From positions 124,001 through 188,000 of the forward strand of contig DATENU010000009.1 of assembly GCA_035274845.1 (NCBI GenBank): DNA of 64,000 nt, given 5' to 3'. The position numbers and the translations under genes are program-made. This document shows, piece after piece, positions 1 through 64,000 of this stretch; the stretch's first letter is position 1, and every line of letters starts with the position of its first letter. The DNA comes from Chthoniobacterales bacterium (GTDB lineage Bacteria; Verrucomicrobiota; Verrucomicrobiia; Chthoniobacterales; UBA10450). The notes beneath the pieces are model-generated. The model saw only the letters and a program-made list of their open reading frames with translations, did not search any database and was not told the DNA's origin.

Positions 1-1
1 A

Positions 2-562
2 ATTGACGATCAGCGCCTGCGTTTGCAGATCGAGAAACTTCCGCCCATCCCGACCTCACCTTACGAGACGGAGGTGAACGTTGCCGCGTTGAACTGGGTC
101 GCAAGCGTCTCGCGAAAACTAACTCGCGGATTCGTCCTCGCAGTCGATTACGGTTACGCGCGTGGGCAATTTTATGCCGCCGAGCGTTCGAGCGGCACGC
201 TGCAATCTTATGCGGGGCATCGCACGTTGCCGTCGCCGCTACGCGGAATCGGCGAGGCCGATATCACGGCGCACGTGGATTGGACGAGCATCGCCGAGCG
301 CGCGGAAGAATGCGGGTTCACCCTGAACGGCTTTACCGATCAATATCATTTCGTTACCGGACTCGTTTCTCGCCTGGCAGGAGACCAAGCCGCCGGCGAG
401 GCCGCGCCATCCACGCGCCGCGCCCTGCAAACGCTGCTCCATCCCGAATTGCTCGGAACGAGATTTCAGTATCTGGCCCTCGGAAAAGACGCGCCGGCCG
501 ATCGACTGAGCGGGTTTTGCCTCGCGCGCGATGCGCGGTGTTCGGTGGAGTTATCCGATTAA
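2..562 (+). CDS. MidA-type SAM-dependent methyltransferase, C-terminal part
   Basis: The reading frame is open from the left edge to a TAA at 560-562, so the 5' part of the gene lies outside the window. The visible ~187 residues match the C-terminal half of the DUF185/COG1565 (MidA, NDUFAF7-like) methyltransferase family. They contain a VDYGYAR segment, a GTLQSYAGHR segment and a DITAHVDWTSIAE segment, in the order usual for that family. Family members methylate protein targets, and the mitochondrial homologue acts in complex I assembly. Whether that applies here cannot be told from the sequence. The gene ends tail to tail with the porin gene, and the two stop codons overlap. Confidence 0.75.
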   Translation: MDDQRLRLQIEKLPPIPTSPYETEVNVAALNWVASVSRKLTRGFVLAVDYGYARGQFYAAERSSGTLQSYAGHRTLPSPLRGIGEADITAHVDWTSIAERAEECGFTLNGFTDQYHFVTGLVSRLAGDQAAGEAAPSTRRALQTLLHPELLGTRFQYLALGKDAPADRLSGFCLARDARCSVELSD

Positions 563-1782
563 AAGCGAACCGTGAACTGCGCGCCGAGCATGTGCGTCAG
601 GTCACGCAAACCGTAGTTGTCACGCTGGATGCTGTATTGAATTTTTAACTGCGTATGCGGCGTGAACCGGTAGCCGGCCGCGACATCAGTCCGCCACAGG
701 TCGCGACCCCACGGCGCGCTGCCACCATAGCCATAGCCGTCCGGCACGTCTGAGAAGAACTGCTGATTCCAGCGTAAGGCGCCGAAAAACTGCGGCGCGA
801 AGTTGTATTTCGCCTCCAGATAATAAGCGAAGGTATCCGCATTTCCGAAGCCGGGGACCTCAAAGCGGGCCTCGAAAAATTCCGCCCAGAGTTGCAGGTG
901 ATGCAAGGCGTAGCTGATGTCCTGGCCCAGGACCGTCTGGTGGAAATCGCCGATGTCGCGCCCCATCGGCAACGTGGGCTCTGCCGTGGATTGGAAATAG
1001 GCTCCATCGCTCGCCGAAAAACCAATATTCCAGGCCTGATTGGGACGGAACCCAAGCCGGCCGCTGACGGTGGGATTCTCGAAGCCTCTACGCGTCACGT
1101 ACCAGTATTCCGGCCGGGAAGAGAGCGACGCATTCTTGACTTCCGCCGCGTAATCGAACTGGCCGATCTTGCCGGCCACCGAAACGCCCGAGGCGTAACT
1201 CGGCCCCCAAATCACCGGGTTGTGTTCGTATTTTTCCTCCGGCGGTCCGATCGAGAGCACGGGAGTGTAAGGCGCCCTTTCATCTTCGATCGCGGTAATA
1301 TTTTCATAGGGCAAGGGCGCGTTGATAAACGGATTGCTCCACGACAGATGGCGTTCCACCCAGCGGCCGACCACGGTGGCAAATTGACCAACCTGAAGAC
1401 TGATCCGGCCATCTTCCCACGGGGTATAGCGCAACGCGTATTCGTCGAGACGCAATTGCGCACCGTGATCGCTCGGATCGAAATGGCGATCGAGCCGTGA
1501 TTGCGCGAAGAAGTAAACCTTCGACCCGAGTTGGGCATCAACGAACAGACTGAGGCGCGGGTTGAAAAGGCTGTCGCTGGTGGTCTGGATCAGACCGGGC
1601 GCCGCTCCCCAGAAGCGATACCCCTCCAAGTCGAGTGTGCCACTGAGCTTCACTCGCGCCTGGTCCTCGAAGGCAGAGAAGGTTAGAGCCTCTTCCACGC
1701 GATCGAGAAAATCTTCCGCCCGCGCGCCGGGAAACATCGACCCGGCGATCGCTACAATCAGAAAAGGCCGGAACAATTTCAT
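559..1782 (-). CDS. Outer-membrane beta-barrel (porin-like) protein
   Basis: This 407-residue protein starts with a clear signal peptide (MKLFRPFLIVAIAGSMFPGARA). It continues with alternating aromatic/polar strands (LSLFVDAQLGSKVYFFAQSR, ALRYTPWEDGRISLQVGQF) and ends in VRF. A C-terminal phenylalanine is the usual signature of proteins inserted by the BAM machinery. The start was placed at the ATG that overlaps the upstream kinase stop codon as ATGA; a longer reading into the kinase gene has no signal peptide. It is the last gene of a three-gene operon with a copper-type cupredoxin and a sensor kinase. The substrate is unknown. It may be a phosphate-selective or general porin-like protein, but no specific family signature was recognised. 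Confidence 0.7.
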   Translation of the reverse strand: MKLFRPFLIVAIAGSMFPGARAEDFLDRVEEALTFSAFEDQARVKLSGTLDLEGYRFWGAAPGLIQTTSDSLFNPRLSLFVDAQLGSKVYFFAQSRLDRHFDPSDHGAQLRLDEYALRYTPWEDGRISLQVGQFATVVGRWVERHLSWSNPFINAPLPYENITAIEDERAPYTPVLSIGPPEEKYEHNPVIWGPSYASGVSVAGKIGQFDYAAEVKNASLSSRPEYWYVTRRGFENPTVSGRLGFRPNQAWNIGFSASDGAYFQSTAEPTLPMGRDIGDFHQTVLGQDISYALHHLQLWAEFFEARFEVPGFGNADTFAYYLEAKYNFAPQFFGALRWNQQFFSDVPDGYGYGGSAPWGRDLWRTDVAAGYRFTPHTQLKIQYSIQRDNYGLRDLTHMLGAQFTVRF

Positions 1783-3569
1783 GCGGGGAGGGAGGACTCG
1801 GAAGGAACTTTGTCGGCCGCGCGGAAACGGACCTCGAATTCCGTCCAATTTTCGTCCGAGGAAACCAGGCGCATCATGCCGCCGTGCAGCCGCACCAACT
1901 CGCGCGCGAGGTTCAAACCAAGGCCGTGGCCGGCGATTTTCTCACCATTGGTCCCGCGAGAAAAACGTTCGAAAATGAGAGGCTGCATCTCGATTGGAAT
2001 TGCCGGTCCGGTGTTTCCCACTCTCAAATAGACCGAGGAATCATCCGCCGTGGCGTTAACCTGGATGCGTCCGCCCGGGCGATTGTACTTGCGCGCATTT
2101 TCGAGGAGGTTTTGCAGAATGAGCGAAGCGTAACGCTTTTCGCCGGCAATGTAGAGCGCGGGTGGAACGGTGGCCTTTATCTCGAGGCCCAGCGGGTCGG
2201 GGAGCGCATTCAGGTCGTCCAGCCATTCATCGACCAGCTGGGTGAGGTTGACCGGGTTGAATTCGATCTGGAGGCGGCCGGCGTCCATTCGGGAAAGAAG
2301 GAGAAGATCGTCGATTACGCCCGTGAGGCGATAGGTCTGATGATGCAGATCGGAAAGTTCGTCATAAACTTCGCCTGAAAAATCTTCCCGGCGAAGGAGT
2401 CCTTCCAGGCCGGCGCGCAAAACCGTCACCGGTGTTTTCAGCTGATGAGAAGCGTCCGCGGAAAAACGGGCCGACCTTTGCAGTTCCTCGCTGGTGGAGG
2501 CGAGCTTCGCTTCCGCTTGCTGACGGTGCGTGCGATGTTCCTCCGAATCGACTGCGAGTTTTGCCACCGGAACCCAAAGCCGCCTGGCGAGCAGATGAGT
2601 CGCGGCGAATCCAGCCAGGAGCAGGGCCGCGCCGGCGCTGAGAATCTGCCAGCGCAAGCGGCGCTGCCGGGCGAGCGCCTGTTTGAGCGGATAAACGCAA
2701 ACCTCGTAGACGGCTGGAAAGACCGACTCGGGATTGAGCCGCTTGAAAAAGAGAAAATGCGGTTCGCCTTCAATCTGCACGCGCGAACTTCGCTCCGCGC
2801 TATTCGGTGCAGCCACCAGCCGCGTCATCACTTGATCGATGGCGGCCCGGGCTCTTTCTGGGAGCGCAGGTAAATGAAGAGCGCCATCCATCCAAATGCC
2901 GCTTTTCATTCCTTCCCCCGAGCGTTTCTCCGCGACTTCAATCGGTTTGAACCCGACCACCAGCGCCGAGATCACCTCGTTTGTTTCCGTCGAGTTAATC
3001 GGTAGGGCAATGATCTCGTCAATGATTTCCTCCCCAGTCCCACTCTGTCGCAACAAATAGCCGATTTGGGCAGTTTGAGGCAACGGCTTCACGGAAAGAT
3101 GGGCTTCTTCTTCCGGCCGGAGCACGCCGACGTCATTTTGGTTCGGCGGCGGGAGCACCTCCCCGGCGCCATTGAGAAAACGGTAAAACCTGGCCTGAGG
3201 CGCTCGCGAGGGAGGGTTTTGGTCGGAAGATCTCTGGTTTTCCATGATGTCACGCAGCTCGTCCTTCGCGCTGGGATAAAGAAGATCGAGAGCGTTGTCT
3301 TCCAGGGCGGCGTGGATACGCGGTTTGTCGATCAGATTGCGAGAGCGTTCGGCCAGCGCGGCATACCGCAGTTCTTCCATGGCGTGCAACCTCGCCAGCT
3401 CCGCCTGAAAATCGCGGTCGAGATCGCGCTGGGCGTCCACGGCTGCGTTGCGTTCCGCCAGGTATAATCCCGTGGCGGTCAACCCGAAGACCACCAGCAT
3501 CATCCCGGCAAAGAGCTGTGTCCGGAAACCCGGGAGGAGAGAAGTCTTTTTCTCGCTCGACTCGATCAC
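1779..3569 (-). CDS. Membrane-bound sensor histidine kinase
   Basis: This is a 596-residue protein. One membrane helix lies near residues 20-38 and a second near 307-328. Between them is a ~270-residue extracytoplasmic sensor region of no recognised family. The cytoplasmic part has a HisKA box with the phospho-acceptor His375 in FSADASHQLKTP. It also has an N box (LILQNLLENARKYN) and a G2-type glycine loop (GHGLGLNLA), so both kinase halves look intact. It lies between a cupredoxin gene and a porin gene, with 4-bp ATGA overlaps on both sides, so the three are translated together. No response regulator gene is adjacent, so the partner must be encoded elsewhere. The cupredoxin makes copper, redox or envelope sensing a reasonable guess, but that is inference. 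Confidence 0.88.
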   Translation of the reverse strand: MIESSEKKTSLLPGFRTQLFAGMMLVVFGLTATGLYLAERNAAVDAQRDLDRDFQAELARLHAMEELRYAALAERSRNLIDKPRIHAALEDNALDLLYPSAKDELRDIMENQRSSDQNPPSRAPQARFYRFLNGAGEVLPPPNQNDVGVLRPEEEAHLSVKPLPQTAQIGYLLRQSGTGEEIIDEIIALPINSTETNEVISALVVGFKPIEVAEKRSGEGMKSGIWMDGALHLPALPERARAAIDQVMTRLVAAPNSAERSSRVQIEGEPHFLFFKRLNPESVFPAVYEVCVYPLKQALARQRRLRWQILSAGAALLLAGFAATHLLARRLWVPVAKLAVDSEEHRTHRQQAEAKLASTSEELQRSARFSADASHQLKTPVTVLRAGLEGLLRREDFSGEVYDELSDLHHQTYRLTGVIDDLLLLSRMDAGRLQIEFNPVNLTQLVDEWLDDLNALPDPLGLEIKATVPPALYIAGEKRYASLILQNLLENARKYNRPGGRIQVNATADDSSVYLRVGNTGPAIPIEMQPLIFERFSRGTNGEKIAGHGLGLNLARELVRLHGGMMRLVSSDENWTEFEVRFRAADKVPSESSLPA

Positions 3570-4207
3570 GGGAAATCGACCCGCAGCGTCGAGCCGCTCT
3601 GGAGGTCGACGGGATGCTGGCGGGTGGTCCGGCTGTCTACCCAGGCCTTGAGCGTATAGTGGCCGGCAGGGAGCCCGTCGAGGCGATAATGCCCATTGTT
3701 ATCGGTGACCGTAAAATGCGGCGTGGCCAGGACCAAAAGGAGGGCCCGCATGTGTTCGTGGATATCGCAACGCAAAGTTACGAGCCCGGGCACATCGAAG
3801 ATTTGGAACGGAATAGGTCTTTCGTCAGGCCGATATCGTCCCAGGTCGAAACGTTTGGCGGGCGAGTAGGAAAAAATGTTGTGATACGTGTCTTTTTCGA
3901 GATTCGGGAATTCGACCTTCGTGCCAACCTGCACGGCGAGCAGGGCGGGAGTAAACGTTAAGTCTTTCTGGGTGATTTGTTTTGTGGGCAAGGCCGCGGG
4001 CTTTGAGAACGATCCTTCGAGATAGACCACGCCGATCGGAGGATTGGTTGCGAGCACGCCCCCGGTGGAAACGATTTCATAACGCTTGGTCATCACCGGA
4101 GCGGAATGCGACTTGGGCAATTCGACGCGCCCTTCCACTGAGGCTTGGGCAGCGAGGAATCGCACGCCAGCGGCCAGGAGAAAACAGCAAGGCAAGAGAG
4201 GGCGCAT
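3566..4207 (-). CDS. Secreted cupredoxin-like protein with carboxypeptidase-regulatory-like domain
   Basis: This 213-residue protein has an N-terminal signal sequence (to about residue 20). The middle is a blue-copper-type fold: ligand candidates are His109 in DTYHN and Cys147, His150 and Met153 in CDIHEHM, a CxxHxxM arrangement typical of type I copper sites. The last ~50 residues (FTVTDNNGHYRLDGLPAGHYTLKAW region) resemble a carboxypeptidase regulatory-like/Cna-B-type beta sandwich. This two-part layout is common in proteins annotated as methylamine-utilisation-like cupredoxins. It is the first gene of an operon with the histidine kinase, which it overlaps by ATGA. Its promoter region is shared divergently with the gene starting at 4448. 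It may act as an electron carrier or as a copper-binding input for the kinase. Confidence 0.75.
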   Translation of the reverse strand: MRPLLPCCFLLAAGVRFLAAQASVEGRVELPKSHSAPVMTKRYEIVSTGGVLATNPPIGVVYLEGSFSKPAALPTKQITQKDLTFTPALLAVQVGTKVEFPNLEKDTYHNIFSYSPAKRFDLGRYRPDERPIPFQIFDVPGLVTLRCDIHEHMRALLLVLATPHFTVTDNNGHYRLDGLPAGHYTLKAWVDSRTTRQHPVDLQSGSTLRVDFP

Positions 4208-4245
4208 ACAAATACAATCGCGTCAGGTAGGCCGGGCGGTCACAG

Positions 4246-4260
4246 AAAGTAAATTACTTT
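4246..4260. promoter_or_regulatory. AAAGTAA-A-TTACTTT palindrome in divergent promoter region
   Basis: A perfect 7+1+7 palindrome lies in the intergenic region between the cupredoxin operon (start 4207, minus) and the repeat-protein gene (start 4448, plus). Its arms match the outer part of the palindrome at 4355-4376, and a half site AAAGTAAC follows at 4291-4298. The position and symmetry suggest an operator for a dimeric regulator. The regulator is not identified. Confidence 0.45.
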
Positions 4261-4354
4261 TTCAGGCAATCACTAAATAAAAAGCCGGCAAAAGTAACAA
4301 CTCCCGGCGCCGGCTGGACGAGCCGGGGCGGAGGATTACCGAGGGGAAATTGCC

Positions 4355-4376
4355 AAAGTAACAGCCGCGTTACTTT
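4355..4376. promoter_or_regulatory. AAAGTAAC-N6-GTTACTTT inverted repeat, candidate operator
   Basis: Perfect 8-bp arms separated by 6 bp lie 72 bases upstream of the start codon at 4448. The core GTAAC-N6-GTTAC recurs at 6729-6744 upstream of the second large secreted protein that carries the same C-terminal domain pair. A shared transcription factor for the two genes is inferred. Confidence 0.5.
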
Positions 4377-4447
4377 TAATCATGTTTTACGTAAAAACAT
4401 TCCTTGTCTCGAACCTTTTCCGGATTAAAGAGAACGCTCCAATTACT

Positions 4448-6586
4448 ATGAAAACATTCAGACTTCTCCTCCGTCTTCTTTTCCTCCTGCCAATCTCCTG
4501 GGGCGCGCTCCAAGCGCAGGTCGGAACCGATTTCACCATCATCGCCGATGACACTCAGCCGGCCTTTCAAAACGGCTTCGGCACCTATCCGTCGATCAGC
4601 GATGACGGAACAGTGGCGTTCGTCGTCGATCAAGGCGGCACATTCCGGGCGGCTCCCGGCCAGGCGCCGGTGCAGGTGGGTGGAAGCGTCACCGGCGATC
4701 CGTTCATCAACAAGCTGGGTGAGATTGCGTCACGCCAATATGTGGACGCTTTCCTGACCACCGAGCTCTACAAGAACACGGCCGCCGGCCAAACCGTGTC
4801 GCTGATTCGCAACGATGGCGAATTTCGGCAGTTCGGATTGCCTGTGCATCTTTCGTCCACCGGGACCGCCGTTTTTTGGGCACGGAAAAATCCGGTCAGC
4901 CCTGGCCATTGGGGAATTTGGACGGCCAACGGCGGCGGCACCACGAACCTCGTCGTCGACAATCTGGGCATTTTCAGCGTGTTCGGCAATTCGCCAACAA
5001 TCAACAGTGCCGGGACGGTTGCGTTCACCGGCGGCAAGGATCCCGTCAATAACGTAGCCGAGAGCGGATTGTATATTGGCACCGGCGGCGGTGACGCCAC
5101 GGTCAGCACGGTTCTTACCGCGGCGGGAAGCCCGCTCTACAATTGGGACGGCGCTCCCTATATCAACGATCAGGGCCAGATCGCCTTTAAGGCTTACGAG
5201 GACAACTCCGGCGAGCCCGGCATCTTCGTCGTCAACCAGGACGGAACCGGTCTGCGCATGGTCGCGCATGCTGCCGGTATCGGTGGAGATGGACCCTATT
5301 CCATGTTCGACAGCCCGATCATCAACGAGCTCGGCACGGTTGTGTTCCGGGGCTACCTCGACACGGGGGAGCACGGCATCTATTCCGGGCCAGACCCCGT
5401 CGCCGACAAGGTCATTCAGGAAGGCGATGCGCTTTTCGGATCCACTCTCACGAGCGTTTTGTTTCTGCGCGGGCTGAACAACCACAACGAGATTGCCTTT
5501 TACTTCGAGCTCGCCGACGGCCGCACCGGGATCGCCAAGGCGAAACTCGCGGCCCCAAGCCCGACGCCTACGCCGACGCCTATGCCCACCGCGACTCCGA
5601 CTGCTACGCCATTGCCTTCGGCTACTCCGCTGCCGACAGCAACGCCTCTTCCGACCGCGACGGCAACACCAGCTCCCACCGCGACGCCAACTGCGTTTCC
5701 AACTGCCACTGTTGCGCCGACGGCGACGCCAGCCCCAAGCGCGACTGCGACGCCGAGCGCTACGCCGGTCGCGACCGCAACTCCGAGCCCGTCGTCAACT
5801 CCTTCGACAGCCGCTCAACCGCTCAACATTGCAACCCGGGGTCGCGTTGAGTCGGGAGACAACGCCATGATCGGCGGATTCATTATCAACGGCTCGAGCG
5901 CAAAGAAAATCGTGGTCCGGGCCATCGGGCCCTCGCTCCAGGGAATGCTCCCCGGCGCGCTCACTGATCCCGTCCTGGAGCTTCGCGGCTCCGACGGGGC
6001 GCTCATTCAACAGAACGACAATTGGAGAGATGACAACGCTCAGGCTTCGTTCCTGGAAGCGAACAATTTTGCGCCCTCTCATCAATTCGAGTCAGCGATG
6101 GTCGTGACCCTGGTGCCCGGAAGTTATACCGCAGTGGTGACCGGAAAGAACGGCTCTACCGGCGTCGGCCTCGTGGAAGTCTATGACCTGAACCAGGCGG
6201 CAGACTCGAAGCTGGCGAATCTCAGCACCCGCGGCGTGGTTCAATCCGCCGACAACGTGCTCATCGGAGGTTTCATTCTCGGCGGCGGCAGCGCCAACAC
6301 GAAAGTGCTGGTGCGTGCGATCGGTCCCTCGCTGGCGAATTTCGGAGTGAACAATGCCGTGAGCGATCCCACCCTGGAGTTGCGCGACAGCAACGGCGCA
6401 TTGATCCGAAGCAACGATAACTGGAAAGACGAGCAGTGGACTGAGATCGAAACGACAGGTCTCTCTCCCGCCATGGATGCGGAGTCCGGCATCATCGCCG
6501 ACCTTCCGGCGGGCGCTTACACGGCCATCGTCGCCAGCAAAGGCGCGAACGGCGTTGGACTCGTCGAGATTTACAACCTGCCGTAA
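4448..6586 (+). CDS. Secreted NxxGxxAF tandem-repeat protein with Pro/Thr linker and C-terminal domain pair
   Basis: This is a 712-residue exported protein. Residues 1-24 form a signal peptide ([19 protein letters not shown]...). The ATG at 4448 was chosen over one at 4382 because the signal peptide begins there. About 350 residues follow with repeats of the type INxxGTVAF / INDQGQIAF / INELGTVVF, matching the choice-of-anchor NxxGxxAF repeat family. A low-complexity TPTPTATP linker spans roughly residues 369-454. The last ~257 residues are two copies of a domain with [13 protein letters not shown], DPxLELR and GVGLVEVY motifs. The same pair ends the protein at 6827-11341. The role is probably extracellular or surface-attached; no enzymatic motif was seen. 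Confidence 0.8.
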
Positions 6587-6619
6587 GAGCGATTCCAAGT
6601 TAGCCGGGCCTTCTGGTAA

Positions 6620-6684
6620 GCCCTCATCCTGAGCTTCTTCCACGGGGATTGAACTCCGTCCGTGGAAGAGCCTGGGATGAGGGC
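6620..6684. repeat. Long imperfect inverted repeat (hairpin) between two secreted-protein genes
   Basis: Outer arms GCCCTCATCC (6620-6629) and GGATGAGGGC (6675-6684), and inner arms TCTTCCACGG (6636-6645) and CCGTGGAAGA (6660-6669), can pair into one interrupted hairpin. It lies 33 bases after the stop of the upstream gene. It may be a REP-like element or act as a transcript end. There is no U-tract, so a classical rho-independent terminator is less likely. Confidence 0.5.
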
Positions 6685-6728
6685 CTTATCGTGCCTTGGC
6701 GGATTCAGGTTCGCCTCCCGTTTCAAAG

Positions 6729-6744
6729 GTAACAAGCGTGTTAC
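6729..6744. promoter_or_regulatory. GTAAC-N6-GTTAC inverted repeat, candidate operator
   Basis: The core arms match the site at 4355-4376 (same arm sequence, same 6-bp spacer). It lies about 83 bases before the ATG at 6827. A further GTTACC half site occurs at about 6810-6815, next to the ribosome binding site. Co-regulation of the two large secreted proteins is inferred from this. Confidence 0.45.
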
Positions 6745-6826
6745 TAATGCCGGCTTGTTCCAAGCGGGTTTGACGCGCTCGATGGCCTCGGCGCAAACGA
6801 ACTACCTTCGTTACCAAAGGAGCCTT

Positions 6827-9800
6827 ATGAAAACAAAAAGCGTATTTGGGATTCTCCAATCAGCGCTTGAGCAACGCGGCCGGAGCCTGGCTTTCGTCGT
6901 CCTCTTTCTGGCCGCTTCCACCCAAGCAATCTTCGCGCAAGGCAGTCCTGACATCGTCTGGCAGGGTACCCACACCGGCTATGTCAGGTACACCGCCTTT
7001 TCGCCCGATGGTCAGCAATTGGCCTCGGGAGGGGACGACAAGAAAAACAAGCTTTGGCAAGTGTCGGACGGGACCTTGCTCCGGACGATCACTCAATGCA
7101 GCGGGCTTAGTTGCAGCAGTCCTACTTTTGGAACCTACTCTCCCGACAGCCAGCAACTGGCTACCTCTGGAATCAAATTTTGGCGCCCCTCGGACGGCAC
7201 TCTCCTCCGGACGTTAAGCCTTGGAGGAACCATCGCCTTCTCGCCGGACTGGCAATTCATCGCCTCGTCGGTAACGACTTCGAGTTATCCTTCCCAGAAC
7301 CGAACGATCAAACTGGTCCGTGCCTCCGATGGCTCCGACGTCTGGTCGAAGCCGAACTTTGGCGGAGGCGCGACCGCTTTTTCTCCGGACGGTCAATCGA
7401 TCGCATCGATCGGTTTCCAGGGGGTCGACATTTTGCGGGTGTCTGACGGCACGCTCATTCGCAACATTGTCGGTCCGCGCGGAACTGCTCTCGCTTTCTC
7501 CCGGGACGGCCAGTTCATCGCGGCTAATGGCGGCGCCGGCGGATCTTATCGTTACGACGAGACAATCAAAATCTACCGCGTGTCCGATGGCGCGCTCGTT
7601 CGCACCTTCACCGCCACGGGTACTGTGACCTCCATTGTCTTTACGCCCGATGGCCAGACGATGATCGCGAGCTCCTGGGATTCGAATGAAGATCCCGTGA
7701 ACGGATTTATTCCCGCGACCGGCACGATCAGGTTCTGGCGAGTTTCGGACGGCGCTCTGCTCAAGACTTACGATCAGAATACCGGCACGTCGGCGAACGC
7801 GCTGGCTGTTTCGCCTGATGGGCAAAGGTTCAGCTACTCCCATGATTCCACGGTTTTTGTGGCGCGCATTCCCACCTTCTCCTGCGCTTTCTCAATTTCT
7901 CCGACGAGCGCGAGTCTTCCGCCCGCTCCCGGCGGCGGTTTGGTTAACGTGAGCGCGCCTGCCGGTTGTCAATGGACGGCGGTGAGCCGGGTCAATTGGA
8001 TCACCATCACCGCAGGCAACAACGGCACTGGCAATGGAACGGTCACTTATACCACCACCGGTTCGGACGGACAGACCGGTCTCTTGATCATCGCCGAGCA
8101 GGCGTTCCCCATCCATTTCGGCGATAATCCATGCGACTACACGGTCACGCCGACGAGCTCGACCTGGTCGTCCTTCGGCGGAACCGGCACGATAGGTGTG
8201 CAAACTCTTAGTGGTTGCGGCTGGACCGCTACGAGCAACGACAGTTGGATCACGATCACGAAGATCAACCATGACAGCGGCAATGGCGGCCTGACGTATG
8301 CCATCGCTCCCAACGCGGGCCCGGCGCGAACAGGCACCCTGACGGTGGCGGGCCAGACGGTCACGATCGAACAGGTGACCACTCCCTGCTCCTACACGGT
8401 GAATCCGGATCCGACCGACCCCCAATTGTATGGCAGCTCGGGAGGTCCCGGCACTATCAACATTGCGACCATGAACGGTTGTCCCTGGACGGTGACGACG
8501 GATTCGAGCTGGATAACCCTCGGGGTAGGAAATAGCAGCGGCAATGGGCCCTCGATCGTGAACTATTTTGTAAACGCGAATACCACCACCAGCACTCGCA
8601 CCGGCACCATCACCGCGGGCGGACAAGTGATCACGATTTTCCAGGAGGGGATCACCTGCAGTTACAACATCTCCCCCGCGAATCGCACATTCACCGCCGA
8701 TGGCGGCAGTGCGTACGTGAACATGGCCGCGGCTAGCGCCTGTAATTGGACGGCCACCAGCAACGACAGTTGGATCACGATCACCTCTGGGGGAAGCGGT
8801 TCAGGTTACGGCACCATTTATTATTCCGTCGCGGCGAACTCCACCGGTGCCCCTCGAACGGGGACCATCACCATCGTCGGCCAGACATTCACTGTCTTTC
8901 AAACCGCCGAGGCAACGCAGGGAGCGCCCGATATCTTATGGGCGCACGGACACGACTTGCAGGTTAACGCCGTTGCGTTCTCGCCCGACGGCCAGTTGCT
9001 GGCGTCGGCGAGTAACGATCACACCGTCAAGGTCTGGCGGGTTTCGGACGGCGTTTTGCTGGCCACGCTGACCGGTCATTGGGACAAAGTGAATACGGTC
9101 GCCTTCTCCCACAATGGCGAAATGATTGCTTCGGGCAGCACGGATATGTCGATCAAACTCTGGCGCGTCTCAGACTTTTCGCTGATCCGAAGCATGGGAA
9201 GCAATGAGTTCATTCTGGGAGTAGCCTTCTCGCCGAATGACCAGGAGCTAACGTCCGGCGGGGGCTATTCCACGAACGACATCAAAGTCTGGCGCCTCTC
9301 GGACGGACAAAACACGTCGATCACTCATGACATGTTGGGATCGACCAACTCGGTGGCCTACTCTCCGGACGGCGGATTCCTGGCCACGGCCAAGGCTAAT
9401 GAAGTTGCGACCTTGAAAAATTTCGCGACGTGGAATGTGGCGTGGCTGGGCCACCGTGGGACAGTGAATTTCGTCGCCTTCTCGGCCGATGGCCAAAAAC
9501 TGGCAACCGCGAGCGACGATGGTTCAGCTGCGCTTTGGCAGGTCGCGAGCAGCATGCAACTCGCCAGTCTTAACGGTCCTTCCGGTTTCGTGAAGTCGGT
9601 TGGATTCTCACCCGATGGCCAGACCGTCATTGCGGCGGGGCAGGATTATGGGGCGCAACGCGGGACCCTTCTCTTCTGGCGCGCCTTGGATGGCGGATTG
9701 ATAAGAGCTTACGTCCAGCAAACATCCACCGCCGTTTATTCGGCGCAATTTTCACCGGACGGCAATTCGTTCGCCTATGGCCGGGCCGACGGCGGTGTGG

Positions 9801-11341
9801 TCCTGGCCCGCAACACTCTCAATATCGCGCCGACACCGACACCGATCCCCACCGCCACGCCAGTGCCAACCGCCACGCCCGTGCCGACGGCAACCGCGAC
9901 GCCAACTCCAACCCCGATCCCGACTGCGACTCCCTGCACTCTGGAGAGGATTGTGGATGGAGGCTTCGAAAATGGCGGCATTCCCAACATGTTCTGGGAT
10001 CCGGAAACCTCCACGAACTTCGAGACGCCGCTCTGCGACAGCGAGTCGTGCGGCAATGGCACGGCGCCGCGGACCGGTCTGGTCTGGGCCTGGTTCGGCG
10101 GAATTTCCGCGCCCGAGACCGCGACACTGGGGCAAACCGTTACCATTCCCGCGGGGAACCCCGCAACGCTCTCCTTCTGGATGCGCATCTCCGCGGTTTC
10201 TTCGCCATTCACCGATGTCCTGAACGTGAAAGTGGATGGGACGATCGTGCAGACTTATCCCGAACCGGCCACGGCCGAGACTGCCTACACGCAGCGCACC
10301 ATTAACCTGAGCGCGTTTGCCGACGGAGCCGCGCACCAGATTCTGTTCGAGTATATCGCAACGACGAACGGAATGGCGAATTTCGTAGTCGACGATGTGT
10401 CTCTTATCGCCGGGACATGTCCTGGGCCGACCCCAACTGCGACCCCGGCGCCAACCGCAACGGGAACTCCCGCGCCAACTCCACCGGCGACGCCGACACC
10501 GAGCGCTACTGCGGCCCCAAGCGCGTCACCATCACCATCCCCGAGCCCGACTGACACCCCGTTTTCCGCAGCTCAGCCGCTCAACATCGCTACCCGAGGT
10601 CTCGTGCAAGCGGGCGACAACGCGATGATTGGCGGGTTTATCATTACCGGAAACGCGATCAAGAAAGTTGTTGTTCGGGCGATCGGTCCCTCGCTCCAGG
10701 GAATGCTACCCGGCGCGCTGACTGATCCGCTTCTGGAACTGCACGGCCCCGATGGTTCGCTCGTCGGGCAGAATGACAATTGGCGCGACGACCCTTCGGC
10801 TGCCGAACTGGAAGCAAGTCAGATTGCCCCGTCGAACGATCTCGAGTCCGCCCTCGTGATCGCTTTGTCGCCCGGAAATTATACCGCGGCAGTGAGGGGG
10901 AAGAACGGAGCTGTCGGGGTTGGGCTCGTGGAAGTTTATGATCTGAGCCAGGCAGGCGATTCGAAACTCGCAAACATCAGCACCCGGGGCGTTGTTCAAT
11001 CGGGCGAGAACGTCATGATCGGCGGTTTCATTCTGGGCGGCAGCAGCGGCAGCACAAAGGTGCTGGTGCGCGCGATTGGTCCCTCCCTGGCCAATTTCGG
11101 CGTCGCCAACGCCTTGAGCGATCCGACACTGGAACTGCGCGACAGCAACGGCGCCATGTTGCGGAGTAACGACAACTGGAAAGACCAGCAGCAGCGTCAA
11201 ATCGAAGCGACCGGCCTCGCTCCCGCGATGGATTCGGAAGCGGCGATCGTCGCCGACCTTCAACCGGGCGCCTACACCGCCATCCTTGCCGGTAAAGACG
11301 GAACGGGCGTCGGCCTGATCGAAGTCTACAACCTGCGCTAA
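6827..11341 (+). CDS. Giant secreted WD40/BACON multidomain protein
   Basis: This 1504-residue protein starts at the ATG preceded by AAAGGAG; the in-frame upstream extension has no signal peptide. After a signal peptide come a WD40-type propeller (about 42-350, repeated FSPDGQ and LWRVSDG motifs) and four BACON-type domains (about 354-696, motif CxWTAxSxDSWITIT). Then come a second WD40 propeller (700-990), a TPTPTATP linker, a jelly-roll-like module (about 1037-1198, beginning NGGFENGG-like and ending VVDDVSL) and a second Pro/Thr linker. The two-copy [13 protein letters not shown] domain pair ends the protein. BACON domains are often carbohydrate- or mucin-binding. The protein is probably an extracellular binding scaffold; no catalytic residues were recognised. 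Confidence 0.85.
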   Translation: MKTKSVFGILQSALEQRGRSLAFVVLFLAASTQAIFAQGSPDIVWQGTHTGYVRYTAFSPDGQQLASGGDDKKNKLWQVSDGTLLRTITQCSGLSCSSPTFGTYSPDSQQLATSGIKFWRPSDGTLLRTLSLGGTIAFSPDWQFIASSVTTSSYPSQNRTIKLVRASDGSDVWSKPNFGGGATAFSPDGQSIASIGFQGVDILRVSDGTLIRNIVGPRGTALAFSRDGQFIAANGGAGGSYRYDETIKIYRVSDGALVRTFTATGTVTSIVFTPDGQTMIASSWDSNEDPVNGFIPATGTIRFWRVSDGALLKTYDQNTGTSANALAVSPDGQRFSYSHDSTVFVARIPTFSCAFSISPTSASLPPAPGGGLVNVSAPAGCQWTAVSRVNWITITAGNNGTGNGTVTYTTTGSDGQTGLLIIAEQAFPIHFGDNPCDYTVTPTSSTWSSFGGTGTIGVQTLSGCGWTATSNDSWITITKINHDSGNGGLTYAIAPNAGPARTGTLTVAGQTVTIEQVTTPCSYTVNPDPTDPQLYGSSGGPGTINIATMNGCPWTVTTDSSWITLGVGNSSGNGPSIVNYFVNANTTTSTRTGTITAGGQVITIFQEGITCSYNISPANRTFTADGGSAYVNMAAASACNWTATSNDSWITITSGGSGSGYGTIYYSVAANSTGAPRTGTITIVGQTFTVFQTAEATQGAPDILWAHGHDLQVNAVAFSPDGQLLASASNDHTVKVWRVSDGVLLATLTGHWDKVNTVAFSHNGEMIASGSTDMSIKLWRVSDFSLIRSMGSNEFILGVAFSPNDQELTSGGGYSTNDIKVWRLSDGQNTSITHDMLGSTNSVAYSPDGGFLATAKANEVATLKNFATWNVAWLGHRGTVNFVAFSADGQKLATASDDGSAALWQVASSMQLASLNGPSGFVKSVGFSPDGQTVIAAGQDYGAQRGTLLFWRALDGGLIRAYVQQTSTAVYSAQFSPDGNSFAYGRADGGVVLARNTLNIAPTPTPIPTATPVPTATPVPTATATPTPTPIPTATPCTLERIVDGGFENGGIPNMFWDPETSTNFETPLCDSESCGNGTAPRTGLVWAWFGGISAPETATLGQTVTIPAGNPATLSFWMRISAVSSPFTDVLNVKVDGTIVQTYPEPATAETAYTQRTINLSAFADGAAHQILFEYIATTNGMANFVVDDVSLIAGTCPGPTPTATPAPTATGTPAPTPPATPTPSATAAPSASPSPSPSPTDTPFSAAQPLNIATRGLVQAGDNAMIGGFIITGNAIKKVVVRAIGPSLQGMLPGALTDPLLELHGPDGSLVGQNDNWRDDPSAAELEASQIAPSNDLESALVIALSPGNYTAAVRGKNGAVGVGLVEVYDLSQAGDSKLANISTRGVVQSGENVMIGGFILGGSSGSTKVLVRAIGPSLANFGVANALSDPTLELRDSNGAMLRSNDNWKDQQQRQIEATGLAPAMDSEAAIVADLQPGAYTAILAGKDGTGVGLIEVYNLR

Positions 11342-11360
11342 CCGCCACTTCTCTAATCGA

Positions 11361-11395
11361 ACCGGCCGCATCATCTGATGCGGCCGGTCTGTTTT
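11361..11395 (+). terminator. Rho-independent terminator after the WD40/BACON gene
   Basis: A perfect 13-bp stem (ACCGGCCGCATCA at 11361-11373, with its complement at 11376-11388) is followed by CTGTTTT. It lies 20 bases beyond the stop codon and ends the transcript of the 4.5-kb gene. Confidence 0.85.
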
Positions 11396-11526
11396 ACTGC
11401 CCGAATCGAGAGCCAAACGGTTCGGAGGCGTCCCCGATTTTTGGGTTGAGTAAATTCGGGAAAGTTCGCAAGGATCGACTTTCAGTTCGTAAACCTCCCC
11501 GACTCAACGCTGACCCCACAAAGAAA

Positions 11527-12609
11527 ATGAAAATGAAATATATTGCACTCTATTCACTCCTGGGCGCCCTCGCTCTCCTCGCTCCAGCACCCGCTATCGC
11601 TGTCCCACCGCGGCCTCTCGGCGATTCGAAAGTGCTCACGCCGCTCCCCGCAGTGCCCGGATACCCTGAAGGTATCGCGGTCCACGACGGCCTCGTTTAT
11701 GTTTCCGGACCCGCGGCCTTCGGCGTTCCCGGCAACTTCGGCCCATCCAAAATTTTCGCCTACGATGAGGACACGGGCGTTCTCGTGAAGACGATCACGA
11801 TCCAGGGCCAAACCGGCCCGCTCAACGCAATTTCGTGCATCGCGTTTGGCGAAGGAGACAACCTCTTTGTCGCGGATGAAGGCCAGGGGATCTTGAAAAT
11901 CAATGTCGAAACCGGAGAGCAAAGCGTCTATGCCGCGCCGTTTTACCCGGTGTATCAATCCGCCTTCAACCCTCCTGCCCCGCTCCTGATTAACGATCTG
12001 GCGTTCGACAAAAATGGTTACCTCTACGTGACCGACTCCTTCCAGGCGACCATCTGGCGAGTGCCTCCGGGAGGCGGCGCGCCCCAGGTCTGGTTCCAGA
12101 ACGCCGCCATCGATGGGCCATTCGGCCCGAACGGCGTCCGCGTCGATAAGAAAAGCGAGAAGCTTTACTTTACGGTGACGTTCGACGGCGCCGGGGTGGG
12201 TTATGTTTACACTCTGCCGTTGATCGATCATCCGACTTTGATGGATCTGCACGTGTTTCACACCTACAACTTCGCCGATACCGGTTCCGGCCCGGATGGA
12301 ATCGCGTTTGGCAAATCAGGCGACCTCTACGTCGCGCTCGCGGGCACCAGCAAGATATCGGTTCTCCGTGAGGACGGGACCGAGGAAACGAAGTACAGTG
12401 GCCCGGCCCAGAACCCCGCGGATCCCGCCCACAATCCTCTACCCTGGGCCAATCCCGCCAACATCGCATTCAACAATAAGACTAAAAGTCTGCTCGTTAC
12501 GAACCACGCCAGTCTCACCGGTCTGCCCGATCCGAGTTTCCTCTTCGCGATCTTCGACGTCTTCGTGAACGACAAAGCCGGCAAGCTGTTCAAGGACGAC
12601 GAGGACTAG
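11527..12609 (+). CDS. Secreted SMP-30/gluconolactonase-like beta-propeller protein
   Basis: The predicted 360-residue protein begins MKMKYIALYSLLGALALLAP, a clear signal peptide; in-frame codons upstream lack one. The mature part has spaced propeller motifs such as PEGIAVHDGLVYVSG, INDLAFDKNGYLYVTDS, GPNGVRVDKKSEKLYF and PDGIAFGKSGDLYVAL. These are typical of SMP-30/strictosidine-synthase-like or NHL-type propellers. It ends in an acidic tail (KDDED). Enzymatic activity is uncertain because no metal-site residues could be assigned with confidence. It stands alone between a strong terminator and a convergent NTPase gene. Confidence 0.7.
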   Translation: MKMKYIALYSLLGALALLAPAPAIAVPPRPLGDSKVLTPLPAVPGYPEGIAVHDGLVYVSGPAAFGVPGNFGPSKIFAYDEDTGVLVKTITIQGQTGPLNAISCIAFGEGDNLFVADEGQGILKINVETGEQSVYAAPFYPVYQSAFNPPAPLLINDLAFDKNGYLYVTDSFQATIWRVPPGGGAPQVWFQNAAIDGPFGPNGVRVDKKSEKLYFTVTFDGAGVGYVYTLPLIDHPTLMDLHVFHTYNFADTGSGPDGIAFGKSGDLYVALAGTSKISVLREDGTEETKYSGPAQNPADPAHNPLPWANPANIAFNNKTKSLLVTNHASLTGLPDPSFLFAIFDVFVNDKAGKLFKDDED

Positions 12610-12618
12610 AACGGAGTT

Positions 12619-12637
12619 GCCTTCGCGGAACGAAGGC
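12619..12637. terminator. Short hairpin between convergent genes
   Basis: A 7-bp stem GCCTTCG / CGAAGGC with a 5-base loop sits in the 36-base gap between the propeller gene and the convergent KAP NTPase gene. It could end transcription in either direction, but there is no long U-tract. Confidence 0.4.
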
Positions 12638-12645
12638 CAAAATAG

Positions 12646-15600
12646 CTAAAACGAGAAGCGTCCGACACGGTCGATCCACCACCGCCAATCCACCGGGGTT
12701 ACCAGCCCCAAGGGTAAATTCGTCCCGGTGCGAATCGCATTGTGCAGTTCCGCAAACTCCGGAACTGCCTGTAATTCTGGCGGCGGAGTCGTCCGCCACC
12801 CATCGTCTTTCTGCAACGCCGTAAACAGATCGCGCGCCAGTGCCGGGAACCCCGCCGCCACGGCAAGCAGCAGCATTGCTGGGCGGCAGCGTTCCGCCAT
12901 GTCCGCGCCAGGCGGCAGTTTATCTGCTGGTAACTCATCGAGCCCGGCACGCACCAGGCGATACGTATTGAGTAATCGTTTCACCGCCCGCGGCGTCCGG
13001 ATAAAAGATGCATACTGCTGGAGCGCTTCGATCTCCTTCGAACTCAGCCGCACGCTCTGCGGTGGAGGGTCGGCGGAAGGCGTCAAAGAATCCGCGACGT
13101 TTCCCGTCTTCTTTTCCACGAACTCTTTCGGCTCAGCGGTGGCCCGCCCATTCGTGGGCTTCGAGTCTGCGGCCGCGGAAGTTGTTGATTGGCGTGGTGG
13201 GGGCTCCGCACCGATTTCAGCGACCGCCGCTGAGCCTGCGCCCTTGTCTTCCTCCGTGAATTTGGTGAGCTCGACGACCAACTCGCGATAGCCTGTGTCC
13301 TCCATTCGAGGCAGATGAAACGGCACGTGAAAGATCTTTTCCAGGTAGTCCAACGGAGTCGCCGATCGCTCTCCCGCGATCGCCGTCGTCGCTCGCCGAT
13401 GCCTACCGGACTTCTCGTCGAGGAGCTCCGGATAGTGCTGGCGCAAGCTGCGTTGTAGCCATCGCGGATCCACCGCTACCACCACCACGAAGAGCGGAAA
13501 GGCAAGGAGCAGGTGCACAGCCTCCAACACCTCCACTACCCGCTTTGCCGGACACCGATCCAAATCGTCCACATACAGGATGATCCTGTCCACTGCTGCT
13601 TCCAGTGTCCCCTCCACCTTCGGCTCCATTCGTCCTTCCGTATGTATCTCCGCGAAGAGATTACTGAGTGTCTCAAAGTCCCGCCGGACCAGACTTACGA
13701 GCCCGAGATGCTTGCGATAGTCGTCGGCTTTGGCCCGATCCCCGATAAACTTCAATAAGCGGCGTTCCGGCTCCTGCTCCCGGAGCTCGTCTTCTAACGC
13801 GCGCACGCGCGCCTGCGCATCGACCAATCCCTTCTCAGCTGCGTTCGTCACCACCTCGGCCGCTTTCAGTGCATCCCGCATTCCCACGATTTCCGGCGTT
13901 TCAGCTCGCTTCTTTATCGCCGCCGAAAGGCGACGGTCGAGTTGCTCGGCATTCCCCAAGTACTTCTGCGCTCTTTGCGCCCAGAACGCCAGACATGCTC
14001 CAACGGTCGTCAGCCACCCGCTGACTGCCCCCGTTATGCGTCCTACCTTTTCCATCCCTTCATGCCAGCTCCCAAGCACATGCCCCACTGCGCTGCCGAG
14101 GAAAGGCACCACTACGAGCGCCGCCACGAGGACGATCACCGTTCGCGCCCGCCGCTCTGGGCTAAACGCGGTTTCCCAGAGCACCTGCGCGCGCACACCA
14201 AGCGAGCGCGTTTGCGCGATTTGTGCCCGCAGCCCTGTGGCCGATGTTTCCAGCTCGCCCCAACCAAGCCGCTGGCATAATTCCCCCCAACTCCGCATCA
14301 ACTCCTTACCCTCTGGAGTTTCCTTCACGATCTCGATCAGGGCCCCCGCCTCATCCAACTTACCCGCCAGCGTCAGTCTTTTCTTATCTCGAACCTTCTG
14401 CGCTTTCCAGAGCTTCCACCTCGCCAGTCGCTCGGTTACCTTCGCGCGCCGAACTTCATCTTTCGCCTTTGCCGCAGCTCCCTTCTCCGACTCCAGCTTC
14501 CTCAACAGCTCATCCTTCTTCTCCTTCGGCGTCTTTTCGTCGCGGTCGATACTCTTGAAAAGCTTCTCGAAGATCTCCGTCACCAGACTCGCCCAGAGGT
14601 TGGCATCCAGGTAGTGCCATGCGTTGAATGGCACAGTCACCACCCGCTGGCACCACGGTGAGCCCGCTCGATTCGCCTGCGCCCGCATTTTCTCCCGAAG
14701 GAGCCGCATAAAATGCGTCTTTCCCGTGCCCCAGTCTCCAAAGAGTCCCAACGAAAGCGGTAGCGGGGTTTCTCTCGCCCCCATCATTTCCGCCAGGTGT
14801 CGGGCATAATCACCCAGCTTCAGTGCATCCGGCACTGCTGTCTCCTTCCCCGCGACTTCCGGCGGCGGCACATCGCTCTGGAAAAGTGCAAACGAGCGCC
14901 GGCTCACGTGCAATGGCGCTGGCGAAGGCGTGGGCGCTATTTCTGGTTGCGGCAACTCACGCCGCAGACCGCGCTTCCGGAGCGTGTCAGCCGCGGGAGC
15001 GTCAACCGACAGTACACCAAAGAGCAAATGGCGTGGCAGGACAGCGTGGGTTTTTTCTGATCGAGCCAAAACGAGGCCAAAGCCCAGGCCCGCCTTGGCG
15101 CCGCCGGACAGCACTGGCAGCGCTGCCGCTTCGCCGGATTCAATGCGGATATTCTCGAGAGTAATCGGAATCTTAAACTCGCTCTGGTGCAAAATTGACA
15201 GAAGCTCCGGCAAATCAATTCTCGCTTTTTTAAAAGCCTCTAATACGAGGGGATCGTTACTTTGATGGAGCGCCGCAATGAGATGCTCGGTATGCACGTG
15301 CCGCTGCTTAAGCATTTTGCGGAAGGCGTTCGCCCATCCCAGAATGCGACGCGAACCCGCGGAAAACTGATCAATGGTAAGGGGTGGAGCGTCTATGCTG
15401 TTAGCCGCGGGATCTTTTTGCTGGGCTGCTTCGGTGGGCTCCTGCGTTGAAGTGGTAGAATCCCCGGGCAGTTCCTCCAACGCCTCCTGGCGGAACGAGG
15501 CTTCGGCAGCGCTTAGTTGGGCGATCATCCTCCGTGCCTCCTCTGGGAGGTCCGCCTCCGTCCTAAACCGATTCCGAATTTGCCGCTGATCGCTCGCTAA

Positions 15601-16275
15601 AGCCTCCGCTACCTCTGCCTTCTGGTCCGGGAGCAAACTTCCCTCCTGCGATTGAAGGATTTCCGCCACCATGTTTCTCGAGGTTAGCTCAACGCCCCAC
15701 TCACGTAATAGCGCATCATCTCGCTCCTCCTGGGGCTCAGAAGTCGCCTCGTCGGAGATACGGGCGCCCTCCCGCTCTTCGCTCTTATGATCCCTCCGGG
15801 GTGGTTGCGTTTGCTGAGGATGGGGCATTTTCTCATCGCGAAGCTTCGCGAGAACAACGCGAACAAATTCCCTTATCTTCTGGTGTTGCGTCTCTGCTGG
15901 ATAGCTATTCAGTGGCCGGGTCTCATCGAAGATCATGCTGTTGGCCACACCTGGGAACTTGCGCCAATCGCACTCCTCTACCACAAGGGAAAAAAGCGGC
16001 ACTCGAAGCTGTTGGAGGTGCTTGACGTCCTCTCGCACCACCGGCGAGTTGAGGCTGTGAGACGAGAGCACGAGGATAGCTCCAGCGGCTCGCTTCTGCG
16101 CTTCCTGTATCTCCGTATCCCAGTCCGACCTTAACGGAAGACTTTCTCTGGACGACCAGATATTGAAGTCCGATCCTGCCTGCGCTTCCAATTCGCGATG
16201 AAACCGGTACCACAATTCCGCGTCTTCGTCCGCTGCAGCGATGTAGATGAGCCGTGGGGAGGAGGGAGCGTTCAT
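12646..16275 (-). CDS. TIR-like / Clp-N-like / KAP family P-loop NTPase
   Basis: This large protein has ~1209 residues from the ATG at 16275; an in-frame ATG 24 codons upstream adds a non-conserved extension. Residues ~7-125 look like a TIR fold (RLIYIAAADED, then ILVLSSHSLNSPVVREDV). Residues ~302-440 resemble a double Clp-N domain (RHVHTEHLIAALHQ). The NTPase has a Walker A GDWGTGKT at ~513-520. It also has two hydrophobic helices around 715-755 inserted before the Walker B ILYVDDLDRCP near residue 900. An insertion of membrane helices within the P-loop domain is the KAP hallmark, and KAP proteins include the phage-exclusion protein PifA. A defence or stress-sensor role is inferred. The gene is monocistronic and flanked by unrelated genes. 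Confidence 0.8.
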   Translation of the reverse strand: MNAPSSPRLIYIAAADEDAELWYRFHRELEAQAGSDFNIWSSRESLPLRSDWDTEIQEAQKRAAGAILVLSSHSLNSPVVREDVKHLQQLRVPLFSLVVEECDWRKFPGVANSMIFDETRPLNSYPAETQHQKIREFVRVVLAKLRDEKMPHPQQTQPPRRDHKSEEREGARISDEATSEPQEERDDALLREWGVELTSRNMVAEILQSQEGSLLPDQKAEVAEALASDQRQIRNRFRTEADLPEEARRMIAQLSAAEASFRQEALEELPGDSTTSTQEPTEAAQQKDPAANSIDAPPLTIDQFSAGSRRILGWANAFRKMLKQRHVHTEHLIAALHQSNDPLVLEAFKKARIDLPELLSILHQSEFKIPITLENIRIESGEAAALPVLSGGAKAGLGFGLVLARSEKTHAVLPRHLLFGVLSVDAPAADTLRKRGLRRELPQPEIAPTPSPAPLHVSRRSFALFQSDVPPPEVAGKETAVPDALKLGDYARHLAEMMGARETPLPLSLGLFGDWGTGKTHFMRLLREKMRAQANRAGSPWCQRVVTVPFNAWHYLDANLWASLVTEIFEKLFKSIDRDEKTPKEKKDELLRKLESEKGAAAKAKDEVRRAKVTERLARWKLWKAQKVRDKKRLTLAGKLDEAGALIEIVKETPEGKELMRSWGELCQRLGWGELETSATGLRAQIAQTRSLGVRAQVLWETAFSPERRARTVIVLVAALVVVPFLGSAVGHVLGSWHEGMEKVGRITGAVSGWLTTVGACLAFWAQRAQKYLGNAEQLDRRLSAAIKKRAETPEIVGMRDALKAAEVVTNAAEKGLVDAQARVRALEDELREQEPERRLLKFIGDRAKADDYRKHLGLVSLVRRDFETLSNLFAEIHTEGRMEPKVEGTLEAAVDRIILYVDDLDRCPAKRVVEVLEAVHLLLAFPLFVVVVAVDPRWLQRSLRQHYPELLDEKSGRHRRATTAIAGERSATPLDYLEKIFHVPFHLPRMEDTGYRELVVELTKFTEEDKGAGSAAVAEIGAEPPPRQSTTSAAADSKPTNGRATAEPKEFVEKKTGNVADSLTPSADPPPQSVRLSSKEIEALQQYASFIRTPRAVKRLLNTYRLVRAGLDELPADKLPPGADMAERCRPAMLLLAVAAGFPALARDLFTALQKDDGWRTTPPPELQAVPEFAELHNAIRTGTNLPLGLVTPVDWRWWIDRVGRFSF

Positions 16276-16368
16276 ACCGCGGCGATAGTGAGATCCGGTT
16301 GTGGCGCGATCCGGGACGCTTCGGCTCTCAGCCACCGCCTTAACCACGAGAGTCTAAATACTCCTTCG

Positions 16369-16398
16369 GGCTCGCCGTCAATCTCAAAGCGGCGAGCC
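16369..16398 (-). terminator. Hairpin downstream of the ADOP permease pair
   Basis: A 9-bp stem (CGGCGAGCC / GGCTCGCCG) with a 12-base loop lies 18 bases past the stop codon of the permease gene at 16416. No U-tract follows on the minus strand, so the terminator role is tentative. Confidence 0.4.
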
Positions 16399-16415
16399 TA
16401 ATGAGCTCGGCCCGA

Positions 16416-18920
16416 CTACTCTGCCCGCAGCGCCACCATCGGGTTCACCCGGGTGGCGCGGCGGGCGGGGACAAAGCAGGAAATCGCGGCGACGAGGGTG
16501 AGCAGGCCGGAGACGACGAGGTAAATGGTGGGATCGAGCGGCTTCACTTTGAACAGGATGTTTTGCAGGGCGGCGGCCATGAGCACGCCGAGCAGGAGCG
16601 CGGCCGCGCCAACGCCGAGAACGAGACCAATGCCCAGCTGCCAGGCGCCTTGTTGCATGACCATGCTGAAGATGCGCTTCGCGTCGGCTCCGAGCGCCAT
16701 CCGAATGCCGAACTCCTGCGTGCGTTGATTCACCGAGAAACTCATGACGCCATAGAGGCCGACGCCGGATAGAATGAACGCCACGACCCCGAAGATGCTG
16801 AAGAGAGTCGCGATCACGCGATTGCCGGAGAGGATGTCGTTGTGGAACTGCGCGGGCGTCCCGGGGAAATAGGTGGGCAGATTTGAATCGATCTCGGCCA
16901 CGGCTTTGCTGAGGAGCGGGCCAAGGGTGTCGGCGCGCAGACCGCCCCGCGGCCTGACGACCACGGTCGCGAATTGGGTGGCCGGCGAGGCGCCCAGCAG
17001 CGGCATGTAGAAGCCAGCCGCTTCCGTCTTCTGGTCGAACGGCCCCTGCATCAACGTGTCGGGCACGACGCCGACGATGGTGCGCCACGGTTGTTCCTTG
17101 CCGGGATTGAAAATGCGCAGCTGATGTCCAATCGCGCTTTGCTGGCCCCAATGTTTTCGAGCGAAACTCGCGTTCACCATCGCGATTGGTTGTTTCGCGT
17201 CGCTGTCCTCGATGGTGAAATCGCGGCCCTCGCGAACCGTCAGGCCAAGCGTGGCAAAATAGCCGTCGGAAACGGATTCGAAATTGCAGGTCGGACGATC
17301 GCGGTCGGTGAGATAACTCTGACCATCGACCTCGTATTGTCCGCTGGGCGCGAAAGTCATCCGGAAACGGTCCGTCATGGCGGCGGCTTCGAACTGCGGA
17401 TTCTGGCGCAACGCCCGCACCGCCCGGGTGAAGAAACCGCGGCGCGATTCTTCGTTCGGGTAGGTTCCTTCCATCAGGGCGAGGCGCGCCGCATAGAGGC
17501 TGTTCTCGTCGTAACCGTAGTCGAGCTTCATTTGATTCCGGATCGATTTGATCTGCAACGTGGCCGCGATGAGCAACGCCGCGGTCAATGCGATTTGGCC
17601 CACCACCAGCACGCGCGTGATGACGTTGACCAGCCGGCTGCTGTTCCCGCGGCCGCCTTCTTTCATCACTTCAGCGGTATTGCCGCGTGAGCTGAAAAAG
17701 GCGGGCAGCGTACCGGAGACAAGGGTCGCGACGAGCGTGAGCCCGAGGGTGAAGGCGAGCACGCGTCCGTCGATTGTAAATTTCCACCAATAGGGCGGCG
17801 GGAATGGCGCGGCTTTCACCACTTTGTCGAAGCAGTCGACACCCCAGTAAGCGAGGGCCGAACCGGCGAGCGCGCCCAGGATCGCGACGATCAGGTTCTC
17901 GGTCAGCATTTGCCTGACAAGTCGCCAGCGGGTTGCGCCCAGCGCACCGCGAATCGCCAACTCCTTCGCGCGCAGGGCTGCCCGCCCAAACTGCATGTTC
18001 ATCACGTTCACGCAGGCGATCAGCAACACCACGATGACCGCACCAAGCATGGCCCAGACGATCTGGCGCGTTTGCACGCCGGTGAAGGCCTGGATCAGCG
18101 GCAGGACCGCCGCCGAGGTGAAGTTCTGGTTCGTCTTCGGATTGTCAGCGGCAATGTTGCGCGCAATCGCGATCATCTCCGCGTTCGCCTGGTCGAGGGT
18201 AACCCCGGGTTTCAACCGGCCCATCACCGCCGGGGCGCGGGCGTTCGCGCCGAGGAAAAGTTCGCCGCGCGGTGTGGGTGGCCACTCATTGTAGAGCGGC
18301 GTCCAAAGTTCCTCTGAGACCGGGAACTCAAAGCCGGGCGGCATGACGCCGATGATGGTCGCGGCTTTGCCGTTAATGGTGACGCTCTGGCTGACTATGT
18401 TCGGGTCGGCATTAAAATCGCGGCGCCAGATTTTGTCTCCGAGGATCGCCGTCTTCGGCGCGCCGGGCTTGTTGTCTTCCGCGGTGAAATCGCGGCCGAG
18501 GACCGGCGACACTCCGATGATCTTGAAGATCTCGTCGGTCACGTACGCCCCGGTGTAACGCTGCGGGTTATTGTTGTAGGAGACGTTGATGGTCGAGCCA
18601 TTGAGATAGCCGGCCATCATCGCAAACGACTTCTGCGCGGCCTTGATGTCCTCGTAATCCTGGGCCGCGGGAATATTGCCATTGCCGAAGTTGTTGCTTT
18701 GATCGCTCCCTTTCGGGTCGATCAGGCCGACGCTGACGAGCTCTTCCGGGTGCGGAAACGAAAACCCGCGCAACACAATCGCGTTGACCACGGCAAACTG
18801 GGTCATCGCCCCGCCAATCCCGAGGGCCAGGACCAGGATGGCGAGAATACAAAACGCCTTTTCCTTGAAGAGAATGCGCAGCCCGACCCGGACGTCCTGC
18901 CGAAAAGTATCGAGAATCAT
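16416..18920 (-). CDS. MacB-like ABC permease, ADOP family (second of a tandem pair)
   Basis: This 834-residue inner-membrane protein begins DTFRQDVRVGLRILFKEKAF, with a first TM helix (LAILVLALGIGGAMTQFAVV). A large periplasmic MacB-PCD domain follows, then three further TM helices with FtsX motifs, and a second MacB-PCD plus FtsX half. It ends in CFVPARRATRVNPMVALRAE. This duplicated layout without an ATPase domain is that of the Acidobacterial duplicated orphan permeases. The partner ATPase is not in the window. It lies 19 bases downstream of a close paralogue, clearly from tandem duplication. The substrate is unknown; MacB relatives export lipoproteins, peptides or antibiotics. Confidence 0.88.
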   Translation of the reverse strand: MILDTFRQDVRVGLRILFKEKAFCILAILVLALGIGGAMTQFAVVNAIVLRGFSFPHPEELVSVGLIDPKGSDQSNNFGNGNIPAAQDYEDIKAAQKSFAMMAGYLNGSTINVSYNNNPQRYTGAYVTDEIFKIIGVSPVLGRDFTAEDNKPGAPKTAILGDKIWRRDFNADPNIVSQSVTINGKAATIIGVMPPGFEFPVSEELWTPLYNEWPPTPRGELFLGANARAPAVMGRLKPGVTLDQANAEMIAIARNIAADNPKTNQNFTSAAVLPLIQAFTGVQTRQIVWAMLGAVIVVLLIACVNVMNMQFGRAALRAKELAIRGALGATRWRLVRQMLTENLIVAILGALAGSALAYWGVDCFDKVVKAAPFPPPYWWKFTIDGRVLAFTLGLTLVATLVSGTLPAFFSSRGNTAEVMKEGGRGNSSRLVNVITRVLVVGQIALTAALLIAATLQIKSIRNQMKLDYGYDENSLYAARLALMEGTYPNEESRRGFFTRAVRALRQNPQFEAAAMTDRFRMTFAPSGQYEVDGQSYLTDRDRPTCNFESVSDGYFATLGLTVREGRDFTIEDSDAKQPIAMVNASFARKHWGQQSAIGHQLRIFNPGKEQPWRTIVGVVPDTLMQGPFDQKTEAAGFYMPLLGASPATQFATVVVRPRGGLRADTLGPLLSKAVAEIDSNLPTYFPGTPAQFHNDILSGNRVIATLFSIFGVVAFILSGVGLYGVMSFSVNQRTQEFGIRMALGADAKRIFSMVMQQGAWQLGIGLVLGVGAAALLLGVLMAAALQNILFKVKPLDPTIYLVVSGLLTLVAAISCFVPARRATRVNPMVALRAE

Positions 18921-18939
18921 TCGGTTGCCTCGAGCCGCG

Positions 18940-21438
18940 TTATTCGGTTCGCAACGCGACCATTGGATTCACCCGGGTGGCGCGCCGCGCCGGGACGAAG
19001 CAGGAGATGGCGGCAACCAAAGTAAGCAGGCCGGCTACGACGAGGTAAATCGTCGGGTCGAGCGGCTTCACTTTGAAGAGAATGTTTTGGAGCGCATTGG
19101 CCATGAGGACGCCGAGCAGAAGAGCCGCGGCGCCGCCGCCGAGTATGAGGCCGATGGCGAGCTGCCACGCCCCTTGCTGCATTACCATGCGGAAAATTCG
19201 TTTCGCATCGGCGCCGAGCGCCATTCGGATGCCGAATTCCTGTGTGCGCTGATTCACCGAAAAACTCATCACGCCATACAGACCGACCGCCGAAAGCGCG
19301 AAGGCCACCACGCCAAAGATCGTGAACAGATTCGCGGTCAGGCGATTCACGCCGAGGATTTCATCATGCAAACGCGCGGGCGTTCCCGCGAAGTAGGTCG
19401 GCAGATTGGAATCCAATTCCGCGATCGCTTTGCTGAGGGTCGGTCCCATGTTCGCCGCGACCGCTCCCATCCGGGGACGCACCACGATCGTGCAGAATTG
19501 AGCCGCCGGCGTTCCCGCCAGCAACGGGATGTAAAAACCGATTCCGTCCGATTGCCCATTGAAGGGGCCCTGCATGAGCATGTCGGGCGCGACGCCGACG
19601 ATCGTGCGCCATGGCTCCGGTCGAGCCGGATTGAAGCTCCGCACCTGGTGACCGAGCGCGCTTTGATTTCCAAAATATTTGTGGGCAAAGCTCGCGTTCA
19701 CGATCGCGACCGGCTGTTTGGTATCGCTGTCTTCGATTGTGAAATCGCGGCCCTCGAGCAGCTTTAAACCGAGCGTCGTGAAATAGGCGTCCGAGACCGA
19801 CTCGTTTTGGCCGCGCGGCCGGTCCTTGTCCGTCACATAGGTCTGGCCATCCACTTCGTACTGGCCGCCGTTGGCGAAGGTCATCCGGAAGCGATTAGTC
19901 ATGGCCGCACTCTCAAACGCCGGGTTGGCGCGCAGCGCCCGCAACGCCCGCACGAAGAATTGATGCTTCGCGTCGTCGGTCGGATAATCGCCTTCCATCA
20001 ATCCCATGCGCGCGCTGTAAACGGCGTTCTCATCGTAGCCGTAATTCTGGGTCGTCTGGTTGCGGATGGATTTGATCTGCAACGTCGCCATGATCAGCAG
20101 CGCCGCCGTCAGCGCGATCTGTCCAATGACCAGAACGCGCGTGATGACGTTAACGAGCCGGCTGCTGTTGCCGCGTCCGCCTTCCTTCATCATCTCGGCG
20201 GTGTTTCCGCGCGCGCTCAGAATCGCCGGCACAAATCCGGAGAGCAGGGTCGCGACGACGACGATGGCGAGCGTGAAGATGAGGACTTTGCCGTCAATCG
20301 TGAACTGGACCCAGTAAGGCAACGGGAACGGCAGCGCGTTGGTGGTGCGAACCAGGAGATTGACGGCCCACTCCGCGAAGAGGATTCCAACCGTTCCGCC
20401 CATCGCCGCGAGGAGAAAACTTTCGGTTAACATCTGGCGAACCAAACGCCAGCGAGTGGCGCCGAGCGCGCCGCGGATCGCGAGCTCCTTCGCGCGCAAC
20501 GCGGCGCGGCCGAACTGCATGTTCATCACGTTTACGCAGGCAATCACCAGCACGAGCGCAACCGCCCCGAGCATGGCGTAAATTGTTCCCCGCAGTTGGG
20601 GGCCGGTGAATGAATTCAGCAAGGGCTGAACCCTGGCCGCGGTCAGGTGCTCGTTCGTCTTCGGATTGTCTTTCGCCATTCGTTTCGCGATTGAGGAAAA
20701 TTCGGCGTTCACCTGGTCGAGCGAGACGCCATCCTTCAGGCGGCCAATCATTTGGGGAGCGGAATTGTTCGCCCGGGGGTCTTCGCGAGGAACCAACGGA
20801 AACTCGTTGTAAAGCGGCACCCAGAGTTCTTCCGAGATCGGGAACTTAAAGCCCTGCGGCATCACGCCGATGATCGTCGCCGCCTTGCCATTAATCCGAA
20901 CCGATTGGCCGACGATGTTTGGGTCCCCGCCGAAATCGCGCTTCCAGATTTCGTAGCCGAGGAGCGTCGTCTTCTCGGCCCCCGGCTTGTTGTCATCGGC
21001 GGTAAAATCGCGGCCCATGATCGGCGCCACGCCGACGATCCGGAAAAAGTCCTGGGTGACGTAAGCGCCGGTATAACGCTGCGGGTTATTTTTGTAGGTA
21101 ACGTTGATCGTCGAGCCATTGAGATAGCCCGCGGTCAACGCGAAGGAATTCTGGCCGGCCTTGAGATCTTCGTAGTCCGCTGCCGTTGGGATGAAACCCT
21201 GGCCGAAATTATTCTGCTGCGGGTTCGCCTGCGGATCGAGAATCCCCGCGCTCATCAATTGCTCCGGATGCGGGAAGGAAAATCCGCGGAGGACGAAGGC
21301 ATTCACGATGGTGAACTGGGTGGTCACGCCGGCTATGCCGAGCGCGAGGACGAGGACAGCGAGAAGGCAAAACGCCTTTTCCTTGAAGAGAATGCGGAGA
21401 CCAATCCGGACATCCTGGCTGAAGGTATCGAGGATCAT
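18940..21438 (-). CDS. MacB-like ABC permease, ADOP family (first of a tandem pair)
   Basis: This 832-residue protein has the same layout as its downstream neighbour: MacB-PCD, FtsX, MacB-PCD, FtsX. The two are near-identical over the TM segments (GQIALTAALL, SVNQRTQEFGIRMALGADAKRIF, FKVKPLDPTIYLVV). They are more divergent in the periplasmic parts, for example the stretches after LYNEW / LYNEF. That pattern suggests diversification of the substrate-facing surface after duplication. There is no ATP-binding motif, and a separate ATPase must power it. It is the first gene of the two-gene unit; no upstream partner is adjacent. Confidence 0.88.
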   Translation of the reverse strand: MILDTFSQDVRIGLRILFKEKAFCLLAVLVLALGIAGVTTQFTIVNAFVLRGFSFPHPEQLMSAGILDPQANPQQNNFGQGFIPTAADYEDLKAGQNSFALTAGYLNGSTINVTYKNNPQRYTGAYVTQDFFRIVGVAPIMGRDFTADDNKPGAEKTTLLGYEIWKRDFGGDPNIVGQSVRINGKAATIIGVMPQGFKFPISEELWVPLYNEFPLVPREDPRANNSAPQMIGRLKDGVSLDQVNAEFSSIAKRMAKDNPKTNEHLTAARVQPLLNSFTGPQLRGTIYAMLGAVALVLVIACVNVMNMQFGRAALRAKELAIRGALGATRWRLVRQMLTESFLLAAMGGTVGILFAEWAVNLLVRTTNALPFPLPYWVQFTIDGKVLIFTLAIVVVATLLSGFVPAILSARGNTAEMMKEGGRGNSSRLVNVITRVLVIGQIALTAALLIMATLQIKSIRNQTTQNYGYDENAVYSARMGLMEGDYPTDDAKHQFFVRALRALRANPAFESAAMTNRFRMTFANGGQYEVDGQTYVTDKDRPRGQNESVSDAYFTTLGLKLLEGRDFTIEDSDTKQPVAIVNASFAHKYFGNQSALGHQVRSFNPARPEPWRTIVGVAPDMLMQGPFNGQSDGIGFYIPLLAGTPAAQFCTIVVRPRMGAVAANMGPTLSKAIAELDSNLPTYFAGTPARLHDEILGVNRLTANLFTIFGVVAFALSAVGLYGVMSFSVNQRTQEFGIRMALGADAKRIFRMVMQQGAWQLAIGLILGGGAAALLLGVLMANALQNILFKVKPLDPTIYLVVAGLLTLVAAISCFVPARRATRVNPMVALRTE

Positions 21439-21580
21439 AATGGCTGACTTGAGTTAGGGTTGAAGGGCGCTTCGAAAATGAGATGCGGCCAGAGGCCGGA
21501 ATGGATTCAAAAATTGCAACCGGCGCCCCACTCTGAATAAACGCCGCCGCCCGGGGCATTTGTTCAGGCTGCCGCGCCGG

Positions 21581-22903
21581 CTATTCGATGGCATAAAGGT
21601 TCCCATCGGTGCTCCCGAAATAGACGGCGCCGTTCATGACCAGGGGCGTGGAGAAGATCGAGCCAACGTCAGCCTGCTGCCGATCGATCCCGACGATCGG
21701 CGCCTCACGCCAGGACGAGGTAAAGAACATCGGCTCGTTAAACTTCCGGTCGCTCGTCAGGATCCATCCCTTGTTTTGCTTTGACGCTTCCGTCTGGAAA
21801 TCCCAGAGCGGATCGCCGGTTTTGAAATCGCGCGCCTGGAGGGTCCCGTTGAGCACGCCGATCAGCACGACGTCGCCGGCGACCACGGGCGAGGAAAACA
21901 TGTAGGCCTTGTCCTGTTGCTTGATCAGGCTCTTGCCGGTCGCCGCTTCGACGATGTGGAACAGGCTCGAATCGGAGGTGCCGAAGACGACTTTCCCGTC
22001 AACGACCGCGGGCGAAACGATCACCCAGCTCAGGTCGTTGAACATTTTCCACTTCTCTTTCCCGGTCGCCGCGTCGAGGGCATAGAGATGCGCGTCGCGG
22101 CAACCGACATAAACCACGCCGCCAACGACCGCGGCGGAGGACTGAAATCCGACCTGGTTGTGGATCACCGGATCCTCCCCGCCATGAAACTTCCACTTTT
22201 CTTTCCCGGTGGCCGCGTCGACCGCGTAAAAATAGCTGTCCCAGCTTCCGACATAGAGAACGCCGTCAGCATACGCCGGCGAAGAATGAACCACGTCGCC
22301 GGTCTTGAATTTCCATTTCAAATCACCGGTCGCGGCGTCGAGCGCGTAAAGATTTCCGTCGCCGCTGCCGAAATAAACCGCTCCCTGCGCAACGACCGGG
22401 CTGGACAGATAAACGTCGAATTGGTCCGCGATCGTCTGCGTTTTCGGCTGCAGTCCGTGAATTCCTTTCGCCTCGAATCGCCGCTCGCCTTCCGTGGCGA
22501 ACTTCCATTTGATCGCGCCGGTCTTCGCGTTCAAGGCGTAGAATTTTCCGTCGTAGCTCCCGGCGAAAACCATTCCGTTCGCAATCGCCGGCGTGCAGGG
22601 CACCGGGCCGCCCGTCGTCCGCTTCCAAATTTGCCGGCCGTTCTCTGAATCGACGGCGTAAATGTTCCCGTCGTCCCCGCCGAAGTAGAGAACCTTGTTG
22701 TCCCAGACCGGGGAAGAAATGATTCGGTCGCCAGTCGGGAATTTCCACTTCACCCGATGGAACTGCCGCGGCGCGGCTTCTTTGGTCGTGCCCGAATGCG
22801 CGGGATCGCCGCGGAACATCGATTGCGAGTGGGCGGACAGGGCCATGGCGACGGCGCCAAGCCCGACGCCAAAGCGAAAAATGGCGACCCAGAACCTTTT
22901 CAT
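21581..22903 (-). CDS. Secreted PQQ-type beta-propeller repeat protein
   Basis: This 440-residue protein has an N-terminal signal peptide (MKRFWVAIFRFGVGLGAVAMALSA spans its core). The rest is a run of about seven to eight PQQ/BamB-like blades with the pattern VYFGSGDGNLYALDAATG-DLKWKFKTG. It closes on GSTDGNLYAIE. Such propellers bind PQQ in quinoprotein dehydrogenases, but no heme-binding CxxCH or PQQ-site residues were recognised, so a scaffold or binding role is as likely. The start codon overlaps the stop of the upstream secreted protein gene (ATGA), so the two are co-translated. Confidence 0.8.
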   Translation of the reverse strand: MKRFWVAIFRFGVGLGAVAMALSAHSQSMFRGDPAHSGTTKEAAPRQFHRVKWKFPTGDRIISSPVWDNKVLYFGGDDGNIYAVDSENGRQIWKRTTGGPVPCTPAIANGMVFAGSYDGKFYALNAKTGAIKWKFATEGERRFEAKGIHGLQPKTQTIADQFDVYLSSPVVAQGAVYFGSGDGNLYALDAATGDLKWKFKTGDVVHSSPAYADGVLYVGSWDSYFYAVDAATGKEKWKFHGGEDPVIHNQVGFQSSAAVVGGVVYVGCRDAHLYALDAATGKEKWKMFNDLSWVIVSPAVVDGKVVFGTSDSSLFHIVEAATGKSLIKQQDKAYMFSSPVVAGDVVLIGVLNGTLQARDFKTGDPLWDFQTEASKQNKGWILTSDRKFNEPMFFTSSWREAPIVGIDRQQADVGSIFSTPLVMNGAVYFGSTDGNLYAIE

Positions 22904-23613
22904 GGAGTCGGCCGCCGCAGGGTCAGCGGCGCTTCCAGCGTTCCCTGGCTCAGCGTTCCCTTGAGTTCCCCGGCCGCTTTGTTGAATCGTCCTTCAAAAG
23001 TGATCCCGAACTCCTCCGACTTCACCGTCACGAAATCGTCGTCCTGCGTTATCAGGCTGACGGGGACGTTGTTCACTTTCTTGCCCACGATGGTGAACTC
23101 CAGGGCCGCGCCTTCCGCGGCGCGATTCGAAAATTTCATGGTCGCATGTCGCGCGTAGCCCATCATTTCGTAGTCGCCCTTCCATTCGCCCTCGAGCTCC
23201 TTCACTACCGCGGTATTCTTCGGCGGCAGTTCCACCTGGGCCGGACCTGTTTTCGAGAGGGTGAAAGGCGCGCTGTTTCCGCCCTGCCTAAAGGCGCCGG
23301 CCAGATGGCCGTCCGCGGTGAGATGGGCCTGGAGTTCCGCTTGGCCAGCTCGTTCGTTACCGAGCGCGCCTTTGATCGTGAAAAGCAGGTCGCCGCCCCT
23401 GGGCTTGCGGTCGACAAGCGGCGCGCCTTTCACTCCGAATCCCGGAACAATGATCGAGCCGGTCCATTCCTTCCCATCCTCCTGAGAGAGATCGACGATG
23501 AGCTTCAGCTCGTGGCCGGGAATTTGGACAACGCCTTCCCACCGGCCCGCTGCGCTTTCCGCCGCCTGGCAGAGCGCGGCGGAAGCGATAAAGATCGTGG
23601 CAAATAATCGCAA
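22900..23613 (-). CDS. Secreted protein of unknown function, coupled to the PQQ propeller
   Basis: This 237-residue protein has a short signal peptide (MRLFATIFIASAALCQAAES). The body appears to be two similar beta-rich halves: GRWEGVVQIPGHELKLIVDL... and GEWKGDYEMMGYARHATMKF.... Each starts with a G-x-W-x-G motif and ends with a TLS/PLTL strand. Domains of this kind occur at the N-termini of secreted alpha/beta-hydrolases, but the hydrolase part is absent here. It overlaps the propeller gene by four bases. Confidence 0.65.
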   Translation of the reverse strand: MRLFATIFIASAALCQAAESAAGRWEGVVQIPGHELKLIVDLSQEDGKEWTGSIIVPGFGVKGAPLVDRKPRGGDLLFTIKGALGNERAGQAELQAHLTADGHLAGAFRQGGNSAPFTLSKTGPAQVELPPKNTAVVKELEGEWKGDYEMMGYARHATMKFSNRAAEGAALEFTIVGKKVNNVPVSLITQDDDFVTVKSEEFGITFEGRFNKAAGELKGTLSQGTLEAPLTLRRPTP

Positions 23614-23640
23614 CGGAGTTCTCCTGAACTTCGCTGTCGA

Positions 23641-23868
23641 TTAGGATTGCTGTGTATTCGCGCTTTGCGCGATCGACGTCGTGTGGATCAGTCCGGCGAC
23701 CGGAACGGTGAACGGTTGACGCGCCGCCTGGTAGATCGAAAAGACCACGCTGAGAATGAAGACAAAGTAAGCGGCATTCTCGAACACGCTGCGTTCCTTT
23801 TCTTCGGAACGAACGATTAACGCGTAGGTCGATTCGAATCCTTCGGTGGAGTGAGTATTCGTTTTCAT
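23641..23868 (-). CDS. Small single-pass membrane protein
   Basis: This 75-residue protein has a hydrophilic N-terminus (MKTNTHSTEGFES...RSEEKERS), one membrane helix around residues 31-48 (AAYFVFILSVVFSIYQAA) and a polar tail ending NTQQS. It lies 27 bases upstream of the secreted protein gene on the same strand and may head that operon. No ribosome binding site is obvious. The family is not recognised. Confidence 0.5.
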   Translation of the reverse strand: MKTNTHSTEGFESTYALIVRSEEKERSVFENAAYFVFILSVVFSIYQAARQPFTVPVAGLIHTTSIAQSANTQQS

Positions 23869-23941
23869 GGGTTAGGTAGGTTGATGACGACCCCCTTATG
23901 CACAGCCCATGCCAGCGGTGTTCGGCGGTTTATAAATATCT

Positions 23942-23957
23942 TAACTAGAGCTAGTTA
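23942..23957. promoter_or_regulatory. TAACTAG-N2-CTAGTTA palindrome upstream of the small membrane protein
   Basis: Perfect 7-bp arms with a 2-bp centre lie about 74 bases upstream of the start at 23868. They are a candidate operator for the minus-strand unit running to 21581. The region 23958-24042 holds nothing else recognisable. Confidence 0.35.
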
Positions 23958-24042
23958 CGAATAGAGCCCGCAGGCAGCGATCGTGTTTACCGTTTCGCGC
24001 CCGGGAAATTTCCGTTCCGAATTTGGGACGAAAACAGACCGC

Positions 24043-24077
24043 AAAAAAAAGCGCGAGGGCATTAAACCCTCGCGCTT
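24043..24077 (-). terminator. Rho-independent terminator of the small Cys/Trp protein gene
   Basis: On the minus strand, an 11-bp stem (AAGCGCGAGGG paired with CCCTCGCGCTT) with a 7-base loop is followed by a run of eight T. It lies 23 bases beyond the stop codon at 24100. This strong terminator supports the short gene being real and separately transcribed. Confidence 0.88.
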
Positions 24078-24099
24078 CGCTTTAACCAATCGGTCGGAA

Positions 24100-24297
24100 T
24101 TACATGTAGTTCAACGCGCCACAACGCCAGCACGTGAACCAACGCCAATTACTGTGGACGTAGTTTCCCGCGCCGTCGTTCCAGCACGTGTAGAGTAGAT
24201 TCCTGCGGCGACCGCCTACCTCATTGGAATCGGCGTCTTTTTCAGTACCGCCTCCGCCCTCCTGGTCCGGCTTTTTGCCTGCTGCTTCATCAGCCAT
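24100..24297 (-). CDS. Small Cys/Trp-rich protein with internal repeat
   Basis: This is a 65-residue protein. The ATG at 24297 was chosen because AGAGGA lies ~9 bases upstream. The N-terminal half is polar and Gly/Glu/Asp-rich (MADEAAGKKPDQEGGGG...) and ends in EVGG. The C-terminal half carries two copies of a [YF]TCW-x2-GAxNY[VM] motif separated by HSNWRW. There are three cysteines in total. A double-glycine-like boundary before a Cys/Trp/Tyr-rich core resembles precursor peptides, but no modifying or export enzyme is adjacent, so a small metal-binding protein is equally possible. It has a dedicated terminator. Confidence 0.65.
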   Translation of the reverse strand: MADEAAGKKPDQEGGGGTEKDADSNEVGGRRRNLLYTCWNDGAGNYVHSNWRWFTCWRCGALNYM

Positions 24298-24414
24298 AAC
24301 GTTATCCTCTCTTTTTGGGTTTTGTTTGTTTGCTGCCACATCATTCCGTGTGACGGCGGATCGCCAGTTATGCCGATTGCCGGTTTCTTAAGCAAGTCCG
24401 TTGTCGCCCGAAAT

Positions 24415-26481
24415 TTACGTGGTGAGAGACAGACGTTTGGGGTCCGCGGATTTTGTGAATTGTTCGTGCCCGCGAATCAGTTTTTCGAAGGAGGAACGCT
24501 GGTCGGAGGCGATTTCCTCGGGAAACTTTGCGGCCGAACGGTCCCATTTCAGGAGCCAATCGCGGGAAAGCATCTCCCGCTGCTGCCCGATCGGGCTGTG
24601 AAAAGCCGCCGGAGTGAGGGCGATCGTCGTTTCCAGTTTTTCACCGGCGTTGCGTCCCCGCGCGACGAAGAACCCGGCGGCGAGCAGGGCCACGCGGTTC
24701 GCGGTGGAGCACGTGTAGGTGAAGAGTTCCGCGGCACGTCCCGCGCACGCGTTGAAGACGCGGCGAAACGTCGTCACGGTCCACTGGTCGCCCGAGGTTT
24801 TCGTCGAAAACATGTCGTAGAAAATCAGGTCTGGCGGAGCAGGAGCCTTGGCCATCACCTCGCGGAAATCTCCGGGGACGAGGACCCAGCTCAAGCCCGG
24901 ATACTGGCGCGATTGCCACCGGCCGTCGGCGAGAATGGCCGCCGGTCCACTGTGCCGCAAATAGGGAAAATCCCGGTTGTGACGGAAGGCGAGCCGGAGC
25001 GAGTCGAGGTCGTTTTCAAAGCTGATGATCTGCAGCGGACAGACCGGACCCAGGCCGGCTTGCTCTTCGTAGCAGGAGATCGCGGCCATCGCGTTGGCCG
25101 CGGCGCCCAGGCCAACATCCCAGATGACGAGCGGCTCCGCGTTCTCCTCTCCTGTAACCGTGAGCCGGTCGGCCAGGTGGGATTGCTCGATATAAAGCTG
25201 GCTCGCTTCCACCATCGGCGCCGTGCGTGAATGCATGATCTCACCGGACGAAATCTGGCGGATGCTGGCGAAACCTTCCCACGCCTGGTGGACCTCGTAA
25301 TCTCCCAGCTGCCGAGACTTTCTCCGTTTGGATTTCTGCTCGCGAATCGGATTGTCCAGGTCGGATTCGTGGAGGAACGCCCGTTTGTCGCGGTAGAGAT
25401 CGAGAAATTTTCCAACCAGGATGCTCTCGCGGATTTCGCGCATGAGCTGATGGTAGAAATGCAGGTTGTGCTTCCCAAGTAATTGCCAGCCCAGCGTCTC
25501 GCCCGTTTTGGTGAGGTGATGCAGGTAGGCGCGCGAATAACGGCGGCAAGTCGGACAGGTGCAGGCGGGGTCAAGCGTTTCATTGGCAAATTTGTAAACA
25601 CCCCGGCGCATTTGCAGAAACCCGCGCGAGGTAAAGACCGCGCCGCGTTGCGCAAGCTGTGTCGGCATGATGCAATCGAACATGTCCACGCCGCGATGGA
25701 CCGCTTCGAGGATGTCGAGCGGCGTGCCCACCCCCATCAGGTAGCGCGGTTTATCCGCCGGCAGCAGTTCCGCGGTGAATTCGCACGTCTCCTCGCGTTC
25801 GCTTTTGCTTTCACCGACCGCGAGCCCGCCGATCGCGTAGCCATCGAACGCCATTTCCCCAAGGTGGGCCGCACTTTCCCGCCTCAGCTCGGGAAAGAGC
25901 GCGCCCTGGACGATGGCAAACATCGATTGCGGGGAATCGCCCCGCGCCGCCAGACTGCGAGCGGCCCAGCGATTCGTAATTTCAACCGCCTCTCGCGCCG
26001 TCCCTTCATCGGCGGACGACGCGATGCAGTGATCCAGCGCCATCATGATGTCGCTGCCGATCGCCTTTTGCGTTTCGATGCTGACCTCGGGACTGAGCAG
26101 AATCGTGCGCCCGTCCAGGTAACTTTGAAAAACCGCGCCCTCTTCGCTCATGGAACGGGAATGAGGGAGCGAGAAGATTTGGTATCCGCCGGAATCGGTC
26201 AGGACCGACCGGTTCCAGCTCATGAATCCATGGATGCCTCCCGTGCGCCGAAACACTTCCGGCCCCGGCCGGAGAAGCAGGTGATAGGTATTTACCAGCA
26301 GAATCTGGGAGCCGGCGTCCTCGAGGGTTTGCGGTAACTGTGCCTTCACCGTGGCCTGGGTGCCGACAGGCATGAAGAGGGGCGCACGCACCTCATTGTG
26401 CAGAGTCCGAAAGGTCGAAGCCCGCGCTCGCGATCCGGGAGCCGTGGCTTCCAGGCGAAAGTTGAGCCGGGAGTGATTCAT
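24415..26481 (-). CDS. tgt: tRNA-guanine transglycosylase fused to an MnmC-like methyltransferase domain
   Basis: Residues 1-~370 are a complete queuine/preQ1 tRNA-ribosyltransferase. The catalytic base is Asp96 in LTDSGGYQIF and the nucleophile Asp269 in GVDMFDC. The GGLAVGE loop is present, and the zinc ligands are Cys307, Cys309, Cys312 and His338. It exchanges G34 for the queuosine precursor in tRNAs with GUN anticodons. After a basic linker (EQKSKRRKSRQ) the protein continues to residue 688. This extension is a DUF752/MnmC-type methyltransferase-like domain (WDVGLGAAANAMAA SAM loop, IISFENDLDSL, DLIFYDMFSTKTSGDQW). Canonical Tgt is ~375 residues, so this is a fusion of two tRNA-modification modules acting on position 34. 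Confidence 0.9.
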   Translation of the reverse strand: MNHSRLNFRLEATAPGSRARASTFRTLHNEVRAPLFMPVGTQATVKAQLPQTLEDAGSQILLVNTYHLLLRPGPEVFRRTGGIHGFMSWNRSVLTDSGGYQIFSLPHSRSMSEEGAVFQSYLDGRTILLSPEVSIETQKAIGSDIMMALDHCIASSADEGTAREAVEITNRWAARSLAARGDSPQSMFAIVQGALFPELRRESAAHLGEMAFDGYAIGGLAVGESKSEREETCEFTAELLPADKPRYLMGVGTPLDILEAVHRGVDMFDCIMPTQLAQRGAVFTSRGFLQMRRGVYKFANETLDPACTCPTCRRYSRAYLHHLTKTGETLGWQLLGKHNLHFYHQLMREIRESILVGKFLDLYRDKRAFLHESDLDNPIREQKSKRRKSRQLGDYEVHQAWEGFASIRQISSGEIMHSRTAPMVEASQLYIEQSHLADRLTVTGEENAEPLVIWDVGLGAAANAMAAISCYEEQAGLGPVCPLQIISFENDLDSLRLAFRHNRDFPYLRHSGPAAILADGRWQSRQYPGLSWVLVPGDFREVMAKAPAPPDLIFYDMFSTKTSGDQWTVTTFRRVFNACAGRAAELFTYTCSTANRVALLAAGFFVARGRNAGEKLETTIALTPAAFHSPIGQQREMLSRDWLLKWDRSAAKFPEEIASDQRSSFEKLIRGHEQFTKSADPKRLSLTT

Positions 26482-26576
26482 GGGTGCTGCGTTGCTCTCA
26501 AACCAAATCTATCCTTGTCTCAGCTTGCGTTGCGGTGGAACTGTTTCAACTCACGCGACCTCAAAACCAACTCATT

Positions 26577-27638
26577 ATGAAACGCATTTCCACGAGCTTC
26601 GTCACCATCGCCCTCGCGGTTTTCGGGCTGGCCGCCACCGCCCATTCGGCTTTTGAGCTGCCGGATGTAAGTCAGCTCGCCGTCACCAAACAGCGGATCG
26701 GTTTAACCGATATCACTATCACTTATCACCGGCCCCTGGTGAATGGGCGCAAAGTCTGGGGCAGTCTTGTCCCTCTCGGTGAAGTCTGGCGGGCCGGGGC
26801 CAACGAAAACACCACCATCGAATTCAGCGATCCTGTCATGGTCGAAGGGCAGGCTCTGCCAAAGGGAATTTATGGATTGCACATGATCCCGGGCGCGGAT
26901 TCGTGGACGATCATTTTTTCAAAAATGTCGAGCGCCTGGGGCAGCTACACCTACAGCCAGACAGAAGACGCCCTGCGGGTGAATGTAAAGCCAGTCCCGA
27001 ACGAAATGGAGGAAGCGCTCCAGTACTCTTTTGAAGACGTGAAGCCCGACTCGGTCGCGGTGACGTTGAAATGGGAAAAGCTCGCCGTGCCCTTCAAAGT
27101 CTCGATCAATCATGCGGACACGACGGTGGCCAATCTTCGCAACCAGATGCGCGGGCGCTCCCAGTATCAGTGGGAACCTCCCAACCAGGCGGCGCAGTTT
27201 CTCCTGACGAAAAAGGTGAACCTGGATGAGGCGTTGAAGTGGGTAAATCTCTCGATCCAAAACGAGGAAAGGTTCGAAAACCTCACCACCAAGGCTGACC
27301 TCCTCAAGGCGATGAACAAGCCGGACGACGCGAAGAAGGCGTGGGATCAGGCGCTCGCGAAAACCACCGCGGCGCAGCTTTATTCCTACGGTCGCCGTCT
27401 CCAAGCGGACAAGAAGGACGCCGAGGCCATGGAGATCTTCAAGGACGTGGCGAAGCGTTACCCTGATACCGCCTTTGCTCATTTGGGGAATGCGAGGATC
27501 AAATCGGCCGCGGGCGACTTTGCCGGGGCCGCGGAAGACGCGAAGAAGGCGCAAGCCGCCGCCGTTTCCGATCAGCAAAAGAATTCCATCAAAGCGCTGA
27601 TCGATCGGCTGCAGGCGAAGCAGGACATCAACAAGTAG
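26577..27638 (+). CDS. Secreted DUF2911 protein with TPR-like C-terminus
   Basis: This 353-residue protein starts at the ATG giving the signal peptide MKRISTSFVTIALAVFGLAA; the upstream in-frame extension is not signal-like. A DUF2911 domain follows, with QRIGLTDITITYHRP, GKVWRAGANE-like and KGIYGLHMIPG motifs. The C-terminal ~150 residues are helical TPR-like repeats (EALKWVNLSIQNEERFENL, AKKAWDQALAKTTAAQLYSYG). A paralogue of the same design lies at 39635-40513. DUF2911 has no assigned function. The gene is transcribed away from tgt and just upstream of the deacetylase. Confidence 0.8.
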   Translation: MKRISTSFVTIALAVFGLAATAHSAFELPDVSQLAVTKQRIGLTDITITYHRPLVNGRKVWGSLVPLGEVWRAGANENTTIEFSDPVMVEGQALPKGIYGLHMIPGADSWTIIFSKMSSAWGSYTYSQTEDALRVNVKPVPNEMEEALQYSFEDVKPDSVAVTLKWEKLAVPFKVSINHADTTVANLRNQMRGRSQYQWEPPNQAAQFLLTKKVNLDEALKWVNLSIQNEERFENLTTKADLLKAMNKPDDAKKAWDQALAKTTAAQLYSYGRRLQADKKDAEAMEIFKDVAKRYPDTAFAHLGNARIKSAAGDFAGAAEDAKKAQAAAVSDQQKNSIKALIDRLQAKQDINK

Positions 27639-27698
27639 CGGCGCTGGCGCGATGTGGGCAAAAGAGCGGTGCGCTCGGGGATTTCGCTGCCAGACCGT

Positions 27699-30215
27699 AT
27701 GATCTTTCGCTTTCAACGGATCGTTTGTCCTGTGCTCGCTTTCTCCCTCGCCAGCGCCGCGCTCCCGGCGGCGACCAGCCCGACTCCGCCGCCCATACCG
27801 CCACCGATGAACGCCGCGGATATTCGACTTTCGCTCGAGAAGTTGAACGTGCTGGGACGCGTGCTCTATGTCGCGGCCCATCCCGACGACGAGAACACTA
27901 ACCTCATGGCGTTGTTCTCGAATGGCTCGCTCTACGACACCGCCTATCTCTCCGTCACGCGCGGGGACGGCGGCCAGAACCTGATCGGACCGGAACTGGG
28001 TGAGCGCCTCGGCTTCATTCGCACCCACGAACTCCTCGCCGCGCGCCGGATCGATCATGCCCGTCAATTTTTCACCCGCGCTGTCGATTTCGGATTTTCG
28101 AAAAGTGCGCCGGAAACATTTCGCATTTGGGACCGCGAGAAAATCCTGGCGGACGTGGTCTGGGGAATTCGCAAATGGAAACCGGACGTGATCATTACGC
28201 GTTTCAGCCCCGAGGATGACAAGACGCACGGTCATCACACGGCTTCAGCAATCCTGGCGCGGGAAGCATTCGCAGCCGCGGGCGATCCCAAGCGTTTTCC
28301 CGAACAGCTCGCCCATTTCGGGCCCTGGAAACCGACGCGGATCGTCTGGAATACGTCGCCCTTCTTTTTTCAGAATCGCAACATCCCGTTTGATCCCGCC
28401 GGCCTGACCGTAATTGAAGCCGGCGGCTTCAATCCGCTCCTGGGCAAAGCTTTCACCGAGATCGCCGCCGCCAGCCTGAGCATGCACAAAAGCCAGGGCG
28501 TCGGCAGTCCACCTCGACGCGGAGCGCGGAAGGAATATTTCAAACTCCTCGAAGGCGCGCCCATGAAGGACGCGCTCTTCGACGGGGTCGACACGACGTG
28601 GGCGCGGGTCCCGAAGTCGGAGACGATCGCCGGTAAAGTGAAGCAACTTCTCGAAACTTTTTCGCCGGCTGATCCTGCCATTTCCGTTCCAAGATTGCTC
28701 GAGCTCCGCAAACAGCTGACGAAGGATGAAAAGAACGACTGGTTCCTGACCAAAGCCGCTGAAGTCGATGCGCTCATCGTGGCCTGCCTCGCGGTGCACA
28801 TCGAAAGCTCGACCTCGAACGCGGTCGTTTCGCCGGGTCAAACGCTCCCGATCAAGCTCGAGGCGATCAATCGTTCCAAGGTGCCGGTGCAACTTCTTGA
28901 AGCCCGTGCGCCGGTTTCCGGAGAAAGTTTGCGGCTGGATACTCCCTTGCCGCAGGACCAGTTCGTTGCCACGGATCTGTCGCCCACGGTGCCCAGGGAG
29001 GTCGAGACAACCCAGCCCTATTGGCTGCGCAAGCCCGCCGCGGTCGGCACCTTTATCGTCGACGACCAGAAGTTGATCGGGCTTGCGGAAAATCCGCCGG
29101 CGTTCCCGATCGAAGTGGCTCTTCGCGTCGGCGATCAGGACCTGCGTTTCCTGGTGAACACGAAATACCGGACCGTCGATCGCGTGATCGGCGAAATCCG
29201 GCAGGACCTTGTCATTGCGCCGCCGGTTTTTGCGAACCTGCAAAACAACGTTTTCGTTTTCGGTGATGATAAGACGAAGTCGGTTCAGGTGCGCGTGGGC
29301 GCCTCGACCGGCGCCGTCCATGGCCAGTTGCGCCTCGATGCCCCGAAAGGCTGGCGGATCGAACCGGCCTCGGTGCCGGTTGAACTGAAAGGCGCCGACG
29401 CCGAATCGTTTGCCACCTTCACGATTCAATCACCGCCGGATCGCGCGGAAGGCAGCCTGCGGGCGATCGTTAATGTCGATGGACGAGATTACTCGTTTGC
29501 GCGCGAACGCATCTCGTATCAGCACATCGGCGATCACACTCTGATGCCATCCGCCGAGGCAAAAATCGTGCGGGCGGATATCAAACGGAAAGGCGATTTG
29601 ATCGGCTACATTCCCGGCGCGGGCGACGACATTCCGCAGAGTCTTCAACAGATCGGGTACACGGTGAAGGTCCTCGACGGATCCGACATCACCGCTGAAA
29701 CGCTGAAGCGTTTCGACGCCGTCGTCCTTGGGATTCGGGCTTACAACACGCAGGACCACATTGCCGCCTGGCAGAACGAGCTGCTCGCTTATGTGAAAGC
29801 CGGCGGCGTGGTCGTCGCGCAGTACAACACCGTCGATCTGAAAACGAAAGAGATCGGGCCTTATCCGTTGGAGATCACGCGCGAGCGGGTCACGGATGAA
29901 AACGCCGAGATCCGCATTCTGGCGCCAGATCATCCCTTGTTGAACACCCCGAACAAGATCGGCGCCGATGATTTCAAAGGGTGGGTCCAGGAACGCGGCC
30001 TCTATTTCCCCACGAAATGGGACGCGAATTGGACGCCGCTCCTTTCCTGCAACGACCCCGGGGAAAAACCGCTCGACGGCGGATTGCTGGTGGCGAAATC
30101 CGGGAGCGGTTACTTCATTTACACCGGCTACGCCTTCTTCCGTCAATTACCCGCCGGCGTGCCCGGCGCCTACCGCCTCTTCGCCAACATGGTTTCGTTG
30201 CGCGACACGAAATGA
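27699..30215 (+). CDS. Secreted PIG-L/LmbE-family deacetylase with C-terminal GATase-like domain
   Basis: The start at 27699 gives a signal peptide (MIFRFQRIVCPVLAFSLASA) and an 838-residue protein. The LmbE/PIG-L catalytic domain contains the AHPDDE zinc/acid motif at about residue 60 and HGHHTAS near residues 176-180. These complete the usual zinc-binding set of N-acetylglucosamine-type deacetylases. A beta-rich middle follows (~360-610). The C-terminal domain resembles a class I glutamine-amidotransferase/ThuA-like fold (GYIPGAGDDIPQSLQQIGY, AVVLGIRAYN, VKAGGVVVAQYNT). It lies three genes upstream of bshA, but the signal peptide and size argue against it being the cytoplasmic BshB. An envelope or extracellular glycan substrate is more likely. 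Confidence 0.8.
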   Translation: MIFRFQRIVCPVLAFSLASAALPAATSPTPPPIPPPMNAADIRLSLEKLNVLGRVLYVAAHPDDENTNLMALFSNGSLYDTAYLSVTRGDGGQNLIGPELGERLGFIRTHELLAARRIDHARQFFTRAVDFGFSKSAPETFRIWDREKILADVVWGIRKWKPDVIITRFSPEDDKTHGHHTASAILAREAFAAAGDPKRFPEQLAHFGPWKPTRIVWNTSPFFFQNRNIPFDPAGLTVIEAGGFNPLLGKAFTEIAAASLSMHKSQGVGSPPRRGARKEYFKLLEGAPMKDALFDGVDTTWARVPKSETIAGKVKQLLETFSPADPAISVPRLLELRKQLTKDEKNDWFLTKAAEVDALIVACLAVHIESSTSNAVVSPGQTLPIKLEAINRSKVPVQLLEARAPVSGESLRLDTPLPQDQFVATDLSPTVPREVETTQPYWLRKPAAVGTFIVDDQKLIGLAENPPAFPIEVALRVGDQDLRFLVNTKYRTVDRVIGEIRQDLVIAPPVFANLQNNVFVFGDDKTKSVQVRVGASTGAVHGQLRLDAPKGWRIEPASVPVELKGADAESFATFTIQSPPDRAEGSLRAIVNVDGRDYSFARERISYQHIGDHTLMPSAEAKIVRADIKRKGDLIGYIPGAGDDIPQSLQQIGYTVKVLDGSDITAETLKRFDAVVLGIRAYNTQDHIAAWQNELLAYVKAGGVVVAQYNTVDLKTKEIGPYPLEITRERVTDENAEIRILAPDHPLLNTPNKIGADDFKGWVQERGLYFPTKWDANWTPLLSCNDPGEKPLDGGLLVAKSGSGYFIYTGYAFFRQLPAGVPGAYRLFANMVSLRDTK

Positions 30216-30255
30216 ATTCAAGCCGCTTCTTCTGTAGCCGCTTCGCTGTGCGAAG

Positions 30256-30323
30256 CGTTGTAGCGTTCGCTGTCGCCAGCGGAGCCGCCAATCGTTGCGC
30301 TGGTGACAGCGCACACTACAACG
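30256..30323. repeat. REP-like inverted-repeat element (family A)
   Basis: Two 26-bp arms (30256-30281 and 30298-30323) are complementary except for about four positions and enclose 16 bases. The arms contain CGTTGTAG, CGCTGTC and CCAGCG. A related element is at 61948-62012. A small perfect hairpin, CGCTTCGC-TGT-GCGAAGCG, precedes it. It lies between the deacetylase and the small membrane protein gene. Confidence 0.65.
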
Positions 30324-30357
30324 TCAACCGCAGACAGCTGCTCACAGCAGGATCACG

Positions 30358-30477
30358 ATGAGCCTGCACGATCATCCTCCGTTTTTCTCCTCCTGGAGCA
30401 AAGCCTACTGGTTCGCGGTCGTTCTGTTCGCCGTCGAAGTCGCGTTGCTCTACCTCTTCACGCTCCGGTTTTCGTGA
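30358..30477 (+). CDS. 39-residue membrane protein coupled to the sodium:solute symporter
   Basis: This short frame (ATG at 30358, TGA at 30475-30477) encodes MSLHDHPPFFSSWSKAYW followed by one hydrophobic helix (FAVVLFAVEVALLYLFTLRF) and a stop. An AGGA ribosome binding site lies 5-9 bases upstream. Its stop overlaps the GTG start of the symporter as GTGA, so the two are coupled. Small single-helix proteins preceding sodium:solute symporters are known from other transporters of this superfamily, and a subunit or stabiliser role is inferred. Confidence 0.7.
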   Translation: MSLHDHPPFFSSWSKAYWFAVVLFAVEVALLYLFTLRFS

Positions 30478-32138
30478 ACCGGCTCGATTACATCGTCCTC
30501 TTCGCGACGATCGTCGCGATCCCGCTCTACGGTTTGTGGCGGACCTACAAGCACCCGAACTTCCGCGAGTATCTCAAGGGCGACCGGACCATCCGCTGGG
30601 GAACCATCGGGCTTTCCGTTCTCGCCACCCAGGCGGGACCGATCACGTTTCTCTCGATGCCCGGCCAGGCGTACGAAAGCGGCATCGGGTTTATCCAGAA
30701 TTATTTCGGACAACCGTTCGCGCTCATTGTCGTCTGCGCGGTGTTCGTCCCGATCTATCAACGGCTCAAAGTTTTTACCGCCTACGAATATCTCGGGCAA
30801 CGATTCGACCAGAAAACGCGGCTGCTCGGGGGCTTCCTCTTTCTCGTTCAACGCGGGATCGCCGGCGGCATTACGATTTACGCGCCAGCGATCATCCTTT
30901 CTGCCCTCCTCGGGTGGGATTTGAATCTCACCATCTGGCTGGCCGGCGGATTCATCATTGCCTACACGGTCGTGGGCGGCACAAAAATCGTTAGCCTTAC
31001 CCAGCGTTATCAGATCCTCATCATCTTTATCGGCATGGCGCTGGCCTTCGGCATCGCGGTTTATCGCCTGCCGGCGGAGCTCTCCTTTGGCGACGCCCTT
31101 CATCTGGCCGGGAGAATGGGGAAATTGCAGGCCGTCGATTTCTCGATCGATCCATCGAAGCGCTACACCTTTTGGTCCGGTATTCTGGGCGGCTTCTTCC
31201 TTTCTCTCTCCTATTTCGGCGCCGACCAGTCACAGGTGCAGCGTTATCTCGCTGGCAATTCCCTGCGGGCCAGCCGGATCGGCCTGCTTTTCAACGCCCT
31301 GGTGAAAGTGCCGCTGCAATTCCTGATTCTTCTCCTCGGCGCGATGGTCTTCCTCTTCTATCAATTCGAAAAGCCGCCGATGTTCTTCAATCAGCCCAGC
31401 TATCAGCGCGCGGCTGAGAGCGGTTTCGGACCCCAGCTCGAAACGCTTCAGAGGCAATTCGACGATGTCTTTGCGCAAAAGCGCGAATTACTCCGAACCG
31501 CCGGTGCGCAAGCGGACGCCGCGGAACTTCAGCAACTCGATTCCCGGGCCCGGGGCATTCGCGACGAGACCAGGAAGGTCCTGCAACAGGCCGGCGCGAA
31601 CCCGAAGAGCAAGGATTCCGATTACGTCTTCATCACCTTTGTCGTGCAACACCTGCCGCATGGAGTCGTTGGCCTGCTCGTCGCGGTGATTTTTTGCGCC
31701 ACGATGTCGGCTACCTCTGCCGTGCTGAATGCGCTCGGCTCGACAACGGTCGTGGATTTCTACCGGGTCTTTCGTCCGGGGGCTTCCGACCATCATTACG
31801 TCGTCGCCACCCGCTGGCTGACGCTGGGGTGGGGTGTCGTCACCATCGCCGTCGCGTCGTTTTGCAGCCTGGTCGAGAACCTCATCGAGGCCGGGAACAT
31901 TCTTGCCTCGGTCTTTTACGGCAGCATCCTTGGCCTGTTCCTGGTGGCCTTTTTCCTGCGCAACGTTCGCGGCTCGGCCGTTTTCTTCGGAGCGGTTCTC
32001 GCGCAGACGATGGTGATCGCTCTCTTCCTCACCACGAACATCGGCTATCTCTGGTACAACCTGATCGGATGCGCCGCCGTGCTGCTCTTCAGCTCGATTT
32101 TGCAGGCCGGCTTCTTCCGGAATAACGCTGCCGCATGA
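30474..32138 (+). CDS. Sodium:solute symporter (SSS family)
   Basis: This 554-residue protein starts at a GTG (VNRLDYIVLFATIV...). An ATG-like extension upstream would overlap the small membrane protein in another frame and is rejected. About 13 membrane helices are visible. They include the family motif region RTIRWGTIGLSVLATQAGPITFLSMPGQAYESG in TM1-2 and the segment SYFGADQSQVQRYLAGNS. A charged, coiled-coil-like loop of ~70 residues (around RQFDDVFAQKRELLR) interrupts the helices after TM8. It imports an unknown organic solute with sodium. Its stop overlaps the start of the BshC-like gene (ATGA). Confidence 0.87.
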   Translation: MNRLDYIVLFATIVAIPLYGLWRTYKHPNFREYLKGDRTIRWGTIGLSVLATQAGPITFLSMPGQAYESGIGFIQNYFGQPFALIVVCAVFVPIYQRLKVFTAYEYLGQRFDQKTRLLGGFLFLVQRGIAGGITIYAPAIILSALLGWDLNLTIWLAGGFIIAYTVVGGTKIVSLTQRYQILIIFIGMALAFGIAVYRLPAELSFGDALHLAGRMGKLQAVDFSIDPSKRYTFWSGILGGFFLSLSYFGADQSQVQRYLAGNSLRASRIGLLFNALVKVPLQFLILLLGAMVFLFYQFEKPPMFFNQPSYQRAAESGFGPQLETLQRQFDDVFAQKRELLRTAGAQADAAELQQLDSRARGIRDETRKVLQQAGANPKSKDSDYVFITFVVQHLPHGVVGLLVAVIFCATMSATSAVLNALGSTTVVDFYRVFRPGASDHHYVVATRWLTLGWGVVTIAVASFCSLVENLIEAGNILASVFYGSILGLFLVAFFLRNVRGSAVFFGAVLAQTMVIALFLTTNIGYLWYNLIGCAAVLLFSSILQAGFFRNNAAA

Positions 32139-32902
32139 GCGCGCCGATCATCTGTTTCGGGCAACAGCCGTGCGGCTTTTTCCCAAAACGGTTCCTGTTC
32201 GCAAAAATCGCTACCGCGCGCCGGCTGCAACGCGAGATCGGAGGCCGGATCGTTTTCTTCTTTCACGACGCCGACCACGACCCGCGCGAGACCGCGACGG
32301 TTTTGATCGAACGGCACACCGACGACCAGCGCTCGTTCAATTTCGAGTTCGCAAACAAGATCCAGAAACAGTTCTCGCCTCTCTCCGCCAAGCGCATCGC
32401 TCCGGAATGGCAGGGTAAGGTCGCGCGCCAGTTGCCAAACTACGTGGGTCCCGAGCTGATCGAGCATTTCAAATCCATCCAAGCCGAGACCGCCGCTGAG
32501 TTTTGCCGGCAAATGTACAGCCGGATGGGATTGCTCGAAGGAATTCAAGTCGAGCATTCCAGCGATCCCGAGTTCCGGAAACGCGCAGTCGCCATCGACG
32601 ATTTCTTCGTGGACGTTCTTTGGGAGGGCGAGACCGTTCGGGCCCGGCATCGCGACGGCAAACTTTTGCTCCACAAAGGCGGCGACCATTACATCGAGCT
32701 GCCGCCGCAAGCGTTCGACGCTGTCCAAATCAGCCCGACGCGCGACACGCGTCTCCGCTGGATGCAGTCCGTCATCCATTGCACGCATTACGTCGCTGGA
32801 GCCGGCGAACGGGATTATCTTAACGAAGCGGATGCGCCCGGCGTCACTTTTATGCAACGCGACGAGATTTCTGATTCGGGACTCGCGTATACTGGCAGCT
32901 AA
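32135..32902 (+). CDS. Short BshC-like protein (putative bacillithiol cysteine-adding enzyme)
   Basis: This 255-residue protein starts IICFGQQPCGFFPKRFLFAK (GQQ at residues 9-11) and continues to a predicted strand with HDADHDPRET at 44-53. Canonical BshC has a GQQAG...GP-type loop followed by a strand and an EDHD motif in its Rossmann core. The spacing and residues here fit that pattern. Canonical BshC is ~540 residues, so this would be a core-only form without the C-terminal coiled-coil part. Its stop overlaps the start of bshA (TAATG), which supports a linked role. The assignment rests on short motifs plus context and should be treated as a hypothesis. Confidence 0.5.
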   Translation: MSAPIICFGQQPCGFFPKRFLFAKIATARRLQREIGGRIVFFFHDADHDPRETATVLIERHTDDQRSFNFEFANKIQKQFSPLSAKRIAPEWQGKVARQLPNYVGPELIEHFKSIQAETAAEFCRQMYSRMGLLEGIQVEHSSDPEFRKRAVAIDDFFVDVLWEGETVRARHRDGKLLLHKGGDHYIELPPQAFDAVQISPTRDTRLRWMQSVIHCTHYVAGAGERDYLNEADAPGVTFMQRDEISDSGLAYTGS

Positions 32903-34026
32903 TGGAACGTCCACTGAGAATCGGGATCGTCTGTTTTCCGCTGATTGGCGGCAGCGGCATTCTCGCGACTGCCCTCGGAACGGAGCTCGCCGCGCGCGGT
33001 CACGAAGTCCATTTTTTCAGCCACGCCCGGCCAGTTCGGCTCGATCTTTCCCTGCCGCGGATTCATTTTCATCAGGTCGAAGTGGGACACGCCACGGTAT
33101 TTCCGTGCCCGGACTACACCCTGCCGCTCGCAGTCAAGATGGCGGAGATTGGACAGGCTGAGCGGCTCGATCTGTTTCACGTCCACTACGCAGTGCCCCA
33201 TGCCACGGCCGCTTTTCTTGCCACCGAAATGATCGGGGCCGGCGCCCCCAAAGTTGTCACCACCCTGCACGGGACGGACACGACCCTGCTCGGCCCCAAC
33301 CCTCATTACCGCGCTGCCATCGAGCATGCGCTCATCCACTCCGACGCAGTGACGACGGTTTCGGAAAGTTTGCGGGCGCAAACAGAAGAAATCTTTCGGT
33401 TGAACGACCGAATCGAGGTGATTCCAAATTTCTTCACACCAACTCCGCCGGCTCGGAGCCGCGCGGACGTTCGACGCGAATTGGGAATCAGCGATGAACA
33501 GTTTCTGGTCGTCCACATGTCGAACCTGCGGCCGACGAAGCGCATTGACCTGCTCCTCCGCGTGATCGCGGCGAGTTCGCACCGGGACCGGGTTCGCCTG
33601 CTCATCCTGGCCGGCGCGCCGTTCGCTCCCCATGCGCCATTGGTAGAGCAGCTTGGTCTGCGCGCGAATCTCATCGTGAAAGAAGACGCAGCAGTGGTGG
33701 AAGATTTCCTGCCGGCGGCCGACGCCGGGCTTTACACTTCCGAGAGCGAGAGCTTCGGGCTCAGCATTCTCGAGACCATGTTCTTCGGCAAACCGGTGGT
33801 CGCGTTTCGAATCGGCGGCATTCCCGAAGTCATCGGGGACGCGGGCTGCCTTCACGAATTCGGCGACGTTACCGCCATGGCGTCCTCACTCGATGCCCTC
33901 GTTGCCGAACCGAAGACGGCCAGGGAAATCGGCGAGCGCGGACGGAAACGAGCGGAAGAGCTTTTCACCGCCGATCGTGTGGCCCCGCAGTACGAGAACC
34001 TTTATCGAAGGGTGCTCGGTCGTTAG
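32902..34026 (+). CDS. bshA: N-acetyl-alpha-D-glucosaminyl L-malate synthase, BshA-type glycosyltransferase
   Basis: This 374-residue GT4 glycosyltransferase has the features of BshA: GIVCFPLIGGSGILATALGTEL at the N-terminus, DYTLPLAVKMAEI, and LDLFHVHYAVPHA. The segment VVTTLHGTDTTLLG and the nucleotide-sugar site SESESFGLSILETMFFGKPVVA (EX7E) are also present. BshA joins UDP-GlcNAc and L-malate in the first step of bacillithiol synthesis. It overlaps the upstream BshC-like gene. No cytoplasmic BshB deacetylase is beside it in this window. Confidence 0.85.
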   Translation: MERPLRIGIVCFPLIGGSGILATALGTELAARGHEVHFFSHARPVRLDLSLPRIHFHQVEVGHATVFPCPDYTLPLAVKMAEIGQAERLDLFHVHYAVPHATAAFLATEMIGAGAPKVVTTLHGTDTTLLGPNPHYRAAIEHALIHSDAVTTVSESLRAQTEEIFRLNDRIEVIPNFFTPTPPARSRADVRRELGISDEQFLVVHMSNLRPTKRIDLLLRVIAASSHRDRVRLLILAGAPFAPHAPLVEQLGLRANLIVKEDAAVVEDFLPAADAGLYTSESESFGLSILETMFFGKPVVAFRIGGIPEVIGDAGCLHEFGDVTAMASSLDALVAEPKTAREIGERGRKRAEELFTADRVAPQYENLYRRVLGR

Positions 34027-34059
34027 ATCCTCTGACGATCCCGTCGTAGCGCGATGGGC

Positions 34060-34087
34060 TTGACGGCGCCTGCTCTTCTTCGATAAA
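34060..34087 (+). promoter_or_regulatory. Candidate sigma-70-type promoter for the 34.1-38.8 kb cassette
   Basis: TTGACG (34060-34065) and GATAAA (34082-34087) are separated by 16 bases, 31 bases upstream of the ATG at 34119. This suggests the three-gene cassette has its own promoter rather than depending on read-through from bshA. Confidence 0.4.
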
Positions 34088-34118
34088 GCTGATCAGTTCG
34101 CTGGCAGCAACCCTGCAT

Positions 34119-36098
34119 ATGCCCCCCTTAAAGCATCTTCCTTCAGAACCGCCCCAGCCCACCCATCGTCTTTTGCGTGGCTACGCCTTTGATCCAAGTC
34201 TCGCGACGCAATTGGAAACGGCCCTGGTGAGTGAAATCACTTACAAGGTCCCGTGGGAGAATCTGACCCCGAGGCGAGACGCCGCGGAAATCGAACGGGA
34301 GACGGGGAAAAGGCGTGGGGGAAAAAAATCAAGGACGAGAGCGACATTACCTGGCCCAGGACCGCGTGGCGAGTATATCGAGGTGGTCGATTACGATCCC
34401 GCCAGCGGTTGCTTTTATGCGCCAGTAAATCTCGATCGCCCCGAGATTCTCGCCCAAAACGGTTTGCCTCCATCTGAAAGCGATCCCCAGTTCCATCAAC
34501 AAATGGTGTACGCGGTAGCCATGACAACGATCGATCGCTTTGAACGGGCTTTGGGTCGCAAGGCGTTTTGGGCTGGCCGTTGGGAAGATATTGCTGGAAC
34601 GCGCGGAAAAGCGTTCGTAAAACAACTTCGCATTTATCCGCACGCCCTGCGACAGGCCAACGCATATTATAGCCGCAAGAAAAGAGCTCTCCTCTTCGGC
34701 TACTTTCCAGCCACTTCTGATCGCACCTCAGGCCAGTTCCCAGGCGGCATTGTTTTTACCTGCCTCTCCCACGACGTCATCGCTCACGAGACCACTCACG
34801 CTCTTTTGGATGGCTTCCACGAACACTTTATGGATGCGACCAACGCCGACGTGCTGGCTTTCCACGAGGCCTTCGCCGATATCGTGGCGCTGTTTCAACA
34901 TTTCACGTTTCCCGAAGTGCTTCGCCATCAGATTGCGAAAACGCGCGGGAATCTTGGAAGCGAGAATCTTCTCGGGCAGATGGCTACTCAATTTGGACAT
35001 GCGCGAGGTATTCGAGGTGCGTTGCGCGACGCTATCGGGAAATACGATCCCAAGCTCCAAAAATGGGTCGAGCATAAGGCCGACCCCACCGAACTGGATC
35101 GCACCTGGGAGGTGCATGAACGTGGCGCCATTCTGGTGGCGGCGGTCTTCGATGCATTCCTGTCTATTTACAGATTTCGCACCCGCGATTTAGTCCGCTT
35201 GGCGAGCGGCGGCACCGGTGAGCTCGAAGGCGGAGAACTGCACCCGGACTTAGTCAATCGACTCGCCCAGGACGCAGCCAAATCTGCCGCCCATGTCCTC
35301 AACATTTGCATCCGAGCCCTCGATTATTGTCCGCCAGTCGACCTCACGTTTGGCGAATACCTGCGAGCCCTGATTACAGCCGACATGGATCTCATGCCGG
35401 AGGATCGACACAATTATCGCGTCGCCTTTGTCGAGGCTTTTCGACGCCGCGGGATTTATCCCGAAAACATCCGCGTTTTATCGGAGAGCAGCCTGCGATG
35501 GTCCCGCCCCGAAGAAGATCCAGATATCCCGACCGATCACATCACAGCCCAGCTTCGGCCATTGCTTGAGGATTTACGCGGTTTCGTTGATCGGCTCCGA
35601 CACAAGAAGGAGCGACAAGAAATCTGGCAAGAGCTGCAGACGATTCGCACTGATGTGCATTCTACGATTAACAGATATGTGGAGAAGGCCCGGGCCATGC
35701 AGAAACTGACGGGCCTGGCGCTCCACGGATACGCCCCGACGCGCGGCGTAAAGCTGAACCGCGAAGGAGCGCCGAGATTCGAGGTGCACGCCTTTCGCGA
35801 AGCTCGGCGCGAACGCGAGGATGGACGCATCCTGAACCAGGCGTTCATCACGATCCTCCAAAGTCAGCAAGTCGAATTTGAAGGCGAAAAAATGTCTTTC
35901 CGCTGCGGTTCGACCCTCGTCCTCGATTTGGATGAATCCTGCGTTTCGTACGTGATTCGCAAGGGGCTCAATGATACTCAACGAATGCGTCGCACTCGCG
36001 ACTTCCAGGAAAAGGATCACGCAGCGTCTCTCACCGAAACGTATTTCGGTCGGCAGGACGAACCATTCGCCGCCCTTCATGTTCACGGTGCCCGATGA
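34119..36098 (+). CDS. Gluzincin-like zinc metallopeptidase (cassette gene 1)
   Basis: This 659-residue protein has no signal peptide or TM helix. The zinc motif HETTH is at residues 223-227, and a second glutamate, Glu250 in FHEAFADIVALF, follows 23 residues later. This HExxH...E arrangement is that of gluzincins (M4/M36-like). The downstream part has ERGAILVAAVFDAFLSIY and ADMDLMPEDRHNYRVAFVEAFRRRGI, consistent with the C-terminal helical half of such peptidases. The first ~130 residues and the last ~180 residues are not recognised; the latter contain a basic, possibly coiled segment near 485-530. It is cytoplasmic by prediction, unlike most M4 enzymes. The stop overlaps the next gene (ATGA). 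Confidence 0.75.
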   Translation: MPPLKHLPSEPPQPTHRLLRGYAFDPSLATQLETALVSEITYKVPWENLTPRRDAAEIERETGKRRGGKKSRTRATLPGPGPRGEYIEVVDYDPASGCFYAPVNLDRPEILAQNGLPPSESDPQFHQQMVYAVAMTTIDRFERALGRKAFWAGRWEDIAGTRGKAFVKQLRIYPHALRQANAYYSRKKRALLFGYFPATSDRTSGQFPGGIVFTCLSHDVIAHETTHALLDGFHEHFMDATNADVLAFHEAFADIVALFQHFTFPEVLRHQIAKTRGNLGSENLLGQMATQFGHARGIRGALRDAIGKYDPKLQKWVEHKADPTELDRTWEVHERGAILVAAVFDAFLSIYRFRTRDLVRLASGGTGELEGGELHPDLVNRLAQDAAKSAAHVLNICIRALDYCPPVDLTFGEYLRALITADMDLMPEDRHNYRVAFVEAFRRRGIYPENIRVLSESSLRWSRPEEDPDIPTDHITAQLRPLLEDLRGFVDRLRHKKERQEIWQELQTIRTDVHSTINRYVEKARAMQKLTGLALHGYAPTRGVKLNREGAPRFEVHAFREARREREDGRILNQAFITILQSQQVEFEGEKMSFRCGSTLVLDLDESCVSYVIRKGLNDTQRMRRTRDFQEKDHAASLTETYFGRQDEPFAALHVHGAR

Positions 36099-37660
36099 GA
36101 AGCAAAAAAAAAGACAACCATCCCAGGGCGCGGCAAAAGGAGATAGCCGTGCGCAGGTTGAGGCAACTAGCGAAACCGCGCCCATCTGCTGATCCTGCGC
36201 AACAGCGCGCAGCGGACCTTTCGCCACCTCCTGCCGACTCCGGGGCCGAGAATACCGACTACCGCGTCCGGGTGCGGATGTATCGGCAGGGCCTGGGTGA
36301 TTGCTTTCTGCTGACCTTCCCGCGGAAAGAAGGATCGCCTTTCAACCTTCTCATCGATTGCGGTGCCTTGAACCGCGACAAGAACTTCATGAGGCAGGTG
36401 GTCGAGCACATAGAAAAAGCGGTAACGGTAAATGGAAAAAGTCGGCTCGATCTCGTGGTGGCGACGCACGAGCACAGGGACCACCTGTGTGGTTTCAACC
36501 AAGCCCGCCAGATTTTTAGCCGGATGGACATTGGCGGAGTCTGGATGGGCTGGACGGAGAATCTGACCGAGGAGGAAGCCAAAGCGCTCAAGAAAGCCAA
36601 GAAGACGGCAATTCAGAGATTGCAGGCGGCGCTCACCAGCTCATTCGCTGATCATGCAGGGTTCAACGGAGTGCGCAGCCTGCTGGCGTTCTCCGAAGAG
36701 GACGACACAACTGGAACCGGCCTAATTGCCGACGCTTTGGAGTACCTGAAACTGCGAGGGAAAGAAGCGGGAATCATGAAGTTCCTCGAACCGGGGGACG
36801 GACCGCTTGATCTCGCAGGAGTGGATGACGTTCGCGTATATGTATTGGGCCCGCCTCGCGATCCGACACTGTTGAAAACCAGCGGCGTTACTGAGGCCAT
36901 GAAAGGCGACGTGATTTATCACCTGGGCGTTGGTGGAGCGGAAGGATTCGACGCCTTGGAGAATGCGCTCCTCTCCGCCAATGTTGGCGCACGAAATCGT
37001 GCCGAGGACCGTTGCGACCCTTTTGGAGGGGAGCACCGAATCCCTCGAAAGCACAAGGCGTTTCGAAACATTAAATCCTACATTCAGGCGACTTATGATG
37101 TACCAGACGCAAACTGGCGAACGATCGACGAGGATTGGTTGGACGCGTTCGGCCAGTTGGCTCTCGACCTTGATAGCGATACTAACAACACGAGTTTGGT
37201 GCTTGCCTTTGAATTTGTAAAAAGCGGTCAGGTCCTGCTTTTTGTCGGCGATGCTCAAGTCGGAAACTGGCAATCGTGGGCGAACGTGTCATTCAAAATC
37301 CCGGGCCGGGACAAGGAATTGCCCGCTCACGACTTGGTAAAGCGCACTGTGTTCTACAAGGTCGGTCACCATTGCAGCCATAACGCCACGATGAAGTGCG
37401 GTGGTCTCGAATTGATGGAAAGCGAGGCATTGGTCGCCTTCATTCCCCTCGACAAAGAGACCGCTAAAAAGCAGGGACGAAAAGACGCCCAGGGTAATCC
37501 CAAAGGATGGGACATGCCCGCAAAACCGCTTTACCAGAACCTTCTCAGGAAAGCGGCAGGTCGAGTGGTCATCTCCGATGTTGCTGAAGCAGTTCCGGCC
37601 GAGGCTCTCGCTGCCGGAATCACTTTTGACAAAAACTACGTGGACTACATTTTGAAGTAG
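36095..37660 (+). CDS. Metallo-beta-lactamase-fold protein (cassette gene 2)
   Basis: This 521-residue protein has no export signal. After a basic, Pro-rich N-terminus of ~55 residues comes the start of an MBL fold (VRMYRQGLGDCFLLTF, LLIDCGA), with the metal motif THEHRDH (His125, His127, Asp129, His130). A later strand, YKVGHHCSHNA, probably supplies further ligands. The GLGDCFLL opening and the GHHCSHNA ending resemble ComEC/Rec2-type competence nuclease domains and other stand-alone MBL hydrolases. The insertion between them is long. Possible substrates are nucleic acid or a phosphodiester second messenger. It is coupled to the peptidase gene by ATGA; the phospholipase gene follows after 31 bases. 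Confidence 0.78.
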   Translation: MRSKKKDNHPRARQKEIAVRRLRQLAKPRPSADPAQQRAADLSPPPADSGAENTDYRVRVRMYRQGLGDCFLLTFPRKEGSPFNLLIDCGALNRDKNFMRQVVEHIEKAVTVNGKSRLDLVVATHEHRDHLCGFNQARQIFSRMDIGGVWMGWTENLTEEEAKALKKAKKTAIQRLQAALTSSFADHAGFNGVRSLLAFSEEDDTTGTGLIADALEYLKLRGKEAGIMKFLEPGDGPLDLAGVDDVRVYVLGPPRDPTLLKTSGVTEAMKGDVIYHLGVGGAEGFDALENALLSANVGARNRAEDRCDPFGGEHRIPRKHKAFRNIKSYIQATYDVPDANWRTIDEDWLDAFGQLALDLDSDTNNTSLVLAFEFVKSGQVLLFVGDAQVGNWQSWANVSFKIPGRDKELPAHDLVKRTVFYKVGHHCSHNATMKCGGLELMESEALVAFIPLDKETAKKQGRKDAQGNPKGWDMPAKPLYQNLLRKAAGRVVISDVAEAVPAEALAAGITFDKNYVDYILK

Positions 37661-37691
37661 TCGGCGTCCGCATTCACCCCAATGGAGCGAC

Positions 37692-38843
37692 ATGCCTGAA
37701 GAACTTCTCGAACCGGTCAGCGTCATTGATGTCAATACGGACACGACGCAGCCGCAAGAAGGAATTGCCTTATGTCTCTCCGGGGGCGGATATCGCGCCA
37801 TGCTTTTCCATCTCGGGACGTTGATCCGGCTGAATGAAATCGGACTACTGCCCAAGCTTAACCGTGTATCCAGCGTCTCCGGCGGTTCCGTTACCGCTGC
37901 CCAGCTCGGTTTGAAATGGCGGCAGTTGCAGTTTACGGGCGGTATTGCTCAAAATATTTCGCAGCTCGTGATCGATCCGATCAGGGCTTTTGGGGAGCGC
38001 ACGATTGATGCGAAGTCGATCCTCGGAGGGATATTTCTGCCGGGAACGGTTAGCGACAAGGTCACGAAGGCTTACCGGAGTTACCTCTACGGCGACGCGG
38101 ACCTGCAAGCACTCCCCGCGGATAACGAGGGTCCGCGTTTCGTCATCAATGCGACCAATGTTCAGACCGGAGCCTTGTGGCGTTTTTCGCGGCCTTACAT
38201 GGGGGACTACAAGACCGGCAGGGTGCTCGCGCCGAAGACCCCTGTCGCCCAAGCCGTGGCGGCTTCCTCCGCGTTTCCACCGGTGTTATCGCCCTTGCTT
38301 CTCAAGCTTCACCATGCCGATTTTGAGGCCGATCCAAAAGCAACTCTTCAGATGCCGCCCTACACCACAGAGGTCGTCCTGTCGGATGGCGGTGTCTACG
38401 ATAACCTCGGGTTAGAGACGGCTTGGAAGCGTTACAAGAGTGTCCTGGTTAGTGACGGTGGCGGCAAGATGCCCCCCCAGCAAGACCCGAAGAGCGATTG
38501 GGCGCGGCACGGCTTACGTATTAACGACATTATCGACAACCAGGTGAGAAGCTTGAGAAAGCGCCAGACAATTGAAGCGTTTAAACGCGGAACAGATCAT
38601 AACGGAACCTATTGGGGGATTCGCAGTCACGTTAAGGATTATTCTGCACCGATTCCTTTGAGCTGCCCCGAACAAAGAACGACAGAACTGGCCGAAACCC
38701 CGACCCGTCTAAAAGGGCTTTCGCTCGCGTACCAAAACAGGCTGATCAATTGGGGCTATGCGATCTGTGCCGCCGCTACTGAAACGTATTTCCCCGGCTC
38801 CGTGAGAACCGAAATCAAATTCCCCTATCCGGGCGGCGTTTAG
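37692..38843 (+). CDS. Patatin-like phospholipase (cassette gene 3)
   Basis: This 383-residue protein has the patatin catalytic pattern. An oxyanion loop LSGGGYRA is at residues 30-36, and the nucleophile Ser63 lies in SVSGGS, where a serine replaces the first glycine of GxSxG as in some cPLA2-like members. The catalytic Asp232 is in SDGGVYDNLGLE. A conserved basic segment (GRVLAPKTPVAQAVAASSAFPP) sits between them. It has no signal peptide. Patatin-type lipases serve as membrane-damaging effectors in several bacterial defence systems (for example CapV of CBASS), and the linkage to a protease and an MBL protein fits such a role. It ends 19 bases before the convergent sirtuin gene. Confidence 0.82.
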   Translation: MPEELLEPVSVIDVNTDTTQPQEGIALCLSGGGYRAMLFHLGTLIRLNEIGLLPKLNRVSSVSGGSVTAAQLGLKWRQLQFTGGIAQNISQLVIDPIRAFGERTIDAKSILGGIFLPGTVSDKVTKAYRSYLYGDADLQALPADNEGPRFVINATNVQTGALWRFSRPYMGDYKTGRVLAPKTPVAQAVAASSAFPPVLSPLLLKLHHADFEADPKATLQMPPYTTEVVLSDGGVYDNLGLETAWKRYKSVLVSDGGGKMPPQQDPKSDWARHGLRINDIIDNQVRSLRKRQTIEAFKRGTDHNGTYWGIRSHVKDYSAPIPLSCPEQRTTELAETPTRLKGLSLAYQNRLINWGYAICAAATETYFPGSVRTEIKFPYPGGV

Positions 38844-38862
38844 CGCAAGGCGGCGATCCCCG

Positions 38863-39684
38863 TCACGCCAGAGCGGCCGCGACCGCGGCCGGAAATATTT
38901 CGGCCACATCGCCCTCGATCCGTAACGAGACCGCTGGATCCGCGTCGTGGTCCGTCGGCCCGCGATTGATGACAACGTAAGGTGCGCCGCGTTGCGCAGC
39001 GAAAAGCGGGAATGAAGCCGCCGGATAAACCGAGAGAGTCGAACCGAGCGCGACAACCAGGTCTGCGTTGACCGCGGCTTTCTCAGCGCGCCGGAGCACT
39101 TCCGGATCGAGGCTTTGTCCGAAACTTATCGTTGCCGGTTTTAGAAACCCGCCGCATTCGCAGAGTGGGGGCTGGCGATGTGCCCGAAAGAATTCGAAAT
39201 GCGCCCCGGGATCATTGCGGCGCCGGCAGGTTTGGCATTCGACGAGCAGGTTCGTGCCGTGGAGTTCGACCAATCGATCCGCGCCTGTCCCGGCGCGCGC
39301 GTGCAGACCGTCGATGTTCTGCGTCACCACCGCCAACACTTTGCCCGCTCTCTCCAGGGCGACGATAGCCCGATGCACGGCATTCGGTTCCGCGGTCCGA
39401 TAGCCATCCCATCCTTCGAGTTTGAAGTCCCAGTGCTCGATCCGCGCCGCTTCCGAACGCATGAAATCGTCGTAATAAACCGGCTGCCGCCGCGTCCAGA
39501 CGCCTTGCGGTCCGCGAAAGTCGGGAATCCCGCTCCCGGTGGAAATTCCGGCGCCCGTAAAGAGCAATGCTTTCCGCGAAGCCCGCAGATATTCAGCGAG
39601 ACGATCTGTGGAGTTGTTTAGCGACGAAGGAATATCAGCGAAGACTGTCGATGAGCGCCTTGCTGTTCGCGATGGCGGTTTCAT
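38863..39684 (-). CDS. Sir2-family NAD-dependent protein deacylase
   Basis: This 273-residue protein shows the canonical class III deacetylase motifs: GAGISTGSGIPDFRG, TQNIDGLH, and the catalytic His in ELHGT. It also has four zinc cysteines (CQTC ... CECGG), KPATISFGQSL and GSTLSVYPA. It removes acyl groups from lysines using NAD+. The ATG at 39684 overlaps the upstream DUF2911 gene by 50 bases; a shorter start is possible but no better codon is evident. It is the last gene of the nuoABCDI-DUF2911 strand run. It is a stand-alone sirtuin without SLOG or TIR modules, so it is not Thoeris-like. Confidence 0.9.
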   Translation of the reverse strand: MKPPSRTARRSSTVFADIPSSLNNSTDRLAEYLRASRKALLFTGAGISTGSGIPDFRGPQGVWTRRQPVYYDDFMRSEAARIEHWDFKLEGWDGYRTAEPNAVHRAIVALERAGKVLAVVTQNIDGLHARAGTGADRLVELHGTNLLVECQTCRRRNDPGAHFEFFRAHRQPPLCECGGFLKPATISFGQSLDPEVLRRAEKAAVNADLVVALGSTLSVYPAASFPLFAAQRGAPYVVINRGPTDHDADPAVSLRIEGDVAEIFPAAVAAALA

Positions 39685-40513
39685 CGGGATTCGGGCTCGC
39701 CTTGAGAAGCTCGATCGATTTTTCCGCCGCGGCGACCGCTTCTTTCTTGTTCCCCATCTTGGCCAGGATCTGCGCTTTTTTGAACTGCATGAAATACGCC
39801 TTCGGATTCTTTTCGATCGCCTGGTCGACCCATTTCAGCGCTTGCGGCAGGTCCTTGTTTTGGTCGAGGTAAAAACTGGCGGCGCTGTAATAGAAGCCGG
39901 CCTCCTGGTCCTTGCCGCTCTTCGCCGCGGCATCGATTCCTTGCATCACCTTTTCGACATCGTTCGTCGTTATCTTTACTGGCACGCGCGTCTTGTCCCA
40001 TTCGAGATAGAAAGTCGCGGAATTAGCCCGCAAATCTTCGAAGCCGATGGTGAAGGTCTCGGCCGGCATCGCAATCATCGCCGGCTTGGCGGTCGCGCGC
40101 GCGACGTCGTTCTCCTGCTTGTATTCGGTCGCGGCGGATTTGAGATCCTTCGACAGAACGACCGTCCACTCGCTCTGACCGGGAATGCTGAGAAGAGCGT
40201 ACTCGCCGGCCGGAACCTCCTTGTCTCCAAACTTAACATTCCCACTGAATTTGATCCGAGTCGGCAAGTTGGCGCCCGTGCGCCAGACTTTCCCGAACGG
40301 CACCAATCCGCCAAAGATGACCCGATCGTTCTTGTTGGGTCGCGAGTAGTCCACTTCGATGTCGGTCAGCCCGACGCGTTGCTTGATGACGGCATGCTGG
40401 CTGGCCTGAGGGAATTCCACTTTTTCATCAGCGGCAAAGGACGAGGTGGAAAAGAGCGCGGTAGCTGAAATCCCCGCGATCACAATGGTTCGAATGGCTT
40501 TTGTAGTGAGCAT
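39635..40513 (-). CDS. Secreted DUF2911 protein with TPR-like C-terminus (paralogue)
   Basis: This 292-residue protein has a signal peptide (MLTTKAIRTIVIAGISATAL). Its DUF2911 domain (KQRVGLTDIEVDYSRP, GLVPFGKVWRTGAN, AGEYALLSIPG) closely parallels the protein at 26577-27638. The C-terminal ~110 residues form TPR-like helices (ALKWVDQAIEKNPKAYFMQF, KKAEILAKMGNKKEA-like). It follows nuoI after 47 bases on the same strand and could be co-transcribed with complex I genes. The function is unknown. Confidence 0.8.
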   Translation of the reverse strand: MLTTKAIRTIVIAGISATALFSTSSFAADEKVEFPQASQHAVIKQRVGLTDIEVDYSRPNKNDRVIFGGLVPFGKVWRTGANLPTRIKFSGNVKFGDKEVPAGEYALLSIPGQSEWTVVLSKDLKSAATEYKQENDVARATAKPAMIAMPAETFTIGFEDLRANSATFYLEWDKTRVPVKITTNDVEKVMQGIDAAAKSGKDQEAGFYYSAASFYLDQNKDLPQALKWVDQAIEKNPKAYFMQFKKAQILAKMGNKKEAVAAAEKSIELLKASPNPDETAIANSKALIDSLR

Positions 40514-40560
40514 TTTTGGTGTTCTCCGTTGAGTTTGATTTTCGCCGTTCGCAACGGCGT

Positions 40561-41235
40561 CTAGGTCTTTGGTTCTGTTGCCGGCCCGGGAGTGGTTGGC
40601 GTTGCCGGAGGCGCAGCTGTCGCTGGTGCGGGTGATGGAGCAGTCGGTTCTGCCGTCTTCGCGGCTGCCGCTTTGGCTGCGGCCGCCGCGGCTGCGGCTT
40701 TCTTTTTTGCTTCCGCTTCGGCCGCCGCTTTGGCCAGGGCCGCATCCACCTCGGACGCTTCTATCGGATGGATGTTGTGATAATACTCGTTCGATTTTGC
40801 CAGCTCGCTTTTGCGCATCAACAGCGCGTCGAACCGCTCCCGGCGGCTCAATTCATAAACCTTGTCCATCTTGATCGCCTCGAACGGACAAACCTCCACG
40901 CAGATCTGGCAACTCATGCAGACTGAGATGTCGATGTCGAACGTCGCCGGATAAAACTGCGGTTTGCCCATGTAATCGGGCTTCTTGTCGTCGCTCTTGA
41001 CGATGTAAATGCACTGCGGCGGACATTCCTTTTCGCAAATCTTGCAGGCCACGCAGCGCAGCCCCGCTTCCGGCTCCTTGTCGTAAACCAGGAACGGGAA
41101 GTTCCGGTAGTTTTCCGGCAACGGGCTGCGCTCCTCCGGATATTGCACCGTGATGAGCCGCTCCTTGTCGAAGTAACTCCCGACGAAATTCTTCGCCGTG
41201 ACCGCCATGCCTTTGAGAACGCCGGTGCCGATCAT
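40561..41235 (-). CDS. nuoI: NADH-quinone oxidoreductase subunit I with Ala/Pro-rich tail
   Basis: This is a 224-residue ferredoxin-type subunit. Two [4Fe-4S] motifs are intact: CVACKICEKECPPQC and CMSCQICVEVCPFEA. They carry electrons from the peripheral arm toward N2. The ATG at 41235 was chosen because it lies just after the nuoD stop and gives the usual N-terminus (GTGVLKGMAVTAKNF). Beyond the conserved EYYHNIHP region there is a ~70-residue tail rich in Ala and Lys, then Pro/Thr/Ala, which normal NuoI lacks. It is the last complex I gene of the minus-strand operon. Confidence 0.93.
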   Translation of the reverse strand: MIGTGVLKGMAVTAKNFVGSYFDKERLITVQYPEERSPLPENYRNFPFLVYDKEPEAGLRCVACKICEKECPPQCIYIVKSDDKKPDYMGKPQFYPATFDIDISVCMSCQICVEVCPFEAIKMDKVYELSRRERFDALLMRKSELAKSNEYYHNIHPIEASEVDAALAKAAAEAEAKKKAAAAAAAAKAAAAKTAEPTAPSPAPATAAPPATPTTPGPATEPKT

Positions 41236-41237
41236 GA

Positions 41238-42398
41238 TTAGCGATCTACTTCTCCCATGACGATATCGACGCTGCCAAGAATAACCATCACGTCCGCGAC
41301 GGTGTGGCCGAGACACATGTCCTCGAGCACGGTCAGGTTGATGAAGCTCGGTGGGCGGACGCGGTAGCGGTAGGGATTTGGGGTTCCGTCGCTAATTAAA
41401 TAAAAGCCGAGCTCGCCTTTGGGCCCCTCGATCCGCCCATAGGCCTCGCCGACCGGCGGACGGAAAGCGCGCACTTTTACCTTCGGATTCATGATTGGAC
41501 CTTCCGGGATCTGCGCAAACGCCTGGTTGAGAATGCCGATGCTTTCGCGCATTTCGAGCGCGCGCATCATCAGGCGATCGTAGCAATCCCCATGGTCGCC
41601 CAGCGGCACCCGGAATTTGAAGCGCGGATAGAGCCCGTAGCCGTCCACTTTGCGCAGGTCGTAATTAACCCCGCTCGCCCGCAGCATCGGTCCGGTGATC
41701 CCGGCGCTGATCGCCAGGTCGGCCGAAAGTTTGCCAATCTCCTGGGTGCGCGCGACCACGATCTCGTTCGAGACAATCAATTCTTCGAACTCATCGAGAA
41801 ACCGCGGAAAGGCGTCGACGATCTTCTTCGCCCGGGCCAGCCAATCAGCTCCGGCGTCAACCCGGCACCCGCCGAAGCGCATGTAGTCGCACATCATCCG
41901 CGAGCCGGAGAGCGATTCGAACAGGTCGAGAATTTTCTCCCGCTCGCGGAACGCGTACATGAGCGGCGTGCCCCAGGCGCCCATGTCGCTGAGAAGAAAG
42001 CCGAGCAGAGAGGCGTGGTTTTGCAGCCGGGTCAGTTCCGCCAGGATGATCCGCAGGTATTCGGCGCGTTCGGGCACTTCGATTCCGGCGAGTTTCTCGA
42101 CGCTGAGCGCGTAGGCCCAGTTGTTGGTCATCGAGCAAAAATAATCGAGCCGGTCCGTGTATGGCATCGAGCCGAGATAGCTCGTGTTTTCGCCGATCTT
42201 TTCATGGTTTCGATGCAAATAACCAAAGACCGGTTTCAGTTTGCGAACGACCTCACCATCAAGCGCGACGTTCATCCGGAAAACGCCGTGGGTGGAGGGA
42301 TGTTGCGGCCCCATCGAGATCTCCATCAGGTCGCCCTCGATGCGGCTCGTCATCGGCGGCGGCGCTTCTTCCAGTTCGTGATATCCCGTCGAGCTCAT
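41238..42398 (-). CDS. nuoD: NADH-quinone oxidoreductase subunit D (49-kDa)
   Basis: This 386-residue protein has the hallmark segments MGPQHPSTHGVFR, GYLHRNHEKIGEN, YTDRLDYF and GDHGDCYDRLMMR, and it ends SVDIVMGEVDR. It forms the quinone cavity with NuoB. The ATG at 42398 has GGGGAA upstream. An alternative GTG at 42416 would overlap the nuoC stop as GTGA and add six residues. It lies in nuoABCDI order. Confidence 0.95.
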   Translation of the reverse strand: MSSTGYHELEEAPPPMTSRIEGDLMEISMGPQHPSTHGVFRMNVALDGEVVRKLKPVFGYLHRNHEKIGENTSYLGSMPYTDRLDYFCSMTNNWAYALSVEKLAGIEVPERAEYLRIILAELTRLQNHASLLGFLLSDMGAWGTPLMYAFREREKILDLFESLSGSRMMCDYMRFGGCRVDAGADWLARAKKIVDAFPRFLDEFEELIVSNEIVVARTQEIGKLSADLAISAGITGPMLRASGVNYDLRKVDGYGLYPRFKFRVPLGDHGDCYDRLMMRALEMRESIGILNQAFAQIPEGPIMNPKVKVRAFRPPVGEAYGRIEGPKGELGFYLISDGTPNPYRYRVRPPSFINLTVLEDMCLGHTVADVMVILGSVDIVMGEVDR

Positions 42399-42412
42399 CC
42401 TTGATTCCCCAT

Positions 42413-43090
42413 TCACTGATCACCACTCACGCCGGCGCGGAGCGCCTCCGCCCCATCCAATTGCGGCCGCGGCGAATAATGCTCCTTCGCTTTCTCCAGC
42501 ACTTCGTCGTGCGGCGTCGGCTCGTACTCGTAGTCGTCCGGCTCCCGGAAATCTTTCCGCATCGGGAAGTCTTCGAACTCGTCCCACATCAAAATGCGCC
42601 GGAGATCGGGATGGCCGTCGAACCTGATCCCGTAGAGATCGAAGATCTCCCGCTCCTGGAATTCTGCGCTTCGCCAGACTGAGGTCAGCGACGGCAACTG
42701 CGCGCCGGCGTCTCGATCGGGAGTCCGCAGGCGGATAATCAACGGTCCGTGTTTCAGCGTAACCGAGAAAAGGTGATAAACCGCCTCGAGATAACCGGGA
42801 AAGAATTCTTTCTGCGTCTCCTCGACTTCCTTTTCCGCGCCCTCGACGATTTTTTTGACCTTCACCTTCTTCGTCACCTTGCGATCCAGCCAGTCGACGC
42901 CGGTTACGTTTGAGCAGTGATCCAGCTTCAGCGCCGGATCGTCCCGAAGGAATTCGGCCACGGCCAGGGCATGTTCGCGATCGAGAAGCAGCGATGACTG
43001 GATCGCAACGGCCGCGTTAGGAACGATCTCGATTTTCGCCCCCGGCACCGCCGCTTCCGCGCGCGCCTTGATCTCCTCCAGCGTTTCCAT
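42413..43090 (-). CDS. nuoC: NADH-quinone oxidoreductase subunit C (30-kDa)
   Basis: This 225-residue protein has the NuoC signature ERE-IFDLYGIRFDGHPDLRRILM and DFPMRKDF near the C-terminus. The N-terminal domain shows LDHCSNVTGVDWLD. A charged insertion (KVTKKVKVKKIVEGAEKEVEETQKEF, residues ~74-100) interrupts the domain before FFPGYLEAVYHLFS. It is preceded by an inverted-repeat element that fills the whole nuoB-nuoC gap. It is a separate polypeptide, not fused to NuoD. Confidence 0.93.
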   Translation of the reverse strand: METLEEIKARAEAAVPGAKIEIVPNAAVAIQSSLLLDREHALAVAEFLRDDPALKLDHCSNVTGVDWLDRKVTKKVKVKKIVEGAEKEVEETQKEFFPGYLEAVYHLFSVTLKHGPLIIRLRTPDRDAGAQLPSLTSVWRSAEFQEREIFDLYGIRFDGHPDLRRILMWDEFEDFPMRKDFREPDDYEYEPTPHDEVLEKAKEHYSPRPQLDGAEALRAGVSGDQ

Positions 43091-43180
43091 AGGTGGATCG
43101 CGCGCTACGCCGCGCGATCTGTGTGAGTGGGTTGCATTGCTTTCATTGCGTCATCGAGCGCGGAGCGCTCGATCCACCTA
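43090..43180. repeat. MITE/REP-like element with 11-bp terminal inverted repeats between nuoB and nuoC
   Basis: The termini TAGGTGGATCG (43090-43100) and CGATCCACCTA (43170-43180) are perfect inverted repeats. Internal GC-rich arms (CGCGCTACGCCGCGCGATC and GAGCGCGGAGCGCTC) can also fold. The element fills the nuoB-nuoC intergenic space. Its last three bases form the nuoB stop codon (TAG on the minus strand), and its first base is the A of the nuoC ATG. Confidence 0.7.
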
Positions 43181-43801
43181 GGCACGTTCCAATTTCGGCG
43201 GACGAAAAATATCCGGATTATTCGGCGGTTCGAGATCGTGCGCGCCGAAATCAGGGACTGGGAATTCGCTCGGCTGCGCGCGATTGAGATGCGGAGCCTT
43301 GTTCTTTCCGGTCAGCTCCTGCTCCTTGATCTTGCGCTGCAGTTCCATGAAGGCGTGCAGCAATGCTTCTGGCCGCGGCGGGCAACCCGGAATGTAAACG
43401 TCGACTGGAATGTAGCGGTCGATTCCTTTCAGAACGTTATAACCCTGCTTGAACGGCCCGCCCGAAATCGCGCACGCGCCCATCGAGATGACGTATTTCG
43501 GGTCCGGCATCTGGTTGTAGAGCCGCACGATCTGAGGCGCCATTTTCTTGGTCACGGTGCCGGCCACGATCATGAGATCGGCCTGGCGCGGCGAAGGCCG
43601 AAAAACTTCTCCGCCAAAGCGCGCCAGGTCGTACCGGGACGCCGCCGTCGCAATCATCTCAATCGCGCAACAGGCCAGGCCGAACTGGAGCGGCCAGATC
43701 GAATTGCGCCGGCCCCAATTGTAAAGTTCCTGGGTCGAAGTCACCCAGACGCCGCGTTTCTGCAGCTCGCTCCGAAGTCCCTCGTCGATCCCTTCGCTCA
43801 T
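43178..43801 (-). CDS. nuoB: NADH-quinone oxidoreductase subunit B (PSST)
   Basis: This 207-residue protein contains the N2 cluster cysteines in [29 protein letters not shown] and [11 protein letters not shown], all present. The C-terminal ~40 residues ([14 protein letters not shown]...) are an extension ending at a stop codon provided by the adjacent inverted-repeat element. The start overlaps the nuoA stop (ATGA). Confidence 0.95.
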
Positions 43802-44187
43802 GCTGCCTTTCTAATCCGCGCCCAATCCAGGCAGCCTTTGCTCCACGCCCAAACGAGTCCTTCCAAAAGGAGGAGCAGGAAAACCAGGATCGCGACGAAC
43901 GCTCCGAACGGCAATCCCGTGAACGCCACCGCGAAAGGAACGAGGAACACCGCTTCCACGTCGAAGATCAGGAAGATGATGCAGTAGAGATAATACTGCG
44001 ATTGAAACTGGATCTGCGATTCGCCGATCGATTCCATCCCGCATTCATAAGTCGCGTTCTTTTGCGGCCCCGGTTTCGGCGGCTGGAGAAACCGCCTCCA
44101 AACCCACGCCAGCGCCAGCGGCATCAACGGAAAAACGAGCGCGACCCCGGCGAAGATGGCGAGAAACAGATAGGGATCGGTCTTCAT
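43798..44187 (-). CDS. nuoA: NADH-quinone oxidoreductase subunit A
   Basis: This 129-residue membrane protein has three TM helices and the family motifs [19 protein letters not shown] and [14 protein letters not shown]. It is the first gene of the minus-strand complex I operon, and its promoter must lie in the 157-base gap before the small gene at 44345. It joins the membrane arm to the quinone module. Confidence 0.93.
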
Positions 44188-44344
44188 GCTCGGCTAACTA
44201 TTACACGTACCTTGCCGCGTCAGACCCATTCTGTCAGTCATTCTTTGTGGATCAAAACGAAGACTGCACCACTCGTCAATCCACTCCGTCCCCAGCTGCG
44301 TGATTTGTCTTCGGAAAAAGCCTCGCTTCGCCTATGCTTTGAGG

Positions 44345-44521
44345 GTGGAGAAAAAAGTCCGAAAGTTTGCCACCTTCGCGGAAGCCGAGAAGGCGGACCG
44401 CGATTATTACAAGAAACTGACGGGCAACGAACGCCTGAAAATCTGCGTCGAGCTTTCGAGCCATGATCCTGAGCAGCGACTTGAGAGAGTTTCTCGAATT
44501 GTTAAACGCCCGAGGCGTTGA
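44345..44521 (+). CDS. Small partner protein of the nucleotidyltransferase
   Basis: A 58-residue basic/acidic protein begins at a GTG (VEKKVRKFATFAEAEKADRDYY); a GTG at 44300 would add 15 residues. The segment KLTGNERLKICVELS and the end QRLERVSRIVKRP match small proteins often found directly before DUF6036-type nucleotidyltransferases. It overlaps the next gene by 59 bases in another frame. The pair is arranged like a toxin-antitoxin unit. Confidence 0.6.
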   Translation: MEKKVRKFATFAEAEKADRDYYKKLTGNERLKICVELSSHDPEQRLERVSRIVKRPRR

Positions 44522-44903
44522 GTATCTCGTGGTCGGGGCGCATTGCCTGGCGTTCCACAGTCGCCCTCGCAACACCGGAGATCTGGATGTCTTGGTTCGT
44601 CCCTCAAAAAGCAACGCCGCGGCCTTGGTCGAATTGTTCCGTGAATTCGGTTTCGCCGGGTCAAAATTCACCCCGGTTGATTTTGCCGAAGGTGACCAGG
44701 TGATTCAACTTGGCCAGCCTCCGAGTCGCATCGACGTATTGACCAGTTTGAGCGGCGTTAGCAGTGACGACGCCTTTGGAGATAAGATTGCGGCCGAGAT
44801 TGATGGAATTCCGGTTTTCCTCCTGAGCAAGCAGCATCTCATTCAGAACCAGCGCGCGGTTGGCCGCCCGCAGGATCTTGCCGACCTGGCCGATTTGGAG
44901 TAG
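44463..44903 (+). CDS. Nucleotidyltransferase-fold protein (DUF6036-like)
   Basis: This 146-residue protein has the minimal nucleotidyltransferase pattern: VEYLVVGAHCLAFHSRPRNTGDLDVLV (the GDLDV acidic pair), then IDVLTSLSGV, and a helical tail with KQHLIQNQRAVGRPQDLADL. Similar proteins occur as AbiEii/MNT-like toxins or as house-cleaning transferases. It is paired with the small overlapping upstream gene and placed between the two divergent halves of the complex I locus. Confidence 0.7.
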   Translation: MILSSDLREFLELLNARGVEYLVVGAHCLAFHSRPRNTGDLDVLVRPSKSNAAALVELFREFGFAGSKFTPVDFAEGDQVIQLGQPPSRIDVLTSLSGVSSDDAFGDKIAAEIDGIPVFLLSKQHLIQNQRAVGRPQDLADLADLE

Positions 44904-44963
44904 CCGCTTCGGCAGCGCATTCGGTCTTGCCTAAGTAATCGCTCACCGCTTTCCTTCACAGCG

Positions 44964-46160
44964 ATGAGCGCCAGTTCCGTCGATCAGGCTTTTGTTTCGC
45001 TAAAGAGCTGGCTGCTCTCGTTCGGGTTCATTTCTTCGGCGCCGGAATGGGTCCAGGCGATTGCGTCGAGCCTGATCAACATCTCCGCCGTGCTTGGCGT
45101 GTTCATGACGCTCTTCGCGTTGATCTCGGTGTTGGAGCGAAAAATTTTGGGGCGAATCCAGAACCGGTACGGGCCCAATCGGGTCGGGCCATTCGGACTC
45201 TTCCAGCCCGTGGCTGACGGCATCAAGCTCCTGATCAAGGAAGACATCGTTCCAGATCGCGCGGACAAGGTCGTCCATTTCCTCGCCCCCATTATGATGG
45301 CCGCGCCCGCCATTCTCGCGCTCGGCGTGATTCCCTATGGCCGGAACATGACCGCGTTCTCGATCGACGGCGGGATTCTGTTTTTCTTCGCGGTCGGCTC
45401 TGCCACGGAGCTGGCGGTGTTCATGGCGGGCTGGGGGAGCAACAACAAGTTCTCGATGCTTGGCGCCATGCGGGCGATTGCCCAAATGGTCAGCTACGAA
45501 TTGCCGCTCATCATTACCGTGCTGCCGGTGGTGATGATCGTCGGCGCGCTTTCCGCCGACGCGACCGTCGCGGCCCAGGCCGGGTATGCCTACGGCTTCA
45601 TTCCGCGCTGGTTTGTCTTCACGCCGTGGGGCGCCGCGGCTTTTCTTCTTTTCTTCGTTTCGGGGCTGGTGGAATCGAATCGAACGCCGTTCGACGTGCC
45701 GGAAGGTGAATCGGAAATCGTCGCCGGCCACATGACCGAATACTCCGGCTTCAAGTACGCCATCTTTTTCCTCGCGGAATATTTTGGCATGTTCGCGGTC
45801 AGCGGCCTGGCGGTGACGCTCTTTCTCGGTGGTTGGCATGCGCCGCTGCCGTTCCTTGAGTTCGTCCCTTCCTACGTCTGGTTCTTCGCCAAGCTTTCGG
45901 TGCTGCTCTTCGTTTTCGTCTGGATCCGCGGAACCCTGCCCCGCATGCGCGTGGATCACGTCATGAATTTCGCCTGGAAATTCATGATGCCGATGGCGTT
46001 TACCTGCATCGTGGCGGCGGCGGCCTGGCATTATCAGCGGGAAAGCTTCCTGCGCTGGGTTTGGTCGCTCGGGATTTTGCTGGTGGTTTACCTGGCGCTC
46101 TCCCGTTTTCTCCGGACCGGGAAGAATCTCAGCACGCGCACCTATCGTTTCGCCGAATGA
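44964..46160 (+). CDS. nuoH: NADH-quinone oxidoreductase subunit H
   Basis: This 398-residue membrane subunit has the NuoH signatures SVLERKILGRIQNRYGPNRVGPFGLFQPVADGIKLL, MVSYELPL, RTPFDVPEGESEIVAG and WIRGTLPRMRVDHVM (here quoted only as motif regions at about residues 55-90, 170-178, 232-247 and 320-334). It forms the quinone entry and the E-channel. It is the first gene of the plus-strand complex I operon and overlaps nuoJ (ATGA). Confidence 0.95.
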   Translation: MSASSVDQAFVSLKSWLLSFGFISSAPEWVQAIASSLINISAVLGVFMTLFALISVLERKILGRIQNRYGPNRVGPFGLFQPVADGIKLLIKEDIVPDRADKVVHFLAPIMMAAPAILALGVIPYGRNMTAFSIDGGILFFFAVGSATELAVFMAGWGSNNKFSMLGAMRAIAQMVSYELPLIITVLPVVMIVGALSADATVAAQAGYAYGFIPRWFVFTPWGAAAFLLFFVSGLVESNRTPFDVPEGESEIVAGHMTEYSGFKYAIFFLAEYFGMFAVSGLAVTLFLGGWHAPLPFLEFVPSYVWFFAKLSVLLFVFVWIRGTLPRMRVDHVMNFAWKFMMPMAFTCIVAAAAWHYQRESFLRWVWSLGILLVVYLALSRFLRTGKNLSTRTYRFAE

Positions 46161-46639
46161 GCGCCGCCGCTTTCATTTTCATCGCGATCTTCACCCTTTC
46201 GGGCGCGTTGGCCGCGGCCTGTTTGCGCAAGCTGATCCACGCCGCCCTTTGCCTCGTCGCGGCGTTCCTCGGCCTGGCTCTCTTTTATTTCCTGCTCGGC
46301 GCGGAATTCGTGGGGCTGGTGCAGGTCTTCGTGTATGTCGGCGCCGTCGCGGTCCTGGTCGTTTTCACGATCCTGCTCACCCGGCGCGAAGAAGAGAACA
46401 CCGGCGGTTTTAACTGGGGCGGCGCGCTGGTCGCGCTCGCGGTGTTTGCCGGTTTGATCTGGACGATTTTCAAGACGCCCGCCACTTCTGTGGCCGCGCC
46501 CGCGATCGAACCGCTCACCGTGAAACAAATCGGTGAAGCGCTCATGACCAGCTACGTCTGGCCGCTCCAATGCGTCGGCCTGTTGCTCACCGCCGCTTTA
46601 ATCGGAGCGCTCGTTCTCGTCATGGAGGAAAAGCGATGA
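46157..46639 (+). CDS. nuoJ: NADH-quinone oxidoreductase subunit J
   Basis: This 160-residue protein with five TM helices starts at the ATG overlapping the nuoH stop. The conserved TM3 segment LVQVFVYVGAVAVLVVF, which contains the pi-bulge tyrosine region, is present. It overlaps nuoK by ATGA. Confidence 0.92.
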   Translation: MSAAAFIFIAIFTLSGALAAACLRKLIHAALCLVAAFLGLALFYFLLGAEFVGLVQVFVYVGAVAVLVVFTILLTRREEENTGGFNWGGALVALAVFAGLIWTIFKTPATSVAAPAIEPLTVKQIGEALMTSYVWPLQCVGLLLTAALIGALVLVMEEKR

Positions 46640-46950
46640 CGCCCACTCTCCAACTCTGTCTTGTTATCTCCGCCGCGTTGTTCTCAATCGGCCTCCTCGC
46701 CGCGCTCAGCCGCAAACACGCCATTTTCATCCTCATCGGGATCGAGCTCATGCTCGCGGCGGCGAATTTGAATTTCATCGCCTTCTGGCGGTTCGGCCCC
46801 GAACCGCAAAACCCGACCGGCGTGATGGTCGCCATCTTTTCGATTGCGATTGCCGCGGCCGAAGCCGCCGTCGGCCTCGCGCTGGTTATCGCCGTTTACC
46901 GGCATTACCGAACCACCAACGTACACAAGCTGAATTCGATGAGGGGATAA
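46636..46950 (+). CDS. nuoK: NADH-quinone oxidoreductase subunit K
   Basis: This 104-residue protein has three TM helices. The conserved glutamates lie in IFILIGIELMLAAANLNF and SIAIAAAEAAVGLALVIA, the two proton-path carboxylates of NuoK. The start overlaps nuoJ. Three bases after its stop the AAA+ ATPase gene begins. Confidence 0.93.
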   Translation: MTPTLQLCLVISAALFSIGLLAALSRKHAIFILIGIELMLAAANLNFIAFWRFGPEPQNPTGVMVAIFSIAIAAAEAAVGLALVIAVYRHYRTTNVHKLNSMRG

Positions 46951-46953
46951 TCC

Positions 46954-48300
46954 GTGACGAAAAAACGCAAGACGACCGGCATCTCCACGCGTTCAGCTCT
47001 CCAGAAACATTTCGGGAGCCTGGCTTTGGAGAATTTGGTTACCGCCACTCGTACCTTCCCCGCCACCGCTCGAGTCGATTTACAACAAGCGTTGAATCGG
47101 GTTTTTGACCAATCCTATCAGGCGGACTTGATCGGGGTTCACTCTCAGTACGTCCATGAGACGCTCACCGTTCCTCACCTCTTGCAGGATGAAAACTATC
47201 CGGTCCTGATAGGGCCGCTCCAGCACAATGAAATAGATATCGGCGACGTCCTTCCCACGCGCTGCCTGAAACAGGGACTATGGCTGGCGTCGAATCAGGA
47301 GACTCGTTTCGCCGCATTGCTTACCCCGGCGGAACGCTTCGGTCGCAGTGAAGGAATGCACGTCGAGATCGCCGTGCCCCCGGGCGAGGAGGGCCTGCAA
47401 CTGTCCCGTACCTTCCTTGATCGGGTGGAGAAGCTGGTCAATGAAGCCGGGTCTTACCGGGGCAAGGTCATCTCGCTCGAAGCCACGGGCTCGTACTCGG
47501 GCAAGGCCGGGAGCGTCAAGGTCCATAGGCTGCGTTCCGTCAAGCGTAATGAAGTTATCTTGCCGGAAAAAACGCTCAAACTTCTCGAACGCAATGTTAC
47601 CGAATTCATTTCCCAACGCGAACGGTTGCGAAGTTTGGGCATGGCGATCAAAAAAGGCCTCCTCTTCTACGGACCCCCGGGCACGGGGAAAACTCACACG
47701 ATTCACTACCTGGCAAGCCAGCTGGCAAACCACACCACCTTATTAATCACGGCCGAGCAAGTCGGCTTGCTGGACGAATACTTTCAGCTCGCGCGTTTCC
47801 TCCAGCCCGCCATGGTCGTGATCGAAGATGTTGATCTCATTGCGCGCGCACGCGAAGAGATGCGCAGTGCCTGCGAAGAGAGCCTGCTCAATCGATTGTT
47901 AAATGAGATGGACGGATTGCGAGAGGATGCTGCCGTCCTATTCGTCCTAACCACAAATCGCCCAGACCAGCTTGAAGCCGCCCTCGCCTCGCGCCCAGGG
48001 CGTATCGACCAGGCAATCGAATTCCCACTCCCCGATGAAGCCGGTCGCCGGAAACTGATCCAGCTTTACTCCTATGGTTTGAGCGTCCCGAATGACGTCG
48101 CGGAAGCGATCGTGCAAAAGACAACAAAAGCGAGCGCGGCTTTTATCAAGGAACTGATGCGGCGGTGCGCGCAGTATCTATTGCAAAGCGGACACGACGG
48201 CGGTCTCTCTTCCGACCAGATGGAAGCAGCGTTAGATGAAATGCTCTTTAGCGGCGGAAGCTTGAACGTGAAACTCCTGGGCGGAGCAATAGAAAATTGA
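46954..48300 (+). CDS. AAA+ ATPase embedded in the complex I operon
   Basis: This is a 448-residue protein from a GTG start. The first ~230 residues belong to no recognised family. The AAA+ core has Walker A GPPGTGKT (240-247), Walker B VVIEDVD (Glu291) and sensor 1 in TTNRPD. Arginine fingers Arg347 and Arg350 are in ASRPGRID, in the FtsH/Cdc48-like second-region-of-homology style. There is no HExxH protease domain and no TM helix, so it is a soluble remodelling ATPase. It starts 3 bases after nuoK, and its stop overlaps the TTG start of nuoL, so it is translated with complex I. A role in assembly or turnover of complex I is possible; insertion of an unrelated gene is the alternative. Confidence 0.85.
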   Translation: MTKKRKTTGISTRSALQKHFGSLALENLVTATRTFPATARVDLQQALNRVFDQSYQADLIGVHSQYVHETLTVPHLLQDENYPVLIGPLQHNEIDIGDVLPTRCLKQGLWLASNQETRFAALLTPAERFGRSEGMHVEIAVPPGEEGLQLSRTFLDRVEKLVNEAGSYRGKVISLEATGSYSGKAGSVKVHRLRSVKRNEVILPEKTLKLLERNVTEFISQRERLRSLGMAIKKGLLFYGPPGTGKTHTIHYLASQLANHTTLLITAEQVGLLDEYFQLARFLQPAMVVIEDVDLIARAREEMRSACEESLLNRLLNEMDGLREDAAVLFVLTTNRPDQLEAALASRPGRIDQAIEFPLPDEAGRRKLIQLYSYGLSVPNDVAEAIVQKTTKASAAFIKELMRRCAQYLLQSGHDGGLSSDQMEAALDEMLFSGGSLNVKLLGGAIEN

Positions 48301-50264
48301 GCTGGATCGTCCTCAATCTCTGGCTGGTTCCGGCCGTGCCGCTGGCGGCTTCGCTTCTCATTTTGAGTATCGCGAACTCACGCCGTACCGCGGCAGGGGC
48401 TCTCGCCATCCTGGGTCAGTTGATCGCCCTCGTCCTGGCGATCTCTGCCTTTCTTCCGACGCTCGAAGAGCCGGGCCGCCGCCTGGTTAACAACTTTACC
48501 TGGTTCACGTTTGGCGAACAGTCCGTCCGGATCGGCTGGGTCATCGACCCGCTCGCGGCCGGAATGCTCGTCATGATCACCTTCGTGGGTCTTTGGATTT
48601 TCGTTTTCAGCAAAGGCTACATGGCGGACGACAAGGCCTTTACTCGGTTCTTTGCCTACCTCTCGTTTTTTTCCGCCGCGATGCTCGGCGTCGTCATCGC
48701 GAACAGCCTCCTCCTCCTCTTTGTTTCGTGGGAGCTGGTCGGCCTCGCGTCCTACCTGCTTATCGGTTTTTGGATTCACAAACCGAGTGCCGCCGCCGCC
48801 GCCAGGAAAGCCTTTATCACGACGCGGATTGGCGATCTCGGGTTCTTTCTCGGAATGCTCTGGCTCTATCACGATGCCGGCACGCTCCTGTTTTATGACG
48901 GCGGCAAGGGCTGCCTCGAAGCAGCGGGCCTGCTCGCGATCGGGTCGAGTGCGACTTTCATCGCGCTGCTGATCTTCTCCGGTGCCGTTGGCAAGTCGGG
49001 CCAGTTCCCGCTCCACGTCTGGTTGCCGGACGCGATGGAGGGTCCGACGCCGGTGAGCGCGTTGATCCACGCGGCCACGATGGTCGCAGCCGGTGTTTTC
49101 CTCGTCGCCCGTGTTTATCCGATCTTCTTGTTAGGGGCAATCGATGGCGTAACCACGTCGCTGACGGTCGTGGTCTGGATCGGCGTCATCACCGCGCTGA
49201 TGGCCGCGCTTATCGCCATCGCGCAGGCGGACATCAAGCGCATCCTGGCTTATTCCACCGTTTCGCAGCTTGGCCTGATGATGGTTTCGCTTGGCGTCGG
49301 CGGGGTGGCGGCCGGCATCATGCATTTGCTGGCCCACGGTTTTTTCAAAGCGCTGTTGTTCCTGGGATCCGGCTCCGTCATTTACGGCTGCCATCACGAG
49401 CAGGACATCCGGAAAATGGGAGGCCTGCGAAAGATCATGCCGATCACCTTCGTCACTTACGCCATTGGCATGATGGCACTGAGCGGTGTGCCGCTGTTTT
49501 TCGCCGGCGCCTGGACGAAGGAGGAAATTCTGCACGCCACCAGTCATTGGCCAAAATCATCCGTCCCGCATTACCTCATGATGGCCGGGGTCGTTCTGAC
49601 CGCGCTCTACATGACGCGACAGATGATCTACGTCTTCTTCGGCAACCGGCGCACGACGGAGGCGGCGCACGAAAGCCCGGCGGTCATGACGCGGCCGCTC
49701 ATCGTGCTCGCTCTTTGCACGATCGGCCTCAGCGCGATTCTGACTCCGGCCTGGCCGTGGTTGCATAGCTATCTGTCCGGCGAACCGGCAGAAGTTGATT
49801 TCGGACGGCTGATCCAGCCGATGCTGTTCATTTCGCTCGGACTGGTCGCAGCGGGGATTGGTCTGGGCGTTTTGATGTATCGCCGGGCCGGTGTCACCGA
49901 TCCGCTCCAGCAAGTGCAGCCCGTGCTGTTCAGGTTTCTCGAAAACAAGATGTGGCTGGACGAACTTTACGCCCACACCGTCATCGCGCTGAGCAAGACA
50001 GCCGCCCTTGTTTCGAGTTGGCTGGATCGATTCTTTTGGGACGGCCTCGTCCGGGCCGTCGGCGGAATCGGGCGAATGTTCGGCGGATTCTCGGCGGGCT
50101 TCGATGAGCACGGGATCAACGCCGGCGCCGATGGTGGCGCCGCTGGAGCTCGCGGGATTGGCCGGCTGATGTCACGATTCCACTCCGGACAGGTCCAGGT
50201 TTATCTCGGCGCGGTCGCTGTCGCCGTCGTGGCGCTGCTTCTTTTCTACGCATGGCTGGCCTGA
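48297..50264 (+). CDS. nuoL: NADH-quinone oxidoreductase subunit L
   Basis: This 655-residue antiporter-like subunit has a TTG start overlapping the ATPase stop, with GGAG upstream. Key segments are FVSWELVGLASYLLIGFW (TM5 Glu), GKSGQFPLHVWLPDAMEGPTPVSALIHAATMV (TM7 Lys near residue 232, TM8 His) and KRILAYSTVSQLG. The C-terminal lateral-helix region appears to contain a doubled segment (SWLDRFFWDGLVRAVGGIG and then GFDEHGINAGADGGAAGARG) before the final TM helix. The protein is ~40 residues longer than E. coli NuoL. It overlaps nuoM by 13 bases. Confidence 0.95.
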   Translation: MSWIVLNLWLVPAVPLAASLLILSIANSRRTAAGALAILGQLIALVLAISAFLPTLEEPGRRLVNNFTWFTFGEQSVRIGWVIDPLAAGMLVMITFVGLWIFVFSKGYMADDKAFTRFFAYLSFFSAAMLGVVIANSLLLLFVSWELVGLASYLLIGFWIHKPSAAAAARKAFITTRIGDLGFFLGMLWLYHDAGTLLFYDGGKGCLEAAGLLAIGSSATFIALLIFSGAVGKSGQFPLHVWLPDAMEGPTPVSALIHAATMVAAGVFLVARVYPIFLLGAIDGVTTSLTVVVWIGVITALMAALIAIAQADIKRILAYSTVSQLGLMMVSLGVGGVAAGIMHLLAHGFFKALLFLGSGSVIYGCHHEQDIRKMGGLRKIMPITFVTYAIGMMALSGVPLFFAGAWTKEEILHATSHWPKSSVPHYLMMAGVVLTALYMTRQMIYVFFGNRRTTEAAHESPAVMTRPLIVLALCTIGLSAILTPAWPWLHSYLSGEPAEVDFGRLIQPMLFISLGLVAAGIGLGVLMYRRAGVTDPLQQVQPVLFRFLENKMWLDELYAHTVIALSKTAALVSSWLDRFFWDGLVRAVGGIGRMFGGFSAGFDEHGINAGADGGAAGARGIGRLMSRFHSGQVQVYLGAVAVAVVALLLFYAWLA

Positions 50265-51727
50265 TCACCATTCTCATCCTGTTGCCGCTGATCGGCGCGC
50301 TTTTGGTCAGCGTCGTCCGGCCGAATGCGGCTCGCGGCGTCGCGCTCGGCTTCAACGTGTTGTCGGCCGGAGTCGCGTTTCTTTTGTGGCGAAACTTCCA
50401 GACCGGGAATGCCGGGCTCCAGTTCGTCGAGCGCCACGCCTGGATTCCCTCGATCGGCGCCGAATATCTCGTCGGAATCGACGGCTTAAGCCTTCTCCTC
50501 GTTATTCTCGCCTCGCTTATTTTCCCCTTCGCGTTTCTCGCCCAACGAATGAGTCGCGGCGCCTGCGCGCTTCTCCTCGTCATGCAGGCGGCGCTCTACG
50601 GGAATTTCACCGCGCACAATTTCGTCCTCTGGTTCCTCTTCTACGAGATGAGCCTGGTCCCGGGCTTTCTCCTCATCAAAATCTGGGGCGGGCCGAATCG
50701 AGATTGGGCTGCGACCAAATTCTTCCTCTACACCTTCCTCGGCAGCGTCGCGATGCTGCTCGCCTTTCTCGGCATTTATTTCGCGAAAGGCAGCTTCGAC
50801 TTCGCCCGCCTGACTGAGCTGGCCCGTAGCGCGCCGTTGCTGACCGGGCGGCTCGGCTGGCTCGCTTTCGCCGGAATTTTCCTTGGACTCGCCGTCAAGG
50901 TCCCGCTCTTTCCCTTTCACACCTGGCTGCCCGATGCCTACGAAGCGGCGCCGACCAGCGTCTCGATGGTCCTGACTGGCGTCCTTTCGAAAATGGGCGT
51001 TTACGGGTTTATCCGTCTCTTGCTCCCGCTTTTCCCCCGGGAAATCCAGGCGCTTGGGCCATGGCTGCTCGGACTTGCGGTTTGCTCCATCGTCTTCGCT
51101 TCGCTGGCCGCGTGGGCCCAGTCGGATCTGAAACGAATGGTCGCTTATCTTTCGATCAACCATCTGGGTTATTGTCTGCTCGCCTTGTTCGCCGTGAGCT
51201 CGGCCACGGCGCGGCCCGTGGTTGAAATCCAGGCGGCCTTGAGCGGCGTGTTCCTGGAAATCTTCAATCACGGCATCACCGCGGCGGCGCTCTTTTATTT
51301 CGTCGGGCTCCTGGAGGAACGGCGCGGCTCACGCGGCCTTCACGATTTTGGCGGATTGATGCAACGAACTCCGTTGCTCTGCGGCTGGATGGCTGTGGCC
51401 ATGTTTTCCTCGCTGGGCTTGCCGGGGCTCAACGGCTTCATCGGCGAGTTCCTCATCTTCAAGGGGGCGTTTAGCCTGGCAATGATCCCAACCGCGGTCG
51501 CTGTCCTGGGTTTGCTCTTTACCGCGATCACTTTCCTGCGCGCGATCCAACTGCTCTTCAGCGGTCCGCTCGCCGAAAGCTGCAGCGCTTTTCCGGAACT
51601 CTTGGGCCGGGAAAAGCTCGTCATCGTCCCGATTAGCCTGCTGATGTTCGCCGTCGGCATCGCCCCGCAATTCGTCTTCAACATCTTCAACAGCGCCGTC
51701 ATGCAGATGACGCGGCTGTTTGCCTGA
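50252..51727 (+). CDS. nuoM: NADH-quinone oxidoreductase subunit M (first copy)
   Basis: This 491-residue antiporter-like subunit has TM5 Glu132 in FYEMSLVP and TM7 Lys216 in LAVKVPLFPFHTWLPDAY. The segment LKRMVAYLSINHLGY is also present, so the proton-channel residues are intact. The gene overlaps nuoL and is followed after 6 bases by the ORF6N gene and then by a second nuoM. Confidence 0.93.
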   Translation: MAGLITILILLPLIGALLVSVVRPNAARGVALGFNVLSAGVAFLLWRNFQTGNAGLQFVERHAWIPSIGAEYLVGIDGLSLLLVILASLIFPFAFLAQRMSRGACALLLVMQAALYGNFTAHNFVLWFLFYEMSLVPGFLLIKIWGGPNRDWAATKFFLYTFLGSVAMLLAFLGIYFAKGSFDFARLTELARSAPLLTGRLGWLAFAGIFLGLAVKVPLFPFHTWLPDAYEAAPTSVSMVLTGVLSKMGVYGFIRLLLPLFPREIQALGPWLLGLAVCSIVFASLAAWAQSDLKRMVAYLSINHLGYCLLALFAVSSATARPVVEIQAALSGVFLEIFNHGITAAALFYFVGLLEERRGSRGLHDFGGLMQRTPLLCGWMAVAMFSSLGLPGLNGFIGEFLIFKGAFSLAMIPTAVAVLGLLFTAITFLRAIQLLFSGPLAESCSAFPELLGREKLVIVPISLLMFAVGIAPQFVFNIFNSAVMQMTRLFA

Positions 51728-51733
51728 ACTGTC

Positions 51734-52288
51734 ATGAGCCAAGAACTCATTCCAGTCGCTCGAATTGCGCAGAGCATCCTGTATTTGCGAGGCCAGAAAA
51801 CCATCCTCGATTCCGAGCTGTCGGCCTTGTACGGCGTCGCAACCAAGGTGCTTAATCAGGCGGTCAAGCGCAACGCCGCCCGGTTCCCCGGGGACTTCAT
51901 GTTTCAACTTACCGCGGAAGAGTCGCGGTCTCTAAGGTCACAATTTGTGACCTTAAAACAGGGCAAGCATTTCACGTATCGTCCCTATGCTTTTACCGAA
52001 CAAGGCGTCGCGATGTTGTCGAGCGTCTTAAAAAGCGAACGCGCGGTGAAGGTCAACATCGTGATCATGCGCGCCTTCGTGAAGCTGCGCGAAACGATCG
52101 AGACGAATCGGGAGTTAGCTCGGAGATTCGCCGAACTCGAGAGACGTGTCGGCCAGCATGACGAAAAGATCGGCGCGATCCTCGAAGCCATCCGGCAGTT
52201 GATGGCGCCGCCGCAGAAACCAGCCCGAGAAATCGGGTTTCACGTGCGCGAGAAAGCGCCCCCCTATCGCGCACGTAACCATCGATGA
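51734..52288 (+). CDS. ORF6N-domain DNA-binding protein inside the complex I operon
   Basis: This 184-residue protein has an N-terminal ORF6N domain: ILYLRGQKTILDSELSALYGVATKVLNQAVKRN, then RFPGDFMFQLTAEE and YRPYAFTEQGVAMLSSVL (motif regions at about residues 15-47, 50-64 and 82-99). A coiled-coil C-terminus (ELARRFAELERRVGQHDEKI) follows. ORF6N proteins are typical of phages and other mobile elements and are often solitary in genomes. It lies 6 bases after nuoM, and its stop overlaps the ATG of the second nuoM. It has inserted into, or been adopted by, the operon without breaking it. Confidence 0.85.
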   Translation: MSQELIPVARIAQSILYLRGQKTILDSELSALYGVATKVLNQAVKRNAARFPGDFMFQLTAEESRSLRSQFVTLKQGKHFTYRPYAFTEQGVAMLSSVLKSERAVKVNIVIMRAFVKLRETIETNRELARRFAELERRVGQHDEKIGAILEAIRQLMAPPQKPAREIGFHVREKAPPYRARNHR

Positions 52289-53763
52289 TCGCCTGGACCA
52301 TTTACCTCACTTTCCTGGGCGCGCTTCTGCTCCTCTTTCTGCCGCCCATGCTGGCCCGTTGGATGGGGCTGCTTACCGCGGTGGCCGGATTCGCGGTCAG
52401 CCTGGACGCGTTTTTCACCGCCACCGACCACGCAACCTTTAAGACCATCGTCCAGCTTCCATGGATCCGGGCGCTTGGGTTTGACTATCATCTCGCTGTC
52501 GACGGCATCAGCCTCACGATGTGTCTCGTCACTGGTCTGACGGCGGTGAGCGCCATCCTGTTTTCCTGGGACGTCGAGGAACGCCCTAACGAATTCTTCT
52601 TCTGGTTGCTGCTCGTAGTGGGCGGCTCCTACGGCGTTTTTCTCAGCGCCGATCTCTTTCTCCTTTTCGTCTTTTACGAGCTGGTGATCGTTCCGAAATA
52701 CTTCCTCATCGCGATCTGGGGTTCGACGAACAAGGAATACGGCGCGATGAAGCTGTCCCTTTATTCCTTCCTGGGCGGTGCTCTCGTCCTTCTTGGGATT
52801 ATTGCCATTTACACGACGGCGGGAGGCCTTGATTTGCATCGGCTCGCCCAGCTTCAGTTCACGCCTCATTTTCAGTCCTGGGTCTTCCCCGTTTTGTTTC
52901 TCGGGTTCGCCGTGCTCGCGGGCATCTGGCCGTTCCACACCTGGGCGCCGACCGGCCACGTCGCTGCGCCGACCGCTGGTTCGATGTTGCTCGCCGGCAT
53001 CGTCATGAAACTGGGCGCTTACGGCGCCTTGCGGGTGGCGATGAATCTTTTCCCACAGGGTTTCCACCAATGGAGCAAATGGATCGCGGTCCTCGGCGTG
53101 ATCGGAATCGTTTATGCCGCGGCAGTAGCGTTGCGCCAGCGCGACCTCAAATTCGTCATTGGCTATTCGAGCGTCAGCCACATGGGCTTCGTCCTGCTGG
53201 GCCTGGCGACGGCAAACGCGCTCGGCGTGGGCGGAGCGGTCCTGCAAATGTTTTCGCACGGCGTGATCGCAGCCCTTCTCTTCGCCGTGGCCGGTCGAAT
53301 GGTTTATCGGCGCACTCATACGCGCGATCTCGACACGCTCTCCGGGATGAACTTGAGCCACGCCCTGCCGTTTGCCGCGTTTTCCTTCGTCATCGCTTCC
53401 GCCGCTTCCATGGGCATCCCCGGCTTCAGCGGGTTCGCCGCGGAGATCACCATCCTGCTGGGAGCCTGGAAGGCATTTCCATGGGCGGTGCTGATCACCG
53501 GCGCCGGCATGGTCCTGGTGGCCGCGTTTACCTTGCGCGCCTTGAAAAAGGCGTTCTTCGCGGAGCCGCATTCGTCCGTCCATACCCAGCAAGGCCGGGT
53601 GCCGCTCGATCCCGACTTTGACGAACAGTCCGCTATTACCGCGGCGGAAAAATGGGGAGCCGGCCTGCTGATGTTCGCCACTTTGGCGGTGGGCCTTTAT
53701 CCGAAAGTCCTGCTCGATCGCATTCTGCCCGCGGTTGAGGCCATGCGGTGGTTGAAGCCATGA
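52285..53763 (+). CDS. nuoM: NuoM-type subunit, second copy lacking the TM7 lysine
   Basis: This 492-residue antiporter-like subunit has TM5 Glu132 in FYELVIVPKY and the later DLKFVIGYSSVSHMG segment. The TM7 motif reads FAVLAGIWPFHTWAPTGHVAAPT, so the position of the conserved lysine (AVKxP in the first copy) is Leu211. It is clearly diverged from the first nuoM, so this is not a recent duplication. Complex I variants with an additional NuoM ('2M') have been described and are proposed to move extra protons. The start overlaps the ORF6N stop (ATGA). Confidence 0.9.
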   Translation: MIAWTIYLTFLGALLLLFLPPMLARWMGLLTAVAGFAVSLDAFFTATDHATFKTIVQLPWIRALGFDYHLAVDGISLTMCLVTGLTAVSAILFSWDVEERPNEFFFWLLLVVGGSYGVFLSADLFLLFVFYELVIVPKYFLIAIWGSTNKEYGAMKLSLYSFLGGALVLLGIIAIYTTAGGLDLHRLAQLQFTPHFQSWVFPVLFLGFAVLAGIWPFHTWAPTGHVAAPTAGSMLLAGIVMKLGAYGALRVAMNLFPQGFHQWSKWIAVLGVIGIVYAAAVALRQRDLKFVIGYSSVSHMGFVLLGLATANALGVGGAVLQMFSHGVIAALLFAVAGRMVYRRTHTRDLDTLSGMNLSHALPFAAFSFVIASAASMGIPGFSGFAAEITILLGAWKAFPWAVLITGAGMVLVAAFTLRALKKAFFAEPHSSVHTQQGRVPLDPDFDEQSAITAAEKWGAGLLMFATLAVGLYPKVLLDRILPAVEAMRWLKP

Positions 53764-55208
53764 ACTATTTCGAAATCCTTCGCCTGGCCGCGCCCGAAGC
53801 GGTCGTCGTCGGTACGGCGCTTGCCGTTCTGGCGCTTGGATTGATCAGGGGCCGGACGCCTGGAATGTGTTCAGCAGTCGCCGCGGCGGGGCTCCTTTTC
53901 GCCACCGCCGCTGTTCTCCTTTTGCCGGGGGAAGCGGTGCTGTTGAACGGCATGCTCGTGATCACGCCGCTGACGTCCCTTTTCAAAATCATTTGCCTGG
54001 CGCTCGCCTTTTTCACCGTGATCCTCGCCCGCAGCCACGGGTCGTTTCCTCATCATGGCGAATACCTCGCGCTTCTTCTCCTCGCCACGGTCGGACTGAT
54101 GCTGCTGGTCGGCAGCGAAGAATTGCTCCTCATTTTCATCGGCCTCGAACTGACTGGCCTGTCGCTCTATGTCCTGGCTGGTTTCGACCGGACCGATGTT
54201 CGTTCCGCCGAAGCGGGTCTGAAGTATTTTCTATTCGGGAGCACAGCGAGCGCGTTCACGCTTTTCGGGATTAGTCTCGTCTACGGAATGGCGGGTAGCA
54301 CGAGTCTCGCCGCGATCGCGCCGAAACTCGGTGCGGTCTCGCCGCTGCTCGCCGCCGGGATTGTCATGACGCTGATCGGCTTCGCCTTCAAGATTGCCGC
54401 CGCGCCTTTCCACCTCTGGGCGCCGGACACCTACCAGGGGGCGCCAGTTCCGTCCGCCGCATTCATCGCCTCGGGATCCAAAGTGGCGTCGTTCGTTGTC
54501 CTTGGAAAAATCGTCCTGGTGGGCTTTGGACCCCTTCGAGGAGACGCTGGCTGGCATGCGATGGTGGCAGGCTGGGCGCCGCTGCTCGCTGTCTTGGCGG
54601 CTTTGTCGATCCTCGTCGGAAACCTCGTCGCGCTCGCTCAATCCAACGTGCGCCGCCTGCTGGCCTACTCGGCCGTTGCCCACGCCGGTTACACTCTGCT
54701 CGGACTCGTGGCGGGCGGGCGCGCGGGATTCAGCGCCACCTTGTTCTACACCATGGTGTATGCCTTTACGTTGGTCGGCGCGTTCGCCGTCGTCGGGCTG
54801 GTCCGCCGCGAAACGGGCGGCGATGATTTTCCCCATTTCGCCGGGCTCCGGTCTCGCTCGCCCTGGCTCGCCGGATGCATGGCGATCTTCATGCTGTCCC
54901 TTGCCGGGCTGCCCCCGCTCGCGGGATTCTTTGGCAAATTTTACTTGTTTAGTGTCGCGCTGGGCGCGGGCGGCAACCATGGGCTGCTCTGGCTCGTCGC
55001 GCTCGCGCTCTTCGGGAGCCTCATCTCCTTTTATTATTACCTGTTGGTTTTGAAGGTAATTTTTGTCGACCAGAGCGTGGGCGACACCCCCGTTCTCAAA
55101 GTGGATTTTCTGCAAAGACTCTCCATCGCCTTGCTGGCTGGCCTGGTTCTCCTGCTGGGCGCCCTCCCGGGCGGCCTGGTCTGGAAAATCAGCAGCTCGC
55201 TTCCGTAG
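53760..55208 (+). CDS. nuoN: NADH-quinone oxidoreductase subunit N
   Basis: This 482-residue antiporter-like subunit has TM5 Glu in IFIGLELTGLSLYVLAGF, the lysine in FAFKIAAAPFHLWAPDTYQGAP, and VRRLLAYSAVAHAGYTLLG. The ATG at 53760 overlaps the stop of the preceding nuoM as ATGA; a GTG 12 bases earlier is possible. It is the last complex I gene of the plus-strand operon. A candidate co-transcribed reductase gene follows after 109 bases. Confidence 0.94.
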   Translation: MNYFEILRLAAPEAVVVGTALAVLALGLIRGRTPGMCSAVAAAGLLFATAAVLLLPGEAVLLNGMLVITPLTSLFKIICLALAFFTVILARSHGSFPHHGEYLALLLLATVGLMLLVGSEELLLIFIGLELTGLSLYVLAGFDRTDVRSAEAGLKYFLFGSTASAFTLFGISLVYGMAGSTSLAAIAPKLGAVSPLLAAGIVMTLIGFAFKIAAAPFHLWAPDTYQGAPVPSAAFIASGSKVASFVVLGKIVLVGFGPLRGDAGWHAMVAGWAPLLAVLAALSILVGNLVALAQSNVRRLLAYSAVAHAGYTLLGLVAGGRAGFSATLFYTMVYAFTLVGAFAVVGLVRRETGGDDFPHFAGLRSRSPWLAGCMAIFMLSLAGLPPLAGFFGKFYLFSVALGAGGNHGLLWLVALALFGSLISFYYYLLVLKVIFVDQSVGDTPVLKVDFLQRLSIALLAGLVLLLGALPGGLVWKISSSLP

Positions 55209-55317
55209 ATTCCCCGGCGAACAATGGAAAAGCTGGAGGTTTACCCCAGACTTTGCTAGGCTTCTCCTCGTTGTGGGAAAGAAAATGGGTAGCCGTTGAG
55301 TTAGGATTCTCTGGATC

Positions 55318-56490
55318 ATGTTTACCGAAACGGCACCGCCCGCCCGACCTGTCCCCGTCTTCTCGCGAAAGAAACCGTTCCCTGCGCCGCTCCAGGCCCG
55401 GCGCGCGCTCTCCGGGCCCGGCTCGGAAAAGGCCACCTTCCATTACGAGTTTTCCCTCGAGGACTCGGGTCTGGTCTTTGAGGTTGGCGATTCGCTCGGG
55501 ATTTTCCCAGCCAACGCGCCGGAGCTGGTTGACGAAATCCTCTCCCTGATCGGATTCAACGGCGCCGAGGAGGTCACCGGCGCGACCGGCGAAGCCAGCT
55601 CGTTGCGCGCGGTCTTGCTGCGCGATCGCACCATCACCACGCCATCGCGCCAATTTGTCCAAAGCGTCGCCGAACGGATCCCGGCGGCCCGGTTCCTTCT
55701 CGAGTATTGCGACCCGAACCAGCGGGCGAAGCTCGATTCGTATCTCTGGGGACGCCACGTCGTCGATTTCTTGATCGAATACCCGGAGCTGCGAAACAAA
55801 TTTTCGCCCACGGAATTCGCCGGCCTTCTCTCAAAACTCCAGCCGCGCCTCTATTCCATCGCCTCCAGTCTCAAGCGTTACCCGGAAGCCGCCCATTTGC
55901 TGGTCACGAACGTCGAGTTCCTGAGCCACGGCCGGACGCGGAAAGGCGTTTGCACCAGCTTCCTCTCCGACCGGATCGATGAAGGGACGCGCGTCCCGGT
56001 CTTCATTCACACCGCCAGGCATTTCCGCCTGCCCGACGATCATGGCGCGCCGATCATCATGATTGGCGTCGGCACCGGCCTCGCGCCGTATCGCGCCTTT
56101 CTCCAGGAACGCCAGGCCGTCGGGGCCAGCGGGCGCAACTGGCTTTTCTTCGGCGAACAGCGGCGCGCCGCCAATTTCTATCACGAACTGGAATGGGCGG
56201 TCGGCGCCTCTTCCGGGTTCCTGACGCGACTGGACACCGCTTTTTCGCGCGATCAAGCCCACAAAATTTATGTCCAGCACCGGATGCTCGAAGCCGGCCG
56301 CGAGATCTGGTCATGGCTCGAGGAGGGCGCCTATCTTTATGTTTGTGGCGATGCCGAGCGCATGGCGCCCGACGTTGACGCCGCCCTGCACGAGATCGTG
56401 CGGGAACACGGCGGCATGAGCCGGGAAGCGGCCGCGGAATATGTGGCCAATCTCCGGTCGCAAAAACGTTATCGCCGCGACGTTTATTAG
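55318..56490 (+). CDS. CysJ-like FAD/NADPH reductase lacking a flavodoxin domain
   Basis: This 390-residue protein has an FAD-binding module with RLYSIASS (177-184) and GVCTSFL (210-216). It also has an NADPH module with GTGLAPYRAFLQER (252-265) and YVCGDAERMAPDVDAAL, and it ends RRDVY with the stacking aromatic. The connecting domain (EVGDSLGIFPANAPELV) is that of sulfite reductase alpha subunit/cytochrome P450 reductase. The N-terminal FMN flavodoxin domain of CysJ is absent, so electrons must pass to a separate flavodoxin or directly to the partner. No CysI gene is nearby. Confidence 0.85.
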   Translation: MFTETAPPARPVPVFSRKKPFPAPLQARRALSGPGSEKATFHYEFSLEDSGLVFEVGDSLGIFPANAPELVDEILSLIGFNGAEEVTGATGEASSLRAVLLRDRTITTPSRQFVQSVAERIPAARFLLEYCDPNQRAKLDSYLWGRHVVDFLIEYPELRNKFSPTEFAGLLSKLQPRLYSIASSLKRYPEAAHLLVTNVEFLSHGRTRKGVCTSFLSDRIDEGTRVPVFIHTARHFRLPDDHGAPIIMIGVGTGLAPYRAFLQERQAVGASGRNWLFFGEQRRAANFYHELEWAVGASSGFLTRLDTAFSRDQAHKIYVQHRMLEAGREIWSWLEEGAYLYVCGDAERMAPDVDAALHEIVREHGGMSREAAAEYVANLRSQKRYRRDVY

Positions 56491-56618
56491 CCTCGGCTGA
56501 TCGGTCTTCAGGCTAACGAGGGATCCCGGCCTGGCCCGGCGGGCCCGCTGGTGGAAGTGACTCCGGTTCGCTTTCTTAAGCTTGACGGTCCCCAATTGGC
56601 CTCGGCAGAATCCCGCCC

Positions 56619-57335
56619 ATGAACATCCTAACCACAACCCTAAAATCACTGACCCTCTTGTTCGTGGCCGCCGGGCTCGCTTTTGCCCAGACGCCCTCGG
56701 CCAAGACGGCTCCCGACTCCACCAAATCCGCCTCCAGTCCAGCGGCTGCTGCCGCCATGACTCCAGCCACGGCGGCGGCGACGACCACCACGGCGTCTAC
56801 CGCGCCGAGTGCTGAGGAGATGAAAAAAATGATGGAGCTCTCTCAGCTGAACGACAATCACAAGCTCCTGGCCTCCACCGCCGGCACCTGGAGTTATGTC
56901 GTCAAAATGTGGATGGATCCGAAAGGAAGCCCGACCGAATCAAAAGGGACGGCGATCAGAAAAGCCGTCATGGACGGCCGCTACGTCACTGGCGATTACT
57001 CGGGCAACTTCAAAATGCCAGGCGCCGATGGCAAACCGAAGGAGATGAAGTTCCAGGGCATGTCGATGGACGGCTACGACAATGTGAAGCAAAAATTCGT
57101 TTCCGGCTGGGTCGATAATATGGGGACCGGCATTTACATCACCGAGGGCACCTACGACGCCTCGAGCAAGACCATCACCTACACCGGCGAGTTCGAGATG
57201 ATGCCCGGAATGAAATCGAAGGTCCGCGAATTGATCAAGTTTACTGACAAGGACCACATGGCGATGGAGTACTTCGAAGATCGCGGCCAGGGCGAAGCGA
57301 AGTCCATGGAGATCAGCTACACCCGCAAGAAATAG
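56619..57335 (+). CDS. Secreted DUF1579 family protein
   Basis: This 238-residue protein has a signal peptide (MNILTTTLKSLTLLFVAAGL), an Ala/Thr/Ser-rich spacer (to ~residue 65) and a DUF1579 domain. Motifs are LLASTAGTWSYVVKMWMDP, RYVTGDYSGNF, GMSMDGYDNVKQKFVSGWVDN and an ending KSMEISYTRK. The family function is unknown. It stands alone, with a stem-loop ~50 bases after its stop. Confidence 0.8.
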   Translation: MNILTTTLKSLTLLFVAAGLAFAQTPSAKTAPDSTKSASSPAAAAAMTPATAAATTTTASTAPSAEEMKKMMELSQLNDNHKLLASTAGTWSYVVKMWMDPKGSPTESKGTAIRKAVMDGRYVTGDYSGNFKMPGADGKPKEMKFQGMSMDGYDNVKQKFVSGWVDNMGTGIYITEGTYDASSKTITYTGEFEMMPGMKSKVRELIKFTDKDHMAMEYFEDRGQGEAKSMEISYTRKK

Positions 57336-57387
57336 ATTAGGTTTTCCGCAAGTATCAGCGGCCGAAAGATTTAACGCGCCCGGCTGT

Positions 57388-57416
57388 GAGCTGCCGCCTT
57401 CATCGGGTGGCAGCTC
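57388..57416 (+). terminator. Stem-loop downstream of the DUF1579 gene
   Basis: GAGCTGCC / GGCAGCTC form an 8-bp stem with a 13-base loop. No U-run follows directly, so the terminator role is uncertain. Confidence 0.35.
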
Positions 57417-57497
57417 CCGGCGCCTCTTTCGACCGCTTTTTCCGCAGGCTTTGCCTTACGGCTCTCGTTTTTTTCCCGATCTGTGCTAGGATCAACG

Positions 57498-57854
57498 ATG
57501 TCCAAACCATCTGGTGCCTCTTTTTCGCGTCGAATGCCGGATAATATCACGGAGGAGTTGGTGGCCGTGCTTTCCTCCAAGGCGTCGTTCGAGTTCAAGC
57601 CATTGTTCGAGATCATCCTGGCCAATCTGCGGGAGCGGAACGCAGCCAGTGGAGGCGAAGAAATGCTCCGTCTGCGGGCTTACGAAAAGCTTCAGGGCCT
57701 GGTCGGCCAGGGCGTAGTCAATCGCACCGTCAACGGGACCACGAAAAAATATAAGGGTGTGACCGCCCGCCTTTTGGCTTTGAGCGCCGAGATGAAAGTC
57801 TTGCGTAAAGACTGGGACCAGCGCTCGAATTCGAAGGCTGCTGCCGGACGCTAA
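57498..57854 (+). CDS. Small cytoplasmic protein of unknown function
   Basis: This 118-residue protein starts MSKPSGASFSRRMPDNITEELVAVL; a GTG five codons upstream is an alternative. It is mostly helical and basic, with KPLFEIILANLRERNAASGGEEMLRLRAYEKL (~residues 33-64) followed by VNRTVNGTTKKYKGV. The latter could be the wing of a small winged-helix-like fold. No family was recognised. It stands alone. Confidence 0.5.
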   Translation: MSKPSGASFSRRMPDNITEELVAVLSSKASFEFKPLFEIILANLRERNAASGGEEMLRLRAYEKLQGLVGQGVVNRTVNGTTKKYKGVTARLLALSAEMKVLRKDWDQRSNSKAAAGR

Positions 57855-57947
57855 CGTCCCACGCCTGATCTTCCGGTTCCCTTTTCCAGCTTTCGAAAGG
57901 GTGTGTTCGGATCTGGTGAATCAAGCGCTTGCGACCATTGTGAGCTT

Positions 57948-58009
57948 CAAGGAGCGGCGGTTTGGAACCGCCGTTTTAATCGCCGGCGATTTCAGATCGC
58001 CGTTCCTTG
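57948..58009. repeat. REP-like composite palindrome (family B)
   Basis: The outer ends CAAGGAGCGGCGG and CCGTTCCTTG pair imperfectly. Inside are two smaller hairpins, GGCGGTT-TGG-AACCGCC and CGGCGAT-(TTCAG)-ATCGCCG. It lies in the gap between the small hypothetical gene and the lipoprotein gene. The remainder of 57855-58127 shows nothing further. Confidence 0.55.
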
Positions 58010-58127
58010 TTCAGATTCCCTGCGCCGGCGTGTCTGGCTGGCAGAAGTCAGCGGCGCCCGACCTCGAAACGTTCCTGGCGATCGCCTCGACAGCGAACCA
58101 GCGAAAATGATAAACGTTCGCAATCCT

Positions 58128-58613
58128 ATGAAGCATTTGTCATTCGTCGCGGGCGCAGCGTTTTCCTTGATTCTCGCCTTCTCGGGCTGCGGCCTGAAAA
58201 AGGACACCAAAGCGGCCGAGGCGGAGATCGACCGGTTCCATCAGCACTGGAACGCCGATGAATTCAAGGCGATCTACGACGAGTCGCACGCGAATTTCCG
58301 CAACAAATCCGCCGAGGACACCGTTGCGACCTTCGTTCGAGTAAAAGGGGTCTGGGGCCAATTCAAGAGCGCCACCAAACGCAGCTGGGGATTCAACACC
58401 AACAACGGCGCGACCGACGTGAAGCTGAAGTACGACTCGACCTACGACCGCGGCCTGGCCGTGGAAGCGTTTGTCTACCGCATGACGGGCGGCAAGGCGA
58501 TGCTCACCAGTTACGAGATCATGTCGCCGGAAAGTGCGAAGCAACACGAAGCCGACGAGCAGGCCCAGCGCGACGCCAAGTCCAAGAAAGACGCCAAGAA
58601 ACCGAACGGCTAA
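58128..58613 (+). CDS. Predicted lipoprotein of unknown function
   Basis: This 161-residue protein starts MKHLSFVAGAAFSLILAFSGC, a lipobox (AFSGC) for signal peptidase II; an ATG seven codons upstream is also possible. The mature part reads AEAEIDRFHQHWNADEFKAIYDESHANFR and then a beta region (KSATKRSWGFNTNNG, VKLKYDSTYDRGLAVEAFVYRM). It is reminiscent of NTF2/DUF4019-like folds, and a Lys/Asp-rich tail follows. It is anchored in the envelope. The role is unknown. Confidence 0.7.
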   Translation: MKHLSFVAGAAFSLILAFSGCGLKKDTKAAEAEIDRFHQHWNADEFKAIYDESHANFRNKSAEDTVATFVRVKGVWGQFKSATKRSWGFNTNNGATDVKLKYDSTYDRGLAVEAFVYRMTGGKAMLTSYEIMSPESAKQHEADEQAQRDAKSKKDAKKPNG

Positions 58614-58615
58614 GG

Positions 58616-58668
58616 CTTGCGGCCATTGGCCGCAAGAATGTGGCATGTGACCCGCCGCGGCGGGTCAC
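58616..58668. terminator. Two perfect hairpins between convergent genes
   Basis: CTTGCGGCC-ATT-GGCCGCAAG (58616-58636) is followed by a 22-bp perfect palindrome, half-site GTGACCCGCCG (58647-58668). They fill the 65-base gap between the lipoprotein and amidohydrolase genes, which end toward each other. They probably terminate transcription in both directions. Confidence 0.6.
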
Positions 58669-58678
58669 ACGTCACTCG

Positions 58679-60658
58679 TCACTTTCCTGGCGTGATGCCG
58701 AGCGCTTTCTCGATCGCCGCCGGATCATGGATTTTGCCGGCTTTGATGACGGCGGTCAGCTTATCGAGATCCCGGATGTTTTTCGTGGGGTCGCCCTCGA
58801 CCAGGACCAGGTCGGCCAATTTCCCGGCGGCGATGATGCCGCGGTCTTTGTTTGCTCCCATCACTTCGGCGGAAGTGAGCGTGGCCATTCGCAGAACTTC
58901 GGCGGCGGGAATGCCGGCGCGAACGTAAAGCTCGAGCTCGTGGTGGAGCATATAGCCGGCGAGGGCGTCGGTACCGGGAACAATGGTGACGCCGGCATCA
59001 TGAAGCGCCTTTAGCAGGCGGAGCATGGACGGGAACGATTCGCGATAGGCGTCCTTCTTTTCCGGTGGGACTTCGAGCGCGCCGCTCCGCATCGCGCGGC
59101 GGACCTGAGGCGGAAACCGCGGGATGATCTCTTCCAAGCCGGGCGTGATCGCAGTCGGGTCGCCGCAGAAAAGGCCTTCGAACGCCACCATCGTCGGGTC
59201 GAGCACCGTGTGGTGTTGTTTGAGGAACTGGACGAAATCGCGCACCTCCGGTTTGTCGGGAGTGAACTCCCGCGCGCGCTCCGCGACTTTGATGAAGCGG
59301 TCGCGATTCCGCGTCTCCTTCACTTCTGGGAAGAGGAAGTTCAGTTCGATGAAATTGATGTGCTGGATTTCATCGGCGCCGTTCTCGACGAACTGTTTCG
59401 CCGACATGAAAGCCGGGACGTGGCCGCTGACCCGCAGTCCGCGCGCGTGCGCATGATCGGCCATGATCGGGACCAGCTCCGGCTTGATTGAGGAATAGAT
59501 TTTGATCTGGGCGTAGCCGTGGTCGGCGTACCAGTCGATGTCCTTGATGGCCTGTTCCGCGTTATCGACGCGCATCGTCGTTGGGCCGGCCAATTCGCCG
59601 GTGCCGTCGATGATCCCGGCTTTCAGAACGCGCGGCCCCAGCTCCGTTCCTTCGTCGAATCGTGCAATGCGCTTCGGAAAACTATCAAGGTCGTTCGCGA
59701 GATCGCGGGCGCTGGTCACTCCGTTGGCGAGATCGAGCGCGCCATCGACATCGCCGAAGTGCTGGTGATTGTCCCAGAGCCCCGGCATGAGAAATTTGCC
59801 TTTGGCATCGATGACTTCCGCGTTGGCCGGCGCTTTCACGTCGGCATCCGGCCCGACGCGCACAATACGTTCGGCGGTGATCACCACGCTCGTTCCGGGC
59901 GTGACGCTCAGGTCGCGCGGATCGAACAGGCGCGCGTTTCGAATGACGAGGTCGCCCGCCGGTTTCCGGGCCAGCGCCTTCGCGATCCCCTCCGACCAGG
60001 CGGCGTCCGTTTTTTCCTGGGCCGCTTGCAGATCCTTGATCGCGCCCTCGGTTCCATCCGGCACCACCGAGAACCAGCCGGAGACCTGTGACGCGACGCC
60101 GTTGCCATCGAGCCAGATCGATTGCGGGGAAAAGCCGAGGCCAACAATGCGGTGCTCGGTTAGCTCGCCTTTTGCCGTCGTAACCTTGCCGGCGACTTCA
60201 ATGCTCGCTTCGCCCGCCGGCAACAGCGGCAGCTTGTGGTTCGGCGCCTTCAACAGCGCGCGCGCGAGGACACCGAAAAATTCCGGCGGCGCACTCATCG
60301 GCAGGTAGAATGCCTCGCCCGTCACCGGCGCCTCGCCATTCTCGCTCCGATTCTTCCAGCTCGCCTTGCCGTTCTTGATCTCGAAACGCTCTTCGACCGG
60401 CGCCTTCATGTAATCGTTGCCTTTCCCCTCGTATTCGGTCGGAACACCGGCGCCATCCAGCTTCCACGTCGCGTTGATATGATCGCCCCGGCCGCGATCG
60501 TTGTAGGAATATTCCACGCGGACAGCGGCGCCCGGTTCTTCTTTCACCGTCTGGGTTCCCGCCAGGTTACCTTGCAGGAAAATCTTGTCGGTCCGGTCAG
60601 CCGCTGATGCCAGTCTCAGTCCGAGGAGAACGAAGATGAATGAAATGAGTATGCGCAT
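58679..60658 (-). CDS. Secreted metal-dependent amidohydrolase (imidazolonepropionase-like)
   Basis: This 659-residue protein has a signal peptide (MRILISFIFVLLGLRLASAA). A beta-rich N-terminal region of ~215 residues belongs to no recognised family. The amidohydrolase domain has HxH at His298/His300 (DNHQHFG), Lys386 in QIKIYSS, His413 in VSGHVPA, His433 in IQHINF and the metal/catalytic Asp in GTDALAGY. It closes with GKLADLVLVEGDPTKNI. The metal set looks complete. A peptidase-, prolidase- or amidase-type substrate cannot be specified. The start lies 3 bases after the upstream membrane protein gene. Confidence 0.87.
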   Translation of the reverse strand: MRILISFIFVLLGLRLASAADRTDKIFLQGNLAGTQTVKEEPGAAVRVEYSYNDRGRGDHINATWKLDGAGVPTEYEGKGNDYMKAPVEERFEIKNGKASWKNRSENGEAPVTGEAFYLPMSAPPEFFGVLARALLKAPNHKLPLLPAGEASIEVAGKVTTAKGELTEHRIVGLGFSPQSIWLDGNGVASQVSGWFSVVPDGTEGAIKDLQAAQEKTDAAWSEGIAKALARKPAGDLVIRNARLFDPRDLSVTPGTSVVITAERIVRVGPDADVKAPANAEVIDAKGKFLMPGLWDNHQHFGDVDGALDLANGVTSARDLANDLDSFPKRIARFDEGTELGPRVLKAGIIDGTGELAGPTTMRVDNAEQAIKDIDWYADHGYAQIKIYSSIKPELVPIMADHAHARGLRVSGHVPAFMSAKQFVENGADEIQHINFIELNFLFPEVKETRNRDRFIKVAERAREFTPDKPEVRDFVQFLKQHHTVLDPTMVAFEGLFCGDPTAITPGLEEIIPRFPPQVRRAMRSGALEVPPEKKDAYRESFPSMLRLLKALHDAGVTIVPGTDALAGYMLHHELELYVRAGIPAAEVLRMATLTSAEVMGANKDRGIIAAGKLADLVLVEGDPTKNIRDLDKLTAVIKAGKIHDPAAIEKALGITPGK

Positions 60659-60661
60659 GTC

Positions 60662-61201
60662 TTAGCTCCTCGTTGACGTCCCCGTGGTCACAACTTTGTT
60701 CGAGCCCGGCCCGGGTCTCGTCAGCGCCAAGAGCAGCGGAACAAAGGCGGCGTAAGACGCGGCTCCTCGAATCCAACTCAACCTCTGCCAGCGTTGCCCT
60801 CGTGCGAACCACTCCGCGGGCGTCACGCTCGATCCCGCGCTCCGCTCGAACGCGAATAATTCGGGAAGGAAATAGATCTGCGTAACGACAAGCGCCAGCA
60901 CATAGATTGCGAAGCTCACCAGAACGAACTTGCGCCGCGATGGCGACTTCCAATTCAGCAGGAGGGTGAAGATGAGGGAAAGGATCAGCAGTGGATGAAT
61001 TATCATCCAGAATCTCCCCTCATGCAGACCGTAAGGGCCGGTGACGACGACGGCCGAAGCCGGCAGCGCCGCCAGATAAGCAGGGAAATACACCAGGTGC
61101 GAGTAAGCGATCCCGCCCAGCAGGGTCCCCCACAGGACGATGGAAAGCATGAGCGCAATATCGGGGGATCTCAGGGTTGGGGCTGCGTTTTCATCTATCA
61201 T
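60662..61201 (-). CDS. Four-helix integral membrane protein
   Basis: This 179-residue protein starts at the ATG with GGAGG 11 bases upstream; the longer frame runs into the divergent methyltransferase gene. It has four TM helices: LMLSIVLWGTLLGGIAYSHL, MIIHPLLILSLIFTLLL, FVLVSFAIYVLALVVTQIYF and a last one near GAASYAAFVPLLLALT. A conserved-looking loop, LPELFAFERS, precedes the last helix. Family unknown. It is co-transcribed with the amidohydrolase. Confidence 0.7.
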   Translation of the reverse strand: MIDENAAPTLRSPDIALMLSIVLWGTLLGGIAYSHLVYFPAYLAALPASAVVVTGPYGLHEGRFWMIIHPLLILSLIFTLLLNWKSPSRRKFVLVSFAIYVLALVVTQIYFLPELFAFERSAGSSVTPAEWFARGQRWQRLSWIRGAASYAAFVPLLLALTRPGPGSNKVVTTGTSTRS

Positions 61202-61286
61202 GGTTCGTGTGCCTCCTTGTCTGTTCCGGCGCGCGAAGTGCATCGGGTCAAATTGACAGCCTGTCCGCCTCGTGGTCATACACCGC

Positions 61287-61925
61287 ATGACCAGCTTCAT
61301 CGATGAAAAAATCGAACAGTTCGCGCGCGAGCACACGACGGCGGAAGGCGACCTGTTCGTCCGGCTTCGCGAGGAGACGTATCGCAGCATGGAGTCGCCC
61401 CAGATGCAGGTGGACCGGATCGAGGGCGAATTTCTCAAGATGCTGGTCCGCCTGACCGGCGCGCGGCTGGTCCTGGAGATCGGAACCTTTACTGGTTACA
61501 GCGCGTTGATGATGGCTGCCGGCCTTCCGGATGACGGACGACTGATTACCTGCGAGGTCGATCCCGAGGCGGAAGCGATTGCCCGGCGCTATTTTGCCGA
61601 GAGTCCGCACGGTTCCAAAATCGATCTTCGAATGGGACCGGCCCTGGAAACGATCAAAAGCCTGACCGGTCCGTTTGACCTGGTCTTCATCGATGCCGAC
61701 AAGCCGAACTATTCGAAATACTACGAAGCTTCGCTGGCCCTGCTGAAACCGGGCGGCCTGATCATCGCCGACAACGTTCTCTGGAGCGGCAAAGTGCTCG
61801 ATCCGAAAGACGAGCACGATCACGCCATCGTAGCGTTCGACGCGCTCGTCCACTCCGATCCGCGGGTCGAGAATGTCTGCCTGACGGTTCGCGACGGCGT
61901 CATGCTGGCCTGGAAAAGGCCATAG
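61287..61925 (+). CDS. Class I SAM-dependent O-methyltransferase
   Basis: This 212-residue protein is of the catechol/caffeoyl-CoA O-methyltransferase type: LVLEIGTFTGYSALMMA (SAM loop), CEVDPEAEAIARRYF, LVFIDADKPNYSKYYE (metal Asp) and IIADNVLWSGKV (Asp-Asn metal ligands). It methylates a hydroxyl of a small acceptor using a divalent cation. The ATG at 61287 was taken; a GTG five codons upstream is possible. It is divergent from the membrane protein gene. Confidence 0.88.
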   Translation: MTSFIDEKIEQFAREHTTAEGDLFVRLREETYRSMESPQMQVDRIEGEFLKMLVRLTGARLVLEIGTFTGYSALMMAAGLPDDGRLITCEVDPEAEAIARRYFAESPHGSKIDLRMGPALETIKSLTGPFDLVFIDADKPNYSKYYEASLALLKPGGLIIADNVLWSGKVLDPKDEHDHAIVAFDALVHSDPRVENVCLTVRDGVMLAWKRP

Positions 61926-61947
61926 GTCCGCATCGAATCCCTTTCGA

Positions 61948-62012
61948 GTTGTAGCGTCGGCTGTCACCAGCCGAATTCGACGCTGATGCGCTGAGACAGC
62001 GCACCCTACAAC
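61948..62012. repeat. REP-like inverted-repeat element (family A)
   Basis: Arms GTTGTAGcgtcgGCTGTCaCCAGC and its imperfect complement ending CCCTACAAC enclose ~15 bases. The arm sequence matches the element at 30256-30323 (GTTGTAG, GCTGTC and CAGC blocks in the same order). It sits in the gap between two convergent genes. Confidence 0.65.
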
Positions 62013-62037
62013 GCGCCGGTTGAAATAAGCGCCGGAG

Positions 62038-63159
62038 CTATTTGGTCGCGGCGGCTAACACGGTACCGCGTTCGTAATCGGAACGGATCCCGCGCGCGGC
62101 TTCGACCAGCATCTTCCGGATGTCGGTGTCCTCGTTGATTTTCGCGGCTGTGATCAGCACCTGCGATTTCTCGTAATCGGAGGTAATCGAGGTCGCGGAA
62201 GTGACGACGAGCTTCACGGCTTCATTGTCCGGCTTGGCGGCGAGGACCGCGCTCAACACCCGCGCCCGATCGTAGGCCGATTGGATTCCGTTCACGGCCT
62301 CGAAGAAGGCCGGTTGTGCCACCGCTTCTGTCCCGCCGGCTTTGAGGAGGCCGAGAAGCGCCTGCGCCTTGTCGTGATCTGACGACATCTTCGCCACCGC
62401 CGGAACCACGATCTTCAGCTGGTCGCTGGTCAGCTTGCGATCTTTCACGAGGGCGGCAAGCACCTCTCCTCGGTCGTAATCGGCATTAATCGTTGGAATC
62501 GCGGCGGCGAACTCGGCCAGCGTCTCCTTGTCGTCGAGATACTTCCCAGCGACGGCCGCGAGCACCTGCCTCTTCTCGTAGGCGGAAGAGATATCGCGTG
62601 CCGCCATCTGCACAACCTTGCGCGCCGCCGCCGCTTCGAGCTGGTGGTCTTTCAGCAGTTGACGGAGATAAGCCGACTTCGCGTAGTCGCCTTTGATCAA
62701 CGCGACCTCCTCGAGCACCGCGGCCGCGCCGCCACGCTCGAACAACCGCGCCACCCGCCGCTCGACGTCGTAAGCCGACTGTCGCACCGCGTCGAGGATG
62801 ACCGCGGCGACCCATTGTTTGCCTTCGGCATCGAGCTCGCGCACCGCGCCGTTCACCGAGTAGGAGCGCTGCAGCTTCCCGTCGGCGCCCGGGGTGATCT
62901 CCAGTTTCCGCGTCACCGACGCCGCCTTCTCCTCGATCGTGACCGACCCGCCCGCCGAAAGCGATTTGAGGTCGCTGTAATCGTCCGTGAATTCGGGCCT
63001 GCCTTTGATCTGCAGATTGAACTCGCGGCCGTTTTCTGACTGCGTGATCGTCCATTCCTGCTCGTTGTTCTCGACCGTGTGCCTCGTCTCGGCCAGGACC
63101 GGTAACGCCGCGCCGCCGAGCACCACCATCGTTATCGCCAGCTTGATCTTCTGTTTCAT
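62038..63159 (-). CDS. Secreted helical-repeat protein with SDYEK-type repeats
   Basis: This 373-residue protein starts MKQKIKLAITMVVLGGAALP with a GGAAGG ribosome binding site. The N-terminal ~110 residues are beta-rich (WTITQSENGREFNLQIKGR). The remainder is about seven helical repeats of ~35 residues centred on [ST]-[SA]-[DA]-Y-[DE]-[KR]-x2-VL (ISSAYEKRQVLAAV, INADYDRGEVLAAL, ITSDYEKSQVLITA). Similar repeats occur in the C-termini of some BlaR1/M56-type proteins. A periplasmic binding or scaffold role is likely. No catalytic residues were seen. Confidence 0.7.
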   Translation of the reverse strand: MKQKIKLAITMVVLGGAALPVLAETRHTVENNEQEWTITQSENGREFNLQIKGRPEFTDDYSDLKSLSAGGSVTIEEKAASVTRKLEITPGADGKLQRSYSVNGAVRELDAEGKQWVAAVILDAVRQSAYDVERRVARLFERGGAAAVLEEVALIKGDYAKSAYLRQLLKDHQLEAAAARKVVQMAARDISSAYEKRQVLAAVAGKYLDDKETLAEFAAAIPTINADYDRGEVLAALVKDRKLTSDQLKIVVPAVAKMSSDHDKAQALLGLLKAGGTEAVAQPAFFEAVNGIQSAYDRARVLSAVLAAKPDNEAVKLVVTSATSITSDYEKSQVLITAAKINEDTDIRKMLVEAARGIRSDYERGTVLAAATK

Positions 63160-63549
63160 GAGAACCTTCCGTTGCTCATTGAAGTTATGCCGAACCGCGT
63201 TCGAGTCACGGTCGATGGTGCAAAATGTTTGTTGCCCAAGCGCTCCGCTTGCCTTGCTCAAAAGAGGCAACCGATGCGGTCGCCCTACAAGATCCTTCAA
63301 GGCCACTCTAGCGCCGATCAAGACTTCGACCGCGAATGGACACGAATGGACGCGAGCGGGCGGCAATCATTCTCCGGCGGGTTTGTCGCCGTCGGTGGCG
63401 ACTTCGGTCCGCTTTCATCGACATGGCCCTCGGTCCCAGCTGTTTTTATCCGAGGCTGTGGGGCTTAAACAGGAAGATTTTTCGAGAGGAAGCCAGGCAA
63501 TTCAACAGCCGCTGCTCACCCAGGCGCAAATGATTCGGCCTCTGCTGAC
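63160..63549. other. Intergenic stretch without a recognised gene
   Basis: No frame here shows protein-like composition, and no hairpin or promoter pair stood out. It contains the upstream region of the helical-repeat protein gene and leads into the acyltransferase remnant. Confidence 0.5.
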
Positions 63550-63762
63550 CTTTTTGCTTTCTCCCGGGCCGTTTCTCCTTTTCCGTTGGCGATCCATTTG
63601 GTGGGAGAATTCTGCACGACCCACGGCATTGCGATGATCTCCCCCTGACCATCATCGGAGTTCAGCTCGGCATTTATGCCGTCGCCACGGTCCTCTTCTT
63701 CGCCGTCGAACGGCCTTTCCTGCAATTGCGCCATCGCATCGCGCAACGCCAGACGCGCTAGC
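63550..63762 (+). pseudogene. Remnant of an acyltransferase-3-type membrane protein
   Basis: One frame reads FAFSRAVSPFPLAIHLV...GIAMISP and stops at a TGA at 63652-63654. The next frame continues LTIIGVQLGIYAVATVLFFAVERPFLQLR and stops at 63762. Joined across the CCCCC run at 63648-63652 (one base missing), they resemble the last TM helices and the VE-(R/K)-PFL-x-LR tail of acyltransferase family 3 proteins. No intact 5' part was found, so the gene is truncated and frameshifted. Confidence 0.4.
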
Positions 63763-63838
63763 ACGCTTCCTCACTCGTCGTTGCGGCTGACTCCACGCTT
63801 CGCAGATTAGAAAATTCCGCCACTTCGCCGTGGCCACT

Positions 63839-64000
63839 ATGTCCGGCACCAAGACTTCAGAATCCTTACTGGGCGATTTTCGCACCGACTCACGGATGCT
63901 GCTTCTGGTCGGCTTTGCCCTGCCGCTCGGAGTGATCAGCGCCTTAGTCGCGAAAGCCTTGCTCTGGTTGATCGCCGAAATTACGAATCTCGTTTTCTTC
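63839..64000 (+). CDS. N-terminus of a ClC-type chloride channel/transporter (partial)
   Basis: The frame opens at ATG 63839 and runs off the right edge after 54 codons. The protein begins MSGTKTSESLLGDFRTDSRM, then a first membrane helix with GVISALVAKALLWLIAEITN. This matches the usual cytosolic start and helix B of ClC family members, where a G(L/V)xSA-type segment precedes ITN. The assignment rests on the first helix only. Confidence 0.5.
   Translation, partial: MSGTKTSESLLGDFRTDSRMLLLVGFALPLGVISALVAKALLWLIAEITNLVFF

Follow-up and report, generated by a model that had tools for sequence, protein, structure and literature searches.

A single gene of a Chthoniobacterales bacterium encodes a protein that joins a TIR domain, a Clp-N double domain and a KAP P-loop NTPase with a membrane insert, in this order. 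The gene is located at 12646-16275 on the minus strand of the window, i.e., the whole stretch of 64,000 nucleotides that was analyzed. It lies within an accessory insertion, and its KAP half recurs with exchanged N-termini in distantly related bacteria. With moderate confidence, we regard the protein as a single-gene, membrane-tethered defence switch that resembles NLR and AVAST proteins and uses a KAP NTPase as motor in place of a STAND NTPase.

Domain architecture of the protein

The reading frame is single and uninterrupted (1,209 aa, ATG at 16275, stop at 12646), and all NTPase motifs are kept along its length. The ATG has no clear Shine-Dalgarno sequence. An alternative GTG at 16347, with AAGGAG 13 nt upstream, would extend the protein by 24 aa. 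The GC3 of 0.67 is just slightly under that of the neighbouring genes and gives no sign of a recent foreign origin. A perfect inverted repeat, GGCTCGCCG...CGGCGAGCC, is present at 16366-16395, in the spacer that separates the gene from the permease stop. The sequence-only reading of the protein as a three-domain fusion proved right in Pfam scans.

The N-terminus, described in that reading as TIR-like, surely has the flavodoxin-like TIR fold (residues about 8-147; 15835..16254, minus strand). Pfam TIR_2 matched residues 10-104 in the whole-protein scan with an E value of 5.1e-7 and 30.7 bits, above the cut-off of 28. An AlphaFold2 model, built from a two-row alignment and with pLDDT values mostly of 70-85 within the domain, has the beta-alpha order of secondary structure elements typical of the TIR fold. 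The top Foldseek matches of the model were SPARTA TIR-APAZ, RPP1 and RUN1. VIA-align gave Z scores in the range of 12-15, including SPARTA, with 15.4 over 132 residues for the plant-NLR TIR of RUN1 and 12-13 for AbTir and SARM1. Viral contigs contained no match to this TIR domain.

The helix at the position of the catalytic glutamate reads SLNSPVVREDVKHL. In an ungapped alignment to a better-conserved relative, L013 (EYQRRELEQA), Asp83 occupies the glutamate position, and a comparison by eye with PdTIR (EWPQKELDGL) gives the same register. The catalytic position could thus be located, but its residue is an aspartate, to which Glu82 is directly adjacent. Among the relatives, as judged by eye, L006 has an arginine at this position, and L013, L032 and L008 have a glutamate. 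Because of Asp83, the NADase activity of this TIR domain is uncertain, and the proposal that TIR is the output via NAD+ cleavage is not supported in the form in which it had been made. For the same reason the main rival explanation makes the TIR domain an adaptor with weak or absent catalysis. In this case, a ring of KAP domains would cluster the TIR domains to recruit a separate TIR effector encoded elsewhere, and the protein would be a sensor or scaffold and not the killer. The aspartate and the arginine in L006 fit this explanation, while the glutamate is retained in three other relatives; however, the adjacent Glu82 could serve instead, and no partner gene was found among the annotated neighbours in the window. 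We consider the adaptor role somewhat unlikely.

Of the two Clp-N repeats that had been proposed, the first is firm (residues about 304-365; 15181..15366, minus strand) and the second is weaker, but likely (residues about 385-440; 14956..15123, minus strand). In the whole-protein Pfam scan Clp_N appeared in two stretches at an E value of 0.024 and 15.2 bits, under the cut-off of 20.7, whereas the isolated segment exceeded this cut-off (PF02861, 27.6-27.8 bits, E 3e-6). In a Clp_N search of the own genome, the protein scored 20.7 bits with neighbours, which equals the curated cut-off; apart from it, just two Clp ATPase-type open reading frames in the assembly matched. With phmmer, repeat 1 (HVHTEHLIAAL) matched Hsp104 (5d4w, E 1.5e-4) and, weakly, ClpC N-domains. 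For repeat 2 the evidence comprises the second Pfam stretch, an identity of 31% with the relative L073 across both repeats, and an hhalign comparison of the window protein plus L073 with the genome's own two Clp N-domains, which covered both repeats at an E value of 9.5e-5 and a probability of only 59%. The helix order in the AlphaFold2 model is compatible with two four-helix repeats, at pLDDT values of 26-41. No Clp-N fold emerged from a second look with VIA-align, which is uninformative for this poorly modelled part.

The KAP NTPase comprises residues 490-1109 (12949..14808, minus strand; PF07693, E 2.3e-32). Walker A (GDWGTGKT, residues 513-520, 14716..14739) and Walker B (DDLDRC, residues 903-908, 13552..13569) are kept across the family. 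They are 390 residues apart, counted from 513 to 903, and the insert between them is predicted to form long helices. Two membrane helices had been claimed at this place; one is clear in the window copy (residues 708-737, 14065..14154, KD 2.65), and the other is a weak hydrophobic segment at approximately residues 744-763 (13987..14046), which stays below the threshold of 1.5 here and is present in several relatives. At least one membrane segment was found at the same place in all 14 relatives scanned. Such insertions between Walker A and Walker B have reportedly been known from KAP NTPases since a 2004 description by Aravind. The solved structure nearest to the KAP model in VIA-align is the heptameric RdrA of RADAR (Z 16.7 over 349 residues, rmsd 5.9), at a modest model confidence (pTM 0.47); Foldseek with the KAP plus Clp-N model returned nothing below an E value of 0.001. 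QatA is likewise a KAP NTPase; it assembles as a heptamer or octamer and binds to DNA (PMC13279940). By analogy with RdrA and QatA, a ring assembly of the KAP half is plausible.

A constant KAP half with exchanged N-termini

The KAP half of about 740 aa is rare and scattered; it is shared by about 30 loci, which represent six phyla or more. A single scan of 84,980 species genomes yielded 11 relatives, and plasmids yielded eight. In five sampled groups, relatives were present in 3/387, 3/289, 2/286, 3/295 and 7/296 genomes, with the starting genome of each group counted. The distribution is patchy, with at most seven matches per sampled group of 286-387 genomes. No close homologues exist among 213 genomes of the host order, and no relatives were found in phage genomes; viral contigs contained one distant KAP protein (L018). 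The KAP half aligns from end to end across the family, including the motifs FNAWHYLD, YIDDLDRC and LEKIF, and identities outside of it are low.

In front of this half, very different modules occur. TIR domains are found in L006, L008, L013 and L032, in L013 together with a SLOG-like domain, and SLOG-like N-termini were recognized by eye in L037 and L060. Further N-termini are a caspase with WD40 repeats (L009), a papain domain (L012), WD40 alone (L034 and other actinomycetes), two PG_binding_1 domains plus Clp-N (L073), and, below the respective cut-offs, Mrr_cat (L007) and an EVE-like domain (L062). A trypsin-like N-terminus of L004 was seen by eye, and Pfam gave no match. L073, which is assigned to the actinomycetes because it came from a search centred on Streptomyces, has no TIR domain and is the only other relative with a clear Clp-N module. 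The combination that had been called unusual is not a one-off architecture as far as the KAP half is concerned, but clear Clp-N modules are confined to two members. Clp-N domains were also suspected by eye in rhizobial and Albimonas N-termini; they are not claimed here, because neither Pfam nor hhalign gave support.

In a tree of the KAP half the window protein groups with L004 and L008, both from Verrucomicrobiota, with a support of 96/100; the N-terminus of L008 is a TIR domain and that of L004 is different. The resolution of deeper forks is poor, and caution is needed because of long branches. The KAP genes of L008 and L060 are split between frames, possibly by a frameshift or an assembly error, and the SLOG-like plus HEAT-like part of L060 is in a different frame. 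In the Streptomyces relative L009 (L009:8228-13003), WD40 repeats precede the KAP half and are also present inside its variable loop.

The constant KAP half and the exchanged front end suggest a bacterial immune switch.

Genomic context of the gene and its relatives

The gene lies in an accessory insertion of 12 kb (4208..16415), the flanks of which are conserved in congeners. It is absent from all seven genomes of the same genus that were compared. In one of these (G124), only about 100 bp (L050:10836-10937) separate the permease matching 16416-18920 from the genes matching window positions 559-4207, versus 12.2 kb in the window. Other genes fill the site in G125, G126 and G129, and the cargo of G129 includes a DUF2971 gene that matches the PADLOC candidate PDC-S31. 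Synteny was observed on both flanks, in L050 and L053, and thus the assignment of the site is independent of the many permease paralogues. This MacB/FtsX (ADOP-like) permease (16416-21438) has 27 matches in the genome at E values below 1e-100, and similar expansions are present in congeners.

The annotated neighbours in the window include no defence genes and do not form a defence island; the other genes scanned encode a histidine kinase, SGL/NHL proteins, MacB/FtsX permeases, a PQQ propeller and TGT. The latter, a queuine tRNA-ribosyltransferase, is fused to Methyltransf_30 in one open reading frame according to Pfam (24415-26481). The neighbouring WD40 gene (6662-11341) was considered as a partner and was rejected, because congeners without the KAP gene also contain relatives of its C-terminal part.

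Several relatives adjoin defence genes. L004 is accompanied by a trypsin-like gene, a PDC-S14 gene and HsdR of a type I restriction-modification system. Its trypsin-like gene (L004:12863-14809) lies downstream of the KAP gene, next to the DUF4357/PDC-S14 gene, an arrangement that recalls nuclease-protease pairs (PMC12799240). L037 lies immediately behind HsdR/M/S-type genes and is followed by a GIY-YIG gene, and L060 adjoins a DruE-like (Druantia-like) helicase and a TIR gene. Plasmid relatives are found next to genes for SIR2, deoxyribosyltransferase, DarT/macro, DUF4062 and DUF2971 proteins and integrases; DUF4062 is described as a TIR-like NADase in defence (PMC13174449). No obvious defence genes are present among the neighbours of L006, L009, L010, L011, L013 and L073. 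The window locus and several homologues are thus accessory or defence-linked, and the homologues are not confined to conserved, non-accessory loci.

The proposed defence switch and known systems

The defence reading is based on the TIR, caspase, papain, Mrr-like, SLOG or WD40 N-termini carried by the same KAP half, on the defence genes next to several relatives, and on the accessory locus and patchy distribution. The proximity of the KAP model to heptameric RdrA, the oligomeric QatA and the TIR fold with a Z score of 15 add to the reading as a switch. The KAP half would be anchored to the membrane through the helices inserted in the NTPase fold. Upon an invasion cue, perhaps bound by Clp-N, the KAP core may assemble into an ATP-dependent ring and cluster the N-terminal TIR domains. 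The clustered TIR domains would act by induced proximity, either by NAD+ cleavage or by a TIR signalling assembly, and the infected cell would be stopped. The most likely role of the Clp-N pair is to bind a cue, either a peptide or a protein, or to restrain TIR. The domains, the membrane segment and the accessory site are observed; ring assembly, the trigger, the Clp-N role and the output of the switch are parts that we infer. Asp83, the non-defence neighbours in the window, the six relatives without defence neighbours, the modest KAP model and the rmsd of 5.9 to RdrA speak against it. A single-gene, membrane-linked defence sensor, as the sequence-only reading had it, is retained as likely, with the accessory locus and the membrane insert. 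The parts of that reading in which TIR is the output and Clp-N senses unfolded or foreign protein are not supported as they stood.

The resemblance of Clp-N to Hsp104 and ClpC N-domains and the membrane anchoring would also suit a stress or protein-quality device, in which Clp-N would bind proteins that misfold at the membrane or reach it misfolded, KAP would remodel or sequester them, and TIR would give a non-lethal signal. This is improbable, since relatives replace the front end by caspase, papain, WD40 or Mrr-like domains, several of them adjoin defence genes, and the gene is accessory in a patchy family. Still less probable is an ordinary KAP NTPase to which domains were fused by chance, with an unknown role and no coherent function: the low identities outside KAP and a clear Clp-N pair shared with L073 only would fit, but the long open reading frame retains every NTPase motif and the same effector classes recur across the family.

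The defence switch shares with AVAST (Avs) and bacterial NLR-like STAND proteins a swappable N-terminal effector on a constant P-loop NTPase, the defence context and the single gene. Avs proteins have a central P-loop NTPase, a swappable N-terminal effector (protease, nuclease or TIR) and a C-terminal TPR sensor. In contrast, the NTPase of the window protein is a KAP NTPase with a membrane insert, a C-terminal TPR sensor is lacking, and no STAND family is among its Pfam matches. PifA is a KAP NTPase linked to phage exclusion. The PADLOC model of PifA was partially matched (59.8 bits), but only in parts of the domain, with the best stretch at 17-117 of 720 model positions and without full-length similarity, and the model has neither TIR nor Clp-N. 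QatA of QatABCD is a KAP NTPase in anti-phage defence, but it also lacks TIR and Clp-N, and the window protein reaches 93.4 bits on NCBIfam NF041923 versus a cut-off of 600. The matches to PifA and QatA are at the domain level only. For RdrA, the best fold match, the value is 11.4 bits on NF041743, again versus 600. Neither QatBCD genes nor an RdrB deaminase were seen among the annotated neighbours in the window, and no full-length model of PADLOC-DB 2.0.0 fits the family.

The idea that KAP can stand in for STAND is not new, because two papers already describe systems with TIR, caspase or trypsin effectors in which a KAP ATPase can take the place of the STAND NTPase (PMC8195603, eLife 2021; PMC10907252, on DGR targets). 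Those systems differ in having death-like/EAD adaptors or DGR-diversified CLec sensors, and the passages concerned make no mention of Clp-N together with KAP. A junction of KAP and Clp-N was not found in the literature searched, which left out most subscription papers. ClpN repeats also occur in rare fusion proteins of FtsH ternary systems (PMC7159879, eLife 2020), but there the partner of ClpN is vWA and not KAP or TIR.

More tentatively, and at somewhat less than even chances, the family may represent immune receptors built on a membrane-anchored KAP ring, in parallel to NLR/AVAST, with one conserved motor, at least seven kinds of N-terminal modules (TIR, SLOG, caspase, papain, Mrr-like nuclease, WD40 and PG-binding/Clp-N), and Clp-N pairs as an immune sensing or coupling module. 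If so, KAP would be a further NTPase class, beside STAND and MoxR, that serves as constant motor of modular, membrane-tethered bacterial immune receptors, and the Clp-N substrate-binding domain would possibly have an immune use. The family is defined well enough for cloning and direct testing of its members. The same genome encodes a second, distant KAP protein (G000:C22; L038:5988-9371, minus strand), in which an N-terminal membrane helix and YCF48/BNR-type repeats precede the KAP domain.
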